Assembly (NCBI RefSeq): GCF_007751035.1
Contig: NZ_CP036433.1
Coordinates: 3,577,001 to 3,641,000 of the forward strand
Length of the DNA stretch: 64,000 nucleotides
Origin: Lignipirellula cremea
Lineage (GTDB): Bacteria; Planctomycetota; Planctomycetia; Pirellulales; Pirellulaceae
Direction of reading: 5' to 3'
Part shown: positions 1 to 64,000 of the stretch, piece after piece
Numbering within the stretch: position 1 is the first letter of the stretch
Layout of the letters: every line of letters starts with the position of its first letter
The notes under the pieces: model-generated
Database searches by the model: none
Told to the model about the DNA's origin: nothing
Seen by the model: the letters and a program-made list of their open reading frames with translations, nothing else
Made by a program: the position numbers and the translations under genes

Positions 1-2
1 CG

Positions 3-749
3 CTTGACCTGTACTTGCCCGCAGGCGTGGAACGGCCGCCGCTGGTGATGTTTATCCATGGCGGCGGCTGGCAGTCGGGCAGTCGCAAGAAATGTCCTGT
101 CGCCTTTCTGACCGAGTCCGGCTATGCGGTCGCCAGCGTTAGCTATCGGCTGAGCGACACGGCCGTTTTCCCCGCCCAGATCCACGACTGCAAAGCGGCC
201 CTCCGCTGGCTCCGGGCGCATGCTGATGAGTACGGGTACGACGCTTCCCGCGTCGCTGTGGCCGGGACTTCGGCCGGCGGGCACCTGGCGACTCTGCTGG
301 GCGTAACGGCCGACGTGGCCGCACTGGAAGGCACGGTCGGCGGCAACGCCGATCAGAGCAGTCGCGTGCAGGCGATCGTCGATTACTACGGTCCTTCCGA
401 CTTTGTCCTGAGGGCGCGCACCCAGCCCGCCCGCGGCGAGGTGGTCGGCTCGCCTGTCTATAAGCTGCTGGGAGAACATCCCAGCGGGAACACGGCGCTG
501 GCCAGGTTGGCGAGCCCGGCCTTTCATGTCACGGCCGACGACCCGCCGCTGCTGGTGCTGCATGGCTCCAAGGATCCGAAAGTGCTGCTCGACCAGCCGG
601 AGCGGATTGTGGACGTCTATCAAAAACAAAAGCTCGACGTCAAATACGACCTGATCGACGGCGCCGGGCATGGCGGACCCGAGTTCACCTCGCCCGAGCG
701 CCGCCAGGAAGTCATCGAGTTCCTGGGCAAGCATCTGCGTCGCCAATAA
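3..749 (+). CDS. alpha/beta hydrolase, esterase/lipase-like (5' end outside window)
   Basis: Carboxylic-ester hydrolase-type alpha/beta hydrolase of the BD-FAE/esterase-lipase group. The frame is open to the left edge and reads LDLYLPAG before the first internal TTG at 15, so the true start lies upstream and about one strand of the core is missing. Counting from the TTG, the oxyanion-hole motif HGGGW is at residues 15-19 and the nucleophile elbow GTSAGG at 84-89 (Ser86). The acidic residue is probably in HGSKDPK and the catalytic His in GAGHGG near the C-terminus. The triad therefore looks complete. The substrate cannot be told from sequence. In planctomycetes such enzymes are often linked to acetylated polysaccharide breakdown, which is an inference here. 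The stop is 24 bp before folP, so the two may be cotranscribed. Confidence 0.85.
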   Translation, partial: LDLYLPAGVERPPLVMFIHGGGWQSGSRKKCPVAFLTESGYAVASVSYRLSDTAVFPAQIHDCKAALRWLRAHADEYGYDASRVAVAGTSAGGHLATLLGVTADVAALEGTVGGNADQSSRVQAIVDYYGPSDFVLRARTQPARGEVVGSPVYKLLGEHPSGNTALARLASPAFHVTADDPPLLVLHGSKDPKVLLDQPERIVDVYQKQKLDVKYDLIDGAGHGGPEFTSPERRQEVIEFLGKHLRRQ

Positions 750-773
750 AGTTGTCGCGGAAAGAGTCGCAGC

Positions 774-1661
774 ATGAGCAAGATGCACCCACGCCCGCCG
801 GCGCCCGCCCGTCCGCAGCCGGCCCCGTTCTGGCAACTGCGCAGCCGGTCGCTGGAGTTCGGCCGTTTGCCGGTGTTGATGGGCATTGTGAACGTCACCC
901 CTGACAGCTTCTCCGACGGCGGCAAGTTTTACGATAGCTCGGCCGCGGTCGACCAGGCGCTGCAACTGGCGGCAGACGGCGCGCTAATAGTCGATATCGG
1001 CGGCGAAAGCACGAGGCCCTACGCCGAGCCTGTCCCGCTGGACGAAGAACTGCGGCGGGTGATTCCTGTCGTCGAGGCCGTCTGCCAGCAGGCGTCGGTG
1101 ATCGTTTCGATCGACACCCTCAAGCCGGAAGTCGCCCGCCAGGCGATGCTGGCCGGGGCCGAAATCATTAACGACGTTTCCGGTCTGCGGGATCCGGCGA
1201 TGGTAGCGGTCGCTCTGGAAACGGGGGCCGGCGTTTGTGTGATGCACATGCAAGGCACGCCGGCGACGATGCAGGATAATCCCCAGTACGACGACGTCGT
1301 CGCCGAGGTCGGCTCCTGGCTGGCTGCCCGACGGGGGGAGTTGATCGAAGCCGGCCTGCAGGCCGAACGGATCTGTCTCGATCCGGGCATCGGCTTTGGC
1401 AAAACGAACCCGCAGAGCATCGCCCTGCTGAACTCCTGCGGGGAGTTCCATGCGGCCGGTGCGCCGCTGCTGGTCGGCCACTCCCGGAAAGGCTTTATCG
1501 GCCAGGCGATTGGCGACAAGACGGTCGACCGCACCCCCGGCGTGATTGGCGTCGCCCTGGCCCTGGCCCGACGAGGCGTGCAGGTGCTGCGGGTGCATGA
1601 TCCCGCCCCGTTACAGCAGGCGTTACTGTTGTTCGACATCGCTGGCGGGCTGGACGATTAG
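774..1661 (+). CDS. folP: dihydropteroate synthase
   Basis: Condenses 6-hydroxymethyl-7,8-dihydropterin diphosphate with p-aminobenzoate in cytosolic folate synthesis. Both family signatures are present: GIVNVTPDSFSDGG at residues 37-50 (pterin and diphosphate binding) and GESTRP at 77-82. Further along are INDVSG, the DPGIGFGK segment and the C-terminal HSRKGFIG, which carries the conserved Ser-Arg and Lys. The 295-residue length is normal, with a Pro-rich N-terminal extension of about 30 residues. ATG at 774 is preceded by a GGAAAGAG-like site; a second ATG lies three codons later. It follows the hydrolase by 24 bp and no other folate gene is nearby. Confidence 0.96.
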   Translation: MSKMHPRPPAPARPQPAPFWQLRSRSLEFGRLPVLMGIVNVTPDSFSDGGKFYDSSAAVDQALQLAADGALIVDIGGESTRPYAEPVPLDEELRRVIPVVEAVCQQASVIVSIDTLKPEVARQAMLAGAEIINDVSGLRDPAMVAVALETGAGVCVMHMQGTPATMQDNPQYDDVVAEVGSWLAARRGELIEAGLQAERICLDPGIGFGKTNPQSIALLNSCGEFHAAGAPLLVGHSRKGFIGQAIGDKTVDRTPGVIGVALALARRGVQVLRVHDPAPLQQALLLFDIAGGLDD

Positions 1662-1683
1662 CGGGGGGCGTTTGTCGACTCTT

Positions 1684-2286
1684 TTACCGCAGCCGTAAAC
1701 CGTCGCCGCACCAGCGTTCGAGGTTGTTCAGGCACCGATCAAACCAGGCGTCGTAGTCGTTGCCGACCCGCTCTTCTTTGATCTCGCACAGTTCATTCGC
1801 CCTGGCGACGGCGTTTTCGAACCGCGTTTGTACGTCATCAGGGGCCGGTGCAAAGCCGCCGCCTTCGCGCAGCTCTTCGTCGATTTCCGCGTCCCAGGCG
1901 TCGAAGACCAGGTCGTACTGCAGGTTGTCGGCCTGCTCGTCGTACTCTTCCAGGTCCGCATCGCTGGGCTCGCGTCCGCCAAAATCTGGAACGGGCGAGC
2001 GGATCGCGGTCCAGGTCATCTCCTGGCCGGGCGAAAAACGGATCACCAGCAGGCCAGGCTCCCATTCGACGCACCAGTACAGATCCTGCCCGTCGAGCAC
2101 ATAGCTGTAACGGGCCATCGTATGCAAAATGGCGAGCGGCCCTTGAATGTAGTCCTCTTCCGAGAGCGGTTTCAATTCGGCCTTCAGCCGTCGCAGGTAC
2201 GCCGCGTTCTCGGGCGGGACAGGCCCAACGTACAGCGACTGGTCTTCGCTCTTGGGATTCTCTTGCACAAAAATAACGTACTGCAT
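1684..2286 (-). CDS. hypothetical acidic protein, 200 residues
   Basis: I do not recognise this family. The protein is soluble-looking, with no signal peptide or membrane segment. It is strongly acidic, with Asp/Glu clusters at residues 105-145, and rich in Trp and Tyr (for example YWCVEW and AWFDR). It begins MQYVIFVQENP and ends in a Cys-containing segment RWCGDGLRLR. It converges on folP with a 22 bp gap and no obvious terminator. The ribosome site upstream of the ATG is weak. Codon use is like its neighbours, and no competing frame on either strand reads as a known protein, so it is probably a real gene of unknown function. Confidence 0.7.
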   Translation of the reverse strand: MQYVIFVQENPKSEDQSLYVGPVPPENAAYLRRLKAELKPLSEEDYIQGPLAILHTMARYSYVLDGQDLYWCVEWEPGLLVIRFSPGQEMTWTAIRSPVPDFGGREPSDADLEEYDEQADNLQYDLVFDAWDAEIDEELREGGGFAPAPDDVQTRFENAVARANELCEIKEERVGNDYDAWFDRCLNNLERWCGDGLRLR

Positions 2287-2392
2287 TCCGCTTGATCCGC
2301 TTCAGGGGTTGGGGCCGTCACGGGTCATTTTACTTCCGGCTGCGGAGAGCGGGAGGGGACGGGCCGCCGCGAGGACGTCAGGCATGTGAGCG

Positions 2393-3532
2393 TTAGATCG
2401 GCTGATCGAACGCTTTCGCGATGGAGCCGGCCAGCTGTTCCAGGGAATAGAATTTGGTCGCCAGGTTGCGGATGTGCGACAAGGTCGACGATTTGAGGAA
2501 CATGGTGCGGGCCAGGTGACGCGAGTCGTCCTGAATGCTTTCCACCCGATGCTTTCGTCGCTTCACATAGAGCGCGAGCGCATGTTCGACAAAGCGGATG
2601 TCGGTGCGGGCCAGTTCATCGGCCAGCACGGCGGCGGATTCCATCGCCATCGAAGCGCCGATGCCGGCCGTCGGTAGAAAGCCTGCGGCCGCATCGCCCA
2701 GCAGCACCACGCGGCCGCGCGTCCACTCGGCGGAGCGAACGTCGGACAGCTTCCAGTAGAACATGGAGGCGTTGTCGTCGGGCAGGTCGTCGAGCCAGGC
2801 GTCGACCAGCTGGCCCATGCCGGCGAACTGCTCGCGGATTCGCTGCCGCCGGCCGGGGCCCGGTTTTTCCCGTTCGTCGCCGGTCGGAGCGCCGGCAAAG
2901 ATCCCCACGCCGTCGCGAGTGGGATAGCCGCCGACAAATCGTCCTGTTCCCCAGTGTTCGATAAACGTTCCCGCCGGAGCGCTCGCCAGGTCCGCATACC
3001 AGACCCAGCCGCCCCAGCCTGTGTGATAATACGGCTGGTCGCCAAAGACCATTTGCCGCACACAAGAGTGCAGACCATCGGCCCCCACGACCAGGTCGAA
3101 CGTTTCCTGTTCGCCCGTGCTGAAGGTCGCGGTGACTTCCTCGCCTTGCTGCTGGAGCGATGCAAGCGACGTGCTGAAACGCAGGTCGGCGTCGCCCAGG
3201 GACTGGTGCAGGAGGTGGATGAGTTGCGGACGCGTGCAGCTCAAGTTCGGGCCGAAACGGTCGCTGATCGGTCCCATCGACCAGTGCTTGACCAGCTCGC
3301 CATGGTTGTCGCGGACCTCGTAGTCCGTGCACTCCATGCTGTCGGCGGCAAAGCGTTCATACAGCGACAGACCATGCAGCACGCGGGAGCCCAGCGGCCA
3401 GAGTCCCAGCATGTAGCCGGCGTGTTCAAAGTCGGGAGCCCTTTCCACAAGCGTCGCCTGCTGGCCGCGCTGCCGCAGCAAAGCAGCCAGCGTCATGCCG
3501 CCGATTCCGGCGCCAACAATCAGGATTCGCAT
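2393..3532 (-). CDS. FAD-dependent monooxygenase/oxidoreductase
   Basis: Class A flavoprotein monooxygenase-like protein of 379 residues. The N-terminal Rossmann motif GAGIGG (residues 7-12) binds the ADP part of FAD. The mid-protein DG motif is in VVGADGLHSCVR (about 149-159), and the second FAD motif GDAAAGFLPTAGIG is at about 279-292. The usual His after GDAA is Ala here. I chose ATG at 3530-3532 because the minus strand reads TTGGAGGAAACCATG: GGAGGAA is an ideal ribosome site for this ATG, while the upstream TTG in the same frame would overlap it. No partner genes suggest a substrate. Related proteins act on aromatic or polyketide-like compounds, which is only a family-level hint. Confidence 0.88.
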   Translation of the reverse strand: MRILIVGAGIGGMTLAALLRQRGQQATLVERAPDFEHAGYMLGLWPLGSRVLHGLSLYERFAADSMECTDYEVRDNHGELVKHWSMGPISDRFGPNLSCTRPQLIHLLHQSLGDADLRFSTSLASLQQQGEEVTATFSTGEQETFDLVVGADGLHSCVRQMVFGDQPYYHTGWGGWVWYADLASAPAGTFIEHWGTGRFVGGYPTRDGVGIFAGAPTGDEREKPGPGRRQRIREQFAGMGQLVDAWLDDLPDDNASMFYWKLSDVRSAEWTRGRVVLLGDAAAGFLPTAGIGASMAMESAAVLADELARTDIRFVEHALALYVKRRKHRVESIQDDSRHLARTMFLKSSTLSHIRNLATKFYSLEQLAGSIAKAFDQPI

Positions 3533-3627
3533 GGTTTCCTCCAAGGGGGACGAACGTCATGGGCGCGCCATGTGCGTGCGGTGCTGCGCGGGGCGGAAGT
3601 GGCGCGTGCTGGCTGTTCTCACGTGTT

Positions 3628-4092
3628 CTAACCGTGCAGCTCGTCTTCGAAAAGGTATTCCGGGCGATAAACCGCATGATGCCGCTTGAGCATCTGCAGG
3701 TATACGTCCTGAAAGGTCATGCGACGATGCAGGCTTGCCTGGTTGGTAATGTTGTCGGTTGTTGCCTGCAGGTCGGCTTCGTTGACGCGAAACACGCCAA
3801 ACCCCAGCTGCCAGGAAAAACCTCGGTTAAAGGAGAGCTGTTCATTCATCCAGCGGGCGGAAGACGCTTTGATTACGCGGGTCAGGTCGTCTACCGCGAG
3901 CGTTGGCCCGCACTCGACCAGCAAGTGAACATGGTCCGGCGCGCCGCCAATCTGCAGCGGCGCGGCGTGTTTCCCCTGAAGTTGATTGGCAAGGTAGGCG
4001 TGCAGCCGTTGTTCCACCGGGGAGGAAATGGCCCGTTGCCCGTGCCGGACGGCAAAAACCAGGTGATAGAAAAGTCGCGGAGATTTGCCCAT
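3628..4092 (-). CDS. IS200-like / REP-associated Y1 transposase, catalytic Tyr replaced by Asn
   Basis: A 154-residue Y1_Tnp (TnpA-like) protein. The HUH metal-binding motif is intact as HVH at residues 54-56, within APDHVHLLVE. The catalytic helix normally reads Tyr-Ile-x-Asn-Gln followed by two His. Here it reads DNITNQASLHRRM, so the Tyr position is Asn114 (codon at 3751-3753) and the first His is Leu. AAC differs from TAC by one base. The frame is otherwise intact and the typical FQD..Y ending is present. I see no clear IS200-type terminal hairpins or accessory tnpB gene. It lies between the FAD gene and citrate synthase. It is most likely a recently inactivated or domesticated RAYT-type protein. 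Confidence 0.85.
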   Translation of the reverse strand: MGKSPRLFYHLVFAVRHGQRAISSPVEQRLHAYLANQLQGKHAAPLQIGGAPDHVHLLVECGPTLAVDDLTRVIKASSARWMNEQLSFNRGFSWQLGFGVFRVNEADLQATTDNITNQASLHRRMTFQDVYLQMLKRHHAVYRPEYLFEDELHG

Positions 4093-4354
4093 GATCCGCC
4101 TTGGTTCCCTTCACAGAGCGGGCGCCAGACGCGCGAGGGCCAGGTGAATGGCCCGATGTTTTGCTCCAGCGAGTGATCACATACTGTTTACCTTAGCAAA
4201 AAATGTTTTGCCTGCCAGCCAAAGGGAGGTCGTAAGTAACACGCTGATCGCAGCCGGGTTGACCTGGCGACACGGGCCGCGGATCGTTGCATGAAACGGG
4301 GTTGTCACGTAAAACACGGAAAGCTAATCCCCCCTGGCCCAAGTGAGCTTCCCC

Positions 4355-5476
4355 ATGAGCGAATTGATTTACAGTCCGGGTCTCGAAGGCGTAGTGGCCG
4401 GGGAGACGTCGATCAGCACCATCGCCGATGGGCTGCGGTATCGCGGCTATTCGATCGAGGACCTGGCCGATCATGCGACGTTTGAAGAAACCGCTTACCT
4501 GCTGCTCTACGGGGAGCTGCCGACCGCCAGCGAACGGGACAGCTTTGCCCGCCGTCTGGCCGACTTTGCGCCGGTCGATCCCACGCTGCTGGATATCATT
4601 GCGAAGCTGCCGCTGTCCACGCCGATGATGGATGTGATGCGGACCGGCTGCAGCCTGCTGGCCCACTGGGATCCTGAGACGGCCGACAACAGCCACGACG
4701 CCAACTTGCGCAAGGCCGAACGCCTGCTGGCCCAGTTGCCCGTCATCATGGCGGCCCGCGAACGCTTGCGTCAGGGAGAATCGCCGATTCATCCCGACGC
4801 GACCCGTTCCCTGGCGAGCAACCTGCTCTGGATGTTGCGCGGAACCGAACCGAGCGAGCGCAGCATCAAGGCGATGGATGTCTCGCTGATTCTGTATGCC
4901 GAGCATGAGTTTAACGCCTCGACCTTTACCGCCAGGGTGATCTGCTCGACGCTGTCGGATCTGCACTCTTCGATTACCGGGGCGATTGGCGCCTTGAAGG
5001 GAGCCCTTCACGGCGGAGCGAATGAACGGGTGATGGAAGTGCTTGACGAAGTCGGTTCGCCCGACAAGGCGGAAGCCTGGGTCCGCGATGCGCTGGCTCG
5101 CAAAGTCCGCATCATGGGGTTCGGCCATCGGGTGTACAAAACGGGCGATCCGCGAGCGCGTTACCTGAAATCCCTGTGCCAGCAACTGGCCAGCGAAACG
5201 GGTAACAAGCCGATGGAGCAGATGGCGGAAGTCATTGAAACGATCGTCACCGGCGAGAAGGGCTTGCCGCCCAATCTCGACTGGCCGAGCGCCCGACTGT
5301 ACCACTACATGGAACTGCCGGTCGATCTTTACACGCCATTGTTTGTGCTCAGCCGCGTGGTGGGCTGGAGCGCCCATGTGATCGAACAGCTCGACAACAA
5401 CCGGCTGATTCGCCCCCGTTCCCGCTACGTCGGCGCCGAAGCTCGCAGCTGGAAGCCAGTAGCACAGCGCGGGTAG
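4355..5476 (+). CDS. gltA: citrate synthase
   Basis: Condenses acetyl-CoA and oxaloacetate at the entry of the TCA cycle. Its 373 residues make it the short bacterial/archaeal type rather than the E. coli-like long form. Catalytic residues are His219 in HGGANE, His258 in GFGHRVYK and Asp324 in the PVDLYTPLF segment. The conserved start SELIYSPGLEGVVAGET supports ATG at 4355. A GTG four codons upstream (4343) is possible, but neither has a good Shine-Dalgarno. A 2-methylcitrate synthase role cannot be excluded by sequence, but no prp genes are near. It converges on the LPS-transport-like gene. Confidence 0.95.
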   Translation: MSELIYSPGLEGVVAGETSISTIADGLRYRGYSIEDLADHATFEETAYLLLYGELPTASERDSFARRLADFAPVDPTLLDIIAKLPLSTPMMDVMRTGCSLLAHWDPETADNSHDANLRKAERLLAQLPVIMAARERLRQGESPIHPDATRSLASNLLWMLRGTEPSERSIKAMDVSLILYAEHEFNASTFTARVICSTLSDLHSSITGAIGALKGALHGGANERVMEVLDEVGSPDKAEAWVRDALARKVRIMGFGHRVYKTGDPRARYLKSLCQQLASETGNKPMEQMAEVIETIVTGEKGLPPNLDWPSARLYHYMELPVDLYTPLFVLSRVVGWSAHVIEQLDNNRLIRPRSRYVGAEARSWKPVAQRG

Positions 5477-5765
5477 TTGTTAATGGTAAATCGTTCTTTG
5501 TTCTTTGCTCGTCGTTCTTCGTTTGTGGTGCGACAGGACGGATGTTTTGCCTGTAGAACGGGCGATGCTGCCCGTTTGCGATTGCTGGATCGAAGGGGAG
5601 ACGGGGTCGCAGGTAAACGCGGGACACGCAGGAAACTTCGTACGGTTTTGCCGGTGCTTTCGTCCAACGCGACGGGCGGGAGCGACTATCGTACGGAGTT
5701 TCGAAGCCCGCAGAAGTTTCTTTCGCCGAACGGACTTGTGGCCAGGGCCACTACCTTGAAAGCGA
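5477..5765. other. convergent intergenic spacer, no gene seen
   Basis: This 289 bp spacer lies between the ends of citrate synthase and the LptC/LptA-like gene. Open frames through it have poor codon use and no recognisable protein. It contains a T-rich stretch with CGTCGTTCTTCG near 5507, and similar TCGTTCGTCG text recurs in the spacer at 12188-12210, possibly an interspersed intergenic motif. No convincing terminator hairpin was found. Confidence 0.5.
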
Positions 5766-8700
5766 TCAGCGGCGGGAACTGCTGGAGTTGAGAGCGCCGA
5801 AGTTGGTCAGGTCGAGCTCTTCGGCGTCATCGACGCGAATCTGGTTGAGACTGCGCCAATAGTAGATGATGCGGGCCGAGGCGTGCGACCATTCGTCGCC
5901 GATGCGCGCCTGCTGGGTGATTTCGGCGTCGTTGCGGCCGTCGCCTCGCAGCACGAGCAGGTCTTTCGACTCGGTGTACGACAGGCGGTCGGCCCGGGCC
6001 GTCATGGTCGGGCGTTCCACGTAAACGTTCCCCTGGGCGAGCAGCTCAAACGCTTTCCGCGAGGGAGTGATCTGGGGGCCGCGTTCGACCAGATTCAAGT
6101 GATCGCACGTCACCTGGACGCCCTGGCTGCCGAACGATTCGGGACGGTCGATCAGCAGGACTTCGTCCCAGCGGGCGATCGGTCCGTAAACGGTTTTGAC
6201 CTTGCCGTACAAATCAATCTCTCGACGGTGGATGTTGCCGACGACCTCTTTCTGGAACTCGACTTTCAGATAGTTCAGCTCGGCCGGTTTGGCCGCTGCG
6301 GCAACCGCGCCGGCGGCTGGCTGGGCAGGCGCCTGGAGCGGTCCGGGGCTCATTTGCTGGACGTTGCCGTAACGGGCCGAACTGATCCAGCCGGGCCCGT
6401 CGGCGTGCAGCTCGCCCGTCAGCTGGTCGATCAGCAGGCTGCCGGCCTGCAGCTGGTCAAAGGCAGTGACCGCGTTGTTTTCTTCGGTGCGGTTTTTGAG
6501 GACCACGCCGTTAGAGAAGGTAAAGCGGCGCGCCTGGGCTTTGTCGTTCTTTTTGGGATCCGCAAAATCAACGCGCTGGTCGAACGCGACTTCCAGCATG
6601 CCCGTCAGTACTTGCTGGCTTTCGGTGGTCGCGTGGACTTCCTCCAGGAAGCGGGCGACCACGCCGTCGAAATCCATTCGGCGTCGCCAGGCGATCGTCA
6701 CCCAGGGCGGCGTCTGTCCCAGGCCGGCCAGCTTATGGCTGCTGGTTTCCTGTGTCGGCGAGCCGTTCTGCCCAGCTTGCTGGCGGGCCGAGACAAGCGG
6801 CAAGGTCATGGAGCCAGGGCCGTTGATCCAGAGCTGATTGCGGCCGCGATCCAGCTGGATGTTGCCGCCTTTGGCGACCATGCCGCGGGCCGAGACGGTG
6901 GCCGGCTGGCCGATCACCTGCAGGAAGGTTTGCGGCGACTGGGCTTTTTTGACTTCAAGCGTGTCGCCGGTGACGACCAGCGGGGCTTCGCCCAGTTTCT
7001 CGGTTTGCGTTTCCTTCACACGGGCGTTGCCGCTGACCGCGATGTTGTCGATCACGGTGACCTTGCCGGACTGCACGGCGTCGACCCGCACCAGATCGCC
7101 GGAGACATCAAACCGGGATTGGGCTTCACCGCTGGCGCCAAACAGCCCGTTGCCCGGCCCTGAGGAGGTGGCGGCGGAACCGACCGGCGGACGCATGCTG
7201 TCGTCGCCTGGCGCCAGCGGGATGCTGGGATCGGCCTGGCGGACGAACGCTTCAAAACGCTGGGTGGAGCCGGTCAAGCGAGGCGAATCGATACGCACCT
7301 GTCCCAGAGCGACCATGCGATCGATCTGCATCTGGGTTTTCACCCCATCCGGCGAACTGGCCAGGGCGGGCGAGGCAGGATCGGGGAAGACGGGCGCTTC
7401 ATGAAACCAGACGAACATCTGCGCGGCAGAGAAACCGCCGAAGGGTTCGACCCGCACTGAGGCGGAATCGTCAAGCGTGAGCAGGTACTGGCCGGCCTCG
7501 GCCGGTTCGATCCGCAGGCTCTTCTTCCAGGTGACTTCAAACGGCTGATCGGCTTTGCCGCCATCGTCGGAAGGGACTGGCGCCTGGCCTTCGATGCGGC
7601 CCGGCCCTTCCGCCCAGACGGGGCCGAACTTGTGCGTTTCGGAAAGTTCGTACTCCAGCTGTCGGGCGTACATCCAGCGGCTGCCCTGGCGGAGGGCGAC
7701 CTGCTGATCGCCGGCCAGGTGCACGCGGTTGTTGACGGTGGTGAACTCAAGGTAATTGCCGATCGCGGAAGCATCGCGCGACGGGGCTTCCAGTTTGACC
7801 GGCTGCCCCACGGCGACAATGCGCCGCAGATCCAGCTGGGCGGAGAATTTCGAATTGTCGTCAGCCTCGTCGTCATTAGCCTTGTCGCTGGCGGGAGTGT
7901 CGCCGGGCGAAGTCGAGCTGGCAGGGTCGTCTTTCTTTTCGTCAAACTCCAGCAGCAGATACTGGCAGGCGAGCGAATCGCTGGGGCCGTCGGGGTAGTG
8001 CTTGAACACATCGACATTCCGTTTGAACCAGGCGTTGCGACCGACAAAGTCAAACTGGAACGGCCCGTCGCAGCTAATCTCGATCGGTCCTTCATTGTTG
8101 TCGGCAGTTGCCTGGCCGGGCTGCGGGGGAGCGGCCGCTACGGAGTCGCCCGGCGTGCTGGACATCAGTTTCCCGGCGCCGCCGGCGTCGATCACAAACT
8201 TGTCCACATGCACCAGCGACAGGGTCTTCAGGGCGCCAAAGCTGGACGCCGTTTTTGACGAAGATCCGCTGTCCTGGGGCAGGAGCACAATGGTGAGATC
8301 ACGTCCGCTGCCGTGGCTTTGCCCCATGCGGAAGGCGACCGGATGCACGGTCCAGACGCGCGACTCGGTGATCTGCACATGCTTGGTGCGAATGTCGAGT
8401 CGGTCGTCGGCGCCTGGTTCGCTTTCGGGGCTGAAAATGTGGATCTCGCCCAGCAGTCGACCGCCAACCAGCTTGCCAATTTCGGCCCGGCTGAGATCGA
8501 GCTCGTTATCGAAGTTCAGCACGGCGCCTTCGGGCGCCCTCATGACGATGGGGCGGACCGGCTTGTCGTCGTCGGCCTGTTTTTTGGACTGGAAGATCAG
8601 GGTCAGCGGTTTGACTTCCATCTGGCCGCCGGGCAGCGTGCGATAATCTTCGAAGAGCAGCTGGCCCTGTTCTGTTTCCAGAACTTTGGGGCTGGCCAGC

Positions 8701-8906
8701 TCCCAGGCATCAGGACCAAACAGGGCGGCCAGTCCCTGGCGGCGGGCCATTTCCGAAGTGCTGGCGGCCTGCCCGGCCTGAACGGGGCCCGAAGAGCGAA
8801 GCCGGGCTTGCGGTTCCAGGAAGCGGACCGCCGTGAGCGCATAGAGCCAGTAAACCGCTAAGACAACGGTAAACGAGGAGGCGAAACGCATCACGGATTT
8901 GGGCAT
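5766..8906 (-). CDS. LptC/LptA (OstA)-like envelope protein, 1046 residues
   Basis: Predicted inner-membrane-anchored periplasmic protein. A single N-terminal hydrophobic segment (about residues 7-27) is followed by about 1000 residues of beta-rich sequence. At the C-terminus an OstA/LptA-like jellyroll stretch reads NVYVERPTMTARADRLSY and then LVLRGDGRNDAEI. A second similar stretch, near residues 620-690, contains VSGNARVKE and then a VTGDTLEV turn. E. coli LptC and LptA are each under 200 residues, so this could be a fused, repeated bridge for LPS transport across the periplasm. The context is strong: it follows kdsC by 33 bp and kdsD precedes that, as in the E. coli kdsD-kdsC-lptC-lptA locus. 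No lptB follows. ATG at 8906 is used; a second Met five codons in is possible. Function is inferred from context and weak motifs. Confidence 0.7.
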   Translation of the reverse strand: MPKSVMRFASSFTVVLAVYWLYALTAVRFLEPQARLRSSGPVQAGQAASTSEMARRQGLAALFGPDAWELASPKVLETEQGQLLFEDYRTLPGGQMEVKPLTLIFQSKKQADDDKPVRPIVMRAPEGAVLNFDNELDLSRAEIGKLVGGRLLGEIHIFSPESEPGADDRLDIRTKHVQITESRVWTVHPVAFRMGQSHGSGRDLTIVLLPQDSGSSSKTASSFGALKTLSLVHVDKFVIDAGGAGKLMSSTPGDSVAAAPPQPGQATADNNEGPIEISCDGPFQFDFVGRNAWFKRNVDVFKHYPDGPSDSLACQYLLLEFDEKKDDPASSTSPGDTPASDKANDDEADDNSKFSAQLDLRRIVAVGQPVKLEAPSRDASAIGNYLEFTTVNNRVHLAGDQQVALRQGSRWMYARQLEYELSETHKFGPVWAEGPGRIEGQAPVPSDDGGKADQPFEVTWKKSLRIEPAEAGQYLLTLDDSASVRVEPFGGFSAAQMFVWFHEAPVFPDPASPALASSPDGVKTQMQIDRMVALGQVRIDSPRLTGSTQRFEAFVRQADPSIPLAPGDDSMRPPVGSAATSSGPGNGLFGASGEAQSRFDVSGDLVRVDAVQSGKVTVIDNIAVSGNARVKETQTEKLGEAPLVVTGDTLEVKKAQSPQTFLQVIGQPATVSARGMVAKGGNIQLDRGRNQLWINGPGSMTLPLVSARQQAGQNGSPTQETSSHKLAGLGQTPPWVTIAWRRRMDFDGVVARFLEEVHATTESQQVLTGMLEVAFDQRVDFADPKKNDKAQARRFTFSNGVVLKNRTEENNAVTAFDQLQAGSLLIDQLTGELHADGPGWISSARYGNVQQMSPGPLQAPAQPAAGAVAAAAKPAELNYLKVEFQKEVVGNIHRREIDLYGKVKTVYGPIARWDEVLLIDRPESFGSQGVQVTCDHLNLVERGPQITPSRKAFELLAQGNVYVERPTMTARADRLSYTESKDLLVLRGDGRNDAEITQQARIGDEWSHASARIIYYWRSLNQIRVDDAEELDLTNFGALNSSSSRR

Positions 8907-8939
8907 AGATTACGGGCAGGCGTGCAACGACGCCATCAA

Positions 8940-9461
8940 TCAGGCAAGGTGCTTGCGGACGACTTCGTCCCACCGCTGCTTTGCTTTTAACAAGGTTTCC
9001 ACCAGTTCTCGTATCGCTCCCTCGCCGCCCGGCGCTTTGGTCGTCAGCAAGGCGGCGGTGCGTAGTTCGGCGGCCGCATCGGCGACAGCCACCCCGACTC
9101 CCACATACTGGATCACCGGCAGGTCCGGCAGATCGTCGCCGATGTAACAGACCTGTTCCGGCTGCAGCTTGAGCGAAGTGATAATCTCCTGGGCGACGGG
9201 TAGTTTTTCCGGCACGCCCTGGCGAACCAGATCAATGCCCAGTTCGGCGCTGCGGTTGCGTACAATCTGCGAACTACGGGACGAGATCAGGCCGAACTGG
9301 TAGCCGGCCTGGCGCCAGAGCTTGACCGCCAGTCCGTCGCGCACGTGGAAGCGTTTGGTTTCAATGCCCTGGTTGTCAAAAATGATGCCGCCATCGGTAA
9401 AGACGCCGTCGACATCGGACAGGATCAGCTCCACCTGCTTCAGTCGCTCTTCATGTTTCAT
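8940..9461 (-). CDS. kdsC: 3-deoxy-D-manno-octulosonate 8-phosphate phosphatase
   Basis: HAD-superfamily phosphatase (C0 type, no cap) that hydrolyses KDO-8-phosphate to KDO for the LPS core. The nucleophile and acid are Asp16 and Asp18 in SDVDGVFTDGG. The family-typical FHVRDGLAVKLW segment follows. Lys in the VPEKL segment and the GDDLPDLPV loop complete the active site. The 173-residue length fits the tetrameric KdsC family. It lies between kdsD (162 bp upstream) and the LptC/LptA-like gene (33 bp downstream), which supports this role over other C0 HAD enzymes. Confidence 0.93.
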   Translation of the reverse strand: MKHEERLKQVELILSDVDGVFTDGGIIFDNQGIETKRFHVRDGLAVKLWRQAGYQFGLISSRSSQIVRNRSAELGIDLVRQGVPEKLPVAQEIITSLKLQPEQVCYIGDDLPDLPVIQYVGVGVAVADAAAELRTAALLTTKAPGGEGAIRELVETLLKAKQRWDEVVRKHLA

Positions 9462-9623
9462 GGATGCGGTTCTTTCAGGACGCCAGGGATCCTTGACGTC
9501 GACAGGTTCACTACGCGCCTGCGGGGCGCCTGGTTCAGAGAAGTTTTATTCCGCCCGGCAGTCAGACGTTTCCGGAACGCAGGAAATCGGGACTCCCGTC
9601 AGCGGGTTCTTGGGGCTTCGTGA

Positions 9624-10700
9624 TCAGGTTTTATTTCGGATAGGAAACAGGACGGGCTCCACTCCTTCAGGCGATTCCGCCATTTCGTCGGACGCCTCGG
9701 CAGTTCCTACAAGATCGGTAATATCGAGCATCCCCAGCGGACGCCCCGCGGCGTCGACGACGGGCAGCTCGCTCAACTTGTGCTGCGCCAGCACCGCCAG
9801 TGCTGCTGTCATGCGTGAGCCGGCGGCGGCCGTTTTGGGCGACCGGGTCATTACCTCGCACAGCGGATGATCAATAAAGGCATCGCGGCGGCGTTCCAGC
9901 AGGCGGGCCAGATCGCTGTCGGTAAAGACGCCCGTCAAACGGCCGTCAGCGTCGACTAGCATCAGGGCTCCGCTGCGGCGGCCAGGCGAGCTTTGCCGCA
10001 CGAGCGCTTCGCGAACGGTTTCCGTTTCCAGGCTGATGCGACAGGTTTCCAGGGGACGCATGCACTCTTCCACCTTGGCCAGGCGGCGACCCAGGCTGCC
10101 GCCGGGATGAAAGCGGGCAAAGTCTTCCGGCTGGAATTGACGCTGCTTGCTAACCGAAAGGGCGAGTGCATCGCCCAGGGCCAGCATCGCCGTGGTGCTG
10201 GCGGAGGGCGCCAGTTTCAGGCTGCAGGCTTCTTCGATCTGACCCAGCTGCAGGACAATCCGGGCGGCTCGTCCCAGGGTGCTGTCGTGGCTGGCGGTAA
10301 TGGCGACGATCACCGCTCCCAGCCCCTGCAGGGCGGGCAGGATGTCGACCATTTCGGCCGTTTCTCCACTGAAGGAAAGCATCAGGGCCACATCGCCGGG
10401 CCGTAACCGGCCGAGATCCCCGTGCATCGCTTCCGCCGGATGCAGGAAATAGCTGGGGGCGCCGGTGGAAGCCAGCGTGGCCGAGATTTTTTGACCCACG
10501 TAGCTACATTTTCCCATGCCAATGGCGACCACGTGCCCCTGACAGGCGGCGATACAGTCGACCGCGCGGCAGAACTGGGGGTCCAGCCGGTCGGCGACCG
10601 ACAGCACTGCTTGCGCCTCGGCGAGCAGGATTTCTCGCCCCAGTTTCAGCGTTTCCGCGTCGGAAGTTTGCGGGGTCCAATTGCGCGCCGGCGCCGCCAT
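9624..10700 (-). CDS. kdsD: arabinose-5-phosphate isomerase (SIS + CBS)
   Basis: Converts ribulose-5-phosphate to arabinose-5-phosphate, the first committed precursor of KDO. The 358-residue protein has an N-terminal SIS domain, with the family stretch GMGKCSYVG and then HPAEAMHGDLGRL. Two CBS domains follow (DADGRLTGVFTDSDL and VDAAGRPLGMLDITDL). In E. coli KdsD the first motif is GMGKSGHIG, so Cys and Ser replace Ser and Gly around the conserved Lys. I chose ATG at 10700 because AAGGA precedes it by 8 bases; an in-frame TTG at 10724 is less likely. It is the first gene of the kdsD-kdsC-LptC/A cluster. Confidence 0.92.
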   Translation of the reverse strand: MAAPARNWTPQTSDAETLKLGREILLAEAQAVLSVADRLDPQFCRAVDCIAACQGHVVAIGMGKCSYVGQKISATLASTGAPSYFLHPAEAMHGDLGRLRPGDVALMLSFSGETAEMVDILPALQGLGAVIVAITASHDSTLGRAARIVLQLGQIEEACSLKLAPSASTTAMLALGDALALSVSKQRQFQPEDFARFHPGGSLGRRLAKVEECMRPLETCRISLETETVREALVRQSSPGRRSGALMLVDADGRLTGVFTDSDLARLLERRRDAFIDHPLCEVMTRSPKTAAAGSRMTAALAVLAQHKLSELPVVDAAGRPLGMLDITDLVGTAEASDEMAESPEGVEPVLFPIRNKT

Positions 10701-10978
10701 GACGTCATCCTTGATTATCAGCAACCGAGTAAAGGGCGGCGGATTGTAGCCGTCCGGGCCAAACAGGGCAACGCTGAGATGCGCCTGGGCAAAATCGTCT
10801 CTCCGGCCCAGTAAATTGTGGACATTTGCTCGTTCAGGCTCGCGTAGACTGGCCGTCTTGCGTACTTTTCCTTGCTTGCTGGGAAGGGAAACCAGGACCG
10901 TCGAGGGACGATTCGTCCGTTCCGCTTCCTGCCTGGCGGGACTTGCCAGGGAGACGTGCGGCGGATAAGTTCACCATG

Positions 10979-11143
10979 ACAGGTGTCGCTGGGCTTTGGG
11001 GCCCGCGCTGAAAAGGGAAGCCGGTGAGAATCCGGCGCAGGACCGCTGCTGTATGCGGCGAGAGCGAACGTTATCAGCCCACTGTCGTACGACGGGAAGG
11101 GAACGTCCGCTCACGCGAGCCGCAAGCCAGAAGACCTGCCTGT
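10979..11143 (+). promoter_or_regulatory. cobalamin (AdoCbl-class) riboswitch
   Basis: Conserved cobalamin riboswitch elements appear in order. The P1 arm ACAGG (10979-10983) pairs with CCTGT (11139-11143). Then come GGGAAGCCGGTG (11015-11026), AATCCGGCGCAGGACCGC, the CCACTG-type loop segment at about 11080, and the B12 box core AGCCAGAAGACCTGCC ending at 11140. It lies 152 bp upstream of the DUF1289 gene and reads in the same direction as the DUF1289/DUF6580 pair, so it should repress them when cobalamin is plentiful. The riboswitch class is recognised from memory of the consensus; the regulated genes are inferred from position. Confidence 0.93.
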
Positions 11144-11201
11144 ATCGATCACCCTTGGCCTCGGTCTCAGGCGGGCGGGTACAGCACCAGTGCGTGCGCA
11201 G

Positions 11202-11232
11202 GTTTCCAGCAGTCGCTTCACGCGACGGGAAA
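11202..11232 (+). promoter_or_regulatory. possible expression-platform hairpin
   Basis: Inverted repeat downstream of the riboswitch. GTTTCC pairs with GGGAAAC and the inner GTCGC pairs with GCGAC across TTCAC. There is no T-run after it, so it is not a standard intrinsic terminator. It could be part of a switch affecting translation or Rho access for the DUF1289 gene. The pairing is visible; the role is inference. Confidence 0.3.
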
Positions 11233-11294
11233 CGGCGCATCCTTGCGACTGGCCTGTGACTGCTCCCTGGCGGCCTCCACGGAACGGCATTTTG

Positions 11295-11510
11295 ATGGCT
11301 GTCTTCGCGAATACTCCTGAACGCATGCCGGATGCGCCGGCTTCCCCCTGCATCAACTTCTGCCAGTTGGATCCGTCCAGCCAGATCTGCCAGGGCTGCT
11401 GGCGGACGCTGAACGAAATCGTCGCCTGGCCGCGACTCTCGGCCCAGCAACAACACACGGTTGTGGCCGCTTGCCAGACCCGGGCGGTGGAACGGGCGAA
11501 CGGGACCTGA
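11295..11510 (+). CDS. DUF1289 small Cys-rich protein
   Basis: A 71-residue protein matching DUF1289: SPCINFCQLDP, then ICQGCWRTLNEI and a following Trp. The four Cys in C-x3-C and C-x2-C pairs suggest metal or Fe-S binding. The family function is not established. ATG at 11295 gives the expected short N-terminus; a second ATG at 11325 sits closer to the domain. Neither has a strong ribosome site, which may matter for riboswitch control. It is the first gene after the cobalamin riboswitch and lies 68 bp before the DUF6580-like gene, so the two are probably one transcript. Confidence 0.75.
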   Translation: MAVFANTPERMPDAPASPCINFCQLDPSSQICQGCWRTLNEIVAWPRLSAQQQHTVVAACQTRAVERANGT

Positions 11511-11578
11511 ACCGGCAACGCAGGCGGCGCTCGCCATTGCATGACGTTTTGACACGAATAACCTGTAGAGGCTTCTCG

Positions 11579-12190
11579 ATGGATACTTCCCCTGTGCTCG
11601 CAGCCGCCGACGCCCATGAAACCGACGCCCATGAAACCGACGCCCATGAAACCGACGCGAGCGAACGCTGGCTGCGGTTCGCCATTCTGGTCGCGTTGAT
11701 CTCGGCCGCCGCTGCGTTGCGACTGGCTCCGCACTGGGACAACTTTACGCCGCTGGGGGCGATCGCCCTGTTTGGCGGGGCCGCGTTCCGTTCCCGCGGA
11801 GCGAGCGTGCTGTTGCCGCTGGCCGTCGTGTTTCTGACCGACCTGCTGATTGGCGTGCATGTGCTGATGCCGTTTGTTTATGCGTGCCTGCTGTTTAACG
11901 TGTGGCTCGGAAGTTGCCTGAAAAAGCACCTGCGACCCGTGCCGCTGGCGGGAGCGACTTTGCTGGGAGCGGTCGTGTTTTTCGTGACGACCAACTTCGC
12001 CTGCTGGGTGGTTTATGAAGGCGACTCGCTGGCCGGCCTTGCCCGTTATTACGTGATGGGGCTGCCTTACTTCGCCAGCAGTCTGGCCGGCGATGCGACG
12101 TACGGCCTGCTACTCTTCGGCGGCTGGGCGCTGGCGGAACGCTATGTCCCGGCGCTGCGGCCCGCGACGGAACGGACGGCCGTTTGTTAG
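11579..12190 (+). CDS. DUF6580-like membrane protein with N-terminal DAHET repeats
   Basis: A 203-residue polytopic membrane protein with about five to six hydrophobic segments. The stretch NFTPLGAIALFGGAAFRSRG and the following LPLAVVFLTDLLIG match what I remember of DUF6580. The short cytosol-side N-terminus carries three exact DAHET repeats and a fourth partial one, a possible metal-binding site. GAGG about 8 bases before ATG 11579 supports this start over longer in-frame options. Position behind a cobalamin riboswitch suggests a role in cobalamin, cobalt or precursor uptake, analogous to solitary S-component-like transporters. That role is inference; no ATPase or cobalamin gene is nearby. 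Confidence 0.78.
   Translation: MDTSPVLAAADAHETDAHETDAHETDASERWLRFAILVALISAAAALRLAPHWDNFTPLGAIALFGGAAFRSRGASVLLPLAVVFLTDLLIGVHVLMPFVYACLLFNVWLGSCLKKHLRPVPLAGATLLGAVVFFVTTNFACWVVYEGDSLAGLARYYVMGLPYFASSLAGDATYGLLLFGGWALAERYVPALRPATERTAVC
11609..11653 (+). repeat. 15 bp tandem repeat, three exact copies
   Basis: The unit GACGCCCATGAAACC occurs three times without a mismatch, followed by a partial fourth unit. It encodes DAHET three times at the N-terminus of the DUF6580-like protein and keeps the frame on expansion or contraction. The DNA identity indicates recent slippage. Confidence 0.95.
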
Positions 12191-12305
12191 GCGTCGTTCG
12201 TCGTTTTTCACACGGCGAGAGCACGTCGTCCCTGGCGGAGCGAACGGAGTGTCGTCGCCTGTCGCCTGGCCCGTTTCCGGCAAGGCGGCAAGCGTTTCCC
12301 AGCCT

Positions 12306-13868
12306 CTAACTATTGGCCCGCTCCAGAGCCCGATCAATTCTTCGCAGGCAGCGTTCCTGCCCCAGGATGGCGAGCGTTTCGAACATGCCGAAGCCGACGC
12401 CTTGCCCGGTCACCGCGACGCGCAGGGCGTGGATGATGTCGCCGATCTTTTTCTCTTCGGCGGCGATGAAATCTTTGAGCAGGGTTTCCAGCGAAGCCGC
12501 GTCGAACGCCGTGGCGTTCGCTAACTGCTCGCGGAACCGGGCCAGCAGATCCCGGGCGCCTTCGGGTTTGATGAGCCGCTTCTCCCAGGTTTTTTCGTCG
12601 TAAGAAAGCTGATCGTCGGCCGTGAAAAAGTCGGCAAACCCCAGGATGTCTCCGGCTACGACCAGCCGGTCGCCGGCCGCTTCGACGATCTGGGCCAGGT
12701 AAGGTCCCACGTCGCATGGCGTGGGCTCTTCCACCAGTCCGGCCGCCTGGAGGAAACGCAAACACAGGGGCGTTTTCTGTTTGGCCGGCAGGGCGTTGAA
12801 ATGCCGTTGCTCAAAGGCGAAGAGCTTTTGCGGGTCGAAACTGGCCGAACCTTTGATCACGCGATCCAGCGAGAAGCAGTCAATCATCTCCTGGCGGGTG
12901 AACGCTTCCCGTTCGCCGTCGAACGACCAGCCCAGCAGCAGCAGGTAGTTGACCAGCGCGTCGGCCAGGTAACCCGTATCACGATAAAAGTCGACGATCA
13001 CCGGGTTGAAGGTGGCCGCATCGACCTTGCGGCCGATCTTCTCGGCGATGGCCGCCCCGTGGTCGTAGATCTTTTTGAAGTCGCGGTTCTTCAGGTACTG
13101 TTCAATGTTTCGCTTGCTTAGCTTTTTTTTGCTGCCCGGTTCGGCGACGACCGGCAGGTGGGCGTACCGCGGCGGTTCGAAGCCCAGGCTCTGGGCGATG
13201 AACATTTGCCGCGGCGTATTGGAGAAATGTTCCTGCGCCCTGATCACATGGGTGATGGCCAGGGCATGGTCGTCGACGACATTCGCCAGATGGTACATGC
13301 AGGTGCCGTCCGAACGCTGGATCGCTGCGTCGGACTCGCCGGCCCAGGCGAACTCCTTGTCGCCCAGCACCAGATCGGAAACGCGGCAGACGCCTTCGCG
13401 CGGCATTTTAAGACGGACGGTTGCCTTGCGGCCTTCGCCTTCGTAACGGGCGGCGTCGGCGTCGGTCTCAGCCATCCACTGGCGGCTGTAGGGGCGCCCC
13501 TCCTGGCGGGACGCTTGGCGTTCCGCTTCAAACTCTTCTTCGGTGGCGTAGTCCCGATAGGCCGATCCGGAGGCCAGCATTTTCTCGACGGCGTTTTTAT
13601 AGAAGTCGCCACGCTCCGATTGGAAGTACGGCGCATACGGACCGCCAACTTCGGGGCCTTCGTCCCAGTCCAGACCGAGCCAGCGGAAGCCGTCGAGAAT
13701 CGGCTGCAGGGCTGCTTCGACATTGCGATTCTGGTCGGTATCGTCGATTCGCAACACAAACTGACCGCCATGCTGCCGAGCGAACAGCCAGTTAAACAAC
13801 GCCGTGCGAACCCCGCCAATATGCAGGTATCCGGTAGGACTGGGAGCAAATCGCGTGCGGACCGTCAT
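12306..13868 (-). CDS. gltX: glutamyl-tRNA synthetase
   Basis: Class I aminoacyl-tRNA synthetase that charges tRNA-Glu, and possibly tRNA-Gln if an amidotransferase pathway is used. The HIGH-type motif is HIGG at residues 16-19 and the KMSKS-type motif is KLSKR at 249-253. The 520-residue length includes the alpha-helical anticodon-binding half. The early [20 protein letters not shown] region is diagnostic for GluRS. ATG at 13868 gives the standard N-terminus [13 protein letters not shown]. It lies 51 bp downstream of purE on the same strand and may share its transcript. Confidence 0.97.
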
Positions 13869-13919
13869 AAGGGCGAACCTGGAAGGAACAAGGGGAAGAG
13901 GGCGAGTGTCGGCCGGGCT

Positions 13920-14435
13920 CTAGGATTTGGCTTCGATCGACTGCCGCAACTTCAGGTCTTTGGCGACAATCGCGTCCACGAGTTTCTTCTTGAATTCGCC
14001 AAAGGCCTTGCGCAGCTCAGGATTGGCTCCGCCCAGAATCTGCACGGCGAACAGGCCCGCGTTACGCGGCCCGCCCATGCCGACCGCCATGCTGGCGACC
14101 GGCACGTCGCCCGGCATCTGCACGGTCGACAGGAGCGAATCCAGGCCGCCCAGTTCGGGCGTCGGCACCGGCAAGCCGATGATCGGCAGGACCGTATGCG
14201 CGGCCAGCACGCCGGCCAGATGGGCCGCCCCGCCAGCGGCGGCGATGATCACCTGCAGGCCGCGTTCTTCGGCCGTTTCTGCGTATTCGGCAGCCAGATG
14301 GGGCGTACGATGGGCGCTCATCACGCGGACTTCGTACGGGACGCCGAATTCCTCCAGGGCGGCAGCTGCCTTCTGGATCTTGGGCCAGTCGCTATCGCTG
14401 CCCATGATAATGCCAACTAACGGGGTCGCAGTCAT
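13920..14435 (-). CDS. purE: N5-carboxyaminoimidazole ribonucleotide mutase
   Basis: Class I PurE, which converts N5-CAIR to CAIR in purine synthesis. The active-site segments GIIMGSDSDWP and VMSAHRTP are both present, with the AAGGAAHLAGVLAAHT region and the LPVPTPELGGLDSLLSTVQMP stretch that forms the substrate pocket. The 171-residue length is normal. GAGGAG lies about 10 bases upstream of the ATG. No purK is adjacent within the window. It precedes gltX on the same strand. Confidence 0.95.
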   Translation of the reverse strand: MTATPLVGIIMGSDSDWPKIQKAAAALEEFGVPYEVRVMSAHRTPHLAAEYAETAEERGLQVIIAAAGGAAHLAGVLAAHTVLPIIGLPVPTPELGGLDSLLSTVQMPGDVPVASMAVGMGGPRNAGLFAVQILGGANPELRKAFGEFKKKLVDAIVAKDLKLRQSIEAKS

Positions 14436-15331
14436 TGGGGGTAATCTCCTCGATCAGGTGGGGCTGCTCCAGCAGGCGAGTCGGCCAGGGAAATGTCCGC
14501 TTTCCCTGGCGAAATTGGCTTGGGGACAAACCGTCGCCTGAGGTGTACTTGTGTACGGTACTCGAAAGGTTTTTCTCGGCTTCATCGTAGCGGATTTCCC
14601 ACTGCCCACTACCGTACAGACGACGCTTTTTTTCCGACAATCGTGGGCTGATCGGCTCTCCGTTCGGTAGCCCGCAGTCGACAGACGCGGCCTGTCCGTC
14701 GAAGGCCGCGAAGGAGGCTTCGTTCGCCGGGGAAACGACCCTGCGGCATTCGGCTCTTGCCCTGGCGGTTGGGGGAGCAAGATTGAGGAAAGCTGCGCGG
14801 CGAGGTAGCGACGAAACGCGGTCGCCTGGCGGACGGGCCTTTCCGTTCGATCCTGGAAAGTTGGCTGAAGAACAGGACGCGAAAGCGGCCCTGCGGGTTC
14901 GAGTTGCTTCGCTGTCAAGTCTTTGAGATCACCTTTGGCCGTTTCCGGGGAGGACGATGCTTTGGTCTGGGTTACCAGGTTTTTGCAGCCGAGGCGACGA
15001 TCCTTTTCAAGGCGATTGGCCAGGTAGCAGTGAGGAGAATTGCTGTTTCTGTGCGGAGCTTCTTATTCGACCTGAGAGAAAGCCTGGTCCTTATGGGTGT
15101 GCCTGGTGTAGCCGTTGGCATAGTGGTGGCCGTCTCGTCACGCTCCTCTGGGGGTGTGTGTCCTTCCAGGAGAACGGTTTTGCCCCTTATTGTGGATAGG
15201 AAAGCGTCCCAGTTAGTAGTGTTACTATAGAAAACTTTTTTTAAGTACTTGGTGGAATTCCAGGTCCTTGCTATTCTTAATGTCTTCTTCTCTTTTAATT
15301 AGCTCTCTTCTCGTTTTTGGGATTGTTCTGC
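14436..15331. other. long intergenic region, no gene supported
   Basis: This is 896 bp between the divergent purE and DUF1559 genes. Short open frames at 14454-14918 (minus) and 14904-15230 (plus) have Arg/Pro-rich or patternless translations and no family resemblance. The final 130 bp becomes T/A-rich (for example ACTATAGAAAACTTTTTTTAAG near 15224), consistent with a promoter and leader for the DUF1559 gene, but I cannot fix a -10/-35 pair. No tRNA or structured RNA was recognised. Confidence 0.5.
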
Positions 15332-16216
15332 ATGCGCAATTCGCGTCGATCTGGTTTTACCTTGGTAGAGTTACTGGTTGTGATCGCCATCATTGGCGTG
15401 CTCGTAGCACTTCTCTTGCCAGCCGTTCAAATGGCGCGGGAGGCCGCGCGTCGCAGCACGTGTGCGAATCAAATGAAGCAGGTTGGCCTGGCTCTTCATA
15501 CCTTTCACGATAGTTTCAGCGAGTTCCCCAAAACAACTTTTGTTAATGCGGGTTTGACCTGGCAAGTGGCCATTCTGCCTTACCTGGAGAAGCAGGCCCT
15601 CTACGAACGGTTTGATGTCAGTCAGCAGTATTCCCACGCCACCAACATGCCGATGACGTACGAACGCCAGAATACGTATCTGTGCCCGAGCGGCAGCGTG
15701 GAAAACGCGACCGATACGTCTGCCTACTACACCACGCATTATTACGGAATTTTCGGACCGATCGGAACGTATGCGGGTCCCGGCGCCACTGGCGTTGCGT
15801 ATCCGGTGAATACGAGCGGCAGCCACGGCGGATACTCCAAGATTGGCTTTTTTCCTGAAACAGCGGGTAAGGCTTATTCGATTGGCGACATGACCGATGG
15901 CACCTCCCATACGCTTGCGGTAGGAGAGTTGTCATGGTCGCCCCGCACCGCCGGCAAGCCCAATCGTTATCGTCGCTGGACGCGCGGTCTGCATAACAAT
16001 GATCAGTCCGCCAGCAGCAAGAACATCGTCGAGCCGATCAACTCGGATTTCACCTCCCTGTTTAACAACATGTCGATGGGCAGTATGCATCCCGGCGGCA
16101 CACAGTTCGTCCTGGCCGACGCCTCGGTGCATTTCCTGACCGAGTCGATCAACTTTGATCTCTATATGGCGCTCTCCAGTCGTGAGGGAGACGAGAAAGC
16201 CGACCTCCCCGAATAA
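15332..16216 (+). CDS. DUF1559 prepilin-like protein
   Basis: A 294-residue protein of the planctomycete-expanded DUF1559 family. It has a type IV pilin/pseudopilin leader: short basic start MRNSRRSG, cleavage before FTLVELLVVIAIIGVL, and Glu at +5 of the mature protein. The C-terminal family motif is HPGGTQFVLADASVHFLTE, the degenerate form of the usual H-x-GG...DGSV. ATG at 15332 is chosen because upstream in-frame residues do not fit a prepilin leader. The protein is probably processed by a prepilin peptidase and exported. The family's cell role is unknown. An intrinsic terminator follows. Confidence 0.93.
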   Translation: MRNSRRSGFTLVELLVVIAIIGVLVALLLPAVQMAREAARRSTCANQMKQVGLALHTFHDSFSEFPKTTFVNAGLTWQVAILPYLEKQALYERFDVSQQYSHATNMPMTYERQNTYLCPSGSVENATDTSAYYTTHYYGIFGPIGTYAGPGATGVAYPVNTSGSHGGYSKIGFFPETAGKAYSIGDMTDGTSHTLAVGELSWSPRTAGKPNRYRRWTRGLHNNDQSASSKNIVEPINSDFTSLFNNMSMGSMHPGGTQFVLADASVHFLTESINFDLYMALSSREGDEKADLPE

Positions 16217-16241
16217 CCATCGCTCCCGGCGATTATCGCCG

Positions 16242-16273
16242 ACCAGGTTTTTCGATAACCAGGTTTTTCGATA
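16242..16273. repeat. 16 bp direct tandem duplication
   Basis: ACCAGGTTTTTCGATA occurs twice back to back between the DUF1559 stop and its terminator. It is non-coding and probably a slippage product. Confidence 0.9.
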
Positions 16274-16280
16274 ACTGCAT

Positions 16281-16314
16281 AGCCCGCAAGGAGAATTCCT
16301 TGCGGGCTGTTTTT
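16281..16314 (+). terminator. Rho-independent terminator
   Basis: A perfect 12 bp stem, AGCCCGCAAGGA with TCCTTGCGGGCT and loop GAAT, is followed by GTTTTT. It ends the DUF1559 transcript. Confidence 0.93.
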
Positions 16315-17139
16315 ATAGGGTCAAGAATTTCAACACCGGGGAATTCCTCCTGGAGAATGCCTGGTAGTCGTCCCTTTCGTCTGTGGGAATCTATCCGACG
16401 GGAAGATACCGCAGGGACAGCCGAGCAACGTGACAATCAGTCGAGAGAAATGAGGATTGAAAGGGAAGAGAATGCGACCTTTAGGAACGAGGGAAAAGCA
16501 ACTTCGGTTTTGGTTCAACACCGAGGACGTTCAGGAAAGCGATCCCGCTTGAAATCACGCCGTGCCGTATGCCGAAAGAGCCGGCCTCGGCGACTTCATC
16601 AAGGACGATCCGCTGCCGACCGCCCCCTTCGCGTCTTGGTGTGAGATCCTCTTCGTGACAGAACCGCCAATCCGTCCTTGAGCGGCTGGAAGGTCAAAGC
16701 AGTTGGTTGATAAAATCTCCATCGCGTAAATGGGGAACTCACGCCAAGACGCGAAGCAGGAGGAAGAGTTGTGAGAATGATTTGGCCGCGACCATGGTGG
16801 ATGTCGCGTTTCCGAGTCCGAACCGATGGGGAAAATCGCCGAAGTTATTTTTCTCCGGCTTCTTGCATAAGTCTGCTTCTGTTCTTTCCCGTTTCGAATT
16901 CGAAGAGGTTTCGGTCACGCAGCAAAGAGACTTGCTCCTTTCCCTTCGTCCTTTACTCGGCGGACCAGTTCGATCCGGGCGGTCAAGTTTACGAATGAGG
17001 TCGTTAGATCGAAGGCTTCGCGCCGAATCCGTGACCGAGGTCCCCTCCCCCGGATCGCTAAGAATTCCTTGATTCGATCAACGCATTTTGATATCTTTCG
17101 ACGATTGATTGTCCTGTGCCTGGATCTGGGGTCGTTGCC
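16315..17139. other. intergenic region with an inverted repeat, no gene supported
   Basis: This is 825 bp between the DUF1559 terminator and the DUF1501 gene. Open frames here are short and rich in Arg and Ser, without recognisable families. It holds a 19 bp inverted repeat (16627-16756, listed separately). Phrases resembling broken coding text, such as the AAAGAGCCGGCCTCGGCGAC stretch near 16575, could be relics, but I cannot identify a parent gene. Confidence 0.45.
16627..16756. repeat. 19 bp inverted repeat arms, 92 bp apart
   Basis: CTTCGCGTCTTGGTGTGAG at 16627-16645 is the reverse complement of CTCACGCCAAGACGCGAAG at 16738-16756 with one mismatch. The same kind of text is, from memory, common in intergenic DNA of planctomycetes and some other bacteria. 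It may be a small non-autonomous element. Confidence 0.85.
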
Positions 17140-18516
17140 ATGCTCGATATTATCGCTCCTGTGCGGAACGCCGCGGGTGCATGCAGTCGTCGCGATCTGC
17201 TGCGCGTCGGCGCCCTGGGGCTGGGCGGGCTGACGTTGCCCTGGTGGCTGCAGGCGCAAGCCTCGGCAGCGGAAGGATCGGTCCGGCCGAAGTCGGTCGT
17301 GCTGTTGTTCCTGGGCGGCGGACCCAGCCATATCGAAACCTTCAATCCCAATATGGACCAGCCGGGCCCCGGTCGCAGTTTAACGGGCGACGTGAAAACG
17401 AATCTGCCGGGCGTCGCGTTTGGCGGCACGTTTCCCGGTTTGGCGAAGCACGCCGATAAAATGGCGATCGTCCGTTCTTTTCATCACACGGACAGCAACC
17501 ATTCAACGGCCGTCCCCTATGTGCTGTCGGGCGGCAAGTCGTTCTCCGGCGGAATCGGCTCCGTCTATGCTCGCCTGCGGGGCACGAACGATCCCCGTTC
17601 GGGTTTGCCGACGACGTCGTTAATTACCGCACCCGATGTCGGCCGTTTCGCCAATGCGCGGAAGCGGGTGATTCAAGGGTCGCAGCCGGGCGACCTGGGC
17701 GCGCCGTATGCGCCGTTCCAGCCCGACGGCGAGGGACCGGCGATCAGCAATATGACGCTGAACATGCCGCACGGCCGACTGGACGATCGTCGCAATCTGC
17801 TGGCCGGCCTGGATCGGTTGCGGCGGGATGTCGATGCTTCCGGCGCCAAAGAAGGCTTTGATCGTTTCCGGCAACAGGCTTACGACGTGATCCTGGGGTC
17901 GGCGGCCAAAACGTTCGATCTCAGCCAGGAAGATCCGCGACTGGTCGCCCAGTACGATACCAGCATGTTCCGCGTGGGTGAGTCGGAATTCCGCTCCTGC
18001 TCGCTGGGCTCGCAAATGCTGATGGCCCGGCGCCTGGTCGAGGCGGGTTGCGGCTTTATCACCGTGCAGAACGCCGGCTGGGATATGCACGCCAGTTCCG
18101 GGAACAACAACATGTCGCTGGCTTCCGGCATGCGGATGCTGGGCGGGCCGCTCGACAAAGCCGTATCGGCCTTCCTGGCCGATCTTGACCAGCGCGGACT
18201 GCTGGACCAGACGCTGCTGGTCATCACGGGCGAGTTCGGCCGCACCCCCCGCGTCAACAAAAACGGCGGCCGCGATCACTGGGCCAACCTCAGCACGCTG
18301 GCGCTCGCCGGCGGCGGATTGCAGATGGGGCAGGTCATTGGCCAGTCGGCCCCGCAGAACGACCTGCCCGCCAGCGAACCGATCCGGGTCGAAAATCTCA
18401 TGTCGACCGTCATGCATACCCTGTTCGATGTGGGCAAGCTCCGCGTCGACCGGACGGCCCCGCGAACGCTGCTCGATCCCATCGAACGGCATGCTCCGAT
18501 TACGGAGCTGTTCTAG
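17140..18516 (+). CDS. DUF1501 protein with Tat leader
   Basis: A 458-residue DUF1501 protein, a family with an alkaline phosphatase/sulfatase-like fold that is strongly expanded in planctomycetes. A twin-arginine-type leader SRRDLLRVGALGLGG is followed by WWLQAQASA, a likely cleavage site, so export is by Tat. Core motifs are VVLLFLGGGPSHIETFNPN at the start, the AGWDMH segment and ITGEFGRTPRVNKNGGRDHW near the C-terminus. These positions resemble metal-ligand regions of the superfamily, but activity is undemonstrated. ATG at 17140 gives a sensible leader; an upstream GTG (17116) is in frame. It heads the DUF1501/PSD1/sulfatase region. Confidence 0.9.
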   Translation: MLDIIAPVRNAAGACSRRDLLRVGALGLGGLTLPWWLQAQASAAEGSVRPKSVVLLFLGGGPSHIETFNPNMDQPGPGRSLTGDVKTNLPGVAFGGTFPGLAKHADKMAIVRSFHHTDSNHSTAVPYVLSGGKSFSGGIGSVYARLRGTNDPRSGLPTTSLITAPDVGRFANARKRVIQGSQPGDLGAPYAPFQPDGEGPAISNMTLNMPHGRLDDRRNLLAGLDRLRRDVDASGAKEGFDRFRQQAYDVILGSAAKTFDLSQEDPRLVAQYDTSMFRVGESEFRSCSLGSQMLMARRLVEAGCGFITVQNAGWDMHASSGNNNMSLASGMRMLGGPLDKAVSAFLADLDQRGLLDQTLLVITGEFGRTPRVNKNGGRDHWANLSTLALAGGGLQMGQVIGQSAPQNDLPASEPIRVENLMSTVMHTLFDVGKLRVDRTAPRTLLDPIERHAPITELF

Positions 18517-18566
18517 ACGGACGTTCCCCCAGGCTATATTTCACGCCCTTTCGACGTCCGGCACGA

Positions 18567-18959
18567 TCAGGGCAGGACGATGCGGACTTCCAGCATGCGC
18601 GGTCGGGCCGCCTGCAGGGCGGGGCGGGTGACGTTCGTTCCGGCCAGCAGCAGCAGCCGCAATGCGGGCAGCGATTGAAACAGGGGCCAGCTGGCGTCGC
18701 TAATCGGTGTGCGCTGCAGGTCCAGCGTGTGCAGCCCGGCGAGTTCTGCCAGGGTCTGCAGACCTGCGTCGGTGATCTTTGTCCCTTCCAGATAAAGCTC
18801 CCGCGTGCGCGGCAATTGCGCGACATGCAGCAGCGTGTCGTCGGTCACAGGCGAAATGCAGCCGCGCAGATCGACAATCAGCACGCTCCCTTTTTTGGAG
18901 CGACGAAGCTGCGCGCCCTGCTGTTCCAGGGCGGCGATCGCGTCGGGAGAATCGTTCAT
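18567..18959 (-). CDS. small leucine-rich-repeat protein
   Basis: A 130-residue protein with about three to four LRRs of the planctomycete/ribonuclease-inhibitor-like type: LYLEGTKITDAGLQTLAEL, LHTLDLQRTPISDAS and LRLLLLAGTNVTRPAL. The N-terminal part has a short helix and VLIVDLRGC. No signal peptide is seen from ATG 18959; the frame stays open upstream, but the added residues do not resemble a leader. It lies antisense between two plus-strand genes, so it is a separate unit. Function is unknown, presumably protein binding. Confidence 0.65.
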   Translation of the reverse strand: MNDSPDAIAALEQQGAQLRRSKKGSVLIVDLRGCISPVTDDTLLHVAQLPRTRELYLEGTKITDAGLQTLAELAGLHTLDLQRTPISDASWPLFQSLPALRLLLLAGTNVTRPALQAARPRMLEVRIVLP

Positions 18960-19132
18960 GGGGATGATCTCGCAGGGAGTCTTGCGGGCGACTGACCCGG
19001 GGGAAAGGGCGTCCTGGGGGAGAGCGCAGGGGGATCGAAAGTTTGACGTTATCCGGGGGTGCGTGGTACACTCGCAGCACTTTCCTGGGCCGTTTTGGAT
19101 GTCCTGCCTGGCCAATATCGACGGAGTTTTCG

Positions 19133-21865
19133 ATGCTGCTGTCCGCCTTTTCGACCCGTCTTTCCCGCATTTTATCCGTACAAGCTTGTTTCCGACGAGC
19201 GGCTTCTTCAGGTTGCCTGTCGCTGCTCGTCCTGGCGTGCGGTCTGGTTTCGGTTCCGGTCGTGCATGGCGCTGGGCCGGGTCTGCCGGCGGCTGCTTCC
19301 CAGAAGGTTGAGTTTATCAGGGATATTCAACCGCTGCTGCGGCGCAGTTGTTATTCGTGCCATGGGGTGGAAGAACAGGAGGCTGGGCTGCGGCTGGACA
19401 CGAAGGCCAGGGCGCTGGCCGGCGGCGAAGGCGGCCCGGTGATTATCGCCGGCAAGAGCGACAAGAGCCGTCTGGTGCTGCTGTTGGCGGGTATCGATGA
19501 AGATTCCGGAGTGATGCCGCCTGAGGGCGACGGCGCTCCGTTTACGTCCGAGGAAGTCGCGCTGGTGAGGGCCTGGATTGACCAGGGAGCGGACTGGCCG
19601 GCCGAAGCCGATCGTCCGCTGGCGGAACGGCACTGGTCGTTCCAGCCGATCGTCCGTCCGGAGGCGCCTGCGGTTAAGCAGCAGGGCTGGATCAAAAACG
19701 GGATCGATCCCTTTATTCTGGCGCGTCTGGAAGCGGAAGGAATCGAGCCGGCGATCGAGGCCGACCGTTCCACGTTGATTCGGCGGTTGTACCTGGACCT
19801 GCTCGGCTTGCCGCCGCAGCCGGCCGAGGTGGAGCAGTTTCTCAGCGACAAGGAAGACGGCGCGTACGAACGGCTGGTGGATCGCGTCTTGCTGTCGCAG
19901 CATTATGGCGAGCGCTGGGGCCGTCACTGGCTGGACCTGGCCCGCTATGCGGACAGCGACGGGTATGAGAAGGATCGTCCTCGCCCTCACGCCTGGCGGT
20001 ATCGCGACTGGGTGATTGCTGCGCTCAATGCCGACATGCCGTTTGACCAGTTTACGATCGCCCAGGTGGCGGGCGACCTGCTGCCGGATGCGGATCGAGA
20101 GATGAAAACGGCGACCGGCTTCCATCGTAACACCTTGCACAATACGGAAGGCGGGACCGACAAGGAAGAAGACCGCTCGAAGAAAACGGTCGATCGCACC
20201 AACACAACCGGCGCCATCTGGCTGGGGCTGACGGTCGGTTGCGCCGAGTGTCATACGCACAAGTACGACCCGCTGACCCATCACGAATACTACTCGCTGT
20301 ATGCGTTCTTCAACAACATCGACGAGCTGGATCTCGACATGGCGCCAGCGGCTGAACTGGCCCGATACCAGACGGACAAGGCGGCGTTCGATGCGGAACA
20401 GAAGAAGCTGGATGCGGCTGCGGCCCAGTACGTGAAAAAAGAACTGCCGGCCGCCCAGCAGGCCTGGGAGGCCGCGCAAGCGAACGACCTCGACAACCTG
20501 CTCGACCAGGGCGACGCCGACGGGCCGACTTCTGATGGCAAACCAGCCGACGCGAAACCTGCGGACAAGAAGCCGGCCGGCAACAAGGGGGTCGTCGTGC
20601 CCGAGAATGTGGAACTGGCGCTCGCCGTCACGGCGGCGGATCGAACGGAGCTGCAGCGGAATGTGATTCGAGATTATTATCTCACGATCGATCCGCCGTT
20701 GCTGGCTCTCAAAAAGGCAGCCGAAGCCCATAAGAGCAAAGCTCCCAAGGCTCCGACGGCCAAGGCGCAGGCGGTGGTGGAGCGGTCGACGCCTCGCGAA
20801 GCCTATATTCATCTGCGGGGGAACTTTCTGGATCATGGCGCAGCGGTCACGGCGGCGACGCCGGCCTGGTTGCCGCCATTGCAGCCGCGGGGCGAGCAGG
20901 CGGATCGCCTGGATCTGGCCCGCTGGATTGTCTCGCCGGAGAACCCGCTGACCGCCCGGGTGACGGTGAATCGGATCTGGCAGCGGTACTTTGGCCGCGG
21001 ACTGGCGCCCAATCCCGACGACCTGGGCGCCCAGGGCGATCCGCCTTCGCATCCGTTGCTGCTGGACTGGCTGGCGGACGAGTTCCGTACCGACTGGAGC
21101 CTGAAGCATGTGCATCGTTTAATTGTGACGTCGGCCGTGTATCGGCAGTCGTCGGCGGCCCGGCCGGAACTGGACGACCTCGACCCTCTGAACACCTTGC
21201 TGGCCCGGCAGTCTCGTCGACGGGTCGAGGCGGAAGTCATCCGCGACCTGGCGCTAGCGTCGTCGGGTTTGCTGGCTCCGCAGATTGGCGGACCCAGCGT
21301 GCATCCGCCGCAGCCGCAGGAGTATTCGACGCTGACTTATGCAGGAAGCGCTCGCTGGAAGGACAGCGAGGGGAGCGACCGCTTCCGTCGGGGGCTGTAT
21401 ACGTTCTTCCAGAGGACGTCGCCGTACCCGATGCTGATGACGTTCGACTCGCCGGACTCGACCGTTTGCACGGCCCAGCGGGCGACCAGCAACACGCCGT
21501 TACAGGCGCTTACGCTGTGGAACGATCGCGTGTTTTTTGAGGCCGCCCAGGCGCTCGGCCGGCGGATCGTCCGCAAGGTTCCGGGCGTCCCGAAGTCGGG
21601 CGAGAAAGAGGCTGCAGCGGTGGCGGATCGCCGCCTTGAGGAAGCGTACCTGGCCTGCTTTGCCCGTCGCCCTAACGACGCGGAGCGATCGGCCTGGCGC
21701 GACTTTCGTACGGCCCAGTTGGCGGTTCTGGCTGACCAGCCCACGGTCAAAGAGTTGCTGGGCCCGGAGCCGACGCCTGAAGGCTGCGATCCGCAGGAGC
21801 TGGCCTTCTGGGTGCTGGCCTCGCGGACGCTTATGAATCTGGATGAATTTGTCACCAAAGAGTAG
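19133..21865 (+). CDS. PSCyt1/PSCyt2/PSD1 (DUF1549-DUF1553) cytochrome protein
   Basis: A 910-residue exported protein of the planctomycete cytochrome family. It has an N-terminal signal peptide, then a PSCyt1 c-type heme motif C73-YS-C76-H77 followed by LRLDTKARALAGG and a GVMPPEG segment. Next is PSCyt2/DUF1549, with the GERWGRHWLDLARYADSDGYE stretch and a second C370-AE-C373-H374 in the HTHKYDP context. The C-terminal part is PSD1/DUF1553 (NPLTARVTVNRIWQRYFG). A low-complexity Lys/Pro/Asp insert lies near residues 460-485. GGAG 7 bases upstream supports ATG 19133. Such proteins usually pair with DUF1501 genes, as here. They are proposed to act in oxidative polysaccharide metabolism, which is unproven. 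Confidence 0.92.
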   Translation: MLLSAFSTRLSRILSVQACFRRAASSGCLSLLVLACGLVSVPVVHGAGPGLPAAASQKVEFIRDIQPLLRRSCYSCHGVEEQEAGLRLDTKARALAGGEGGPVIIAGKSDKSRLVLLLAGIDEDSGVMPPEGDGAPFTSEEVALVRAWIDQGADWPAEADRPLAERHWSFQPIVRPEAPAVKQQGWIKNGIDPFILARLEAEGIEPAIEADRSTLIRRLYLDLLGLPPQPAEVEQFLSDKEDGAYERLVDRVLLSQHYGERWGRHWLDLARYADSDGYEKDRPRPHAWRYRDWVIAALNADMPFDQFTIAQVAGDLLPDADREMKTATGFHRNTLHNTEGGTDKEEDRSKKTVDRTNTTGAIWLGLTVGCAECHTHKYDPLTHHEYYSLYAFFNNIDELDLDMAPAAELARYQTDKAAFDAEQKKLDAAAAQYVKKELPAAQQAWEAAQANDLDNLLDQGDADGPTSDGKPADAKPADKKPAGNKGVVVPENVELALAVTAADRTELQRNVIRDYYLTIDPPLLALKKAAEAHKSKAPKAPTAKAQAVVERSTPREAYIHLRGNFLDHGAAVTAATPAWLPPLQPRGEQADRLDLARWIVSPENPLTARVTVNRIWQRYFGRGLAPNPDDLGAQGDPPSHPLLLDWLADEFRTDWSLKHVHRLIVTSAVYRQSSAARPELDDLDPLNTLLARQSRRRVEAEVIRDLALASSGLLAPQIGGPSVHPPQPQEYSTLTYAGSARWKDSEGSDRFRRGLYTFFQRTSPYPMLMTFDSPDSTVCTAQRATSNTPLQALTLWNDRVFFEAAQALGRRIVRKVPGVPKSGEKEAAAVADRRLEEAYLACFARRPNDAERSAWRDFRTAQLAVLADQPTVKELLGPEPTPEGCDPQELAFWVLASRTLMNLDEFVTKE

Positions 21866-21928
21866 CCGCCGCCGCAGTAGCCAGCGGCGGGTGGTTCTGA
21901 ACTTTAATATTGCAAAAAAGGTTTACCG

Positions 21929-23290
21929 ATGCTGCGTGTTTGTTTTGGATTCGCCCTGTTGCTGCTGGCGGCGTCGGGCGTGACGGCTGAGGAGCGGCCG
22001 AACTTCATCATTATGATCGCCGACGATGTGTCGTGGGACGACCTGGGAGCGTACGGCCATCCTCATATTCGCACGCCCAATCTGGATCAAATGGCGGCCG
22101 ATGGGGTGCGCTACGATCTGGCCTTTTTGACGTGCAGTTCCTGCAGCCCCAGCCGCTGCAGCATTATGACGGGTCGCTACCCACATTCGACCGGCGCCGG
22201 GGAGTTGCACCAGCCGTTGCCTGCGGACCAGGTGATGTTTCCCGCGCTTCTGAAACAGGCCGGCTACTACACGGCCGCTGCCGGGAAGTGGCACCTGGGC
22301 GAACCAGCCCGGAAAGCGTTCGACCGGATCGAAGACGGCCGTCCCAGCGGCTGCGAGAAATGGGTCGAGGTGCTGCACGAACGGCCCCGCGACAAGCCTT
22401 TTTTCCTGTGGCTGGCCGCCTACGACGCCCACCGTGGTTACAGCAAAGGGACGCTGAAAGTCCCGCATACTAACGAGGACGCGGTCGTTCCGCCGTACCT
22501 GCCCGACGCGCCGGAAACACGGGGCGATCTGGCCATGTACTATGACGAAATCTCGCGTCTGGACAGTTATGCCGGCAAGGTGCTGGCGGAGCTGGACGAG
22601 CAAAAAGCGGCCGAGAACACGCTGGTTCTGTTCCTGGCCGATAACGGACGTCCCTTCCCGCGGTGCAAAACGACCGTCTACGACAGCGGCGTGCGCACGC
22701 CGTTTATCGTACGCTGGCCGGTTGTCGTTCCCAGGGGATCCGTCTGCCGCGAACTGGTCAGCTCCATCGACATTGCTCCCACTTTCTGCGAGCTGGCCGG
22801 TCTGCGGCCGGCGCCGACGTTCCAGGGGCAATCGTTTGTCCCCCAGTTGCCGACGCCCGATGTGGCCATTCGTGATCATATCGTGGCCGAACATAACTGG
22901 CATGATTATGAAGCGTATGAACGCGGTCTTCGCGATCAACGCTATCTGTACATTCGCAACTGGCGGCCCGAACTGCCGGGCACCCCGCCGGCCGACGCGG
23001 TGCGCAGTCCCACTTATGCGGTGATGCAAAAAATGCGCGACGCGGGCGGTTCCTTGACGCCCGATCAGCGTTCCTGTTTCCTCACGCCGCGGCCGGAGGA
23101 AGAGCTGTACGATACGATCGAAGATCCGCACTGCCTGCGGAATCTGGCCGATGCGCCGGGAAGCCAGGAGGTGCTGGTTCGGATGCGGGCGGCCATGGTT
23201 TCGCATCGCAAAAAGTACGACGATCCGGAGCCGGGCCAGCTGACGCCTGACAGGTTTGATCGGGAAGAGGGCACGCCGCTGAAGAAATAA
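21929..23290 (+). CDS. secreted formylglycine sulfatase
   Basis: A 453-residue type I sulfatase. The signal peptide ends near GVTA (residue 20). The metal-binding ADD of the N-terminal motif follows in MIADDVSWDDLGAYG. The activation signature C72-S-P-S-R76 lies in SSCSPSRCSIMTGRYPH, so Cys72 should be converted to formylglycine. The downstream GKWHLG and the ADNG motif are present. AAAGG about 8 bases before the ATG supports the start. It follows the PSCyt1/PSD1 gene by 63 bp and is probably cotranscribed. Substrate class cannot be set; sulfated polysaccharides are the usual targets in planctomycetes. Confidence 0.94.
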   Translation: MLRVCFGFALLLLAASGVTAEERPNFIIMIADDVSWDDLGAYGHPHIRTPNLDQMAADGVRYDLAFLTCSSCSPSRCSIMTGRYPHSTGAGELHQPLPADQVMFPALLKQAGYYTAAAGKWHLGEPARKAFDRIEDGRPSGCEKWVEVLHERPRDKPFFLWLAAYDAHRGYSKGTLKVPHTNEDAVVPPYLPDAPETRGDLAMYYDEISRLDSYAGKVLAELDEQKAAENTLVLFLADNGRPFPRCKTTVYDSGVRTPFIVRWPVVVPRGSVCRELVSSIDIAPTFCELAGLRPAPTFQGQSFVPQLPTPDVAIRDHIVAEHNWHDYEAYERGLRDQRYLYIRNWRPELPGTPPADAVRSPTYAVMQKMRDAGGSLTPDQRSCFLTPRPEEELYDTIEDPHCLRNLADAPGSQEVLVRMRAAMVSHRKKYDDPEPGQLTPDRFDREEGTPLKK

Positions 23291-23305
23291 GGAACGACCC
23301 AGAAG

Positions 23306-23329
23306 ACCGGCGCCGTTCCCGGCGCCGGT
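23306..23329. terminator. strong GC hairpin between convergent genes
   Basis: A perfect 10 bp stem, ACCGGCGCCG with CGGCGCCGGT and loop TTCC, lies 16 bp after the sulfatase stop and 86 bp from the SulP stop. There is no T-run on either side, so termination is plausible but not certain. Confidence 0.5.
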
Positions 23330-23414
23330 TGATCGTTGCTTTACGATTGCCGCCGGGTTCAAAGCCAGGCGGGGGAAGGGGCGAGGCTTGGACCTGGAAC
23401 CGCCGGTCGGGGTC

Positions 23415-25502
23415 TCAGTTTGTGGGGTGGTTGGCTCCTTCGGGATGCAATTCCGAGTCGCCAGAGGATCCGTGCGAAGGGTCTGGCTCGGGCGCATCCC
23501 AGGGCGGCGTGAGCGGCTTTTTCGCCTGGGCCCGGCGGTTGGTGCGGAACTTGTCCCGTAGATCGTTCCAGTCAATCACGACTTTGCCGCCGGTTGCTTC
23601 CTGCTGGCGGGACCAGTTCATGAGCAATTCCAGGCAGGCGTGATCGATATAGTCGAGCCTGTCCAGGTTGACATGCAACTCGGCGCCAGGCGGTACGCTT
23701 TCCAGCTTCTCGGCAAGTTTGGGCAGGCGAATAAACGTCGCCGCGCCGGACAGTTGAAGCACGGCCGGTTCGCCTGTCTCGCTGGTGCGCAGGTCGGCGT
23801 CCAGTTTAGAGAACTTGAAGAGCAGCTTGGCGGCCGCCAGTCCGACCCCGACCAGAACGCCGGTCAGCAGGTCAACGGCCACAATCATGAATACGGTCGC
23901 CAGGTAGACGACCACTTCGCCCCGGCCGTACTTCCGCAGCTCGATCAGCGCTTTCACATTCACGAGCTTGTAGCCGGTATAAACCAGGATGGCGGCCAGG
24001 CAGGAGGTGGGGATCATTCGCAGCAGGAAGGCGAGCGCCGATACGAACAGCAACAGCCAGACCCCGTGCATCCAGGCCGACATACGCGTTTTGGCGCCAG
24101 CGGCGACATTCGCCGAACTGCGCACGATCACGCCCGTCATCGGCAGCGATCCCAGGGCGCCGCAGATCATGTTGCCTACGCCCTGGGCGAAGAGCTCGCG
24201 GTCGTAGCGGGTGCGGGGTCCATCGTGCAGCTGGTCAACGGCCGTGGCGCTGAGGAGCGTTTCCGCACTGGCGACGATCGCCATTACAATGACAAATTCC
24301 AGCACCACTTCCCACTCGCTGAGAATCCCCGACCAGGTAGGGAAGTGCAGCGTTTGTGAGAACAGGTTGGAGGGCGCCTCGACGTATAGCACGGGCAGCG
24401 ACAAGGCGGCAGCCACCCCTGTGGCGATGATCACCGCCAGCAGCGGAGCCGGAACCAGTTTCAAACGCTTGGGCGCCAGACCCTGCCAGAGCAGCAGGAT
24501 AGTAATCGTGAGAACGCCAATTTCGGCGGCGAAGTTGTGATTCTTCAGGCTATCCAGCAGACCTTCCAGGGCGGTGACCGCTTCGTGCTGGGCATGGGTA
24601 GCGGCCAGAATGCCGCCTGCGTGCAGTGCGGCCAGTGCGGCGTCGCTTTTTGCCAGCGCGTCTTTGGCCGCGCTTTGGACCCGGACCTGCTTGACGCTAC
24701 TGCCCGCCATGCGGGACTCCGGCTGGTCCAGCAGCAAACGCAGTTCCCCCAGTTCGAACCGGAGCTGTTTTTCAATTTCCAGCTGGGTCGCCGCGGATTC
24801 TTCCAGGTCACGTTGTTCTTCGGGTACTTTGTCGGCCAGGAGGCTGGCCTTTTCTCCTTCGATACCGTGTAACGGCGACTGCTCCGCGACATGTTCGGCC
24901 AGTTCTACCTGCTGGCGGTGGAGTTCGCCAATTTCCCGCAGCAGGCGGGTCTGCAGTTTGCGTGTTTCCGGGTCGCCTAGCTGGGGAATGGTGGAAATGC
25001 CTTTTTGAATCGCCGAGGGAATGGTGAGCAGATTCGTCAGGCCGTCGCCTTTGGGCTTGTCGTCGACCATGACATGGAACTGGGCCCCAAGAATCAGGAT
25101 ACCAATACCGGCCAGCATGCCATGCACCACGGCGGGCGAGACCGCCCGGAACCAGCGGCCAAGTCCGAGCAGGCCGGCTCCAATCTGGAGCACCCCTGCC
25201 AGCAGCACCACCACGCCCAGCATTTCAATGCCGATACGCTGGATCAAATCAACCACCACCACCGCCAGGCCGGCCGCCGGACCGCTGACCTGCAGGGGAC
25301 AACCCGCCAGCAAAGCGACGACAAGGCCGCCAACGATCCCCGTAATCAGGCCGGCTGCCACCGGTACGCCGGATGCGATGGCGATGCCCATGCAAAGCGG
25401 TAACGCCACCAGGAACACGACGACCGAGGAGAGAAAATCATTCTTGAAGTTGCTGCGGTAATCCTGCAGGACTTCTGTCCAAGGGGGTCCATTCGATTTC
25501 AT
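23415..25502 (-). CDS. SulP anion transporter with STAS domain and unusual insertion
   Basis: A 695-residue SulP (SLC26-like) inner-membrane transporter. The conserved core includes GLITGIVGGLVVALLAG and PLQVSGPAAGL. The C-terminal STAS domain is at about 575-655, with YIDHACLELL at the place where other STAS proteins carry D-x-SG. Between residues about 172 and 318 there is a hydrophilic insert rich in Glu, Leu, Gln and Ala that looks helical or coiled-coil, between membrane segments. A Pro-rich tail follows STAS. GGGAG 8 bases before ATG supports the start. Likely substrates are bicarbonate or sulfate; no carbonic anhydrase or sulfur gene is adjacent to decide. Confidence 0.9.
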   Translation of the reverse strand: MKSNGPPWTEVLQDYRSNFKNDFLSSVVVFLVALPLCMGIAIASGVPVAAGLITGIVGGLVVALLAGCPLQVSGPAAGLAVVVVDLIQRIGIEMLGVVVLLAGVLQIGAGLLGLGRWFRAVSPAVVHGMLAGIGILILGAQFHVMVDDKPKGDGLTNLLTIPSAIQKGISTIPQLGDPETRKLQTRLLREIGELHRQQVELAEHVAEQSPLHGIEGEKASLLADKVPEEQRDLEESAATQLEIEKQLRFELGELRLLLDQPESRMAGSSVKQVRVQSAAKDALAKSDAALAALHAGGILAATHAQHEAVTALEGLLDSLKNHNFAAEIGVLTITILLLWQGLAPKRLKLVPAPLLAVIIATGVAAALSLPVLYVEAPSNLFSQTLHFPTWSGILSEWEVVLEFVIVMAIVASAETLLSATAVDQLHDGPRTRYDRELFAQGVGNMICGALGSLPMTGVIVRSSANVAAGAKTRMSAWMHGVWLLLFVSALAFLLRMIPTSCLAAILVYTGYKLVNVKALIELRKYGRGEVVVYLATVFMIVAVDLLTGVLVGVGLAAAKLLFKFSKLDADLRTSETGEPAVLQLSGAATFIRLPKLAEKLESVPPGAELHVNLDRLDYIDHACLELLMNWSRQQEATGGKVVIDWNDLRDKFRTNRRAQAKKPLTPPWDAPEPDPSHGSSGDSELHPEGANHPTN

Positions 25503-25802
25503 TCCAAAAACTCCCGTAATTTACAAGCGCCGACCGCGCTGTGTTCGTTCCTTGAATCTCTTGAAATCGCGATGTTGCTCCAGGCAGGCATCCGCGCAGC
25601 ATGGCCAAAAAGGTTGCGAAGCGAGGGTCGCTGGAAAGATCAAAGCCAGATAACAGGATTGGCGTAGATGCGTGCTGCCGGTCATCGGCGCAGCACTCCA
25701 GCAAGCAGGTTTCGTTGGGCTACATGCCTTCGATTGAATCCGCCCGAGATTCCTGGCTCAGCCAGGGCGCCGCGCAAGGCGACGTCGCTCGGGGAACGGC
25801 CG
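25503..25802. other. intergenic region, nothing recognised
   Basis: This is 300 bp upstream of the SulP gene. Overlapping plus-strand frames (25601-26186) and a minus-strand frame (25438-25704) have unconvincing translations. The region should hold the SulP promoter, but I cannot place it. Confidence 0.4.
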
Positions 25803-26120
25803 TTAACAGCGCAGCGGCGCGAGAAGTTCATGCGTCAGCCGATGGCCAACGAGGGGACAAACCCGGGTTTTGGAAGCCCAATCCGTTTGGGGATGTTGTC
25901 GCAGCCAGTTCAGCAGGTCAACGGGCGAGCGTTCCGTGCGCCGAATAACGCTATGCGCGTCAACTTCGACCTGCTGCTCGCCTTCAGAATTTTCAACGTT
26001 CCCCGTCGAGGAGATCTCAAAAACGCGAGCGGCGACCGGCCCTGCCGTAAACAAGGCCGCCAGCAATACCAGGCAGATACCAAAATGGCGGCCGTTTGTT
26101 TCCCGCAGTGGTACAGTCAT
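25803..26120 (-). CDS. small predicted secreted protein
   Basis: A 105-residue frame whose start looks like a signal peptide: basic N-terminus, hydrophobic GICLVLLAALFTAGPVAA, then likely cleavage before RVFEISS. The mature part is short and hydrophilic and contains one Cys pair (CPL and a terminal Cys). No family was recognised. Overlapping plus-strand frames exist, but none has comparable features, so the minus frame is preferred. It lies between the SulP transporter and the chemoreceptor, all on the minus strand. Confidence 0.45.
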   Translation of the reverse strand: MTVPLRETNGRHFGICLVLLAALFTAGPVAARVFEISSTGNVENSEGEQQVEVDAHSVIRRTERSPVDLLNWLRQHPQTDWASKTRVCPLVGHRLTHELLAPLRC

Positions 26121-26313
26121 ACCGGCCCAGGGACGGTGCGTGAAATCGAGGCGGAAAGTAGAAGGAAGTTGCGCAGGGACGCTTAGCCCCGCAGAGTTAT
26201 CCTAGACGGCAATCCGCTGCAGCGTCAACGGGAATTGTCTGTCGACGACGGTTTCCGCCCGCTTTTCCCGGCATTTGCGTCAAAACTTCCTCTTCTGCTG
26301 AGCGGGACTGTTG

Positions 26314-27936
26314 TTACAGCTGAAACCGGCTCGACGAAGCGTTTAACGCCTGGATCCGTTGTTCGATTCCCAGGATCGAATTCTGCGTGGTTTCCGCCGC
26401 AGCGACCGATTGTTTGCTGGCGGCATCGATCTGGCTGATGCTGGCGACCAGCTCTGTGACGCCTTGTTCCTGCTGGCGGGCGCCGGCGTTGATCTGTTTC
26501 ATCGCTTCGGTCGTTTGTTCAATCGCTTCCACAATCTCTTCAAAGGCGTCGCTCACGCGGCGGACAATTTCTGCGGAGCTTTCGGACAGGCGCCCTCCTT
26601 CGCGGATGCGGCTGACGACGGCCTCCATGGATTTCTGGGTGGCGGAGATCAGCGATTCGATGCGTACGGCGGACTGTTTCGATTGGTTGGCCAGTTCCCG
26701 CACCTGGGTCGCCACGACGGCAAAGCCGCGGCCGTTTTCGCCGGCCCGGGCCGCTTCGATCGAGGCATTCAGCGCGAGGAGTTTGGTTTGCTCGGCGACT
26801 TCATTCACGGTAGCGGTGATCTCGCCAATCCGCTGCATCTGGTCGGACAAATCCAGCACGCTTTCGCCGGCCGACTGCGAGTTGGTCCGCACCTGTTCAA
26901 TGCGGGCAGCCGAATCCTGGGTGAGCATGCGCCCCTCGGAGGCTCGCCGGCTGGTTTCCACTGCGGCCTCTTGCACGGCGCGGGCCCGATCGGCGAACTC
27001 CTGCATGGTGGCTTTGAATTCTTCCGCCGTGGCGGTGATTTCATTCAGCGAACTGGCCGTTTCATTCAGGCTGGTCAGTTGCTGCTGGGCGCCGACAGCG
27101 ATCTCGCCGCTGGCTGCGTCGACTTCGCCGGTGAGCACTTTGGATTCGGACAGAAGCGTTCGCAGCGAGCGGGCCATGCGGTTAAAGGCGGTCGCCAGCT
27201 GGCCAATTTCATCGGACGTTTCCACCAGATCGGGCTGAGTCAGGTCGCCCCGAGCGATGGCCTCGGCGTTGCCTGCCATGACCGACAACGGCCGCAGGAG
27301 CATGCTTCCCAGTTTGTGGAAAAAGTAGCCGCCGGCGATCACGCCGATTACCAGAATACTGATCTGGGCGATGAACAGATCACGCTGGGAAGAGCGGGCC
27401 AAATCCCTGGCGTAAGGCCGGAGGGTCACATTCAGAACCGGTTCCATACTTTCGACCGAAGCTCCAATCTCCCGCGCCAAGGCGACCCTTTCCGACAGGG
27501 GGAGCGCTTCGACTGCAGGCAGGCCCAGGCGTCGATAGCTGTTGACCAGTTCGTTGAAGTCGCTGGTGTACACATCGACTTCCTGCTTCAGGCGATCGAT
27601 CTCAACCCGTTGCTCCTCTGGCAAGAGACGCTGCAACGCGGCGATCTGGGTCTGCAGGTCGGTCAGATGTTTCTTGTGCAGTTGGATTGAGGGGCTGTTA
27701 GAGCCTTCGACAAAAAAATCCGCGTTCAAAACATCTCGCAGCAGAAAGTTTTTTTCCGCCTTGCGCATCTGCAGCATGTCGATTAACGCCTGGTCCGACA
27801 GGTTGCCGATTTTCACGGCGTCGCCGGCCGCACTCAGGAAGTACCAGCTAATGGAGATCCAGCCGATCCCCAAAGCGGAAATGACGATAAACCCCGCCAG
27901 GGTTAGTTTGAACAGGAAGCTCTTTTCGCGCAGCAT
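26314..27936 (-). CDS. methyl-accepting chemotaxis protein
   Basis: A 540-residue transmembrane chemoreceptor. TM1 is at about residues 10-34. A periplasmic helical sensor of about 150 residues follows, containing [15 protein letters not shown], reminiscent of the HBM/4HB helical sensors. TM2 is at about 187-206, HAMP at about 207-262 and the signalling domain to the end. The hairpin tip at 379-409 contains [18 protein letters not shown], the CheA/CheW-interacting signature. Gln/Glu-rich heptads typical of methylation helices flank it. There is no CheR-binding pentapeptide at the C-terminus, which ends SSRFQL. The ligand is unknown. No other che gene is in the window, so it feeds a chemosensory system encoded elsewhere. 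Confidence 0.95.
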
Positions 27937-28346
27937 AAGAATCTCAGAGCCGCCATGGCAATTTTAAGGGAAAACTCAGTCAAGATGAGAAGATTCTATC
28001 CCCTGATTGGCCGCTATAAAAGCGAGTGCCTCCGCATCCCGCGACAATTGGAGCATGGCCGAACCGATAAGCGTATTCCCACGGCCGATCCGGTTGTCGC
28101 CAGACGATCAAAAAACGCCTGTGAAGATGAAATTCGCCCCCTTAGCCTGGCATGCCGTGAAGGGTTGAAGGCAACCGAGGGAGAACTCAGTGATCCAGCG
28201 GAGCAGGACGAAAAAAACCGGAAAAAATTTCACAGGGCTGTCCGCACCTTCGTCCAAAAGAAGATTACCTCGACATGGGTTTCGATTTTCGCAGGGCTGC
28301 CTGGGTTGGGCCGCCTTGCTCATGAACGGGATTCGAGGAGAATTCG
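27937..28346. other. divergent intergenic region
   Basis: This is 410 bp between the divergent chemoreceptor and small secreted protein genes, and it must hold both promoters. It is less GC-rich than its neighbours. Short frames in it (27955-28350 plus, 28108-28359 minus) show no family features. No specific promoter was assigned. Confidence 0.45.
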
Positions 28347-28784
28347 ATGAGAAAAGCATTGGTTCTTGCGGGCGCTGCGGTTCTGACTCTCTGTGCCATG
28401 TTGCCGACGGCGGGACGCGCCGAGACGGTATGGCGCACGACCTATCGCTCCCTGGGCGGCGACATCTTTGACGCCAAGGTGGTGATCAACACGAACGGAA
28501 GTACAGGGTATTACGACACCTACGACAATAACGGCAACGTCATTGGCGGCGGCGAGTTGTACAATATCAAGTACCAGAACCTGGGCCAGCAGCCGATCCT
28601 GCGCGGCAACTGGAGCTGGAAAGCAGGCGGCAGCGGCAACTTTGCCTGGAAGCTGAATCCGACGCTGGACCAGTACGAAGGCAACTACAGCGCCACCAGC
28701 GGCGGCGGCGGATTCTGGGACGGCGAACTGACAGGCGGCAGCGGCGGAGCAGCCGGTCAGGGCGGGCCCTTCATCAAAAAGTAA
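28347..28784 (+). CDS. small secreted Gly/Asn-rich protein
   Basis: A 145-residue protein with a clear signal peptide: MRKALVLAGAAVLTLCAM, then cleavage near GRAE. The mature part is rich in Gly, Asn, Tyr and Trp and reads like a small beta-barrel or lipocalin-like sheet (WRTTYRSLGGDIFDAKVV, then LRGNWSWKAGGSG). It ends in a Gly-rich tail. GAGGAG before the ATG gives a strong ribosome site. I do not recognise the family. It stands alone between the chemoreceptor and the zinc-ribbon gene. Confidence 0.82.
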   Translation: MRKALVLAGAAVLTLCAMLPTAGRAETVWRTTYRSLGGDIFDAKVVINTNGSTGYYDTYDNNGNVIGGGELYNIKYQNLGQQPILRGNWSWKAGGSGNFAWKLNPTLDQYEGNYSATSGGGGFWDGELTGGSGGAAGQGGPFIKK

Positions 28785-29011
28785 GGTTCCCGACTGGGAG
28801 CGTTTCGTCAATCGAACGATCGCGTCGCCTCCTCTGGAAGCGGCGCCGACACTCGGGTCGCCATCGCCTTGGCGTCGTCTCGGCCGGGGTGCGGAGAAGA
28901 CGGCTTCGACCAGGATCAGAAACCGGAAACGCCCCGGAGGTCGGCAGGGCGACACGTCGATTGTGACGAGTTCACCGAGTCACCTGCCTGGTACTTCACG
29001 GTAAAGCCGTG

Positions 29012-29563
29012 CTAATCGCGGTAGAACTGGCCGTCACGGAAATCGATCGTCGTTCCCACGAGATCGGGCGCACTGCGACGATCGACCACCAGCGGCAGTC
29101 CGTGTGCCGCCCCCAGCCAGTCGCGTCCGTCGGCGATGGGCGTATCAAACGTTATGGCGATCTCTTTATCGGCTCGGGAAACAGGTTCGATACGCACCGC
29201 CAGGCTCGTTTCAAAATCCCCCTCAAGGTGGCGCCGTCGGATTTCCTCGGCGGCCGAATCGGTGAGGGCGACGACATTGCCAAAGTTGCTGAGCAAGAAC
29301 TCCGATGCCGGCCGGGCCGCTTCTTCAGGACTGGCCAGCGTGGGCGCCGACCAGGCCAGCAGGGTGACAGGATAAGGGCGCCGACAACTCTGGCAACGGA
29401 TCCGCTCCTGGAGTAATTCGCCCTGGCCGAGCGGAATGAAAAACAGATGAAAGCAATCCCGCGTGCGGAGCAGCTCAAATTTCCGTTCGCAATTGCATGC
29501 AGGGCAATGGAAGTCGCCGACTTCCTCCTGCTTTTCTAGCTCGATATTGCCCCAGATTATCAT
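29012..29563 (-). CDS. zinc-ribbon protein fused to a Cys-less HesB/IscA-like domain
   Basis: A 183-residue cytosolic protein. An N-terminal zinc ribbon uses C20-PA-C23 and C57-QS-C60 with the typical FHLFFIPLG between them. The C-terminal 90 residues resemble A-type Fe-S carriers: ALTDSAAEEIRRR at the start, then GLPLVVDRRSAPDLVGTTIDF. None of the three Cys used by IscA to bind iron or clusters is present: the SGC loop is VSRAD and the CGC tail is missing. If homologous, the domain has lost Fe-S transfer and may be structural or protein-binding. It converges on the small secreted protein and lies 21 bp downstream of the lipoprotein gene on the same strand. Confidence 0.75.
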   Translation of the reverse strand: MIIWGNIELEKQEEVGDFHCPACNCERKFELLRTRDCFHLFFIPLGQGELLQERIRCQSCRRPYPVTLLAWSAPTLASPEEAARPASEFLLSNFGNVVALTDSAAEEIRRRHLEGDFETSLAVRIEPVSRADKEIAITFDTPIADGRDWLGAAHGLPLVVDRRSAPDLVGTTIDFRDGQFYRD

Positions 29564-29584
29564 TGGTTTCGCGCGTCCTTTGGT

Positions 29585-30010
29585 TCATTCATCCCCAAGG
29601 GAAGTCTTATCCGCCATGACCCGCTGCAACTGCAGCGTGGTGTTGTCTTCCACCTTGAGTTCCATCTGATTCTCTTCGAATCGCAGGATGTGATAGGACA
29701 ACGAGACATTGGGGGTGTCGCGTATGCGCAGTTCGATGATACAGCCCTTGCGCAGCCGCCAGCGACCCTGGCTGGGAAGGTCTTCGGTCGAGGCAAAGCC
29801 GCCGTCTTCGCGGAGACTGATGGACATGTCGGGACCTGATTTCCAGAAGCCAATCAGATCCGATCGGTTGACTTTTATATCTGATTCAAGGGGCGATTCG
29901 ACCTGCGGAGGGGCGGTAGTTTGAGGCGGTAAAGTCGGTTCCTGGCAACCAAGGCAGCCCCACCAGGAAAAGGCCACAATTCCCAGAAGGGAATGAGTGA
30001 AGAGTTTCAT
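29585..30010 (-). CDS. predicted lipoprotein, 141 residues
   Basis: Signal peptide with Cys at 19 and 22 in WGCLGCQEP. CLGC gives a plausible lipobox with acylation at Cys22. A Pro/Thr-rich linker follows, then a compact domain (LIGFWKSGPDMSISLREDGGF and onward) that reads like the lipocalin-like fold common in small bacterial lipoproteins. GAGGA 4 bases before the ATG supports the start. It precedes the zinc-ribbon gene by 21 bp, so the two probably form an operon. No specific family was recognised. Confidence 0.8.
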   Translation of the reverse strand: MKLFTHSLLGIVAFSWWGCLGCQEPTLPPQTTAPPQVESPLESDIKVNRSDLIGFWKSGPDMSISLREDGGFASTEDLPSQGRWRLRKGCIIELRIRDTPNVSLSYHILRFEENQMELKVEDNTTLQLQRVMADKTSLGDE

Positions 30011-30246
30011 TGAGTCCTCGTAAAGACGAAAGCGAACGCTTCAGCCCTGCTCCATAACGAGGCTTGAAGTCTAGCCGGCGCCAGGCAGGTCCGTCAAGTT
30101 TGACTCGCAATTTCAAACGTCTGCGGAAATCCCGGAAACACGTTTCGCCTCTGGCAATGTGGTGCGCTGGTTCCTGGCGGATATAATTAGAGGTCAGTCA
30201 TCCGTCGTTTCCTGCCTTCCCCCCTTTCCCTTCGACACGACTCGCC

Positions 30247-31710
30247 ATGCATCCTGACCCCTCGCTGGAACAGCAACAGTCGCTTACTCGTCGGGCTCTC
30301 TTTCAGCAGGGAGCGGTCGGACTGGGCGCGGCCGCTTTGTCGTCGTTACTGGGAGGTTCCGCCCAGGCGGAGCCAGAAACTCGCGTCGGTGGATTGCCGC
30401 AACTGCCGCATTTTCCGCCCAAAGCAAAGCGGGTGATCTACCTGTTCATGAACGGCGCCCCGACCCATGTCGACCTGTTCGACTACAAGCCGAAGCTCAA
30501 GGAGCTGCACGGCCAGCCCGTGCCTGAATCGTATATCAGCAACAAACGTTTCAGCACCATGACGGGCAACGCCCAGGGGAAGCTGCTGCTGGGACCGATC
30601 GAACCCTTCCGCCAGCGCGGCGCCAGCGGTTCCTGGGTCAGCGAGTTGCTGCCGCATACGGCGGCGATCGCCGACGATCTGTGCTTTGTCAAAAGCCTGC
30701 ATACCGAAGCGGTCAACCATGCGCCGGCGATTACGTTCTTTCTGACCGGTTCTGAAATGGCGGGACGGCCCAGCCTGGGCTCCTGGCTGACGTACGGTCT
30801 GGGGAACGCGACCGAGAACCTGCCCGGCTTCTGCGTGATGACGTCGATCAGCAAGGACACCACCTGTGGGCAGATCTTTTACGATTATTACTGGGGCAGC
30901 GGATTCCTGCCCAGTCGCTTTCAGGGCGTCAAGTTTCGGGCCGGCGGCGATCCGGTGCTGTATCTGTCCAGCCCGCCCGGCATGAGTCGCCCTGTCCGAC
31001 GGGGTATGCTCGACGATCTGGCCGAACTGAATGAAATCCAACAGGCGGAAATCGGCGATCCGGAGATTGCCGCACGCATCTCGCAGTACGAAATGGCGTA
31101 CAAAATGCAGGCCAGCGTGCCGGAGCTGACCGACCTGTCCGACGAACCGCAGCATGTGCTGGACCTGTATGGACCGAACGTGCTGGAACGCGGATCGTTT
31201 GCCTACAATTGCCTGATGGCCCGGCGTCTGGCGGAACGGGGCGTGCGGTACACGCAGCTGATGCACGCCGGCTGGGACCAGCATGGCAGCATTACGACCG
31301 AGCTGTACGCGCAGTGCCGGGACACCGATCAGCCTTCGGCCGGCCTGGTGCAGGACCTGAAGCAGCGAGGCATGCTCGACGACACCCTGGTAATCTGGGG
31401 CGGAGAGTTTGGCCGCACGCCGTTTCTGCAGGGTTCGCTCGACAACCGGCCGAAGTGGGGCCGCGATCATCATCCGTATGCCTTTACCAGCTGGCTGGCC
31501 GGCGGCGGCGTGAAGCCCGGTATCAGCTATGGCGCCTCTGACGATCTGGCGATCGATGTGGTGGAGAATCCGGTGCACGTGCATGACTTCCAGGCGACCT
31601 TGCTGCATCTGCTGGGGATTGACCATGAGCGTCTGACGTATCGCTTCCAGGGACGCCGTTATCGCCTGACCGACGTGCACGGCCACGTGGTGCGCGATAT
31701 CCTGGCCTAG
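30247..31710 (+). CDS. DUF1501 protein with Tat leader (second copy)
   Basis: A 487-residue DUF1501 protein of a different subgroup from the one at 17.1 kb. The Tat leader is LTRRALFQQGAVGLGAAAL, ending near GSAQA. Motifs are VIYLFMNGAPTHVDLFDYKP, the LMHAGWDQHG segment and WGGEFGRTPFLQG followed by GRDHHP, all in the expected order. It stands alone, without an adjacent PSCyt1/PSD1 gene. The usual partner of this subgroup may be elsewhere or lost. ATG at 30247 gives the leader directly. Confidence 0.92.
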   Translation: MHPDPSLEQQQSLTRRALFQQGAVGLGAAALSSLLGGSAQAEPETRVGGLPQLPHFPPKAKRVIYLFMNGAPTHVDLFDYKPKLKELHGQPVPESYISNKRFSTMTGNAQGKLLLGPIEPFRQRGASGSWVSELLPHTAAIADDLCFVKSLHTEAVNHAPAITFFLTGSEMAGRPSLGSWLTYGLGNATENLPGFCVMTSISKDTTCGQIFYDYYWGSGFLPSRFQGVKFRAGGDPVLYLSSPPGMSRPVRRGMLDDLAELNEIQQAEIGDPEIAARISQYEMAYKMQASVPELTDLSDEPQHVLDLYGPNVLERGSFAYNCLMARRLAERGVRYTQLMHAGWDQHGSITTELYAQCRDTDQPSAGLVQDLKQRGMLDDTLVIWGGEFGRTPFLQGSLDNRPKWGRDHHPYAFTSWLAGGGVKPGISYGASDDLAIDVVENPVHVHDFQATLLHLLGIDHERLTYRFQGRRYRLTDVHGHVVRDILA

Positions 31711-31896
31711 CCCACGTCGGGAAGCGGTCTTGCTCTACGCACCTGCGAAGGGGCGATCGAACCGGAGATGTGACGCCGGACCGTTCCGCCTGTCGGTGTC
31801 TTCGGTTGAAATGTCCCCCTGAGAAGTAGTCCTGGTCACGGCGCCTTGCCGCGTTGAGTGCTTTTGCGGAAACTTCCTGTTCACCCGGAATCTGAT

Positions 31897-33630
31897 ATGC
31901 GATGCTCTGTTCTTTTGCGAATTATTGCTGCGTGCCTTATGACAGAACCTGTCACTTCCCTGGCTGACGACCTTCAGGCGATTGGCCCCGGCTATGAACG
32001 CGATGCGGGCCAGCCGCGGCAAAGCCGCTCAGTAACGGTGGCCCGCCATGGCATGGCGGCGACGAGCCATCCGGGAGCGGCCCAGGCTGGCATTGATCTG
32101 CTCCGCCAGGGAGGCAATGCGGTCGACGCGGCGATTGCGGTGAACGCCATGCTGGGCGTCGTGGAGCCAATGAGTTGCGGCATCGGCGGCGACCTGTTCG
32201 TGATTTACTGGGACGCCAAAACGAAAAAACTGTACGGACTGAACGCCAGCGGCCGCAGCCCGTATTCGCTCAACCGGCAGGTTTTCGCCGAACGCGGACT
32301 CACGTCGATTCCCGACGAAGGCCCGCTCAGCTGGTCGACGCCCGGCTGTGTCAGCGGCTGGCAGACGCTGCAGCAACGCTTTGGCAAACTGAGTTTCGCC
32401 GAGTCGCTGGCGCCTGCGATCACAGTGGCTGAAGAAGGCTTTCCGGTGACCGACGTCATCGCCGGTTACTGGAAGTCGGGGCAAAAAACGCTGCGCAAGT
32501 ATCCCGATTCGGCACGGACCTTTCTGGTCGACGGCAAGGCGCCAAAATTCGGGCAGATGTTTCGCAATCCCCACCTTGCCGCCACATACCGGCAGCTGGC
32601 GGCTGAGGGAGCCGACGCATTTTATCGCGGTTCGATCGCTGAGCGACTGGCCGCGTTCAGTCAAAAGCAGGGCGGTTTTTTGACGATCCGCGACCTGCAG
32701 GATCATACCGACGACTGGGTGCAGCCGGTCTCCACCGACTACCGCGGCTATACAGTCTGGGAGTTGCCGCCAAACGGCCAGGGAATCGCCGCTCTGCAGA
32801 TGCTGAATGTGCTGTCGGGCTATGATGTCGCCAAACTGGGGCCCGGTAATCCGGAATGGCTGCATCTGCTGCTCGAAGCGAAGAAGCTGGCGTTTGCCGA
32901 TCGCGCTAAATTTTACGCCGATCCGGCTTTCAATCGCTTGCCGACCGACGAACTGATCTCGCAAGAGTACGCGGCAGGGCGCCGGGCGTTGATTGATCCC
33001 GCCCAGGCGGCCGCCGACGTGCCGGCCGGTGATCCGCAACTGCAGAAGGGTGATACGGTCTATCTGACGGTCGTCGATGAAGAACGGAACGTCTGCTCGA
33101 TGATCCAGAGCAACTACTACGGCTTTGGCAGTCGCGTGACGCCGGGCGATCTGGGCTTTGTCCTGCAGAACCGGGGCGCGCTGTTCTCGCTTGACCCGGG
33201 CCACTTCAATACGCTGGAACCGCACAAGCGGCCGTTTCACACGATTATTCCGGCGATGGTCACCAAAGACGATCGTCCCTGGCTATCGTTTGGCGTGATG
33301 GGCGGCGACATGCAGCCGCAAGGGCATGTCCAGATTCTGGTCAATCTGATCGACTTTGGTATGAATATCCAGCAGGCCGGAGACTCCGCCCGGGTAAGGC
33401 ATTTCGGCGGAAATCTGCCAACACGCGATCGAACCGACGGCGTGGGAACGGTCGCGGTGGAAGCGGGCATCTCCCAGGCGGCAATGACCGCCCTGCGAGC
33501 CAAAGGGCATACCGTGATGCGAGCCCGGGGCGGTTTCGGCGGTTACCAGGCGATCCAGATCGACTGGGAGAACAAAGTCCTGCACGGAGCAACCGAGCCC
33601 CGCAAAGACGGCGCCGCCGTCGGCTATTAG
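31897..33630 (+). CDS. ggt: gamma-glutamyltransferase
   Basis: A 577-residue Ntn-hydrolase that is processed into two subunits and transfers or hydrolyses gamma-glutamyl groups, typically of glutathione. ATG at 31897 gives a plausible signal peptide, so the protein is probably periplasmic; a GTG at 31858 is in frame but adds a non-leader extension. The N-terminal part has GNAVDAAIAVNAMLG and GGDLFVIYWD. The new N-terminus after autocleavage should be Thr387 in KGDTVYLTVVD, aligning with TTHYSVVD of E. coli GGT. Ser-rich SMIQSNYYGFG and the C-terminal GGFGGYQAI fit the family. Thr387 is kept although the next residues differ, so activity is likely. A substrate other than glutathione is possible. 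Confidence 0.9.
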   Translation: MRCSVLLRIIAACLMTEPVTSLADDLQAIGPGYERDAGQPRQSRSVTVARHGMAATSHPGAAQAGIDLLRQGGNAVDAAIAVNAMLGVVEPMSCGIGGDLFVIYWDAKTKKLYGLNASGRSPYSLNRQVFAERGLTSIPDEGPLSWSTPGCVSGWQTLQQRFGKLSFAESLAPAITVAEEGFPVTDVIAGYWKSGQKTLRKYPDSARTFLVDGKAPKFGQMFRNPHLAATYRQLAAEGADAFYRGSIAERLAAFSQKQGGFLTIRDLQDHTDDWVQPVSTDYRGYTVWELPPNGQGIAALQMLNVLSGYDVAKLGPGNPEWLHLLLEAKKLAFADRAKFYADPAFNRLPTDELISQEYAAGRRALIDPAQAAADVPAGDPQLQKGDTVYLTVVDEERNVCSMIQSNYYGFGSRVTPGDLGFVLQNRGALFSLDPGHFNTLEPHKRPFHTIIPAMVTKDDRPWLSFGVMGGDMQPQGHVQILVNLIDFGMNIQQAGDSARVRHFGGNLPTRDRTDGVGTVAVEAGISQAAMTALRAKGHTVMRARGGFGGYQAIQIDWENKVLHGATEPRKDGAAVGY

Positions 33631-33652
33631 GCCGTATCGCTTTGACGGCCTA
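33628..33652. terminator. hairpin spanning both stop codons
   Basis: TAGGCCGT and ACGGCCTA form an 8 bp stem with a 9-base loop. The left arm contains the ggt TAG and the right arm contains the stop of the minus-strand gene. It could serve as a shared bidirectional terminator, although no T-run follows. Confidence 0.45.
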
Positions 33653-34522
33653 CGGGAAGAGGAAGTAGAAGCCCGAGACCACGCCGGCCTGCACCAGCGT
33701 GGGCCAGACCTTGAGCGGGATCGACTCGCGGACCAGCGGAGCGTGGCTGCCGGGCCGATAGTGCCCCAGCGTATAGATCGAGGCGGTCGGACGATCGAGA
33801 GCGGTCAGGTACGGCATGATCGGGAAACGGGAGAAAAAGTGCGCCCCGGAAATGATCGGCTGCAGCACCGGGCCGGCCGTCTGGCCGTGCCGTTCCAGCA
33901 TCGCTTCTTCGAAGTAAAGCGGCGTGTGCCAGACCGCAGGCGCTTCCCAGGTAAAGGCAACCTCCGACCAGTCGCGCTGCATGCCCAGGCTGTGCATGTA
34001 CGTCGGCATGGCGTCAAAGGCGGCAGCGGCGAAGTCCGTCGGATAGTCGCCCGGCGAAGAGGCGATGACCGCGCTGACCTGGCCGATCGGCTTGAAGCCG
34101 TGCCCGTTTAGCACCGAAGGTTCGTCGCTGGGGAGGGAAGAAATCCCAGGCGGCTCCGGCAGGTACGGGTTCAGCGGGCGCGAATTCAGAATGGGCGTCG
34201 GCGGACCGGGAACCAGATGAAACTGAACCGGTTGCACCTGCGCGTCCACGCGGGTGTCAAAGCGCTCGAACCGCTCGCCAAGGTCCGCGCTGGAGCGGGC
34301 GTCTACCTGGCTGCGGCTGGTCGGGTTGACGATGGCGTCGTGCTGGGGAGTCGGTAAATGTTCGCCTGGCGTCAGCGGTGGGGCTGCGAAAGTACGGGGG
34401 CTAGTGAACTCGATCCGGTTGGCCGGGGCGGCGGAAGTCGGCAGCGGTTCGTCCGCTAGCAGGAAAGCCGGGCTCAACGCTAGCAAGCTGCAGCCAAGCA
34501 TGTTTCGCAGAACACGGGTCAT
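33650..34522 (-). CDS. secreted protein of a planctomycete-type family, function unknown
   Basis: A 290-residue protein with a signal peptide (MTRVLRNMLGCSLLALSPAF, then cleavage near LLADE). A Pro-rich low-complexity region follows at about residues 25-130. The C-terminal domain has the recurring stretch WEAPAVWHTPLYFEEAMLER followed by GQTAGPVLQPIISGAHFF and a Tyr-rich end. From memory, similar PLYFEE..LER proteins occur in many Pirellulales, but I know no function. A weak hydrophobic segment near the end could be a strand or anchor. It converges on ggt, with the two stops within 25 bp. Confidence 0.75.
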   Translation of the reverse strand: MTRVLRNMLGCSLLALSPAFLLADEPLPTSAAPANRIEFTSPRTFAAPPLTPGEHLPTPQHDAIVNPTSRSQVDARSSADLGERFERFDTRVDAQVQPVQFHLVPGPPTPILNSRPLNPYLPEPPGISSLPSDEPSVLNGHGFKPIGQVSAVIASSPGDYPTDFAAAAFDAMPTYMHSLGMQRDWSEVAFTWEAPAVWHTPLYFEEAMLERHGQTAGPVLQPIISGAHFFSRFPIMPYLTALDRPTASIYTLGHYRPGSHAPLVRESIPLKVWPTLVQAGVVSGFYFLFP

Positions 34523-35111
34523 CGCCCACCCCTCTTTTTAACCTCGGTCGTTACAAGTGCACTCATCCCTATTCGTCCTGCGATGGGTGTCCTCTGCATA
34601 AAAGGTTGAATTGGCGCAATCGTTCTGATGAGAAATCCCATGAAAGAGTTTCCGTTGATTTTTCCGATCCGGGCTGGCGGCACGTATTTTGCGCGGTTTT
34701 CAGACCGGCTTGCGCCGGATACGGCCGTTCTGGCTGGAGCGATGAATTTCCAGGTTCATTGGCGAAACGGCGAATCGGAGGCGCGTAAAAGTTGACGGAC
34801 TGGGGGGGCTGCGACAATAATGGAACGGTTCCCTTCTCTCTTCGCACACGCTGGTCACGGAGCGGTCGCCCGGTTTTCTCTCCAGGAAAGTCGGCATGGT
34901 GCGAAGGACGCTAAGCACAATACCAGTTTGGTGTTACGCGTTATTGTCTGGGGTGCAGGACCGACAATTCGACCAGTTTTTATCGCACCATCAGGACGGC
35001 GTCTGGCCGTTCCCCTGTGGCGATTGAGCCCCCGGTCTATCGCCAGGGCGCTTTTGACACCCGCTGTAAATGCCCTGGCTGCCGCCTGGCGGCGCCTCAA
35101 GGAAACCACCC
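34523..35111. other. intergenic region upstream of the giant gene
   Basis: This is 589 bp between the divergent secreted-protein gene and the giant surface protein. Short frames here have no recognisable product. It contains one candidate sigma-70-like promoter (34792-34821), leaving an untranslated leader of almost 290 bases if used. Confidence 0.5.
34792..34821 (+). promoter_or_regulatory. candidate promoter for the giant surface protein
   Basis: TTGACG and AATAAT, each five of six matches to the sigma-70 consensus, are 18 bases apart. Direction and place fit the giant gene, but planctomycete promoter consensus is poorly known. Confidence 0.3.
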
Positions 35112-38100
35112 ATGCCGATGCCTTCCTGGATGAAGCGCCTGCTCTGGAATAACGATTACGGCTCGCGCGCGCAGCAGGAAAAGCGCCGTCGCCAGCAGCA
35201 GGACTACGTCCAGCTGGGGGTGCTGCCGCTCGAGATCCGTCGGGTGCTCGACGCCGGCGGGCTCGATCCTGGTTTTGGCCAGATGGGCGTCGCCGTAACG
35301 AACGTGGGCGGGAACGATTTCCTGGCGACGGCTGCGATCGAAGACAACGGCCAGATCGTGGCGGCCGGCGAGATCAACGGCGACTTCGCCATCGCCCGGT
35401 TCAATGCCGACGGTTCGCTTGACACGACCTTTGGCGGCGGGGATGGTTTCGCGACGGCCGACTTTGGCTATGCCGATCACGCTCTGGCAATCGCCGTCGA
35501 TGGCAACGGCAATTACGTCCTGGCGGGCGAGAGCAACGCCGACTTTGCGCTGGCCCGCTTCACCAGCGCCGGCGTACTCGATACGACCTTCGACACCGAC
35601 GGCATGCAGACGACCGATATTGGCGTCAGTAGCATTGATCAGGTTCGTGGGGTGGCTGTCGATTCCCAAGGCCGGATCGTGGCGGTCGGGTTTCGCGACA
35701 ATGAGGCCGCTGTCGCCCGCTATACGAGCGCCGGCCAGCTGGATACGGACTTTAGTGGGGATGGGAAGGAAGCGTATGCCTTTGCGGGGTCCCGCTTTGG
35801 CGCCGTGGCGATCGGCGCCGCTGACGAGATCTACGCCGTTGGCGCGGCGGTCGGTTCCAACGGCGTTGATTTTTTGGTGGTCGGGTACGACGACGAGGGG
35901 ACCGAATCCTTTGCCGCTCACCACGACCTGGGCGGCCCCGATTTTGCCTATAGCGTGGCGATCGACGCCGGCACGCTCGTGCTGGGCGGTTCGTCCGCGG
36001 GCAACTTCGCCCTGATCAGGGTGTCGGCAATCGATGGCGCCCTGGACCTGTCCTTTGATACCGACGGCGTGGTCGTTACCGATTTTGGCTTTGACTCGGA
36101 AGAAATCCACAGCCTGGCGATTCAGGCCGACGGCGCGATTCTGGCGACAGGCAATGTCGGCGTGCTGGGCGGAGCCACGGACTGGGGACTGGCCCGTTAC
36201 CGCAGCGACGGCAGCGCCGATCCAACCTTTTCGACCGACGGACGTCTGACGCTCGACATTGGCGAGATGGACCAGGCCGTGGCGGTCGTGCCGCAGGCGT
36301 CGGAAAACCGCATCCTGGTCGTGGGAGCCGTGACCGACAGCGGCTCGTCCGATGTCGCCTTTGCCCGGTTCGATGCGGTTACGACGAGTATCAAAGTCAC
36401 CAGCTCCAATGACCTGTCCAACGGCGATACCACCAGTATCGACGCTCTGCTGCTGGATCCTGGCGCTGACGGGATCAGCCTGCGGGAAGCGATCGAGGCC
36501 GCCAACAACCAGGCCGGCCGGGATACGATCACCTTTGACGCTGGCGTAACGGCGATCACGCTGGGCGGGACCGAGCTGGCGATCACCGAGGAACTGGTGA
36601 TCCAGGGGACCGGCGTCGGCAGCCTGACGATCAGCGGCGATGATGCTTCGCGTATTTTCCACATCACTGCAGGCGCAGGCCTGGTGGAGATTCGCGATCT
36701 GCATCTGACGAAAGGCGACGCCGGCACAGGCTCCGGCGGTGCGATCCTCACCGACTCCTCGCTGATTCTCGACGGCGTGCGTGTGGACCAGTCGTTTGCC
36801 GCTTTCGGCGGCGGGCTTTCTGGAGATTTCGGGGCATCGGAAACGCTGCTGGTGGTGAACAGCACCTTTGATGGAAACGACGCATCGGTCAGCGGCGGCG
36901 GTATCAATGTGGGCGGCGCAGGAGCAGTGGTTACGCTATCGCATAGCACCCTTTCCAATAACCGGTCCCTCGCGGCCAGCACCGGCGCAGGCGGTGGACT
37001 GGTGGTGTTCGGGGGCGCGGACGCCAATATTTTCAACACGACGCTTTCCGGCAACCAGGCGGCCAGCGGCGTCGGCGGCGCCGCCCAGTTGTCCTCGCTG
37101 GGCAACCTGGTCATTGTGAATTCGACCGTTGTTAACAATACGGCGTCGGATGCTGGCGGTCTGAACCTGGGCAGCATCACGGCCGCTACGATTGATAACA
37201 CGATCCTCGCCAACAACACAGCGACCACCACCGCTGCGGCCGATCTCGCCAACACCAGTGCGAATTTAGTCACAAGCAACAGCATCGTCGAGTTCTACGC
37301 CGGCGATCTGGGCGAAGACGTCACCGTTTTGACCGGCGACGTGGCTGACCTGAACCTGGGCGCACTGGCCGACAACGGCGGGCCGACGCAGACGCACGCT
37401 TTGCTTGCCGGCAGCGCTGCGATTGATACGGGCGACTCAAACGCGGCCAATGCCGCCGGCCTGACGACCGATCAGCGAGGCGCCGGTTACCAGCGTGTCG
37501 AGGGTGCGTCGGTCGACATGGGAGCCTTTGAAAAAGAGCCGGTGGTCGCTCCGACCCTGTTGAGCTTCACCCGCCAAACGCCGGCGGAGGAGGTGACCAG
37601 TTCCAGCACGCTCGTGTTCCGGGCGACATTCGATGCTGACGTGCAGAACGTCACGGCGGACGATTTTATCGTCAACGGGACGACCGGCATGGTCACCGAT
37701 GTGCAGGCGATTGATGCCCAGACTTACGATTTGACCATTTCCACGGGCGACCTGGGCGTCGTCAGCAGCACCGTTGACCTGGATCTCGATACGGCCAGCC
37801 AGGATATTACGGATCTGGGCAATGTGGCGCTGGCGAATGTGCAGCCGGCCGTCGACGAAACCTATCGGATCGCCGCGAGTGTCGCTTTGTCGGGCTCTGA
37901 TCTGCAGGTTACGGGTCTCTCGGGAGCCGATGATCTGCTGATCACGATGGACGGCGGCGATGTCGTGGTCACCGACGCCGTCGTTGGCGAAATTGGCCGT
38001 TTCACGCCCGGCGTGGGCGGTTTCGACGGCAATCTTCTCGTCGATCTGCTCGGCGGGAATGACAAGCTCACGGTCGATTCGTCCGTGTTCGACGCTGGCC

Positions 38101-41100
38101 TGACCGTCACGTACGACGGCGGCGCCGACGTCGATTCGCTCGCCTTGACGGGATCGGCGACGAAGGTGGAGCATCAGTTCACCAACGAGAACGACGGCAG
38201 CGTGCTTCTGAACGACGCCGCGTTTGTCGCGTACCTGGGCCTCGAACCGATCGACGACCAGATCAACGTCGCCGGCGATCGCGTGTTCACCTTTAATGAC
38301 GACGCCAACGCGATCGTGCTGCGGGACGATACGACCGAAGGGAATGTGGCGAACGTCTCGTTTATCGACTCCGACGGGAGCGAGTCCGTCACCTTCACCA
38401 CGCCCACCGGCGACGTGATCATCCACACAGGCGACGGCGACGACCAGATCGATATCCAGGGACTCGACGCCGGGTTCAATGTCAACGTCATCGTTCACGG
38501 CGACCTGGGAGCCGATACGCTGACTGGCCCCAACGCCGCCACGGCCTGGACCGTTGACGGCGATCGTTCCGGCTCGTTCACGTCAGCCGGCTTGCCGGCG
38601 GGCGTCACGGTCAGTTTTGACGCCATCACCAACCTGCAGGGCGGGACGGACGATGATGCGTTCGCTGTCGACGCCAGTGGGCAGATCGGTCAGATCAACG
38701 GCGGCGCCGGAGCGGGCAGCGATCAGCTGCTGGTCGCTGATGATAGCGCCGGCGTCACCAGCGTGGTGTTGACCGGCCCCCAGAGCGGCAGCGTCAGTCG
38801 CAACGGCCTGGCTCCCGTCCTGTTCACGCAGATCGAACCGAACACGCTCACATTAACCGGTGTGGCCGATGTCGTTATCACGCTGCCGGACGGTCTCACC
38901 GCAGGGGTCATCCTGGAAGACGCCGACGGCGGCTCGTCCGGTCAAATGCGGCTCCGCAGCGCGGCTGTCGGCACGCCGGAGTTTGTTGCGGTCGTGTTCG
39001 ATAACCCAACCGGCAGCCTCACCATCCAGGGCGGAAACGCCAGTGAGACGCTGACGATCGAAAGCGTCGACGCCGATTTTGACGCGGCGCTCACGATCAA
39101 CTTGAACGACGGCGCGGCCGATCAGATCGTGGTGGCGGCCGACCTGTCCCTGGGCAGCGCGACCTCGACCGGCGATCTGAGACTGACGGCTGAAACGATC
39201 TCCTTGGATGATGGCAACATCGTCACCGACAGGGTCATCGCAACGAATCGAGCCGGCGGCGCCGCGGGCGTGTTTGTGCTCGATGGCGACGTCCTGCTGG
39301 GCGAAAACGTGCAGGTTACGACAGGCGGCGGGATGATCGACCTGCGACAGGCGACGGTTTCCGCCAGCGCGACGAACGTCGCGCTGGAACTGGATGCCGG
39401 ACTGGTCGGCGGGGGCGATGTTTTCCTGGCTGATTTCGACAACGTGGCTGGCGGCCAGCTTGTGGGCTCGGTCAGTGTGACCACCGGCGGGTTGTTGCAT
39501 TTGGCTGGCGGCGTGTACCTGCAGGGAGGTTTCAACCTGACGGGGGCGGCCGGCATTGTGGTCGATGCGTCGTCGGTGATTGATACCGACAGCATCGACA
39601 ACGGCGGAGCGGGTGATATCCTGCTGGGGAATGTGGGCGTCTCGGCCAGTGCGGCCGGCCTGTCGCTGCGCCTCGACGCCACCGCCCAGGGGAACTTCGG
39701 CGATGTGGGCGGCGACATCACCGTTGGCGATGTGGCCAACGCGGCCGGTGCCGGCGAGTTCCTGGGCGGCTTTACTGCCTTGACCGAAGGCGCCGCGGTG
39801 ATCCTGGCGCACGGCGACCTGCTCGTCGACGGCGGACTGCTGGAACTGGCGGGCCTGGTTCAGCTGGCGGATACCGACGCAGACAACGCCGTTCGCCTGG
39901 CAACCAGCGGCGGCCAGGTCGACCTGTCGCTGGCGTCGCTAAGTGCAGGGCATCTGGGAATCACGGCGACGATTGACAGTTCGTTGAGCGGTTCCACCGG
40001 CGGTACGATTGCTCTGGGCGAAGTGAAGGGCGGCAATGGTATCGGCGGCCTGATGATGAATACAGGCGATCCCGGAGAGACGGCCGCAGTCACGCTGGGC
40101 GGCGATATCAAATTGTTCCAGTCGGCGACCGTCGCGCCGGTGTTTAACATCGCGAACGACGCCGACGTGCGGATTGATCCCACGCTGTCCGCCGTCAACC
40201 TCGATAAAGTTATCACCATCGACCTGACCTCGGGCAGCGGTCCCGGCGGGCAGGTGCAATGGGGCCAGTCGATCGTAACGGCCACGGCGGCCGGGGCCGA
40301 ACTGGTCATCATGACCGGCGCCACGGCGGCTGGTAAAGATGGCGGCAATGTGACGCTAGGGGAGGTTGGCGGTGCGACGCCGTTATCCTCTTTCTCGATC
40401 GACTCGCGATCCACCACCGGCGTGGACGGACGGATCACGCTGGGCGGAAACGCCTCGACGGGCAACATCGCCATCGCTGCGCTCCAGGCCGATGATGCAA
40501 TCACACTGGCCGGAAGCGTGCTGCTGGCGGCTGACGCCGGTTCGGTGGTTGCCTGGACAACGGACCCCAGCGCCGCGGCCGGCGCGGGGAAGATCGCCCT
40601 GGGCAATGCGGCGATCGCGGCCGACAATCTGGTCTCCTTGACGCTGGATACCCGATCGCTCGCCAGTTCGGGCGGCGCCGTGACCATCGGTTCGGTCGCC
40701 GGTCCACTCCAGCAACTGACCGTGGAGGCGGGTGCGCAGCGGGTGCAAATCGAAGGGGCGGTCGGTAGTGGAGTTAACGAGGAGATCGGCGAGCTGATCG
40801 TGAACGCGGGCGATTTCGCCATCATCACCGGCGGCAGCGTGCTGGTCGATGTGGTGAACGGCAGCAACGCCGCGATTACCATTACGACCGACGCCGTGCA
40901 GCTTGACGGGACGCTGGCGACGACGGGCCGGGCGACGATCGACACCCTGACGGCCGGCCGGCGAATTGACCTGGGCGTGGATGTCAGCGGGCAACTCGTG
41001 CTGGGCGATGCGGAGCTGGATCGGATTACGGCCAGTGTCCTGCAGATCGGCTCTTCCAGCAGCGGCGACATTCTGCTCACGGCCGACGTGGACCTGGATG

Positions 41101-44100
41101 TGGCCCAGGTCGCCACGCTGCACCTGCAGTCGGGCGGCGCCATCAATAACGACGGACTCGGAACGACCCATACGCTGGGGGCCGATAGCCTGGCGCTGAC
41201 GGCGGTTGACGGCATTGGCAATGTGAATCTGCTGCAGGTGGCGACCGGCCCGACAACGCTGGCCGCCGAAGTGCTGGGGGCGGGCGATCTGGTGCTGCAT
41301 GAGACGAGTGACGTCGTCGTTGGCGAGGTCGACGGCGTGGTGGGATTGTCGACGTTCGACGGCCTGATTACGCTCACGGCCGACGGCCAGATTACGGTCG
41401 ATCGTGCAGTGACGGCAGGTAACGATGGCGGCGGCGCCGATCACGATGTTACGCTGACCGCGACGGGAGCCGCGCTCCTGGTGAACGCGACCATCACGGC
41501 CGACGACGAGATCCTGCTGACGGCAGGCGCCACGGCCACGATTGACGCCGATCTGCTGGCCAGCGGACCACGCGCCGTCATCAACGCCGGGGGCGCCATT
41601 ACCTTTGGAACCACCACGGCGGTGCTGGTCGACAGCGGGCTGGAAGCGACTGCCGGCGGTTCGATTTCCCAGACCGAAGCGCTCACGGTGGCAGGCTCCG
41701 CCCTGTTTTCTGCGGCTGGCTTTGATGTGGTGCTGGCGAACGCCGCCAACGATTTCCTCTCCGTCGGCGTCACGGCGGCTAACGATGCGACCTTTGTCGA
41801 CGTCAATCAGATCGTGCTCGACAGCATCTCGCTGACCGATGTCGCGCTCGACCTGGGCGACCTTTCCGTCATCGCAGGCGGCTCGATTACCGACAGTGCG
41901 GGCGTGGTCATTGCTGTTTCCGGCCTGGCCAGTTTTGACGCAGGCGGGAACGCGATTACCCTTGGCGACGACGCGGGCGATACGGTTGACTTCGGCCAGC
42001 TGGCTGTCAGCGGCGGGGTGGTGACGATCGCCGAGGACAGCGGGACGGAGCTCGCCAGCGTGGCGGCGACCGACCTGATTCTGACCAGCGACGGCGATAT
42101 CACCGACGTCCCCCTGGCCCCGATTGCCGTGTCCGGACAGACGACGTTGGCGGCCGGCGTGAACGATATTCTGCTGGACGGCCAAACGAACGATTTCAAC
42201 CTGGTGGTGATTGTTGGCGCAAGCGAGGTCTCCCTCGCCGACGCGAACAGCCTGACGCTGGGCGACGCAGCGATCGCCGGCGATCTGATCGTGCGGATCG
42301 ACGCGGACCAGGCGACGGTTAGCGACAATGCGGTGTTTACGTTCGACGCCCTGGCGACGCAGAGCTTTGGCGGTTCCATCCTCGTCTCTGGCGGCGGCGA
42401 TAGCGACGGAGATCGCGTGCTGGTCAATCGCAGCGTGACCGCGGCGACGAGCTTTACGATTCAGGATATGGCCGAGGTCGTCATTGTCGGCGGCGCCGAC
42501 CTGGCAGCGAGCGCCGGCGACGTCTCGCTGGCTACGAACGTCGGCCTGGTGACTTTCTCTGGCGCCGATGGCGCGACGAACCAGATCACCGCGACCGACG
42601 CCGGCGGCGTGGCGACCGTGCGTCTGGCCCAGGTCGCCAGCACGAACGATATCACGCTGACGATTCTGACCGAGGCCGTAGAGCTCTCGACCGTCGCTAC
42701 CAATCTTCAGGCGGGCGAGCTCGTCCTGGAGCAGAACGGCGCCGGCCAGGCGATCGATATCGGCGCTGCCGGAACGTCCGATTTTGTGCTGACGGCGGCC
42801 GAACTGGAAGCGATCACGGCGGCCCGGCTGCAGATTGGCAATGCGGCAACGGGCGGGCAATTGAACCTGCTGGCCGATGTTGATCTCACTAACGGCGGCT
42901 CGGTCGCCCAGGTGGTCGACCTGCGCAGCAACGCCGATCTGGTCGACGGCGGGCCTGACGCGCAGCTGACGGTGGAGCGGATCGCCATCACGGCCAACAC
43001 CATCGGCGGCGATACCTTGGCGACCGACGATATCAACCTGGTGCAGGGCGGAACGGGTCCGCTGGAACTGGCGTACCAGGCGACAGCGGGAGTTTTTATC
43101 ACGACCACGGGCGACACGCAGCTGACAGCAGTCGCCGGCCTGACGACGCATACCAGCGGCGGCGGCCTGCTGGATACGACCGGCGCGTTGCAGATTTCGG
43201 TCGATGGCGATTACACCGACGACATGACCTTTATCGCCAGCAGTTCGCTGACGATCGATAACGCGGCCCAGGTGACGCTCGACAAAGCGACCGCGGGACG
43301 GCTCACCTTCCAGGCCGGCACGGATCTGCTCTTTGATACGGGCGTCGTGGTCACGACCGATAGCACGCTCGTGAATCCCACGCATACCGTCGAGTTGATC
43401 GCGGGCGGAACCGTCACGCAGACGAATAATACCGCTATCAGCGTCACGACGAACACGCTGATGGTGACGGCAGACAACGGTGTGGGCGTGAGCGCCTTGT
43501 TGCGGTTCCGGTTTGCGGCCGATCGTTTGTCGGTCGATACGTCGGCTAACGCCGGCAACCAGTTCCTGCAGGATACGGCAGGCGATTTGATCGTGGCTTC
43601 CTTGACGGCCGGCGCCGGGAATATCGACCTGCTGGGCAGCGGAACGCTCCGTAACGCGGTGGACGACAATACGGCCGATATCGCCGGCGGGCAGATTACG
43701 CTTGTCTCGACGGGAGTGATCGGCGGGCCAGCAGCGGGCGACGCGCTGGATATCGCGGCGATGGGAGCCGTCAATGTGAACTCGGGCGGCGCCGAGATTC
43801 GTCTCGATAGCCTCGCCGTGCTGAACGTGGGCGTGATCGATGCCGGCGCGGCGAACGTCTTTTTGAACGTGAGCGACGGCGTCAGTAACCTGGCGATCCT
43901 GGACGCCCTGGGCGACGATAACGTGGTCGATATCACTGCCGGCCTGTTGACGATTGAAGCCGCCAGTACGGTCGGCGTCTCGCGACTCAATGCGGTTAAT
44001 CTCGCGGTCGATGCTCTGGCCATCAACGACGGCGCCGGTCCGGTCGGGCCTGGGGCGACGGGCGATGTGTTCCTGACGAACGCGGGCAGCATTAACCTGG

Positions 44101-47100
44101 AAATGATTCTGGTCGACGGCGCGAACTTCCTGCTGGAAACGTTGCTGGGCGGCGACATCAATAACGATAACAGCGACGGGCTGGTTTCGGCGGCCGCCAT
44201 CACGCTGATCGCGGCCGGCGGCATCGGCATTTTTGAAGACCGCGAGCTGACGACGACCTCGACCGGCGTGCTGTCGCTGACCACGCAGGGCGACGACGGC
44301 GACGGGGATATCCGGCTGCGGGAAACCAATGACCTGGCTGCATCCCGCCTAGTGGTCGTCACGCAGACCGCCGGTGCGGCCGCGCAAACGGTGCGACTGG
44401 CGACCGACGGCGTGTTTACGGTCGACAGCGACCTGGGACATCTGACCGATAATCTGGAAATTACGGCCGACGGCGTGAACGGCGGCGGGGCCGGCATCGA
44501 ACAGACGGCGCCCGGCGTGCTGACTGGGGATCGGGTTGCACTCACGGCGACGAACGGAGATATCGGTTCGATGGCGGCGCCGGTGGCGGTCCATACGGAT
44601 GACGCCAGCGGCGGCGTGCTGGAGTTGACGGCTGACGGCGATATCTTCGTCACTTCGGCCAGCGATCTGACTGTAGCTCGAGTGGCGACCGGCCTGGGCC
44701 CCGATATGGTGAAGATCCTCACCACCAGCGGAGCCGAGCTGACTTTGACCGGCGACGCCGGCTACGTGAACCTGGCGGACGACGCGATTCAGCTGGGCGC
44801 CGATGGGCTGCTCACGCTGTCGAGCAACGACCTGACGGCAGCTTCGCTGGATATCGACACGACCGGCGACAATGTCGATATCGATGTCAGTCTGACGCTG
44901 TCCGGCCTGCTCTCGGTCGATACGCTCGATGGCGGCTTCGACCTGGCGGCAGGCGAAGTGATCACGACCGGCACGGCGTTCAACGTGAATCTGGGCGCCG
45001 GCAGCGGCGATATCAACGGCATGCTCAGCGGGGCGGGTGAGTTGAACCTCGACGGCGGCCAGCTGACGCTGCATGTCGATAATGATTATGCGGGCCTCAC
45101 CCAGGTGAACGTGGGTCAGCTCACGCTGCTCACCTCCGCCGGTTTGGGTTCGACCCTGGCCGGTACGATTGTGGCCGAAGGGGCCGTCCTGGAATTCGCT
45201 GGCGGTCTGAATGTGCTGGAAGATATCACGCTCAGCGGCACGCTGCTCAGCACCGGTTCCAGCAATACGCTCAGCGGCCTGCTCACGCTGGCCAGTGTCG
45301 ACGGCGGCGTGGTGGATACGACAACCGACCTGATCCTGGCGGGCCAGATCACCGGCGGAGGCGGGCTCGTCAAGCAGGGCGTCGCGGCGGCGACGATCCA
45401 GGGCGACAACGATTATACGGGCGTGACCGACGTCCAACTGGGCCGTCTGGTCGTGCAGCATAACAACGCGCTGGGAGCGACCGGCGGGGCGAATGGCACA
45501 GTCGTGCAGGACGGCGCCGTGCTGGTGGTCGATGATACGGCCGCTGCGCTGTCGATCAGCGAAACGCTGACCCTCAGTGGGACTGGCGAGGCCGGGTTCG
45601 ACGCCGCTCTGGTGCACCTGGGCGAGAATGCCAGCGTCTGGCTGGGACCGATTACCCTGGCCGCTGACGCGGCGATTGAGTCCCGCGGCGTGGATGCGGG
45701 GGACAGCTTGACCCTGTCGGGCGGCCTGGCGCTGGACGAGTTTGAAGTCGCCTTCCAGACGACGACCGCGAACAGCCTGATCGTGGTCGACGGCGTCATC
45801 AGTCAGGGAGTGAACCCGGCGGTCGGCAGCGTGCTCAAATCGGGCGTGGGCGTGCTGGAGTATCGCGGCGCCGCGGCCAACACGTACACCGGCCTGACCC
45901 AGGTCGATGCGGGCGTCCTGCTGCTGAACAAAACGGCCGGCGTCGACGCGATCGCCGGCGACCTTGCCATTGCAGGCGGGGCGCTGGTGCAACTGCTGGC
46001 GAATGAGCAGATCAACAACGGCTCGAACGTCGACGTCAGCGCGTTGGGGACCTGGGATCTCAACGATTTCGACGAAACACTCAACGAACTGACCGGCGCG
46101 GGCCTGGTCCAGCTGGGCGATGTGTCGACCGGAAACGTGCTCACGATCGGCGGCGTCGATGCCGACGGCTTTACCTTTGCGGGCGTTATCGCCGAGCAGG
46201 GCAATCTCGTCAAAGAGGGAGTCGGGCAGCTCACGCTGTCGGGGGTGAATACGTTCGTCGGCGCGGCGGCCATTACCGATGGTTCGGTCCTGCTCGATGC
46301 GACCGGCCAGCTGACGGGTGTTACGGCGATTCAAGTTGGCGACGGCCTGGGCCCCGTCATGGAGCAGTTGCTGCTGGGGGCGGATGACCGCATTAACGAT
46401 GCGGCCGTGGTCACCGTCGCCAGTACGGGCCAGCTGGGGCTGCAGAATTACTCGGAAACGATTGGCGGCCTGGCCGGGGCCGGCGTGGTGGAGTTTGACG
46501 CCGCGCCGAATAACGTGCTGACGATCGCCACGGTGACGGGCGATAATTTCATCTTCTCAGGCGTGCTGCAGGGGAATGGCGATCTGGTCAAGTCGGGCGA
46601 CGGCGAGCAGACGCTGGCAGGCGCTGTCGCGAATACCCGAGCGGGCAATACGAGCGTCCTTGGCGGCTCGCTGATCCTGGACAAAACGGCCGGAGTCGAT
46701 GCGATTGCCGGCGGCCTGGTCACTGTTGGCGACGGCTTGACCGGAGCAACACTGCAGCTGAACCAGGCGAACCAGATCGGCGACGGCACGGTCGTCCTGC
46801 TGCAGGCCGACGGCGTGTGGGACCTGAACGATCAGAGCGAGCAGGTCGCGCAACTGACCGGCTCGGGCCAGGCGATGCTGGGGGCGGGCGACCCGACGAC
46901 CACGCTTACGCTGGGCGATGCGAATGACTTCACGTTTGACGGCGTGATCAGCGAACAAGGCGACCTGGTCAAGGTGGGCGCCGGGGTGATGACGCTGACC
47001 GGCGACCACACTTTTGTCGGCGCGGCCGACATCAACGGCGGCGTGCTCCTGCTCAACGGTTCGCTGGCGGCTGGCGCCACGGTCAATGTCAACAACTCGG

Positions 47101-50100
47101 CCGTGCTGGCGGGCGTCGGCGCGGCCAATGGCGCCGTGAACATTGCGGCCGGCGGAACGCTGGCGCCGGGCGACCCGGCGGTGAACGCAGGCGTCGGCCA
47201 GTTCACGATCAACGGCCTGCTCTCGGTGGCTGACGACGGGATCGTCGCCATCGAATTGAATGGACCCGCCGACCACGATGTGATCGTCTTTACGGCCGGC
47301 GTGACGCTCGACAGCGGAGCGCTGTTGTCGCTCGATTTTGTCACGGCCCCGGCAGCGGGCGATAACTACGTCTTCCTGCGGAACGACGGCGTCCTGACGG
47401 TAAGCGGCGAGTTTGAAGGCTTTGCCGAGAACACGGCCGTGCTGACCGCTGGCCTGCCGGCGCGAGTGCTGTACCAGTCGGGCGGCGACGGCGACGACGG
47501 CGCTTTGACGTTCGACGGCGGCGAACTGGTCGTCACCGGCACGGCGGGCGACGATCAGTACTTTATCTATCGCGACGGCAATACGCTGCATCTGGTGCAG
47601 GGCGGCGTGCTGGTTGGCGAGAATGTGGTCGGCGGAACCACCATCGACAGCCGTTCGATTTTCAGCGGCCATACAATCGTCATTAACGCCGGCGCCGGGA
47701 ACGACACCACCACTATCCTGCTTACGCGCGACGTCAACGGGGCGGGCGCCGGCGATGAGAATTTCAACAACGACTTCACCGGCGTGATCGCCTTTAACGG
47801 CGAGGCCGACGTCGATCGGGTGGAGATCGTCTCCACGGCGAACGGCACGGCGACGGCTGGCCGGCTGACGCACCAGTTCCTCGACAGCGAGCAGGGCGAA
47901 CTCACCTTCGACAACGACCTCGACGGAGCGGGCGCCGGGTTCCTGGTCCAGTACAGCGGCACGGCGACCATCGATTCGCAGCACCTGGCGGCGGATGATC
48001 AGCCGATCGTCTTCCAGGAGGTTCTGCTCAGCTATGACAGCGACGCCTTTGACCTGATCACGCAGGCGATCGACCTGACGGCCGATGCGGTCGTTCCGGC
48101 GCTCAACCGCGCCACGGCTTCCGGCGGGGCGGCCGACTTTGTCTTTGCCAGTCCCGTCGTGCTGCTCTCGCTGCAGGCCGGCGAAGGGGAAGACCTGATC
48201 GATGTCAACAGTCTGGGAACCGGCTTTGACGCCTCCATGCTCATCCATGCAGGGGCCGAAGCGGGGGACGAGGTCAACCTGAAAGTCGACCTGCTGCTGG
48301 GCTCGGCCAGCAACACCGGCGCGCTGACGGTCGTGGCCGACACGATTACCGTCGACCCAGGCGTAACAATCGACACCACGGCGGGAACGGCCGGCGAGGT
48401 GCGGCTGACGGCGAATGTCGGCGGGGTGATTTTTGGCGACGACGCTTCAATCACGACGACCGGTGCGAACGCCCAGGTGGCCATTACGTCCGGCGTGGGC
48501 GGGGTGCTGTTCGGCGCCACCACCAGTCCCGGCGTGACGATCGACGCCGGAGCCAGTCTGCTGAGCGTGCAGGCGACCGGAGCCGTGCAGGCCAGCCAGA
48601 CGAAGTTCGTCACCACGAATGCAAGCGACGACGCCGTGCGGGTGCTTGGCTCGTCCGTCGATCTGGGCGACGTGGAGTTCGGCGGGGGGCTGACCGTTAC
48701 GGCGACCTCTGGCGACGCCACGCTGCACGGCGACCTGCAGAAGTCGGGATCGGCGAGCGGCTTTGCCTTGATCCAGGCGGCCGGCTCGATCCACGTGGGA
48801 CCGATGGTCAGCGTGGGCGTCGATACGCCTGGCGGGGCCAGCAACACGCTCGCCATTACGCTGGCGGCGGATACCAACGCCCTGGGCGGCGGGGCGATTG
48901 ACCTGGCGATCAACGCCGTGCTGGATTCCAATGGGGGCGACATTCTGCTGGGCGGCGGCGACGCGGCCGGTTCCGGCTTTGCGGTCGGTCAGGCGGGGCA
49001 GCGGGATGCGGTCAGTCTGGCGGCTGGCGCCCTGGTGCTTTCCGGCGGCGGTCAGATTACGGTGCGCGGGCAGGGTTTTGATGACGTTACGCCGCTGAAC
49101 AACGACGGCCGCGGCCTGTTCACGGCGGTGGGCGCTCTGATCGATGCCGGAGCGGGCGACGTGCTGGTGGTGGTCAGCGGTTCCGACCTGGTGACGGCTG
49201 ACCAGACGACGGCGCAGATTCGCGGCGACGTGCTCACGCTGGAAGCGGTCGGCGGCGCCTCGGCGGATATCGGCGAGACGGGTTCGCTGGTTTCCATTGC
49301 GGCGGCCGAGATCCACGGCGGCGCGCAAGGCGGTCTGTTCCGCGTGAACGAACTTGACGGCGTGACCCTCGACGGGCTCCGCGTCAGCCAGATTGCAACG
49401 CTGGGCGGCAACGCCGAGATTCGCACGAACGACGGCGACCTGCTGCTGGAGAACGGCGCCATCACGGCCGGGACGGGCGACATTCGCCTGGAGACTAATG
49501 CGGCGATCATTGATGAGGAGAACGACGATGCGGCCGTCAATCTCCAGGGGGCCGATCTGCAGTTGATGGCCCAGACCGGCGTCGGCGGGCTGCTGGCGGC
49601 GGACGACGACCTGGACCTGTCGGTGGATTCGGTTTCGGCGACGACCGTCACGGGGGATATCGTCCTGACAGAGACCAGCGGGCTGACGATCACGCCCGGC
49701 GGGCTGCAGGTGACGGGCGCCGGGGGAGCGATTGTGGTGCAGGTCCTGACGGGACCGTTGCTGGTCAACGGCCAGGTGGCGAACGCCGGTTCCGGAAGGG
49801 TCGATCTGCATACGGATAACGCGCTGATCGCCCTGGCGGCGGACGTGACGGCGGCCGGCGGCGATGTGACGCTGACCAGCGCCAATGTGACGGTCGCAGG
49901 GGACCGCATCATTCGTTCCAACGGCGTTGCAGCGGCGGGCGAAATTCGCCTCACCGGGCTGATCGACGCGTTCGACAGTAGCGACGCCACCGTTGATACG
50001 CTCACCATTCTGGCCAATGGCGCCGTGACCGACGGCGATGTTTTCCTGGAACAGAACGTGGGCGACGCGAACGCGCTCAACGGCCTGGAAATTTCGGGCG

Positions 50101-53100
50101 CCGCGGTGCTGGTGCAGAATGTGGAGATCCGCGCCGGTTCCATCGACCTGACCGCCAGCGATCTGACGACTGGCGTGACGCTGAATGGCGCCAACCTGCG
50201 GATCCAGAACGGACAGGCGGCGGCAGAGACGATCACTGTGACAGGGATCGTCACACTGACAACCGATGTCACCGTGACGGGCGCTCAGGGGGCCGGCGAC
50301 GACATCAGCTTCTCCTCGCAGATTCACGGCGATGTCGCCGGCGAGCATACGCTGGAATTTGCGGCCGGCCTGGGCGATCTGACGGTCGGCGGCGAAATCG
50401 GTTCGTTGGCCGGTGCCGGCCGATTGGGCGGCCTCACGATTACGTCCGCCCGGAACGTATCGCTGCAGGCGGTCAATATTACGGTCGGAGCCGATAACCA
50501 TGAAGGGCTGATCTCTACGAGCAGCTTCTTCCAGGCGGGGCCGATCGATGTGGTCGGCGGCCGCGTGGAGATTACGGCGGCCGGCGTGGTCGGCGGCGGT
50601 ACGCCGACGGAGTCGATCCGCCTGGCGACGGTCGACTCGCATGGCGGCGATGTGACGCTGACAGCGGCCGACGATGTGGTGTTGGACGGCGCTATTCATT
50701 CCACTGGCGAAGGCGGCCAGCTGCTTCTGCAGGGGATCGATGTCGGTACGTCGATTGGCCTGGGAGATGCGGCCCTGGGCGCCGGGGCGGGCGGCGGCGT
50801 GCATTTGTCGAGTGCTTCGGTCGCCAATTTGACGACCAGCCTGCAGGGAGTGGACGCTTTTGCGACCGTCGAGTTTGGTCGGGTCGGCCAGTCGGGCGAG
50901 ATTGAATTCGCCCTGGGCGGCGGGGGCGTTTCGCTGGCCTCGGAGACGATCATTCACGCCGCAGGCGGCGCCGTGATTGATATCGATAGCAACCTGGCAA
51001 CCACCCGGGGCGGGGCGACAGGGAACGCTCTCACCGTGCTGGGTTCGGCTGCTGCCGAAGTGCAACTGGGCGCCGATCTGGCCACCCGCGACGGCGCCGT
51101 GGCGGTGACGGGCGACGCGACGGTCCGGGTCACGGGCGATGCGCTGCGAACGATTACGACCAACGCCCTTGTCGGAAGCGGGGCGGCGGTTGAATTGACC
51201 GGTAGCCTTGTCGGCGACGGCGTGGGGAACGGGAACGATAGCTTGCTGATTGTGGCGGGCGACGGCGACGTTACGCTGGGCGGGAATCCGTCTGCCGGGC
51301 TGGAGCCGGCGGCTGATGTTTCGCCCGACTCGATCGGCGGGGCCGGAGCTAATCAGCGGTTTGGCGAACTGGGCATCGATACCACAGGCGACGTGGCGAT
51401 CAACGCCACGATCACGGCCGACGCCGTGCGCAAAACGGGCGCCGGAGGCAGCGTGTTCTTCCAGGGAGCGATCGACCTCGCGGGACAGTACAGCAGCGAC
51501 CCGCAAGGCGACGCGCTGGATGTCACGGCGGTGGCGATCACCTTTGCCGATGCAGCCAGCGTGCTTTCTTCCGGCGGCGGCGTCGACCTGCATGGCGTGG
51601 GTGATCTGGGCTCGGTCGTGATCGGCTCGGGCGACTTCAGCCTGACTGGCGCCGGCTCGGCGTTCCGGATTGACGGCGGTTTTGACCAGGTGTCGCTGGG
51701 CGCCGATATCTCTACCAGCTCGGGGCAGATTCGCATCGAACCAGGGGCTGGCCAGGCGGTCACGCTGACGGGCGATGTGCGGCTGGATACGGTTGCAAGC
51801 GGCGGCCTGGGGGCCGATGTGATCGTGCTGGGCGAAGTCGACGCTGATCTGGCGGCGAACGAACGTGTCCTGGCGATTGACGCCGGGGGAGCGGGGAACG
51901 TCGATCTGCAGGGCGATGTGGGCGCCGCGGCGGCGGTCGACAGCGTCGCCATCTCGGGACTCAACGTGGGCGTCCGATCGCTCTTTACCCAGGATGGCAA
52001 CGGCGCCGGGGCGGCCAATGGGATCGACATCAACGCGGTCGGACAATTGACGATCGACAACCGCGGCGGCGGGGCGACGTTCAGTACGGTCGCCGATCCG
52101 GGCGGAGCGGCCTCAGGCGTGCATCTGGCGGCGGGCGGCGGGATTCTGCTGGACGATCTGACCGGCGCGACGGCGGGCCTGTTCTCGATCTTGACCGACA
52201 GTACGACCGACGGCGCCGTGGCGATTGACAGCCGCCTGGCGAGCGCGGCGAACGAAGAGCAAAGCCTGTCGATCAGGGCCGGCGACGCCACCGCCACCCT
52301 GGGCGGCGTGATCGGCGGCGGATCAGAGTTTGGGACGGGCCGGTTGGGTTCGTTCGAGTCGCTGAATGACACCGTGATCACGGCGGCGCTCGGCGGCGAC
52401 AGCGTTACCCTTTCCGCCGTGGGCGGATTGACGTTCGGCAACGGCGCGGGAGCCGATCAACTGCTGCTGGGGGAAGACGTCGTCCTGGCGGGCGATACCA
52501 TGACATTCGACGCCGTGGTGGATTCGGAAGCGGCCGAGACGCGCAGCCTGACCGTGCTGGACCGCGGGGCTACCCGGTTTAACGGCGATATCGGCGCGGC
52601 GGCCAGCGGCGAACTGGGCGCTCTGGTGACGGCCGCCGGCGGACGAACGGAGCTGAACCTGAATACGCTGCAGGTGCGCTCCAGCGACGGGAGCGATGCG
52701 ACCGTGTTCAACGACCAGGTGCTGGTCGGCGAAGACCTGACCATTGTGCAACTGGGGGCGGCGAACGTGGAGTTCGCCACGACGCTCGACGCCAGCGAAG
52801 GCGTCAACCCGGATCTGGTGATCGACACGACGGGCGGCCTGACCGTCTTCCAGGGAGCGGTCGGTTCCGACGCTTTGGGTGCGTTGTCCGACGACGAAGG
52901 CTTCAACAGCATCACCACCGACGGCGTGCAGATTTCCGGCGGGTCGGTGACCACGATCGGCGATCAGACTTACCAGGGTGCGATGGAGCTGCAAAGCGAT
53001 CTGACGCTGAACTCTTCCGGTGATATACGTTTCGACAGTACGGTCGATTCGGCGCCGGGGGCGTTCGATCTGGTGATTGGCGCAGGCGTGGATGACGTTA

Positions 53101-56100
53101 CCTTTGGCGCGGCCGTGGGCGGAGCCGGGGCGCTCGGAAGCATGACGCAACTGGGCGGCAGCGGCTTGACGACTTTCAACGGCGTCACGGTGGAAGGCGA
53201 TGTTTCAATCGCCACGAACAACATCACGCTGGCGACGGGAACCTTGCTCACCAACACGCTGGGCGGCGCTGGCGTTTCGCTGGAGGCGATGAATGCGATC
53301 GTGCTGGCCGCGGGAACGTCGATCAATGCGACGGCGGGTCAGATTCTTATTGCCGCCAATGCCGACGACGCGGGCAGCCAGGGCTTCACCATGGCCGCCG
53401 ACGCTTCTTTGACAACGACGAACGATACGGCCCAGGCGCTGGCGATCACGGTCGGCGGGGCCGGGGCGGCGGATATTGCGTTCCTCCGTACAGGTACGGG
53501 GGCCGGCCGCACGACGATTACGGCCGACAGCATCCGCGATATTAACGACGGACTGGCCGCTCTGAATGTGCAGTCGGCCGAGGCGGTGTTCGTCGCGCAA
53601 AACGGCGTGGGCGACGGGAACGCGCTGGAGACGCGTGTCTCCCTGCTGGCGGCAAGTAACCAGCAAAGCGGCGCCATCGAGATCGACAATACCAGCGGAG
53701 CCGTGCTGCAGATCGGCGCCCCGACCGGCGCCGTGATCGAAGGCGTGACCCAGAACGCGGCCGGCGCCGCGATCGCCATTACCAATAACGCCAGCGTCAC
53801 GGTGAACAGCGCCGTCCAGAACACGAGCGCCGGAGCCACCACGCTGGCGACCACAGCGGGCGATCTTACCGTGAACGCCCTGGTGGAAAACTCGGGCATG
53901 ACCGGCGGGGACCTGTCCCTTACCGCAGCGGCCGCGATCGTGATCAACGAATCGGTCGCTGGAGCTGAAGTGGCCATTACCGGAGCCAACGACGCGGGCG
54001 GCGATCTGCGATTAACGGCCGGCGCCACGCTCAGCAGCACCGGTCAGATCATGAGCACCGGAACGACGGGCGCCGGCGGGGCGATCGTCCTGCAGGCGGC
54101 TGGCGATATCAACCTCACGACGTCGACCTCGCTGGCGCAAGTCGTCAGCACCGGCGCTACAGGCGGCGGGGATATTGCTATCACGGCGACCGGGACTGGC
54201 AACATTTCGACCACGGCGCAGATCGCCAGTCTGGCTTCCCAGAATGCGGCGGGCGACATTACGCTGCTCGCAGGCGGTGCGATTGCGATTCAAGAAACGA
54301 CCGGCGGGGAAAGTGAAATTCTCTCCCGCGGCGATTCGGGCGGGGTGCTCAGCCTGACCGCGCAGAACGGCGCCTTCAGCAGCAGCGGCCAGATCGTCTC
54401 CTCCGGCGATGTGGGCGCCGGCGGCGATATCATGATCCAGGCCCTGTCGGAGATTACGATCGGCACAGCCCCGGCGGGGGCGCTCGCCCGGGTGATCAGC
54501 ATGGGAGCCACCGATGCCGGCCAGATTACAATCCAGACCGCGACGGGCGGGATCACGACGACCGCAGCAATCGCCAGTATCGCCGTGGCGAACAACGCCG
54601 GCGACATTCGGCTCGACGCACCAGGCGCCATTCGTGTGAACGACGCCAGCACAGGGGACGAGATCAGCTCGCTCGGCGGCGGCGACGGCGGCAATTTGCA
54701 GATCGCCACGGGGGCCGGGCTGACAAGCTCGGGCCAGATCACGACCACGGGTGTGGCGGGCGTCGGCGGTGCAATTGATATCGATGCGCAGTCTGGCATC
54801 GTCATCGCGGCGACAGGCGGCGAACTGGCGAGCGTGGTCAGCGCCGGTGGAACCGACAGCGGCTCGATTGCTCTGGACACCCAGACGGGAGCGATCGATC
54901 TCACGGCGATGATTCTCAGCAGCAGCAACAGCACCGCCACGCTGCATCAGGCCGGCGCGATTGACCTGACGGCGGCCGCGGGCGCCGTGACGTTCCGCCA
55001 GTCCACCCTGGTCGCCAGCCTGGCGAACAACGGTCTGGGAGGCGATATTACCGTCAACGCCCAGGGCGGGGACTTTACTTCGGCGGGACAATTGGCTTCC
55101 GTGGGGGCGACCGACGGGGTGGTGGCGTCCGACGCGACGCACCATGGCGGCGACATTACCCTCATCGCCAGCGGCGGCATCGCCCTGAACGACAGCGGCG
55201 AAACGCTGGAGATTCAAACTAACGCCTTTACCGACCCGGCGAACGGGACGATCTACGGCAAAATTGTCGGCCGCGCCGACGACAACGGCGCGACGGGCGG
55301 CCTGGTGGTGTTTGGCGACAATGTACTGGTCAGCAGCACCACGGCCCAGATCAGCCGACTGCGAACCCAGGCGGGCGATGCAACCGAACTGGTCGTGCTG
55401 ATCTTTGATGACCCGGCGATTGATAACGACGGCGTCGCCGAGCTGACGGTGATCGTGAATGATCCGCTGGGACGCAACTATCAGATCATCATCGATTGGG
55501 GCGATGTCGAAGCCGACGTCCTGGGGAACGAGGTCGTCTCGGTGTTCTCCTATTCGCCCACTGCCAATAACGGCCATCCGGTCTCGGACCCCGTGAACGG
55601 AACGGACCCCACACGCCTGGGCGGCAACGACAGCGACCGCGATCCAGCGGACCAGTACGACCCGACTACCGACACAGCGGGCGAGTACGGCGGGGGCGTC
55701 GCGCATACGTTCTATTACCGTTACCTGTATGGTAATCCGAACCCGAACAGCCCCGGCGCCCCGGTCCCGATCACAGTGCGGGTGGAGTTTGGCGTCGCCC
55801 CCGACGCGACGCTGAACCCGAACGCCAGCGGCCAGAACGACCCCGCGGTAGCGGCCGGCTTGCTGCTGCCGACCCTGGACCCGGAGGTATTCCTGGCCAA
55901 CCCGGCCGACAATACGATCGTGTTTATGGAGAACGGAGTCGTCATTTCCACGACGGCGACGGCCTCTTTGAAACCTTCCGGGTTGCTGATCGCCGCGGTG
56001 GTGGTGAACCCGAATGTCGTCGCCGCGACGCTGCCTGAAGAGCCTGAAACTCCGACGGAAGTGAGTTTGATTCCGCTCGCGGTGCAAGTGACGCAGGAAT

Positions 56101-56972
56101 CGGTGGAGTTCGACTTTTTTGAAGAAGAGGAAGAGGAAGAAAAGTTCAAGCTGTTCTTCGTCACGCTGGATGTGAACGGGGACTCAAACGCGATTGAAAT
56201 CGCCTTGCCGGTCGACCTGCTGCTGGGCGATCGCCTGGCCGAGCTGTTCAAACGCTTCCCCGACGGCGAGTACATTATCAGCCAGCAGTCGCCCGGCGCC
56301 GAGCCGCTGGAGGTGTTCCATTGGCGCGTCGTGCAGGGGGCGATTGAACCGGCCTTTGTGCGCACTGTCGAAGACACCCCCGACGCCGGCGACGGCAATC
56401 CAGACGAAGCGGCCCCGCCCGCGGCCGAACAAGCCCAGCCCGCGGCGGAAGCGGTTCAGCCGGAAGCGACCGATTCTTCGCGTATCGAGCTGCCGGCCCA
56501 TTGGCTGGGGCCGAATGTTTTTGATCTTGATCGGGGTCTGCTGCACGGGGCGGAAGCGGTTCGCCCCCACGAGGTGCAGCTGGCCGCAGCGGACGATCGC
56601 GGCGCCGCGATGGATTTTGTGGAGCCGTCTACATTTTTCCTGGAGCGGACGGAAGCTTCGATTCACGCCCTGGAAAGCGAGCTGGCCCGTGCCGATGCGG
56701 TGCAGACCGCCTGGGCGGAAGCAGCCGAAGTGTCGCACGAAATGACCGAGGCGACGTTTGAGGCGGATACGGCGACCGAAGAGGTTGCCGGCGGACGGTT
56801 GTCGCGACTGCGGAATCGGCTGGGCCGGGTTTCGGCGGCGGGAGCGGCCGCCCTGGCGGGAGCCGCCGTGACGACTGTCGGCGGCTGGGAGTCCCAGGTC
56901 GAGGAAGCGCTCGACCAGGAGACCCGATCGCTGAAAAAGTCGGCGCGACTGGCGCGTCGGTTGCGCCGATGA
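35112..56972 (+). CDS. giant repetitive surface/adhesin-like protein, 7286 residues
   Basis: One uninterrupted frame of 21.9 kb. AAGGA 8 bases upstream supports ATG 35112. A short basic N-terminus leads to LEIRRVLDA (residues 40-48), similar to the LExR-x-L-A tag of planctomycete exported proteins. There is no ordinary signal peptide. Domains in order: about seven delta-60 repeats (51-422); a parallel beta-helix with ISLREAIEAANN and ending NGGPTQTHALLAGSAAIDTG (425-811); long filamentous-haemagglutinin-like repeats; six autotransporter-associated strand repeats (about 3300-4080); more adhesin-like repeats, with a 115-residue tandem at 6308-6655; a PKD-like IDWGD domain (about 6757-6900); and an acidic C-terminal module ending in a weak hydrophobic segment and an Arg/Lys tail. 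Reading the translation I found no Cys. It is probably a cell-surface or matrix protein; role is inferred. Confidence 0.93.
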   Translation: MPMPSWMKRLLWNNDYGSRAQQEKRRRQQQDYVQLGVLPLEIRRVLDAGGLDPGFGQMGVAVTNVGGNDFLATAAIEDNGQIVAAGEINGDFAIARFNADGSLDTTFGGGDGFATADFGYADHALAIAVDGNGNYVLAGESNADFALARFTSAGVLDTTFDTDGMQTTDIGVSSIDQVRGVAVDSQGRIVAVGFRDNEAAVARYTSAGQLDTDFSGDGKEAYAFAGSRFGAVAIGAADEIYAVGAAVGSNGVDFLVVGYDDEGTESFAAHHDLGGPDFAYSVAIDAGTLVLGGSSAGNFALIRVSAIDGALDLSFDTDGVVVTDFGFDSEEIHSLAIQADGAILATGNVGVLGGATDWGLARYRSDGSADPTFSTDGRLTLDIGEMDQAVAVVPQASENRILVVGAVTDSGSSDVAFARFDAVTTSIKVTSSNDLSNGDTTSIDALLLDPGADGISLREAIEAANNQAGRDTITFDAGVTAITLGGTELAITEELVIQGTGVGSLTISGDDASRIFHITAGAGLVEIRDLHLTKGDAGTGSGGAILTDSSLILDGVRVDQSFAAFGGGLSGDFGASETLLVVNSTFDGNDASVSGGGINVGGAGAVVTLSHSTLSNNRSLAASTGAGGGLVVFGGADANIFNTTLSGNQAASGVGGAAQLSSLGNLVIVNSTVVNNTASDAGGLNLGSITAATIDNTILANNTATTTAAADLANTSANLVTSNSIVEFYAGDLGEDVTVLTGDVADLNLGALADNGGPTQTHALLAGSAAIDTGDSNAANAAGLTTDQRGAGYQRVEGASVDMGAFEKEPVVAPTLLSFTRQTPAEEVTSSSTLVFRATFDADVQNVTADDFIVNGTTGMVTDVQAIDAQTYDLTISTGDLGVVSSTVDLDLDTASQDITDLGNVALANVQPAVDETYRIAASVALSGSDLQVTGLSGADDLLITMDGGDVVVTDAVVGEIGRFTPGVGGFDGNLLVDLLGGNDKLTVDSSVFDAGLTVTYDGGADVDSLALTGSATKVEHQFTNENDGSVLLNDAAFVAYLGLEPIDDQINVAGDRVFTFNDDANAIVLRDDTTEGNVANVSFIDSDGSESVTFTTPTGDVIIHTGDGDDQIDIQGLDAGFNVNVIVHGDLGADTLTGPNAATAWTVDGDRSGSFTSAGLPAGVTVSFDAITNLQGGTDDDAFAVDASGQIGQINGGAGAGSDQLLVADDSAGVTSVVLTGPQSGSVSRNGLAPVLFTQIEPNTLTLTGVADVVITLPDGLTAGVILEDADGGSSGQMRLRSAAVGTPEFVAVVFDNPTGSLTIQGGNASETLTIESVDADFDAALTINLNDGAADQIVVAADLSLGSATSTGDLRLTAETISLDDGNIVTDRVIATNRAGGAAGVFVLDGDVLLGENVQVTTGGGMIDLRQATVSASATNVALELDAGLVGGGDVFLADFDNVAGGQLVGSVSVTTGGLLHLAGGVYLQGGFNLTGAAGIVVDASSVIDTDSIDNGGAGDILLGNVGVSASAAGLSLRLDATAQGNFGDVGGDITVGDVANAAGAGEFLGGFTALTEGAAVILAHGDLLVDGGLLELAGLVQLADTDADNAVRLATSGGQVDLSLASLSAGHLGITATIDSSLSGSTGGTIALGEVKGGNGIGGLMMNTGDPGETAAVTLGGDIKLFQSATVAPVFNIANDADVRIDPTLSAVNLDKVITIDLTSGSGPGGQVQWGQSIVTATAAGAELVIMTGATAAGKDGGNVTLGEVGGATPLSSFSIDSRSTTGVDGRITLGGNASTGNIAIAALQADDAITLAGSVLLAADAGSVVAWTTDPSAAAGAGKIALGNAAIAADNLVSLTLDTRSLASSGGAVTIGSVAGPLQQLTVEAGAQRVQIEGAVGSGVNEEIGELIVNAGDFAIITGGSVLVDVVNGSNAAITITTDAVQLDGTLATTGRATIDTLTAGRRIDLGVDVSGQLVLGDAELDRITASVLQIGSSSSGDILLTADVDLDVAQVATLHLQSGGAINNDGLGTTHTLGADSLALTAVDGIGNVNLLQVATGPTTLAAEVLGAGDLVLHETSDVVVGEVDGVVGLSTFDGLITLTADGQITVDRAVTAGNDGGGADHDVTLTATGAALLVNATITADDEILLTAGATATIDADLLASGPRAVINAGGAITFGTTTAVLVDSGLEATAGGSISQTEALTVAGSALFSAAGFDVVLANAANDFLSVGVTAANDATFVDVNQIVLDSISLTDVALDLGDLSVIAGGSITDSAGVVIAVSGLASFDAGGNAITLGDDAGDTVDFGQLAVSGGVVTIAEDSGTELASVAATDLILTSDGDITDVPLAPIAVSGQTTLAAGVNDILLDGQTNDFNLVVIVGASEVSLADANSLTLGDAAIAGDLIVRIDADQATVSDNAVFTFDALATQSFGGSILVSGGGDSDGDRVLVNRSVTAATSFTIQDMAEVVIVGGADLAASAGDVSLATNVGLVTFSGADGATNQITATDAGGVATVRLAQVASTNDITLTILTEAVELSTVATNLQAGELVLEQNGAGQAIDIGAAGTSDFVLTAAELEAITAARLQIGNAATGGQLNLLADVDLTNGGSVAQVVDLRSNADLVDGGPDAQLTVERIAITANTIGGDTLATDDINLVQGGTGPLELAYQATAGVFITTTGDTQLTAVAGLTTHTSGGGLLDTTGALQISVDGDYTDDMTFIASSSLTIDNAAQVTLDKATAGRLTFQAGTDLLFDTGVVVTTDSTLVNPTHTVELIAGGTVTQTNNTAISVTTNTLMVTADNGVGVSALLRFRFAADRLSVDTSANAGNQFLQDTAGDLIVASLTAGAGNIDLLGSGTLRNAVDDNTADIAGGQITLVSTGVIGGPAAGDALDIAAMGAVNVNSGGAEIRLDSLAVLNVGVIDAGAANVFLNVSDGVSNLAILDALGDDNVVDITAGLLTIEAASTVGVSRLNAVNLAVDALAINDGAGPVGPGATGDVFLTNAGSINLEMILVDGANFLLETLLGGDINNDNSDGLVSAAAITLIAAGGIGIFEDRELTTTSTGVLSLTTQGDDGDGDIRLRETNDLAASRLVVVTQTAGAAAQTVRLATDGVFTVDSDLGHLTDNLEITADGVNGGGAGIEQTAPGVLTGDRVALTATNGDIGSMAAPVAVHTDDASGGVLELTADGDIFVTSASDLTVARVATGLGPDMVKILTTSGAELTLTGDAGYVNLADDAIQLGADGLLTLSSNDLTAASLDIDTTGDNVDIDVSLTLSGLLSVDTLDGGFDLAAGEVITTGTAFNVNLGAGSGDINGMLSGAGELNLDGGQLTLHVDNDYAGLTQVNVGQLTLLTSAGLGSTLAGTIVAEGAVLEFAGGLNVLEDITLSGTLLSTGSSNTLSGLLTLASVDGGVVDTTTDLILAGQITGGGGLVKQGVAAATIQGDNDYTGVTDVQLGRLVVQHNNALGATGGANGTVVQDGAVLVVDDTAAALSISETLTLSGTGEAGFDAALVHLGENASVWLGPITLAADAAIESRGVDAGDSLTLSGGLALDEFEVAFQTTTANSLIVVDGVISQGVNPAVGSVLKSGVGVLEYRGAAANTYTGLTQVDAGVLLLNKTAGVDAIAGDLAIAGGALVQLLANEQINNGSNVDVSALGTWDLNDFDETLNELTGAGLVQLGDVSTGNVLTIGGVDADGFTFAGVIAEQGNLVKEGVGQLTLSGVNTFVGAAAITDGSVLLDATGQLTGVTAIQVGDGLGPVMEQLLLGADDRINDAAVVTVASTGQLGLQNYSETIGGLAGAGVVEFDAAPNNVLTIATVTGDNFIFSGVLQGNGDLVKSGDGEQTLAGAVANTRAGNTSVLGGSLILDKTAGVDAIAGGLVTVGDGLTGATLQLNQANQIGDGTVVLLQADGVWDLNDQSEQVAQLTGSGQAMLGAGDPTTTLTLGDANDFTFDGVISEQGDLVKVGAGVMTLTGDHTFVGAADINGGVLLLNGSLAAGATVNVNNSAVLAGVGAANGAVNIAAGGTLAPGDPAVNAGVGQFTINGLLSVADDGIVAIELNGPADHDVIVFTAGVTLDSGALLSLDFVTAPAAGDNYVFLRNDGVLTVSGEFEGFAENTAVLTAGLPARVLYQSGGDGDDGALTFDGGELVVTGTAGDDQYFIYRDGNTLHLVQGGVLVGENVVGGTTIDSRSIFSGHTIVINAGAGNDTTTILLTRDVNGAGAGDENFNNDFTGVIAFNGEADVDRVEIVSTANGTATAGRLTHQFLDSEQGELTFDNDLDGAGAGFLVQYSGTATIDSQHLAADDQPIVFQEVLLSYDSDAFDLITQAIDLTADAVVPALNRATASGGAADFVFASPVVLLSLQAGEGEDLIDVNSLGTGFDASMLIHAGAEAGDEVNLKVDLLLGSASNTGALTVVADTITVDPGVTIDTTAGTAGEVRLTANVGGVIFGDDASITTTGANAQVAITSGVGGVLFGATTSPGVTIDAGASLLSVQATGAVQASQTKFVTTNASDDAVRVLGSSVDLGDVEFGGGLTVTATSGDATLHGDLQKSGSASGFALIQAAGSIHVGPMVSVGVDTPGGASNTLAITLAADTNALGGGAIDLAINAVLDSNGGDILLGGGDAAGSGFAVGQAGQRDAVSLAAGALVLSGGGQITVRGQGFDDVTPLNNDGRGLFTAVGALIDAGAGDVLVVVSGSDLVTADQTTAQIRGDVLTLEAVGGASADIGETGSLVSIAAAEIHGGAQGGLFRVNELDGVTLDGLRVSQIATLGGNAEIRTNDGDLLLENGAITAGTGDIRLETNAAIIDEENDDAAVNLQGADLQLMAQTGVGGLLAADDDLDLSVDSVSATTVTGDIVLTETSGLTITPGGLQVTGAGGAIVVQVLTGPLLVNGQVANAGSGRVDLHTDNALIALAADVTAAGGDVTLTSANVTVAGDRIIRSNGVAAAGEIRLTGLIDAFDSSDATVDTLTILANGAVTDGDVFLEQNVGDANALNGLEISGAAVLVQNVEIRAGSIDLTASDLTTGVTLNGANLRIQNGQAAAETITVTGIVTLTTDVTVTGAQGAGDDISFSSQIHGDVAGEHTLEFAAGLGDLTVGGEIGSLAGAGRLGGLTITSARNVSLQAVNITVGADNHEGLISTSSFFQAGPIDVVGGRVEITAAGVVGGGTPTESIRLATVDSHGGDVTLTAADDVVLDGAIHSTGEGGQLLLQGIDVGTSIGLGDAALGAGAGGGVHLSSASVANLTTSLQGVDAFATVEFGRVGQSGEIEFALGGGGVSLASETIIHAAGGAVIDIDSNLATTRGGATGNALTVLGSAAAEVQLGADLATRDGAVAVTGDATVRVTGDALRTITTNALVGSGAAVELTGSLVGDGVGNGNDSLLIVAGDGDVTLGGNPSAGLEPAADVSPDSIGGAGANQRFGELGIDTTGDVAINATITADAVRKTGAGGSVFFQGAIDLAGQYSSDPQGDALDVTAVAITFADAASVLSSGGGVDLHGVGDLGSVVIGSGDFSLTGAGSAFRIDGGFDQVSLGADISTSSGQIRIEPGAGQAVTLTGDVRLDTVASGGLGADVIVLGEVDADLAANERVLAIDAGGAGNVDLQGDVGAAAAVDSVAISGLNVGVRSLFTQDGNGAGAANGIDINAVGQLTIDNRGGGATFSTVADPGGAASGVHLAAGGGILLDDLTGATAGLFSILTDSTTDGAVAIDSRLASAANEEQSLSIRAGDATATLGGVIGGGSEFGTGRLGSFESLNDTVITAALGGDSVTLSAVGGLTFGNGAGADQLLLGEDVVLAGDTMTFDAVVDSEAAETRSLTVLDRGATRFNGDIGAAASGELGALVTAAGGRTELNLNTLQVRSSDGSDATVFNDQVLVGEDLTIVQLGAANVEFATTLDASEGVNPDLVIDTTGGLTVFQGAVGSDALGALSDDEGFNSITTDGVQISGGSVTTIGDQTYQGAMELQSDLTLNSSGDIRFDSTVDSAPGAFDLVIGAGVDDVTFGAAVGGAGALGSMTQLGGSGLTTFNGVTVEGDVSIATNNITLATGTLLTNTLGGAGVSLEAMNAIVLAAGTSINATAGQILIAANADDAGSQGFTMAADASLTTTNDTAQALAITVGGAGAADIAFLRTGTGAGRTTITADSIRDINDGLAALNVQSAEAVFVAQNGVGDGNALETRVSLLAASNQQSGAIEIDNTSGAVLQIGAPTGAVIEGVTQNAAGAAIAITNNASVTVNSAVQNTSAGATTLATTAGDLTVNALVENSGMTGGDLSLTAAAAIVINESVAGAEVAITGANDAGGDLRLTAGATLSSTGQIMSTGTTGAGGAIVLQAAGDINLTTSTSLAQVVSTGATGGGDIAITATGTGNISTTAQIASLASQNAAGDITLLAGGAIAIQETTGGESEILSRGDSGGVLSLTAQNGAFSSSGQIVSSGDVGAGGDIMIQALSEITIGTAPAGALARVISMGATDAGQITIQTATGGITTTAAIASIAVANNAGDIRLDAPGAIRVNDASTGDEISSLGGGDGGNLQIATGAGLTSSGQITTTGVAGVGGAIDIDAQSGIVIAATGGELASVVSAGGTDSGSIALDTQTGAIDLTAMILSSSNSTATLHQAGAIDLTAAAGAVTFRQSTLVASLANNGLGGDITVNAQGGDFTSAGQLASVGATDGVVASDATHHGGDITLIASGGIALNDSGETLEIQTNAFTDPANGTIYGKIVGRADDNGATGGLVVFGDNVLVSSTTAQISRLRTQAGDATELVVLIFDDPAIDNDGVAELTVIVNDPLGRNYQIIIDWGDVEADVLGNEVVSVFSYSPTANNGHPVSDPVNGTDPTRLGGNDSDRDPADQYDPTTDTAGEYGGGVAHTFYYRYLYGNPNPNSPGAPVPITVRVEFGVAPDATLNPNASGQNDPAVAAGLLLPTLDPEVFLANPADNTIVFMENGVVISTTATASLKPSGLLIAAVVVNPNVVAATLPEEPETPTEVSLIPLAVQVTQESVEFDFFEEEEEEEKFKLFFVTLDVNGDSNAIEIALPVDLLLGDRLAELFKRFPDGEYIISQQSPGAEPLEVFHWRVVQGAIEPAFVRTVEDTPDAGDGNPDEAAPPAAEQAQPAAEAVQPEATDSSRIELPAHWLGPNVFDLDRGLLHGAEAVRPHEVQLAAADDRGAAMDFVEPSTFFLERTEASIHALESELARADAVQTAWAEAAEVSHEMTEATFEADTATEEVAGGRLSRLRNRLGRVSAAGAAALAGAAVTTVGGWESQVEEALDQETRSLKKSARLARRLRR
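35262..36378 (+). repeat. delta-60 repeats (about seven)
   Basis: The unit is about 50-55 residues, with the pattern LD-x-x-FG, then AIA-x-D-x-GNxVLAG and FALARF. Examples are LDPGFG, GSLDTTFGG, GVLDTTFDTDG and GALDLSFDTDG. These probably form blades or a beta-helix at the N-terminal end of the giant protein. They are common in bacterial surface proteins of unknown function. Confidence 0.85.
45000..47340 (+). repeat. autotransporter-associated beta-strand repeats (about six)
   Basis: Units carry the G-x-LVK-x-G-x-G-x-LTLSG-x-N-x-Y-x-G pattern. Examples are GLVKQGVAAATIQGDNDYTG, GNLVKEGVGQLTLSGVNTF, GDLVKSGDGEQTLAG and GDLVKVGAGVMTLTGDHTF. Two units share LDKTAGVDAIAG-type text (45920 and 46680). 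The block ends with GGTLAPGDPAVNAGVGQ, as in autotransporter passengers, yet no outer-membrane autotransporter barrel follows. Confidence 0.85.
54033..55076 (+). repeat. three tandem units of 345, 345 and 354 bp
   Basis: Unit starts at 54033, 54378, 54723 and 55077 read SSTGQIMSTG, SSSGQIVSSG, TSSGQITTTG and TSAGQLASVG. Each unit carries a G-AGG-I, a GDI-x-L and a late LSLTA-like strand at the same phase. The fourth unit is cut short by the PKD-like region. Confidence 0.9.
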
Positions 56973-57044
56973 TAAAAAAACGAGGGATCCCACAAATTTT
57001 GACGCTGTCTGGCGAGAAAAAGAATCATACTGAACCTGGCCATC

Positions 57045-57090
57045 CCACCCGGCGGCCGGGTGGCAGATCGCAGCCAAGGCTGCCTTTTTT
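57045..57090 (+). terminator. two consecutive hairpins, second with T-run
   Basis: CCACCCGG and CCGGGTGG pair around CGG (57045-57063). A short GCAGC/GCTGC hairpin (57070-57083) then leads into CTTTTTT. Together they should end the giant gene's transcript and separate it from the kinase gene. Confidence 0.7.
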
Positions 57091-57161
57091 CTCACGGACA
57101 GCCTGATTGCCGAACTCCTGAAACTCGAGTTCGCACCTGATTGACCCACGCAAGGTCTTCC

Positions 57162-60100
57162 ATGAATAACGACGAACGGCCCCACGACGACCACGAAAAC
57201 CTGGACCCCCTGGCCGAAGACGGTTCCCAGGAACCGCATCCCGGCGGGTCGGTTCCCGGCGATTCGCCCGTCGGCGATCCCCCCACCGCGCGCGATGACT
57301 TCGCGCCGACCGGGGACGAAGGGAGGGCGACGGTCGACGGCGACGACCCCACGCAACTGCGGCCAGCAGAAATGGGGACGCTCGACGACCTGCCCGCCGA
57401 CGACGAAGCTGTCTGGGCCGAGGAAGACGACCTGCGCGATACAGTTTCCGAGGGGGAGGAAATTTACGAAGTCGAAGAGGTCTTGGACCTGGCAGAGGAC
57501 GCAGAACCGGTGGCCGATGCGGCCCCAGAAGATCAGGCCACGCTGGAAGGTCCCTTGTCCGATGCGGAGTGGACGCATACCGAAACAGTCGAATTTGACG
57601 CCTTGCCTGAGGGTTTTCTCGATCCGAGTTTGACGGTGGACGGCCTGCCGGACGAACTCGCGCCGTTGCTCGACGACTCGCGCCAAACGGTCGATGGTCT
57701 CGGCGACGATCGGCCGCCCGGCAGCGAACCGCCTGCCTGCATGGAAACCGTCGACGGCCTGCCCCTGGAAGCAGACGAACCAGCCGGCATGGGCACGATC
57801 GACGACATTGGCGCGTCCGCGGAGGAACGTTCGCCGCAAGAGCAGACGCTGGATGACATCCGGCTGCCGGAAGCAGACGAACCGGCTGGGATGGGCACGA
57901 TCGACGACATTGGCGCCTCTGCGGAGGAACGTTCGCCGCAAGAGCAGACGCTGGATGACATCCGGTTGCCGGAAGCAGACGAACCGACCGGGATGGGTAC
58001 GCTGGACGATGTCGATCTGACGGATCCGGGTTCCGCCGGAGAAGATACGGTCGACGAACGGCTGTTGGAGGACCCTGAGGTCGAATCGTTGCTGGCGGGG
58101 ACTGCCGGCGCTCCCCTCACGGAGATCGAAGGCACGATCGAAATGACGGGCGAGGAGTTGGCGGCGATCAGGGCCGAAGCGGAAGCCGATGCGCAGTCCG
58201 GCAGTGCGGACGATGCTGACCCGCCCGCTCCGAGCAAACCGCTGAGTCTGGGTCCTGGCGGCTTGGATCTGCCCGCCGATGAAAAGGGGACCGTGTCGGA
58301 GATCTCGCCGGAATGGAACCTGGCGGAGGCCGCGGCTCCGGAAGGGCGCGTGGATCTGCAGTCGCCGCCCCGGCGGGATGAGAAGGCGACGCTGGACGAC
58401 GCCGAATCGCTGCAGACGCACTCCGCCGATGAACTGGATACGGCCGTCGATGCGGACGGCCCGGCCACGGGCAAGGCCACGTCTGGATCTGGACCGGGTG
58501 GTTCTTCGCCAGGCGGGGCCGAACTGCTGCGCACCCTGGATTCCGATGAGTTTGAGCCGCTTGCGGCGCCCTATGACACGGCCAGCGACCGCACGCTGGA
58601 TTCGGATGAATTTGTTAATCCGCCCGGGGTGAACCGGCAAACACTCGATTCGCTCGATGTGCCGGCCGACGAACAGCAGGGCCAGCGCGGCGAACCGCGG
58701 ATCGATCAAACGCTCGACTCGGTCGATCTTCCTCCTGGCCTGTCGGCGTCGGTGGATCGGGCTTCGCAAACGGTCGACGATGTTCCGGCAACTGCGGATG
58801 CAAGCCAGCAAACGCTGGACGACGTCCCGCCGGATTCGCCCGGCGCCGATGACCAGCGCACCATCGATCAGACCATGGATTCGGCCGACTTCCCTTCGCT
58901 GCCGTTTCCGCCTGGCGGGCCGCTGGAAGGGGCGTCCCGAATCGATCAAACGCTGGACTCGGTTGACCTGCCGCCGGACGCGCCAGTCAAGTCGAACACC
59001 GTGGAAGCACGCGCCATTTCGCAAACGCTGGATTCGACCGAGTTTGGGCCGGTCGACGCCAAGGCGTCGGGGGCGACGCTAGAGTCGGGCGAAGTTTCCG
59101 CAGAGATCCCGCCGGAGGACTCGCCCCGCATCAGGGCCACCTGGCAAGGGGCCGTCGGCGAAGCGACCCCTATGACTTCGATCCGGGCCGAGCTAACGCT
59201 GCGTCCGTCGGTCGAGGACGAAACCAGTCTGGTCATCCAGCACCGCAAGTTCGGCGACCGCAGCACCGGCTCCCAAACGCCGGTCGACTACCAGGTGGTC
59301 AAGCAGCTGGGCCAGGGCGGCATGGGCGTGGTCTACGCGGCGAAGCAGACCTCGATCGATCGTACGGTCGCGTTGAAAATGCTCAAGGCCGAAACGGCCA
59401 AACAGAAAGTGCAACGGAACAAGTTCCTCTCCGAGGCGGTCGTCACGGGCGATCTGGAACATCCCAACATTGTTCCCATCTACGACCTGGGGATGAACGA
59501 CGACGGCGCGCTGTACTACGCCATGAAGCGGGTCGTCGGCACGCCGTGGGACGAAGTCGTCCGCAGCAAGGGACTGGGCGAGAACCTGGAAATCCTGATG
59601 AAGGTCGCCGACGCGGTCGGGTTCGCCCACGCGCGGAAGGTGATTCACCGGGACCTGAAGCCCGAGAACGTCATGCTGGGCGGGTACGGGGAAGTGCTCG
59701 TGATGGACTGGGGTCTGGCCATTCCTTCCGACGGCCGGAAGATCGGCGGCATCAAACAGTCCGTCAGCATGGGCGGCACGCCAGCCTACATGGCTCCCGA
59801 AATGGCGGCCGGTCCGTTCGAAAAGATCAGCATCCGCAGCGATATTTATTTGCTGGGGGCGATGCTCTACGAGATCATTTCCGGCAAGCCGCCGCACACG
59901 GGCCGCGATGTGATGAAGTGCCTGTTCGCCGCCGCCAAGAATGAAATCCAGCAGACGACGGAAAAAGGCGAGCTGGTGGAGATCGCCCTGCGCGCGATGG
60001 CGACGGAGCCGGAAAATCGCTTCGGCGCCGTCAGCGAATTCCAGGAAGCCATTCGCCGGTACTTGTCGCATTCGGAAAGCATCAAGCTGTCGGACCGCGC

Positions 60101-63100
60101 TGCGGAAGATCTGCTGGAGGCTCGCGACTCCAAAAATTATGAAGATTTCGCCCGGGCCCGCTTCGGATTTATGGAAGCGTTCGAACTGTGGTCTGGCAAC
60201 GACAAAGCCAGGCAGGGTGTGGCGGAAACCAGTTATCTGTACGCCAGCACGGCTTTGGAAAAAGGGGACTACGACCTTGCCCTGGGTCTGCTGGACCAGC
60301 GGGACGAGGGGCACCAGGAACTGGGCCAGCAGGTGGAGCTGGCGCAGAAAGAGCGGGACCAGCGGCAATTGCGGCTGAAGCAGCTGCGGCGCTGGTCGAT
60401 GATCGGTCTGGCGACCTTCCTGCTGGTGGTGCTAGGCTTCTCGGCCGCGGTGTCCAAGTTGTACTTCGACGCGGAAAGAAGCGCCCTGGCGGCGGAAAAG
60501 TCCGCCCAGGAAGCGAAGGAGTCGGCCGAGCTGGCCAAGGCGGAAAAGGTCGCCGCCGATATCGCGCGGGAAGACGCCGTCGCCAAACGCCTGGCCGCCG
60601 TCAAAGCGGAAGCAGCAACGCGTGAAGCCCTGAAAACGGCCGAAGAGCAACGCTCCAAGGCGGAAGCCAGCACGGCCGAAGCGCTAGCCCAGAAAAAGCT
60701 GGCGGATGAAAACGCGGAGAAAGCCCGCGTGGCCCAGGCGACCGCGCTCGTGGAGCAGAAAAAAGCAGAGACCAGCGCGGAGGAAGCCAAAGTCGCCCAG
60801 TCACTGGCGGAGGTGGAAAAGAACAAGGCGGAAAAAAGCGCTGATGACGCCCGCAAGGCCAAGCTCCTGGCGGATGCGGAACGGGAGAAGGCCGTCAAGC
60901 AGGAAGAGCTGGCCAACGCCGCCAAGGTGGCCGCCGAAAAAAGCGCGATCGAGGCGAAGAAAGCACAAGACGAAGCAGTCGTTGAACGGCAGCGGGCCGA
61001 AGCCCAGGAGAAGCTGGCCGTTGATAAAGCAGAAGAAGCCCGCCTGGCGCTCGTCCGCGCCAGTCGCGAACAGTACAGCGCGCTGATTGGCCTGGCGAGC
61101 GCCAAGATTGAAGAGAACGCATTCGGCCAGGCTCGATCCATCCTCGAACAGATCGCCCAGGACGACTACCTGGGCCCGTTACGAAACTGGGAATGGGGCC
61201 GGCTGAAGTACCTGTGCCAGCAGAGCGTGATGGAGTTTCCCCAAGCAGACGAGCAGGGATTCGCCCTGGAAGCGGTCGCTTTAGTTCCGAGCGGGACCGA
61301 CGCCCTGCCCACCCGGTTCGTGGTCGGCGGCGACAGCCGCGACGCGCTCGTTTATGACATCGCCCATCCCAAAGCTCCGCCGCTGCGCACGCCGGCGGCC
61401 GCCACCCGGGTCGACGCCCTGGCCGTGTCGCGCGACGGTTCTTTCCTGGCGACCGCGGGCGACAATCCCGAGGGATCCGGCGTGCGGATTGGCTCCGTCA
61501 AGCTTTGGGCGGCTCCCGACTATACTTCGGAACTGCGCGAGATTGCGGCCCATCCGGGCGAGCGGATTCGCAGCCTTGACTTTTCGCGCGACGGCAAGTG
61601 GTTGTTGACGGGAGCCAGCAATGGCGTGGTCCGCATCTGGAACGCCGCCACCGGCGAGCAGCGCGGGGGCGATTACCGGGGGCACCGCGGCGCCGTGTAC
61701 TCGGCGCGGTTCTCTCCCAACGGGAAGAGCTTTGTCACGGCCGGACACGATGGCGTTGCGGTGGTATGGAACGCTTCTGATCACGCTGCCGGCAAGGCCG
61801 AGTTCAGCCAGGCCCCGCCGTTTCGCGGGCATACCGGACCGGTCTACGCCGCTGACTTCAGCCCCGACGGCAAGCGGGTCGTTACCGGCGGCGAAGATAA
61901 ACGCATCCTGCTGTGGGATCCGGCCCTGCTGACCGAGTTTGATTTTGATACGGCCGTTCGCAACTTCAAGGAAGGGAAGAAAGTCGAAGAGGTCAAAAAA
62001 GAAATTGACTATCGCGAGCTGGAGGGCGACTCCATCGATGACCGTCATACGGCGGCCGTGAGGGCGGTCCGTTTTTCCGACGACGGCGTTCGTATCATCT
62101 CTGCCAGCCAGGACAACACGGTCAAGGTGTGGCGAGCCGATACGCTGGAGCTGTATAAAACACTTCGCGGCCATGGGAACCCGGTGAGTGCGCTGTCCGT
62201 GTCGCCGACGGGGGAACGGATCGTTTCGGTCGGCTACGATGAAACGCAGCAGGCCCGAGTTTGGGATATCGAACAGTACAGTACGCTGGCCGTGCTAGGC
62301 TCCCAGGAACTGGAAGGCCATCACGGCGCCGTGTTGGCAGCGGCCTTTGCCCAGGGGCGCCAGGGCGATCGCCCGGCCGGGCAGGTCGTGCAGGAGGATC
62401 CGGCGGAGGAAACGCTAGAGGTGGTTACCGCCAGCGCGGATCGCACCGCCCGCACCTGGAAGTTCCGCCGCGCCTGGCGGACGAACGCGGATGGCAAGAA
62501 GGGCGCCTGGAGCCTGGAGGAAACGTCGTCGGTCGAGCATAAAGAAGGCCACCGCTTTCTCGCTTCGAGCGTCGTCTTTTTTCCGCCCCGCACCGGCGAG
62601 CGTCAACGCATTGCGACGGGCGCCGGCGACAATACGGTGCGGATCTGGGACATGGAACGGAAGGTCGAACTGGCGGCCCTGTCCAGCACAGGCCGCGAAG
62701 GGGTGGTCGATATTTCCGCCGACGGCAAGCTGATCGCCACCGGCAGCAATGGACTCGTGGAAGCAGCGTCGCGCAAGCCGGGCGAAACCTACGATGAAGT
62801 GGAAGGGAAGCTCTACCGCCGCACACGCAGCGATGGCTGGGCCTTCAAGCTGTGGGACGCCGACGGCAAGTACCTGGCGGAGATCCAGGGCCAGGATGCG
62901 GAAGCGACGGCGCTGCGTTTTGTAGCGACTTCCGAGCGACCGCATCTGCTGGCGGTGGGCGATGTCGACGGCGACATCCGATTGTGGGACTGCGACCAGG
63001 CGCTCGCCAGCCAGAAAGCGGGCCAAACTCCCTCGGCCTTGCTGACCCTGCAGCCGCGTCCGCATCAGGGCCGCGTGGTGGAAATTCTGTTCCTGCCGGG

Positions 63101-64000
63101 TCTCCGCATGTTCAGCGGCGGCGTCGATTGTCTGGCCCGGGTTTATGATCTGAAGCAGCAGCAAGAACTGGCCCGACTGGTTCATCCGATGGCGGTGACC
63201 GCTTTGGCGGCGACCGCGAGCGGGGATCGCCTGTTGACGGGCTGCGAAGACGGCAAGGTGCGCCTGTGGAAAGCCGACGGAACGCTGCTCTGGACGTTTG
63301 ACCTGACCGAATACGACCAGGTGTCGGCCGATCCAATGTCGGCCAGTCTCCGGCTGGGGGCTGTCGTCAAGGGCGAACCGGGCGGCCTGAGAAGCAAGCC
63401 GCCTTTGGTCCGGTCGCTTGATATTTCCGCCGACGGCAAATCGGTTCTGGCGACGCTCTCTGCCGGAGAGATGGACCTGCCTGGCCCGACCTTGCTTAAA
63501 TTCCGCGGCGTGTATGTCCAGCGATTCAACCTGACTGACCAGGCCCCCACGGAATTCAAACGTTTCGAGGGCCAGCGTGAGTTCCTGGAAGCGCGGTTCG
63601 CCCCCTTCGGCGAAGCCGGGAACCGCCTGATCGCCGCCGTCGGCGGCGACGAAGCGATGCTGTGGCGCGAACAGGATCGTGGACCGAGGGGCGACTTGAG
63701 GCCCAACGGAGCCCTGCTGGCCGCCCGCTTTAATTCCCAGGGCGATCTGTTTGTCACCGCCAGCGATGACGGCAGCGCCCGGATCTGGAGCGTGCCGCAG
63801 CAGCACGCCCTGTTGAAGCTGGAAGGCCACCGCGGCGTGGTGTACTCGGCCGTATTCTCCCACAACGACGCCCAGGTGCTGACCAGCGGCGCCGATGGCA
63901 CGGCTCGCCTGTGGGATGCGCGTTCCGGAGCGGAGATCCGCCGGCTGCCGCTGCCGGAGACGAAGCTGGAACTGGGGCCGTTGCGGTCGGCCGTCTTTTC
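57162..64000 (+). CDS. giant transmembrane Ser/Thr kinase with WD40 repeats (3' end outside window)
   Basis: The frame is open for 2279 codons to the window edge. AAGG precedes ATG 57162 by 7 bases. Residues 1 to about 700 are acidic and disordered-looking, with about 28 Thr-hydrophobic-Asp/Glu motifs (GTLDD, QTLDS, TVDG). The kinase domain is at about 709-985: glycine loop LGQGGMGVVY, Lys739 in VALK, HRDLKPEN at 829-836 (catalytic Asp831), DWG 849-851 in place of DFG, and GTPAYMAPEM. A transmembrane segment follows (about 1079-1098, WSMIGLATFLLVVLGFSAAV). Next is an Ala/Glu/Lys coiled coil (about 1102-1300), then about 15 WD40-like units (VRIWN, ILLWD, ARLWD) to the end. Kinase and acidic leader are on the cytosolic side and the coiled coil and WD40 part outside, if topology is single-pass. 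The activating signal and substrates are unknown. Confidence 0.93.
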   Translation, partial: MNNDERPHDDHENLDPLAEDGSQEPHPGGSVPGDSPVGDPPTARDDFAPTGDEGRATVDGDDPTQLRPAEMGTLDDLPADDEAVWAEEDDLRDTVSEGEEIYEVEEVLDLAEDAEPVADAAPEDQATLEGPLSDAEWTHTETVEFDALPEGFLDPSLTVDGLPDELAPLLDDSRQTVDGLGDDRPPGSEPPACMETVDGLPLEADEPAGMGTIDDIGASAEERSPQEQTLDDIRLPEADEPAGMGTIDDIGASAEERSPQEQTLDDIRLPEADEPTGMGTLDDVDLTDPGSAGEDTVDERLLEDPEVESLLAGTAGAPLTEIEGTIEMTGEELAAIRAEAEADAQSGSADDADPPAPSKPLSLGPGGLDLPADEKGTVSEISPEWNLAEAAAPEGRVDLQSPPRRDEKATLDDAESLQTHSADELDTAVDADGPATGKATSGSGPGGSSPGGAELLRTLDSDEFEPLAAPYDTASDRTLDSDEFVNPPGVNRQTLDSLDVPADEQQGQRGEPRIDQTLDSVDLPPGLSASVDRASQTVDDVPATADASQQTLDDVPPDSPGADDQRTIDQTMDSADFPSLPFPPGGPLEGASRIDQTLDSVDLPPDAPVKSNTVEARAISQTLDSTEFGPVDAKASGATLESGEVSAEIPPEDSPRIRATWQGAVGEATPMTSIRAELTLRPSVEDETSLVIQHRKFGDRSTGSQTPVDYQVVKQLGQGGMGVVYAAKQTSIDRTVALKMLKAETAKQKVQRNKFLSEAVVTGDLEHPNIVPIYDLGMNDDGALYYAMKRVVGTPWDEVVRSKGLGENLEILMKVADAVGFAHARKVIHRDLKPENVMLGGYGEVLVMDWGLAIPSDGRKIGGIKQSVSMGGTPAYMAPEMAAGPFEKISIRSDIYLLGAMLYEIISGKPPHTGRDVMKCLFAAAKNEIQQTTEKGELVEIALRAMATEPENRFGAVSEFQEAIRRYLSHSESIKLSDRAAEDLLEARDSKNYEDFARARFGFMEAFELWSGNDKARQGVAETSYLYASTALEKGDYDLALGLLDQRDEGHQELGQQVELAQKERDQRQLRLKQLRRWSMIGLATFLLVVLGFSAAVSKLYFDAERSALAAEKSAQEAKESAELAKAEKVAADIAREDAVAKRLAAVKAEAATREALKTAEEQRSKAEASTAEALAQKKLADENAEKARVAQATALVEQKKAETSAEEAKVAQSLAEVEKNKAEKSADDARKAKLLADAEREKAVKQEELANAAKVAAEKSAIEAKKAQDEAVVERQRAEAQEKLAVDKAEEARLALVRASREQYSALIGLASAKIEENAFGQARSILEQIAQDDYLGPLRNWEWGRLKYLCQQSVMEFPQADEQGFALEAVALVPSGTDALPTRFVVGGDSRDALVYDIAHPKAPPLRTPAAATRVDALAVSRDGSFLATAGDNPEGSGVRIGSVKLWAAPDYTSELREIAAHPGERIRSLDFSRDGKWLLTGASNGVVRIWNAATGEQRGGDYRGHRGAVYSARFSPNGKSFVTAGHDGVAVVWNASDHAAGKAEFSQAPPFRGHTGPVYAADFSPDGKRVVTGGEDKRILLWDPALLTEFDFDTAVRNFKEGKKVEEVKKEIDYRELEGDSIDDRHTAAVRAVRFSDDGVRIISASQDNTVKVWRADTLELYKTLRGHGNPVSALSVSPTGERIVSVGYDETQQARVWDIEQYSTLAVLGSQELEGHHGAVLAAAFAQGRQGDRPAGQVVQEDPAEETLEVVTASADRTARTWKFRRAWRTNADGKKGAWSLEETSSVEHKEGHRFLASSVVFFPPRTGERQRIATGAGDNTVRIWDMERKVELAALSSTGREGVVDISADGKLIATGSNGLVEAASRKPGETYDEVEGKLYRRTRSDGWAFKLWDADGKYLAEIQGQDAEATALRFVATSERPHLLAVGDVDGDIRLWDCDQALASQKAGQTPSALLTLQPRPHQGRVVEILFLPGLRMFSGGVDCLARVYDLKQQQELARLVHPMAVTALAATASGDRLLTGCEDGKVRLWKADGTLLWTFDLTEYDQVSADPMSASLRLGAVVKGEPGGLRSKPPLVRSLDISADGKSVLATLSAGEMDLPGPTLLKFRGVYVQRFNLTDQAPTEFKRFEGQREFLEARFAPFGEAGNRLIAAVGGDEAMLWREQDRGPRGDLRPNGALLAARFNSQGDLFVTASDDGSARIWSVPQQHALLKLEGHRGVVYSAVFSHNDAQVLTSGADGTARLWDARSGAEIRRLPLPETKLELGPLRSAVF
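57789..57992 (+). repeat. 102 bp near-perfect tandem duplication in the kinase leader
   Basis: Copies at 57789-57890 and 57891-57992 differ at 5 of 102 bases and at one residue. Each encodes 34 residues with GTIDD and QTLDD motifs. A third copy begins at 57993 (MGTLDDVDL) but diverges after about 8 residues. Confidence 0.93.

Follow-up and report, generated by a model that had tools for sequence, protein, structure and literature searches.

A threonine motif array in the N-terminal leader of a planctomycete transmembrane kinase encoded next to a giant-protein gene

The 708-residue N-terminal leader of a kinase from the planctomycete Lignipirellula cremea carries a real array of short threonine motifs, comprising 27 copies of T-[LIVM]-[DE], the first at 57330 and the last at 59076. 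Positions refer to the window, i.e., the whole stretch of 64,000 nt that we analyzed, which spans positions 3,577,001 to 3,641,000 on the forward strand of NZ_CP036433.1; the genome is a single contig of 9.57 Mb, and every feature located below within the window lies on the + strand. An earlier note on this DNA, made from its letters alone, had reported about 28 such motifs in front of a Ser/Thr kinase, and both the number and the coordinates it gave were essentially right.

Results

The kinase ORF starts with an ATG at 57162 (MNNDER...), encodes 2460 amino acids in total and extends beyond the window to the equivalent of position 64544. From the N to the C terminus, the leader is followed by a Hanks kinase domain, a single transmembrane (TM) segment and WD40 repeats. 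The leader (57162..59285) is acidic, with a net charge of about -137, and gave no Pfam match within 57162-59222. The kinase domain (59286..60155), assigned by Pfam (Pkinase, E 1.9e-37) and by alignment, contains HRDLKPEN, DWG at the position of DFG, and GGTPAYMAPE, and the catalytic Lys, HRD and DWG are invariant across 19 aligned kinases of the family. By its domain and catalytic residues, the protein is thus a Hanks-type Ser/Thr kinase. The TM segment was located by hydropathy at 60396..60452 and is followed by an Ala/Glu/Lys-rich stretch, read directly, and by WD40 repeats found with Pfam (60453..64000, continuing past the window). As the TM segment is more basic on its N-terminal than on its C-terminal side in all 38 parsed orthologues, the leader and kinase are predicted to lie inside the cell and the C-terminal WD40 part outside. 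With a kinase, one TM segment and C-terminal WD40 repeats, the protein belongs to the planctomycete kinase-TM-WD40 receptors. Identity as a PASTA kinase of the PknB/StkP type was rejected, as the NCBIfam model PknB_PASTA_kin scored 217 bits in 59223-60200 of the window against a cut-off of 450; no PASTA repeats were seen in the C-terminal part among 25 of 35 families listed, and WD40 families were found there. In a structural model of 58893-60158, the kinase domain lies mostly above a pLDDT of 85 and the end of the leader at about 32-48, such that the last 110 or so leader residues are modelled as disordered. The notion of a disordered leader is thus upheld for its end. No leader segment beyond the final 20 residues or so is confidently placed in this model.

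Counts against shuffled sequence, which had been proposed as a check on the array, lie far over chance. T[LIV][DE] occurs 26 times in the leader, as compared to a mean of 2.1 and a maximum of 7 in 2000 shuffles, and T[LIV]D[DSG] occurs 19 times (shuffled mean 0.38, maximum 3). The serine equivalents are near chance in this leader (S[LIV]D[DSG], 0 vs 0.34; S[LIV][DE], 5 vs 2.1), as is the alanine control (A[LIV]D, 1 vs 1.7), and the enrichment is accordingly specific for threonine. Chance or composition as the origin of the array was ruled out by the shuffles together with the Ser control. Copies 1-14 (57330..58145) read TVDG, TLDD, TLEG, TVEF, TVDG (three times), TIDD, TLDD, TIDD, TLDD, TLDD, TVDE and TIEM. 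Seven of the last 13 copies (58389..59087; from the count and the leader alignment) are of the form T[LM]DS, namely TLDS six times and TMDS once, and the final copy lies in GATLESGEVS. Across all 27 copies, the residue at +3 is Asp in 9, Ser in 8 and Gly in 5. A repeat search found a 102-bp tandem repeat of 2.4 copies at 57767..58009, which is a recent expansion of one part of the array. The 27 cores are, nonetheless, written in the DNA as 17 distinct 9-mers, with Thr encoded by ACG (20), ACC (5) or ACA (2) and Asp by GAC (13) or GAT (9), so that a fresh repeat alone does not account for the array.

We also considered the rest of the genome. It holds 72 Pkinase matches, some sharing an ORF, and among the 46 kinase ORFs caught by a regular expression, no other leader exceeds 2 motifs, which speaks against the array being a general trait of the kinases of this genome. 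No second array was found in about 0.93 Mb of the genome's DNA (ORFs of at least 120 aa, overlapping stretches being counted twice), where the densest other ORFs hold 4 motifs within 200 residues. Searching with the leader returned one other match, at E 0.12; this should be considered with the fact that, for some 90% of the genome, the leader search, which is weak for low-complexity sequence, was the sole coverage.

Relatives of the kinase at E<=1e-60 were found in 95 of 149 genomes of the family, these matches including shorter paralogues. For the family comparison, 40 loci were taken, of which 38 were parsed by a regular expression (L151 and L153 were dropped) and joined by the window, giving 39 leaders, one of which (L131) ends at a contig end. 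The motif T-[LIVMF]-[DE] is enriched at p<0.01 in 27 of these 39 leaders and in 21 of 29 genera, with a pooled count of 240 against 33 expected, the Ser version being pooled at 69 against 40 expected and significant in 3 of the 39. The glycine-loop rule for the end of the leader truncated the leaders of L122 and L145 (and of L242, outside the family); recounting under a stricter rule gave the same 27 of 39 leaders and 21 of 29 genera, with 240 against 33.3, and changed the counts outside the family very little. When referring to these numbers, it should be noted that the genomes are related and the leaders, therefore, not independent, an effect that counting per genus lessens rather than removes. 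Copy number ranges from 0 to 27 among the family leaders, with that of the window being the highest, and rises with leader length (Spearman 0.66, and 0.71 in the recount). As 9 of the 39 leaders carry 0 or 1 motif (one of them, L131, at a contig end), the kinase does not require the array. Conservation in orthologues, which the earlier note had named as a check, thus applies to the core form of the motif and not to the number of copies.

Past the family, in leaders from elsewhere in the order and class, the strict motif fades (41 vs 23 expected; 2 of 21 leaders significant) and the relaxed Thr-hydrophobic form alone persists, being found 265 times against 108-109 expected and enriched in 20 of the 21 leaders. 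Ser-hydrophobic pairs number about 99-105 against 135-139 expected and are enriched in none of the 21, and the consensus there is about [QAKR]-T-[ILMV]-[VA]-S-D-E. Among distant named genomes, 75 of 80 loci were parsed and their leaders hold 0-2 motifs; most of these loci share less than 45% identity with the query and probably represent other kinase families. Two close named-genome matches, L154 (63%) and L155 (50%; from the same genome as L138), carry 1 motif each, which weakens the case for wide conservation of the array.

The motif core is T-[VIL]-D, with a conserved acid at +2. The earlier rationale, namely that Thr-x-x-Asp is the class of site read by FHA domains, did not survive the counts: T-x-x-D occurs 12 times in the leader against a shuffled mean of 7.5 and a maximum of 16, which is not significant, and across the family copies, Asp at +3 is depleted, being found in 11 of 232 distinct contexts (11 of 231 in another count) against 27 expected. 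An array of pThr-x-x-Asp FHA ligands is thus ruled out by the +3 counts of both leader and family. To follow the positions around the core, we took one leader per genus and removed near-duplicates, leaving 151 motif windows from 20 genera. The lineage-specific positions were -1 (z 6.4), +3 (z 6.0) and +4 (z 5.0), with weaker signals at -4 (3.9), -3 (3.2) and +1 (3.0) and none at +2 (z 0.4). FHA domains are generally regarded as selecting at +3, and a lineage-specific +3 is, therefore, the expected product of a changing FHA reader; homogenization of repeats within one gene could also yield lineage-specific residues at -1 and +3.

Upstream of the kinase lies a gene for a giant repetitive protein of 7300 aa (35070..56972), annotated by nothing other than DUF5122, DUF5649 and PATR repeats, with about 190 bp between its end and the kinase start codon. 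Its repeat annotation and the published view of giant genes suggest that the protein is presumably exported. A profile shows that its C-terminal region (55911..56972), which has a basic end (...KKSARLARRLRR), is homologous to proteins encoded upstream of orthologous kinases. BLAST clustering of neighbouring ORFs joined the proteins of 34 loci; among the 14 clustered matches listed, 11 precede the kinase on its own strand with a gap of 4-138 bp, two run into its called start and one sits at a greater distance upstream. A same-strand ORF whose end falls anywhere from 16 bp inside the kinase start to 218 bp ahead of it was found in 28 of 39 loci, that of L124 being unrelated. The giant protein of the window, of which just the last 323 residues were present in the clustering, is not in the BLAST cluster; a profile of the C-termini from the other loci, with the window excluded, matches its C-terminus at 84 bits. 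As the training set of the first HMM of the giant tail included most of the loci that were then scanned, those matches hold by construction, and the independent evidence for the pairing is the BLAST clustering, the non-training matches, including the window, and co-occurrence.

For co-occurrence, we used a profile of 20 C-termini from paired proteins, that of the window included, and at most 15 candidates were scored per genome. The profile was found in 75 of the 149 family genomes, all 75 of which have a kinase match, and in none of the 54 genomes with no kinase match at E<=1e-60, matches including shorter paralogues (Fisher p 4e-24, ignoring relatedness). In the L. cremea genome, it has one match. 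Just upstream of a kinase and on the same strand lie 71 of the 81 giant-profile matches; the other 10 come from multi-contig assemblies and lie on different contigs from the kinase entries with which they were compared. The giant and kinase genes of genera g17 and g68 seem truly apart, as the DNA upstream of the kinases of L116, L118 and L124 is without a giant C-terminus. Outside the family, the giant C-terminus was found in 12 of 21 loci, within the several hundred bases visible upstream. The last 25 residues are net positive in 23 of 27 upstream proteins.

The kinase is directly followed by an FHA gene of the same orientation in 5 of 38 parsed loci, from genera g19 and g43, the gap being 127-187 bp in the four loci listed. 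The linked protein has about 400 aa and a conserved C-terminal part (L139:10660-11859; also in L141, L142, L143 and L145). Full-length versions were found in 11 of 149 family genomes (4 of g19, 6 of g43 and 1 of g20), and in all 11 the coordinates place the gene just behind the kinase. As the g43 and g20 proteins are just 41-45% identical to the g19 query, the linkage is old, and it may be of single origin. G-R, S-x-x-H and N-G-T, which we take to be the canonical FHA residues, are kept in 8 aligned sequences of the linked domain. A Foldseek search with a model of the linked FHA protein (a poor model, with a mean pLDDT of 50) matched the FHA domains of GarA, FhaA and OdhI, and the best 50 of 256 matches are FHA-bearing entries. 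In the five FHA-linked leaders (g19 and g43), Leu or Ile occupies +3 in 33 of the 36 copies in which this position can be read. Leu is likewise the most frequent +3 residue in g12 (5 of 10 copies) and in g7 (3 of 10 and 3 of 7), and no linked FHA gene was found in the neighbouring DNA searched at the g12 and g7 loci. The L. cremea genome has 23 FHA matches, so that FHA readers would be available, and a search there found no full-length homologue of the linked protein. The recruitment of FHA proteins that the earlier note had proposed keeps some support from three relative genera, where an FHA gene adjoins the kinase, but not from L. cremea.

Discussion

The topology pattern, the disordered end of the leader and the folded kinase model point to a sensor kinase with a tail that it would write itself. 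In the reading that we prefer, and which we judge to be evenly balanced between right and wrong, the protein would be an outside-in sensor kinase with a multi-Thr autophosphorylation tail, paired with the giant protein and read by FHA domains. The giant exported protein and the transmembrane kinase would act as a pair, with the outside WD40 part sensing the condition of either the giant protein or the cell surface and thereby switching on the kinase. The kinase, acting in cis or on its neighbours, would then phosphorylate the Thr residues of the many T-[VIL]-D motifs that its own leader carries, and the recruitment of pThr readers, most likely FHA-domain proteins, would scale with the number of sites written. 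Recognition by the kinase would rest on the T-[VIL]-D core and recognition by the reader on the lineage-specific residues at -1 and +3. A multi-site scaffold calls for a repeated Thr motif in disordered sequence and for Thr over Ser; the repeated motif is present, with disorder modelled for the last part of the leader, and Thr is preferred, the Ser version being enriched also in 3 of the 39 family leaders. A broader proposal, which we offer tentatively and hold to be doubtful, is that of a planctomycete module of three parts, namely a giant surface protein, a partner kinase and a self-written multi-site pThr code, in which the kinase would fix the core, -1 and +3 would co-evolve with the FHA reader and the number of sites would set the gain.

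Several other readings of the array need to be weighed. The fixed hydrophobic residue at +1 and acid at +2 amid varied surroundings resemble a short linear motif, and the copies might thus be unphosphorylated docking peptides, whereby Thr-hydrophobic-Asp would be bound directly by the kinase itself, or else by a phosphatase or scaffold partner, and the number of copies would raise the local concentration. We consider this rather unlikely, as the preference for Thr over Ser holds class-wide (Ser-hydrophobic 105 vs 139, Thr-hydrophobic 265 vs 109) and is better met by phosphorylation or by a pThr-specific reader, and as the kinase model gives none of the leader, except its final 20 residues or so, a confident place. 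The array might also be a substrate sink or a timer, in which many weak autophosphorylation sites would slow or buffer the output, or relieve autoinhibition, with no reader at all. The growth of copy number with leader length fits the addition of equivalent sites, and seven phosphothreonines are reported for the StkP juxtamembrane segment in PMC12077195. Such a role is unlikely in our view, as it leaves the lineage-specific -1 and +3 and the linked FHA gene unexplained.

That the leader serves mainly as a polyanion for binding the Arg-rich C-terminus of the giant protein, with phosphorylated Thr motifs adding charge, would agree with a net negative charge in all 39 leaders (-3 to -137), with the positive ends of 23 of the 27 upstream proteins and with the pairing of the genes. 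We regard it as improbable, since many upstream proteins have a weak membrane segment, or none, by which the end of the giant protein would be brought inside, the charge is low in several orthologues, and charge alone needs neither Thr nor a hydrophobic residue. Neutral low-complexity sequence spread by tandem duplication is strongly disfavoured and has very little chance of being the explanation: the one 102-bp tandem block, the range of 0 to 27 copies among orthologues and the possible homogenization within the gene, which could produce lineage-specific -1 and +3, are set against a core that is kept with its Thr specificity in 21 of 29 genera and that is coded in 17 distinct ways among 27 copies.

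For the autophosphorylated, FHA-read tail that we prefer, the MDC1-NBS1 system and PknB or StkP with FhaA appear, by analogy, to be the closest in working principle. We take the MDC1 scaffold not to be a kinase itself. According to PMC8079451, the pSer-Asp-pThr (SDT) repeats of MDC1, a protein of eukaryotic DNA repair, are written by CK2 and read by the FHA-BRCT module of NBS1. This is alike in that multi-site phosphorylation of repeated acidic Thr motifs recruits an FHA protein, but the motif there is S-D-T, whereas here it is Thr-hydrophobic-Asp within a bacterial membrane kinase and its phosphorylation is predicted. For PknB and StkP, PMC12077195 describes several juxtamembrane phospho-Thr residues, which are proposed to dock FHA proteins, the binding of FhaA to PknB, and the poor fit of the seven juxtamembrane phospho-Thr of StkP to the StkP substrate motif. 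These are likewise bacterial transmembrane Hanks kinases with phospho-Thr (here putative) outside the catalytic domain. Their segment, however, lies between kinase and membrane, whereas here a long N-terminal leader carries one repeated motif, and an outside WD40 part replaces PASTA and is joined by the gene of a giant-protein partner.

The planctomycete kinase-TM-WD40 receptors are described as having a cytoplasmic kinase, a membrane-spanning segment and a predicted outside WD40 part (PMC11032199, PMC5587647; available parts); the layout is the same as here, but neither a Thr array nor a pairing with a giant protein is mentioned in those parts. Giant genes of planctomycetes are, in the main text of PMC5177795, very long, common in the phylum and mostly presumed to encode surface proteins or synthetases; the likeness lies in length and surface type, whereas here a single giant family goes with a single kinase, and the words "kinase" and "operon" do not occur in that text. 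In open PMC papers, judged by their titles and the openings of their abstracts, we recognized no description of such a Thr array or giant-kinase pair and no planctomycete phosphoproteome data, found no bacterial FHA-read phospho-motif scaffold built into the kinase itself, and obtained no result for FHA peptide-library specificity in mycobacteria. The statement that no system with this architecture had been described thus stands for the open PMC papers alone.

Planctomycetes have many kinases, FHA proteins and giant proteins, and the connections among them are little known. Our finding offers one testable wiring, from giant protein to partner kinase, Thr array and reader, and the strong pairing of a giant family with a kinase provides a handle on the purpose of planctomycete giant proteins.

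Further features of the leaders and kinases

DWG replaces DFG in all 19 of the aligned family kinases. An FHA-kinase fusion ORF, with the FHA domain at the N terminus, is present in the L. cremea genome (L081:3962-8389). In the leaders of L116, L118 and L124 (genera g68 and g17), the Ser version is enriched beside the Thr motif, as in DSDSIEFDE of L124, and the giant gene is not adjacent to the kinase. Of 38 orthologue leaders, 22 (among them L117, L124 and L139) contain zinc-ribbon-like CxxC...CxxC pairs; the window leader holds one Cys in all and is without such pairs. Close to the kinase domain, at 59142..59186, lies a conserved Trp element, W-x-G ... P-x-T-[SI]-[IL]-[KR], which was read from the leader alignment without statistics and is weaker than the array. 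This element occurs twice in the leader of L043, which has zero copies of T-[LIVM]-[DE].
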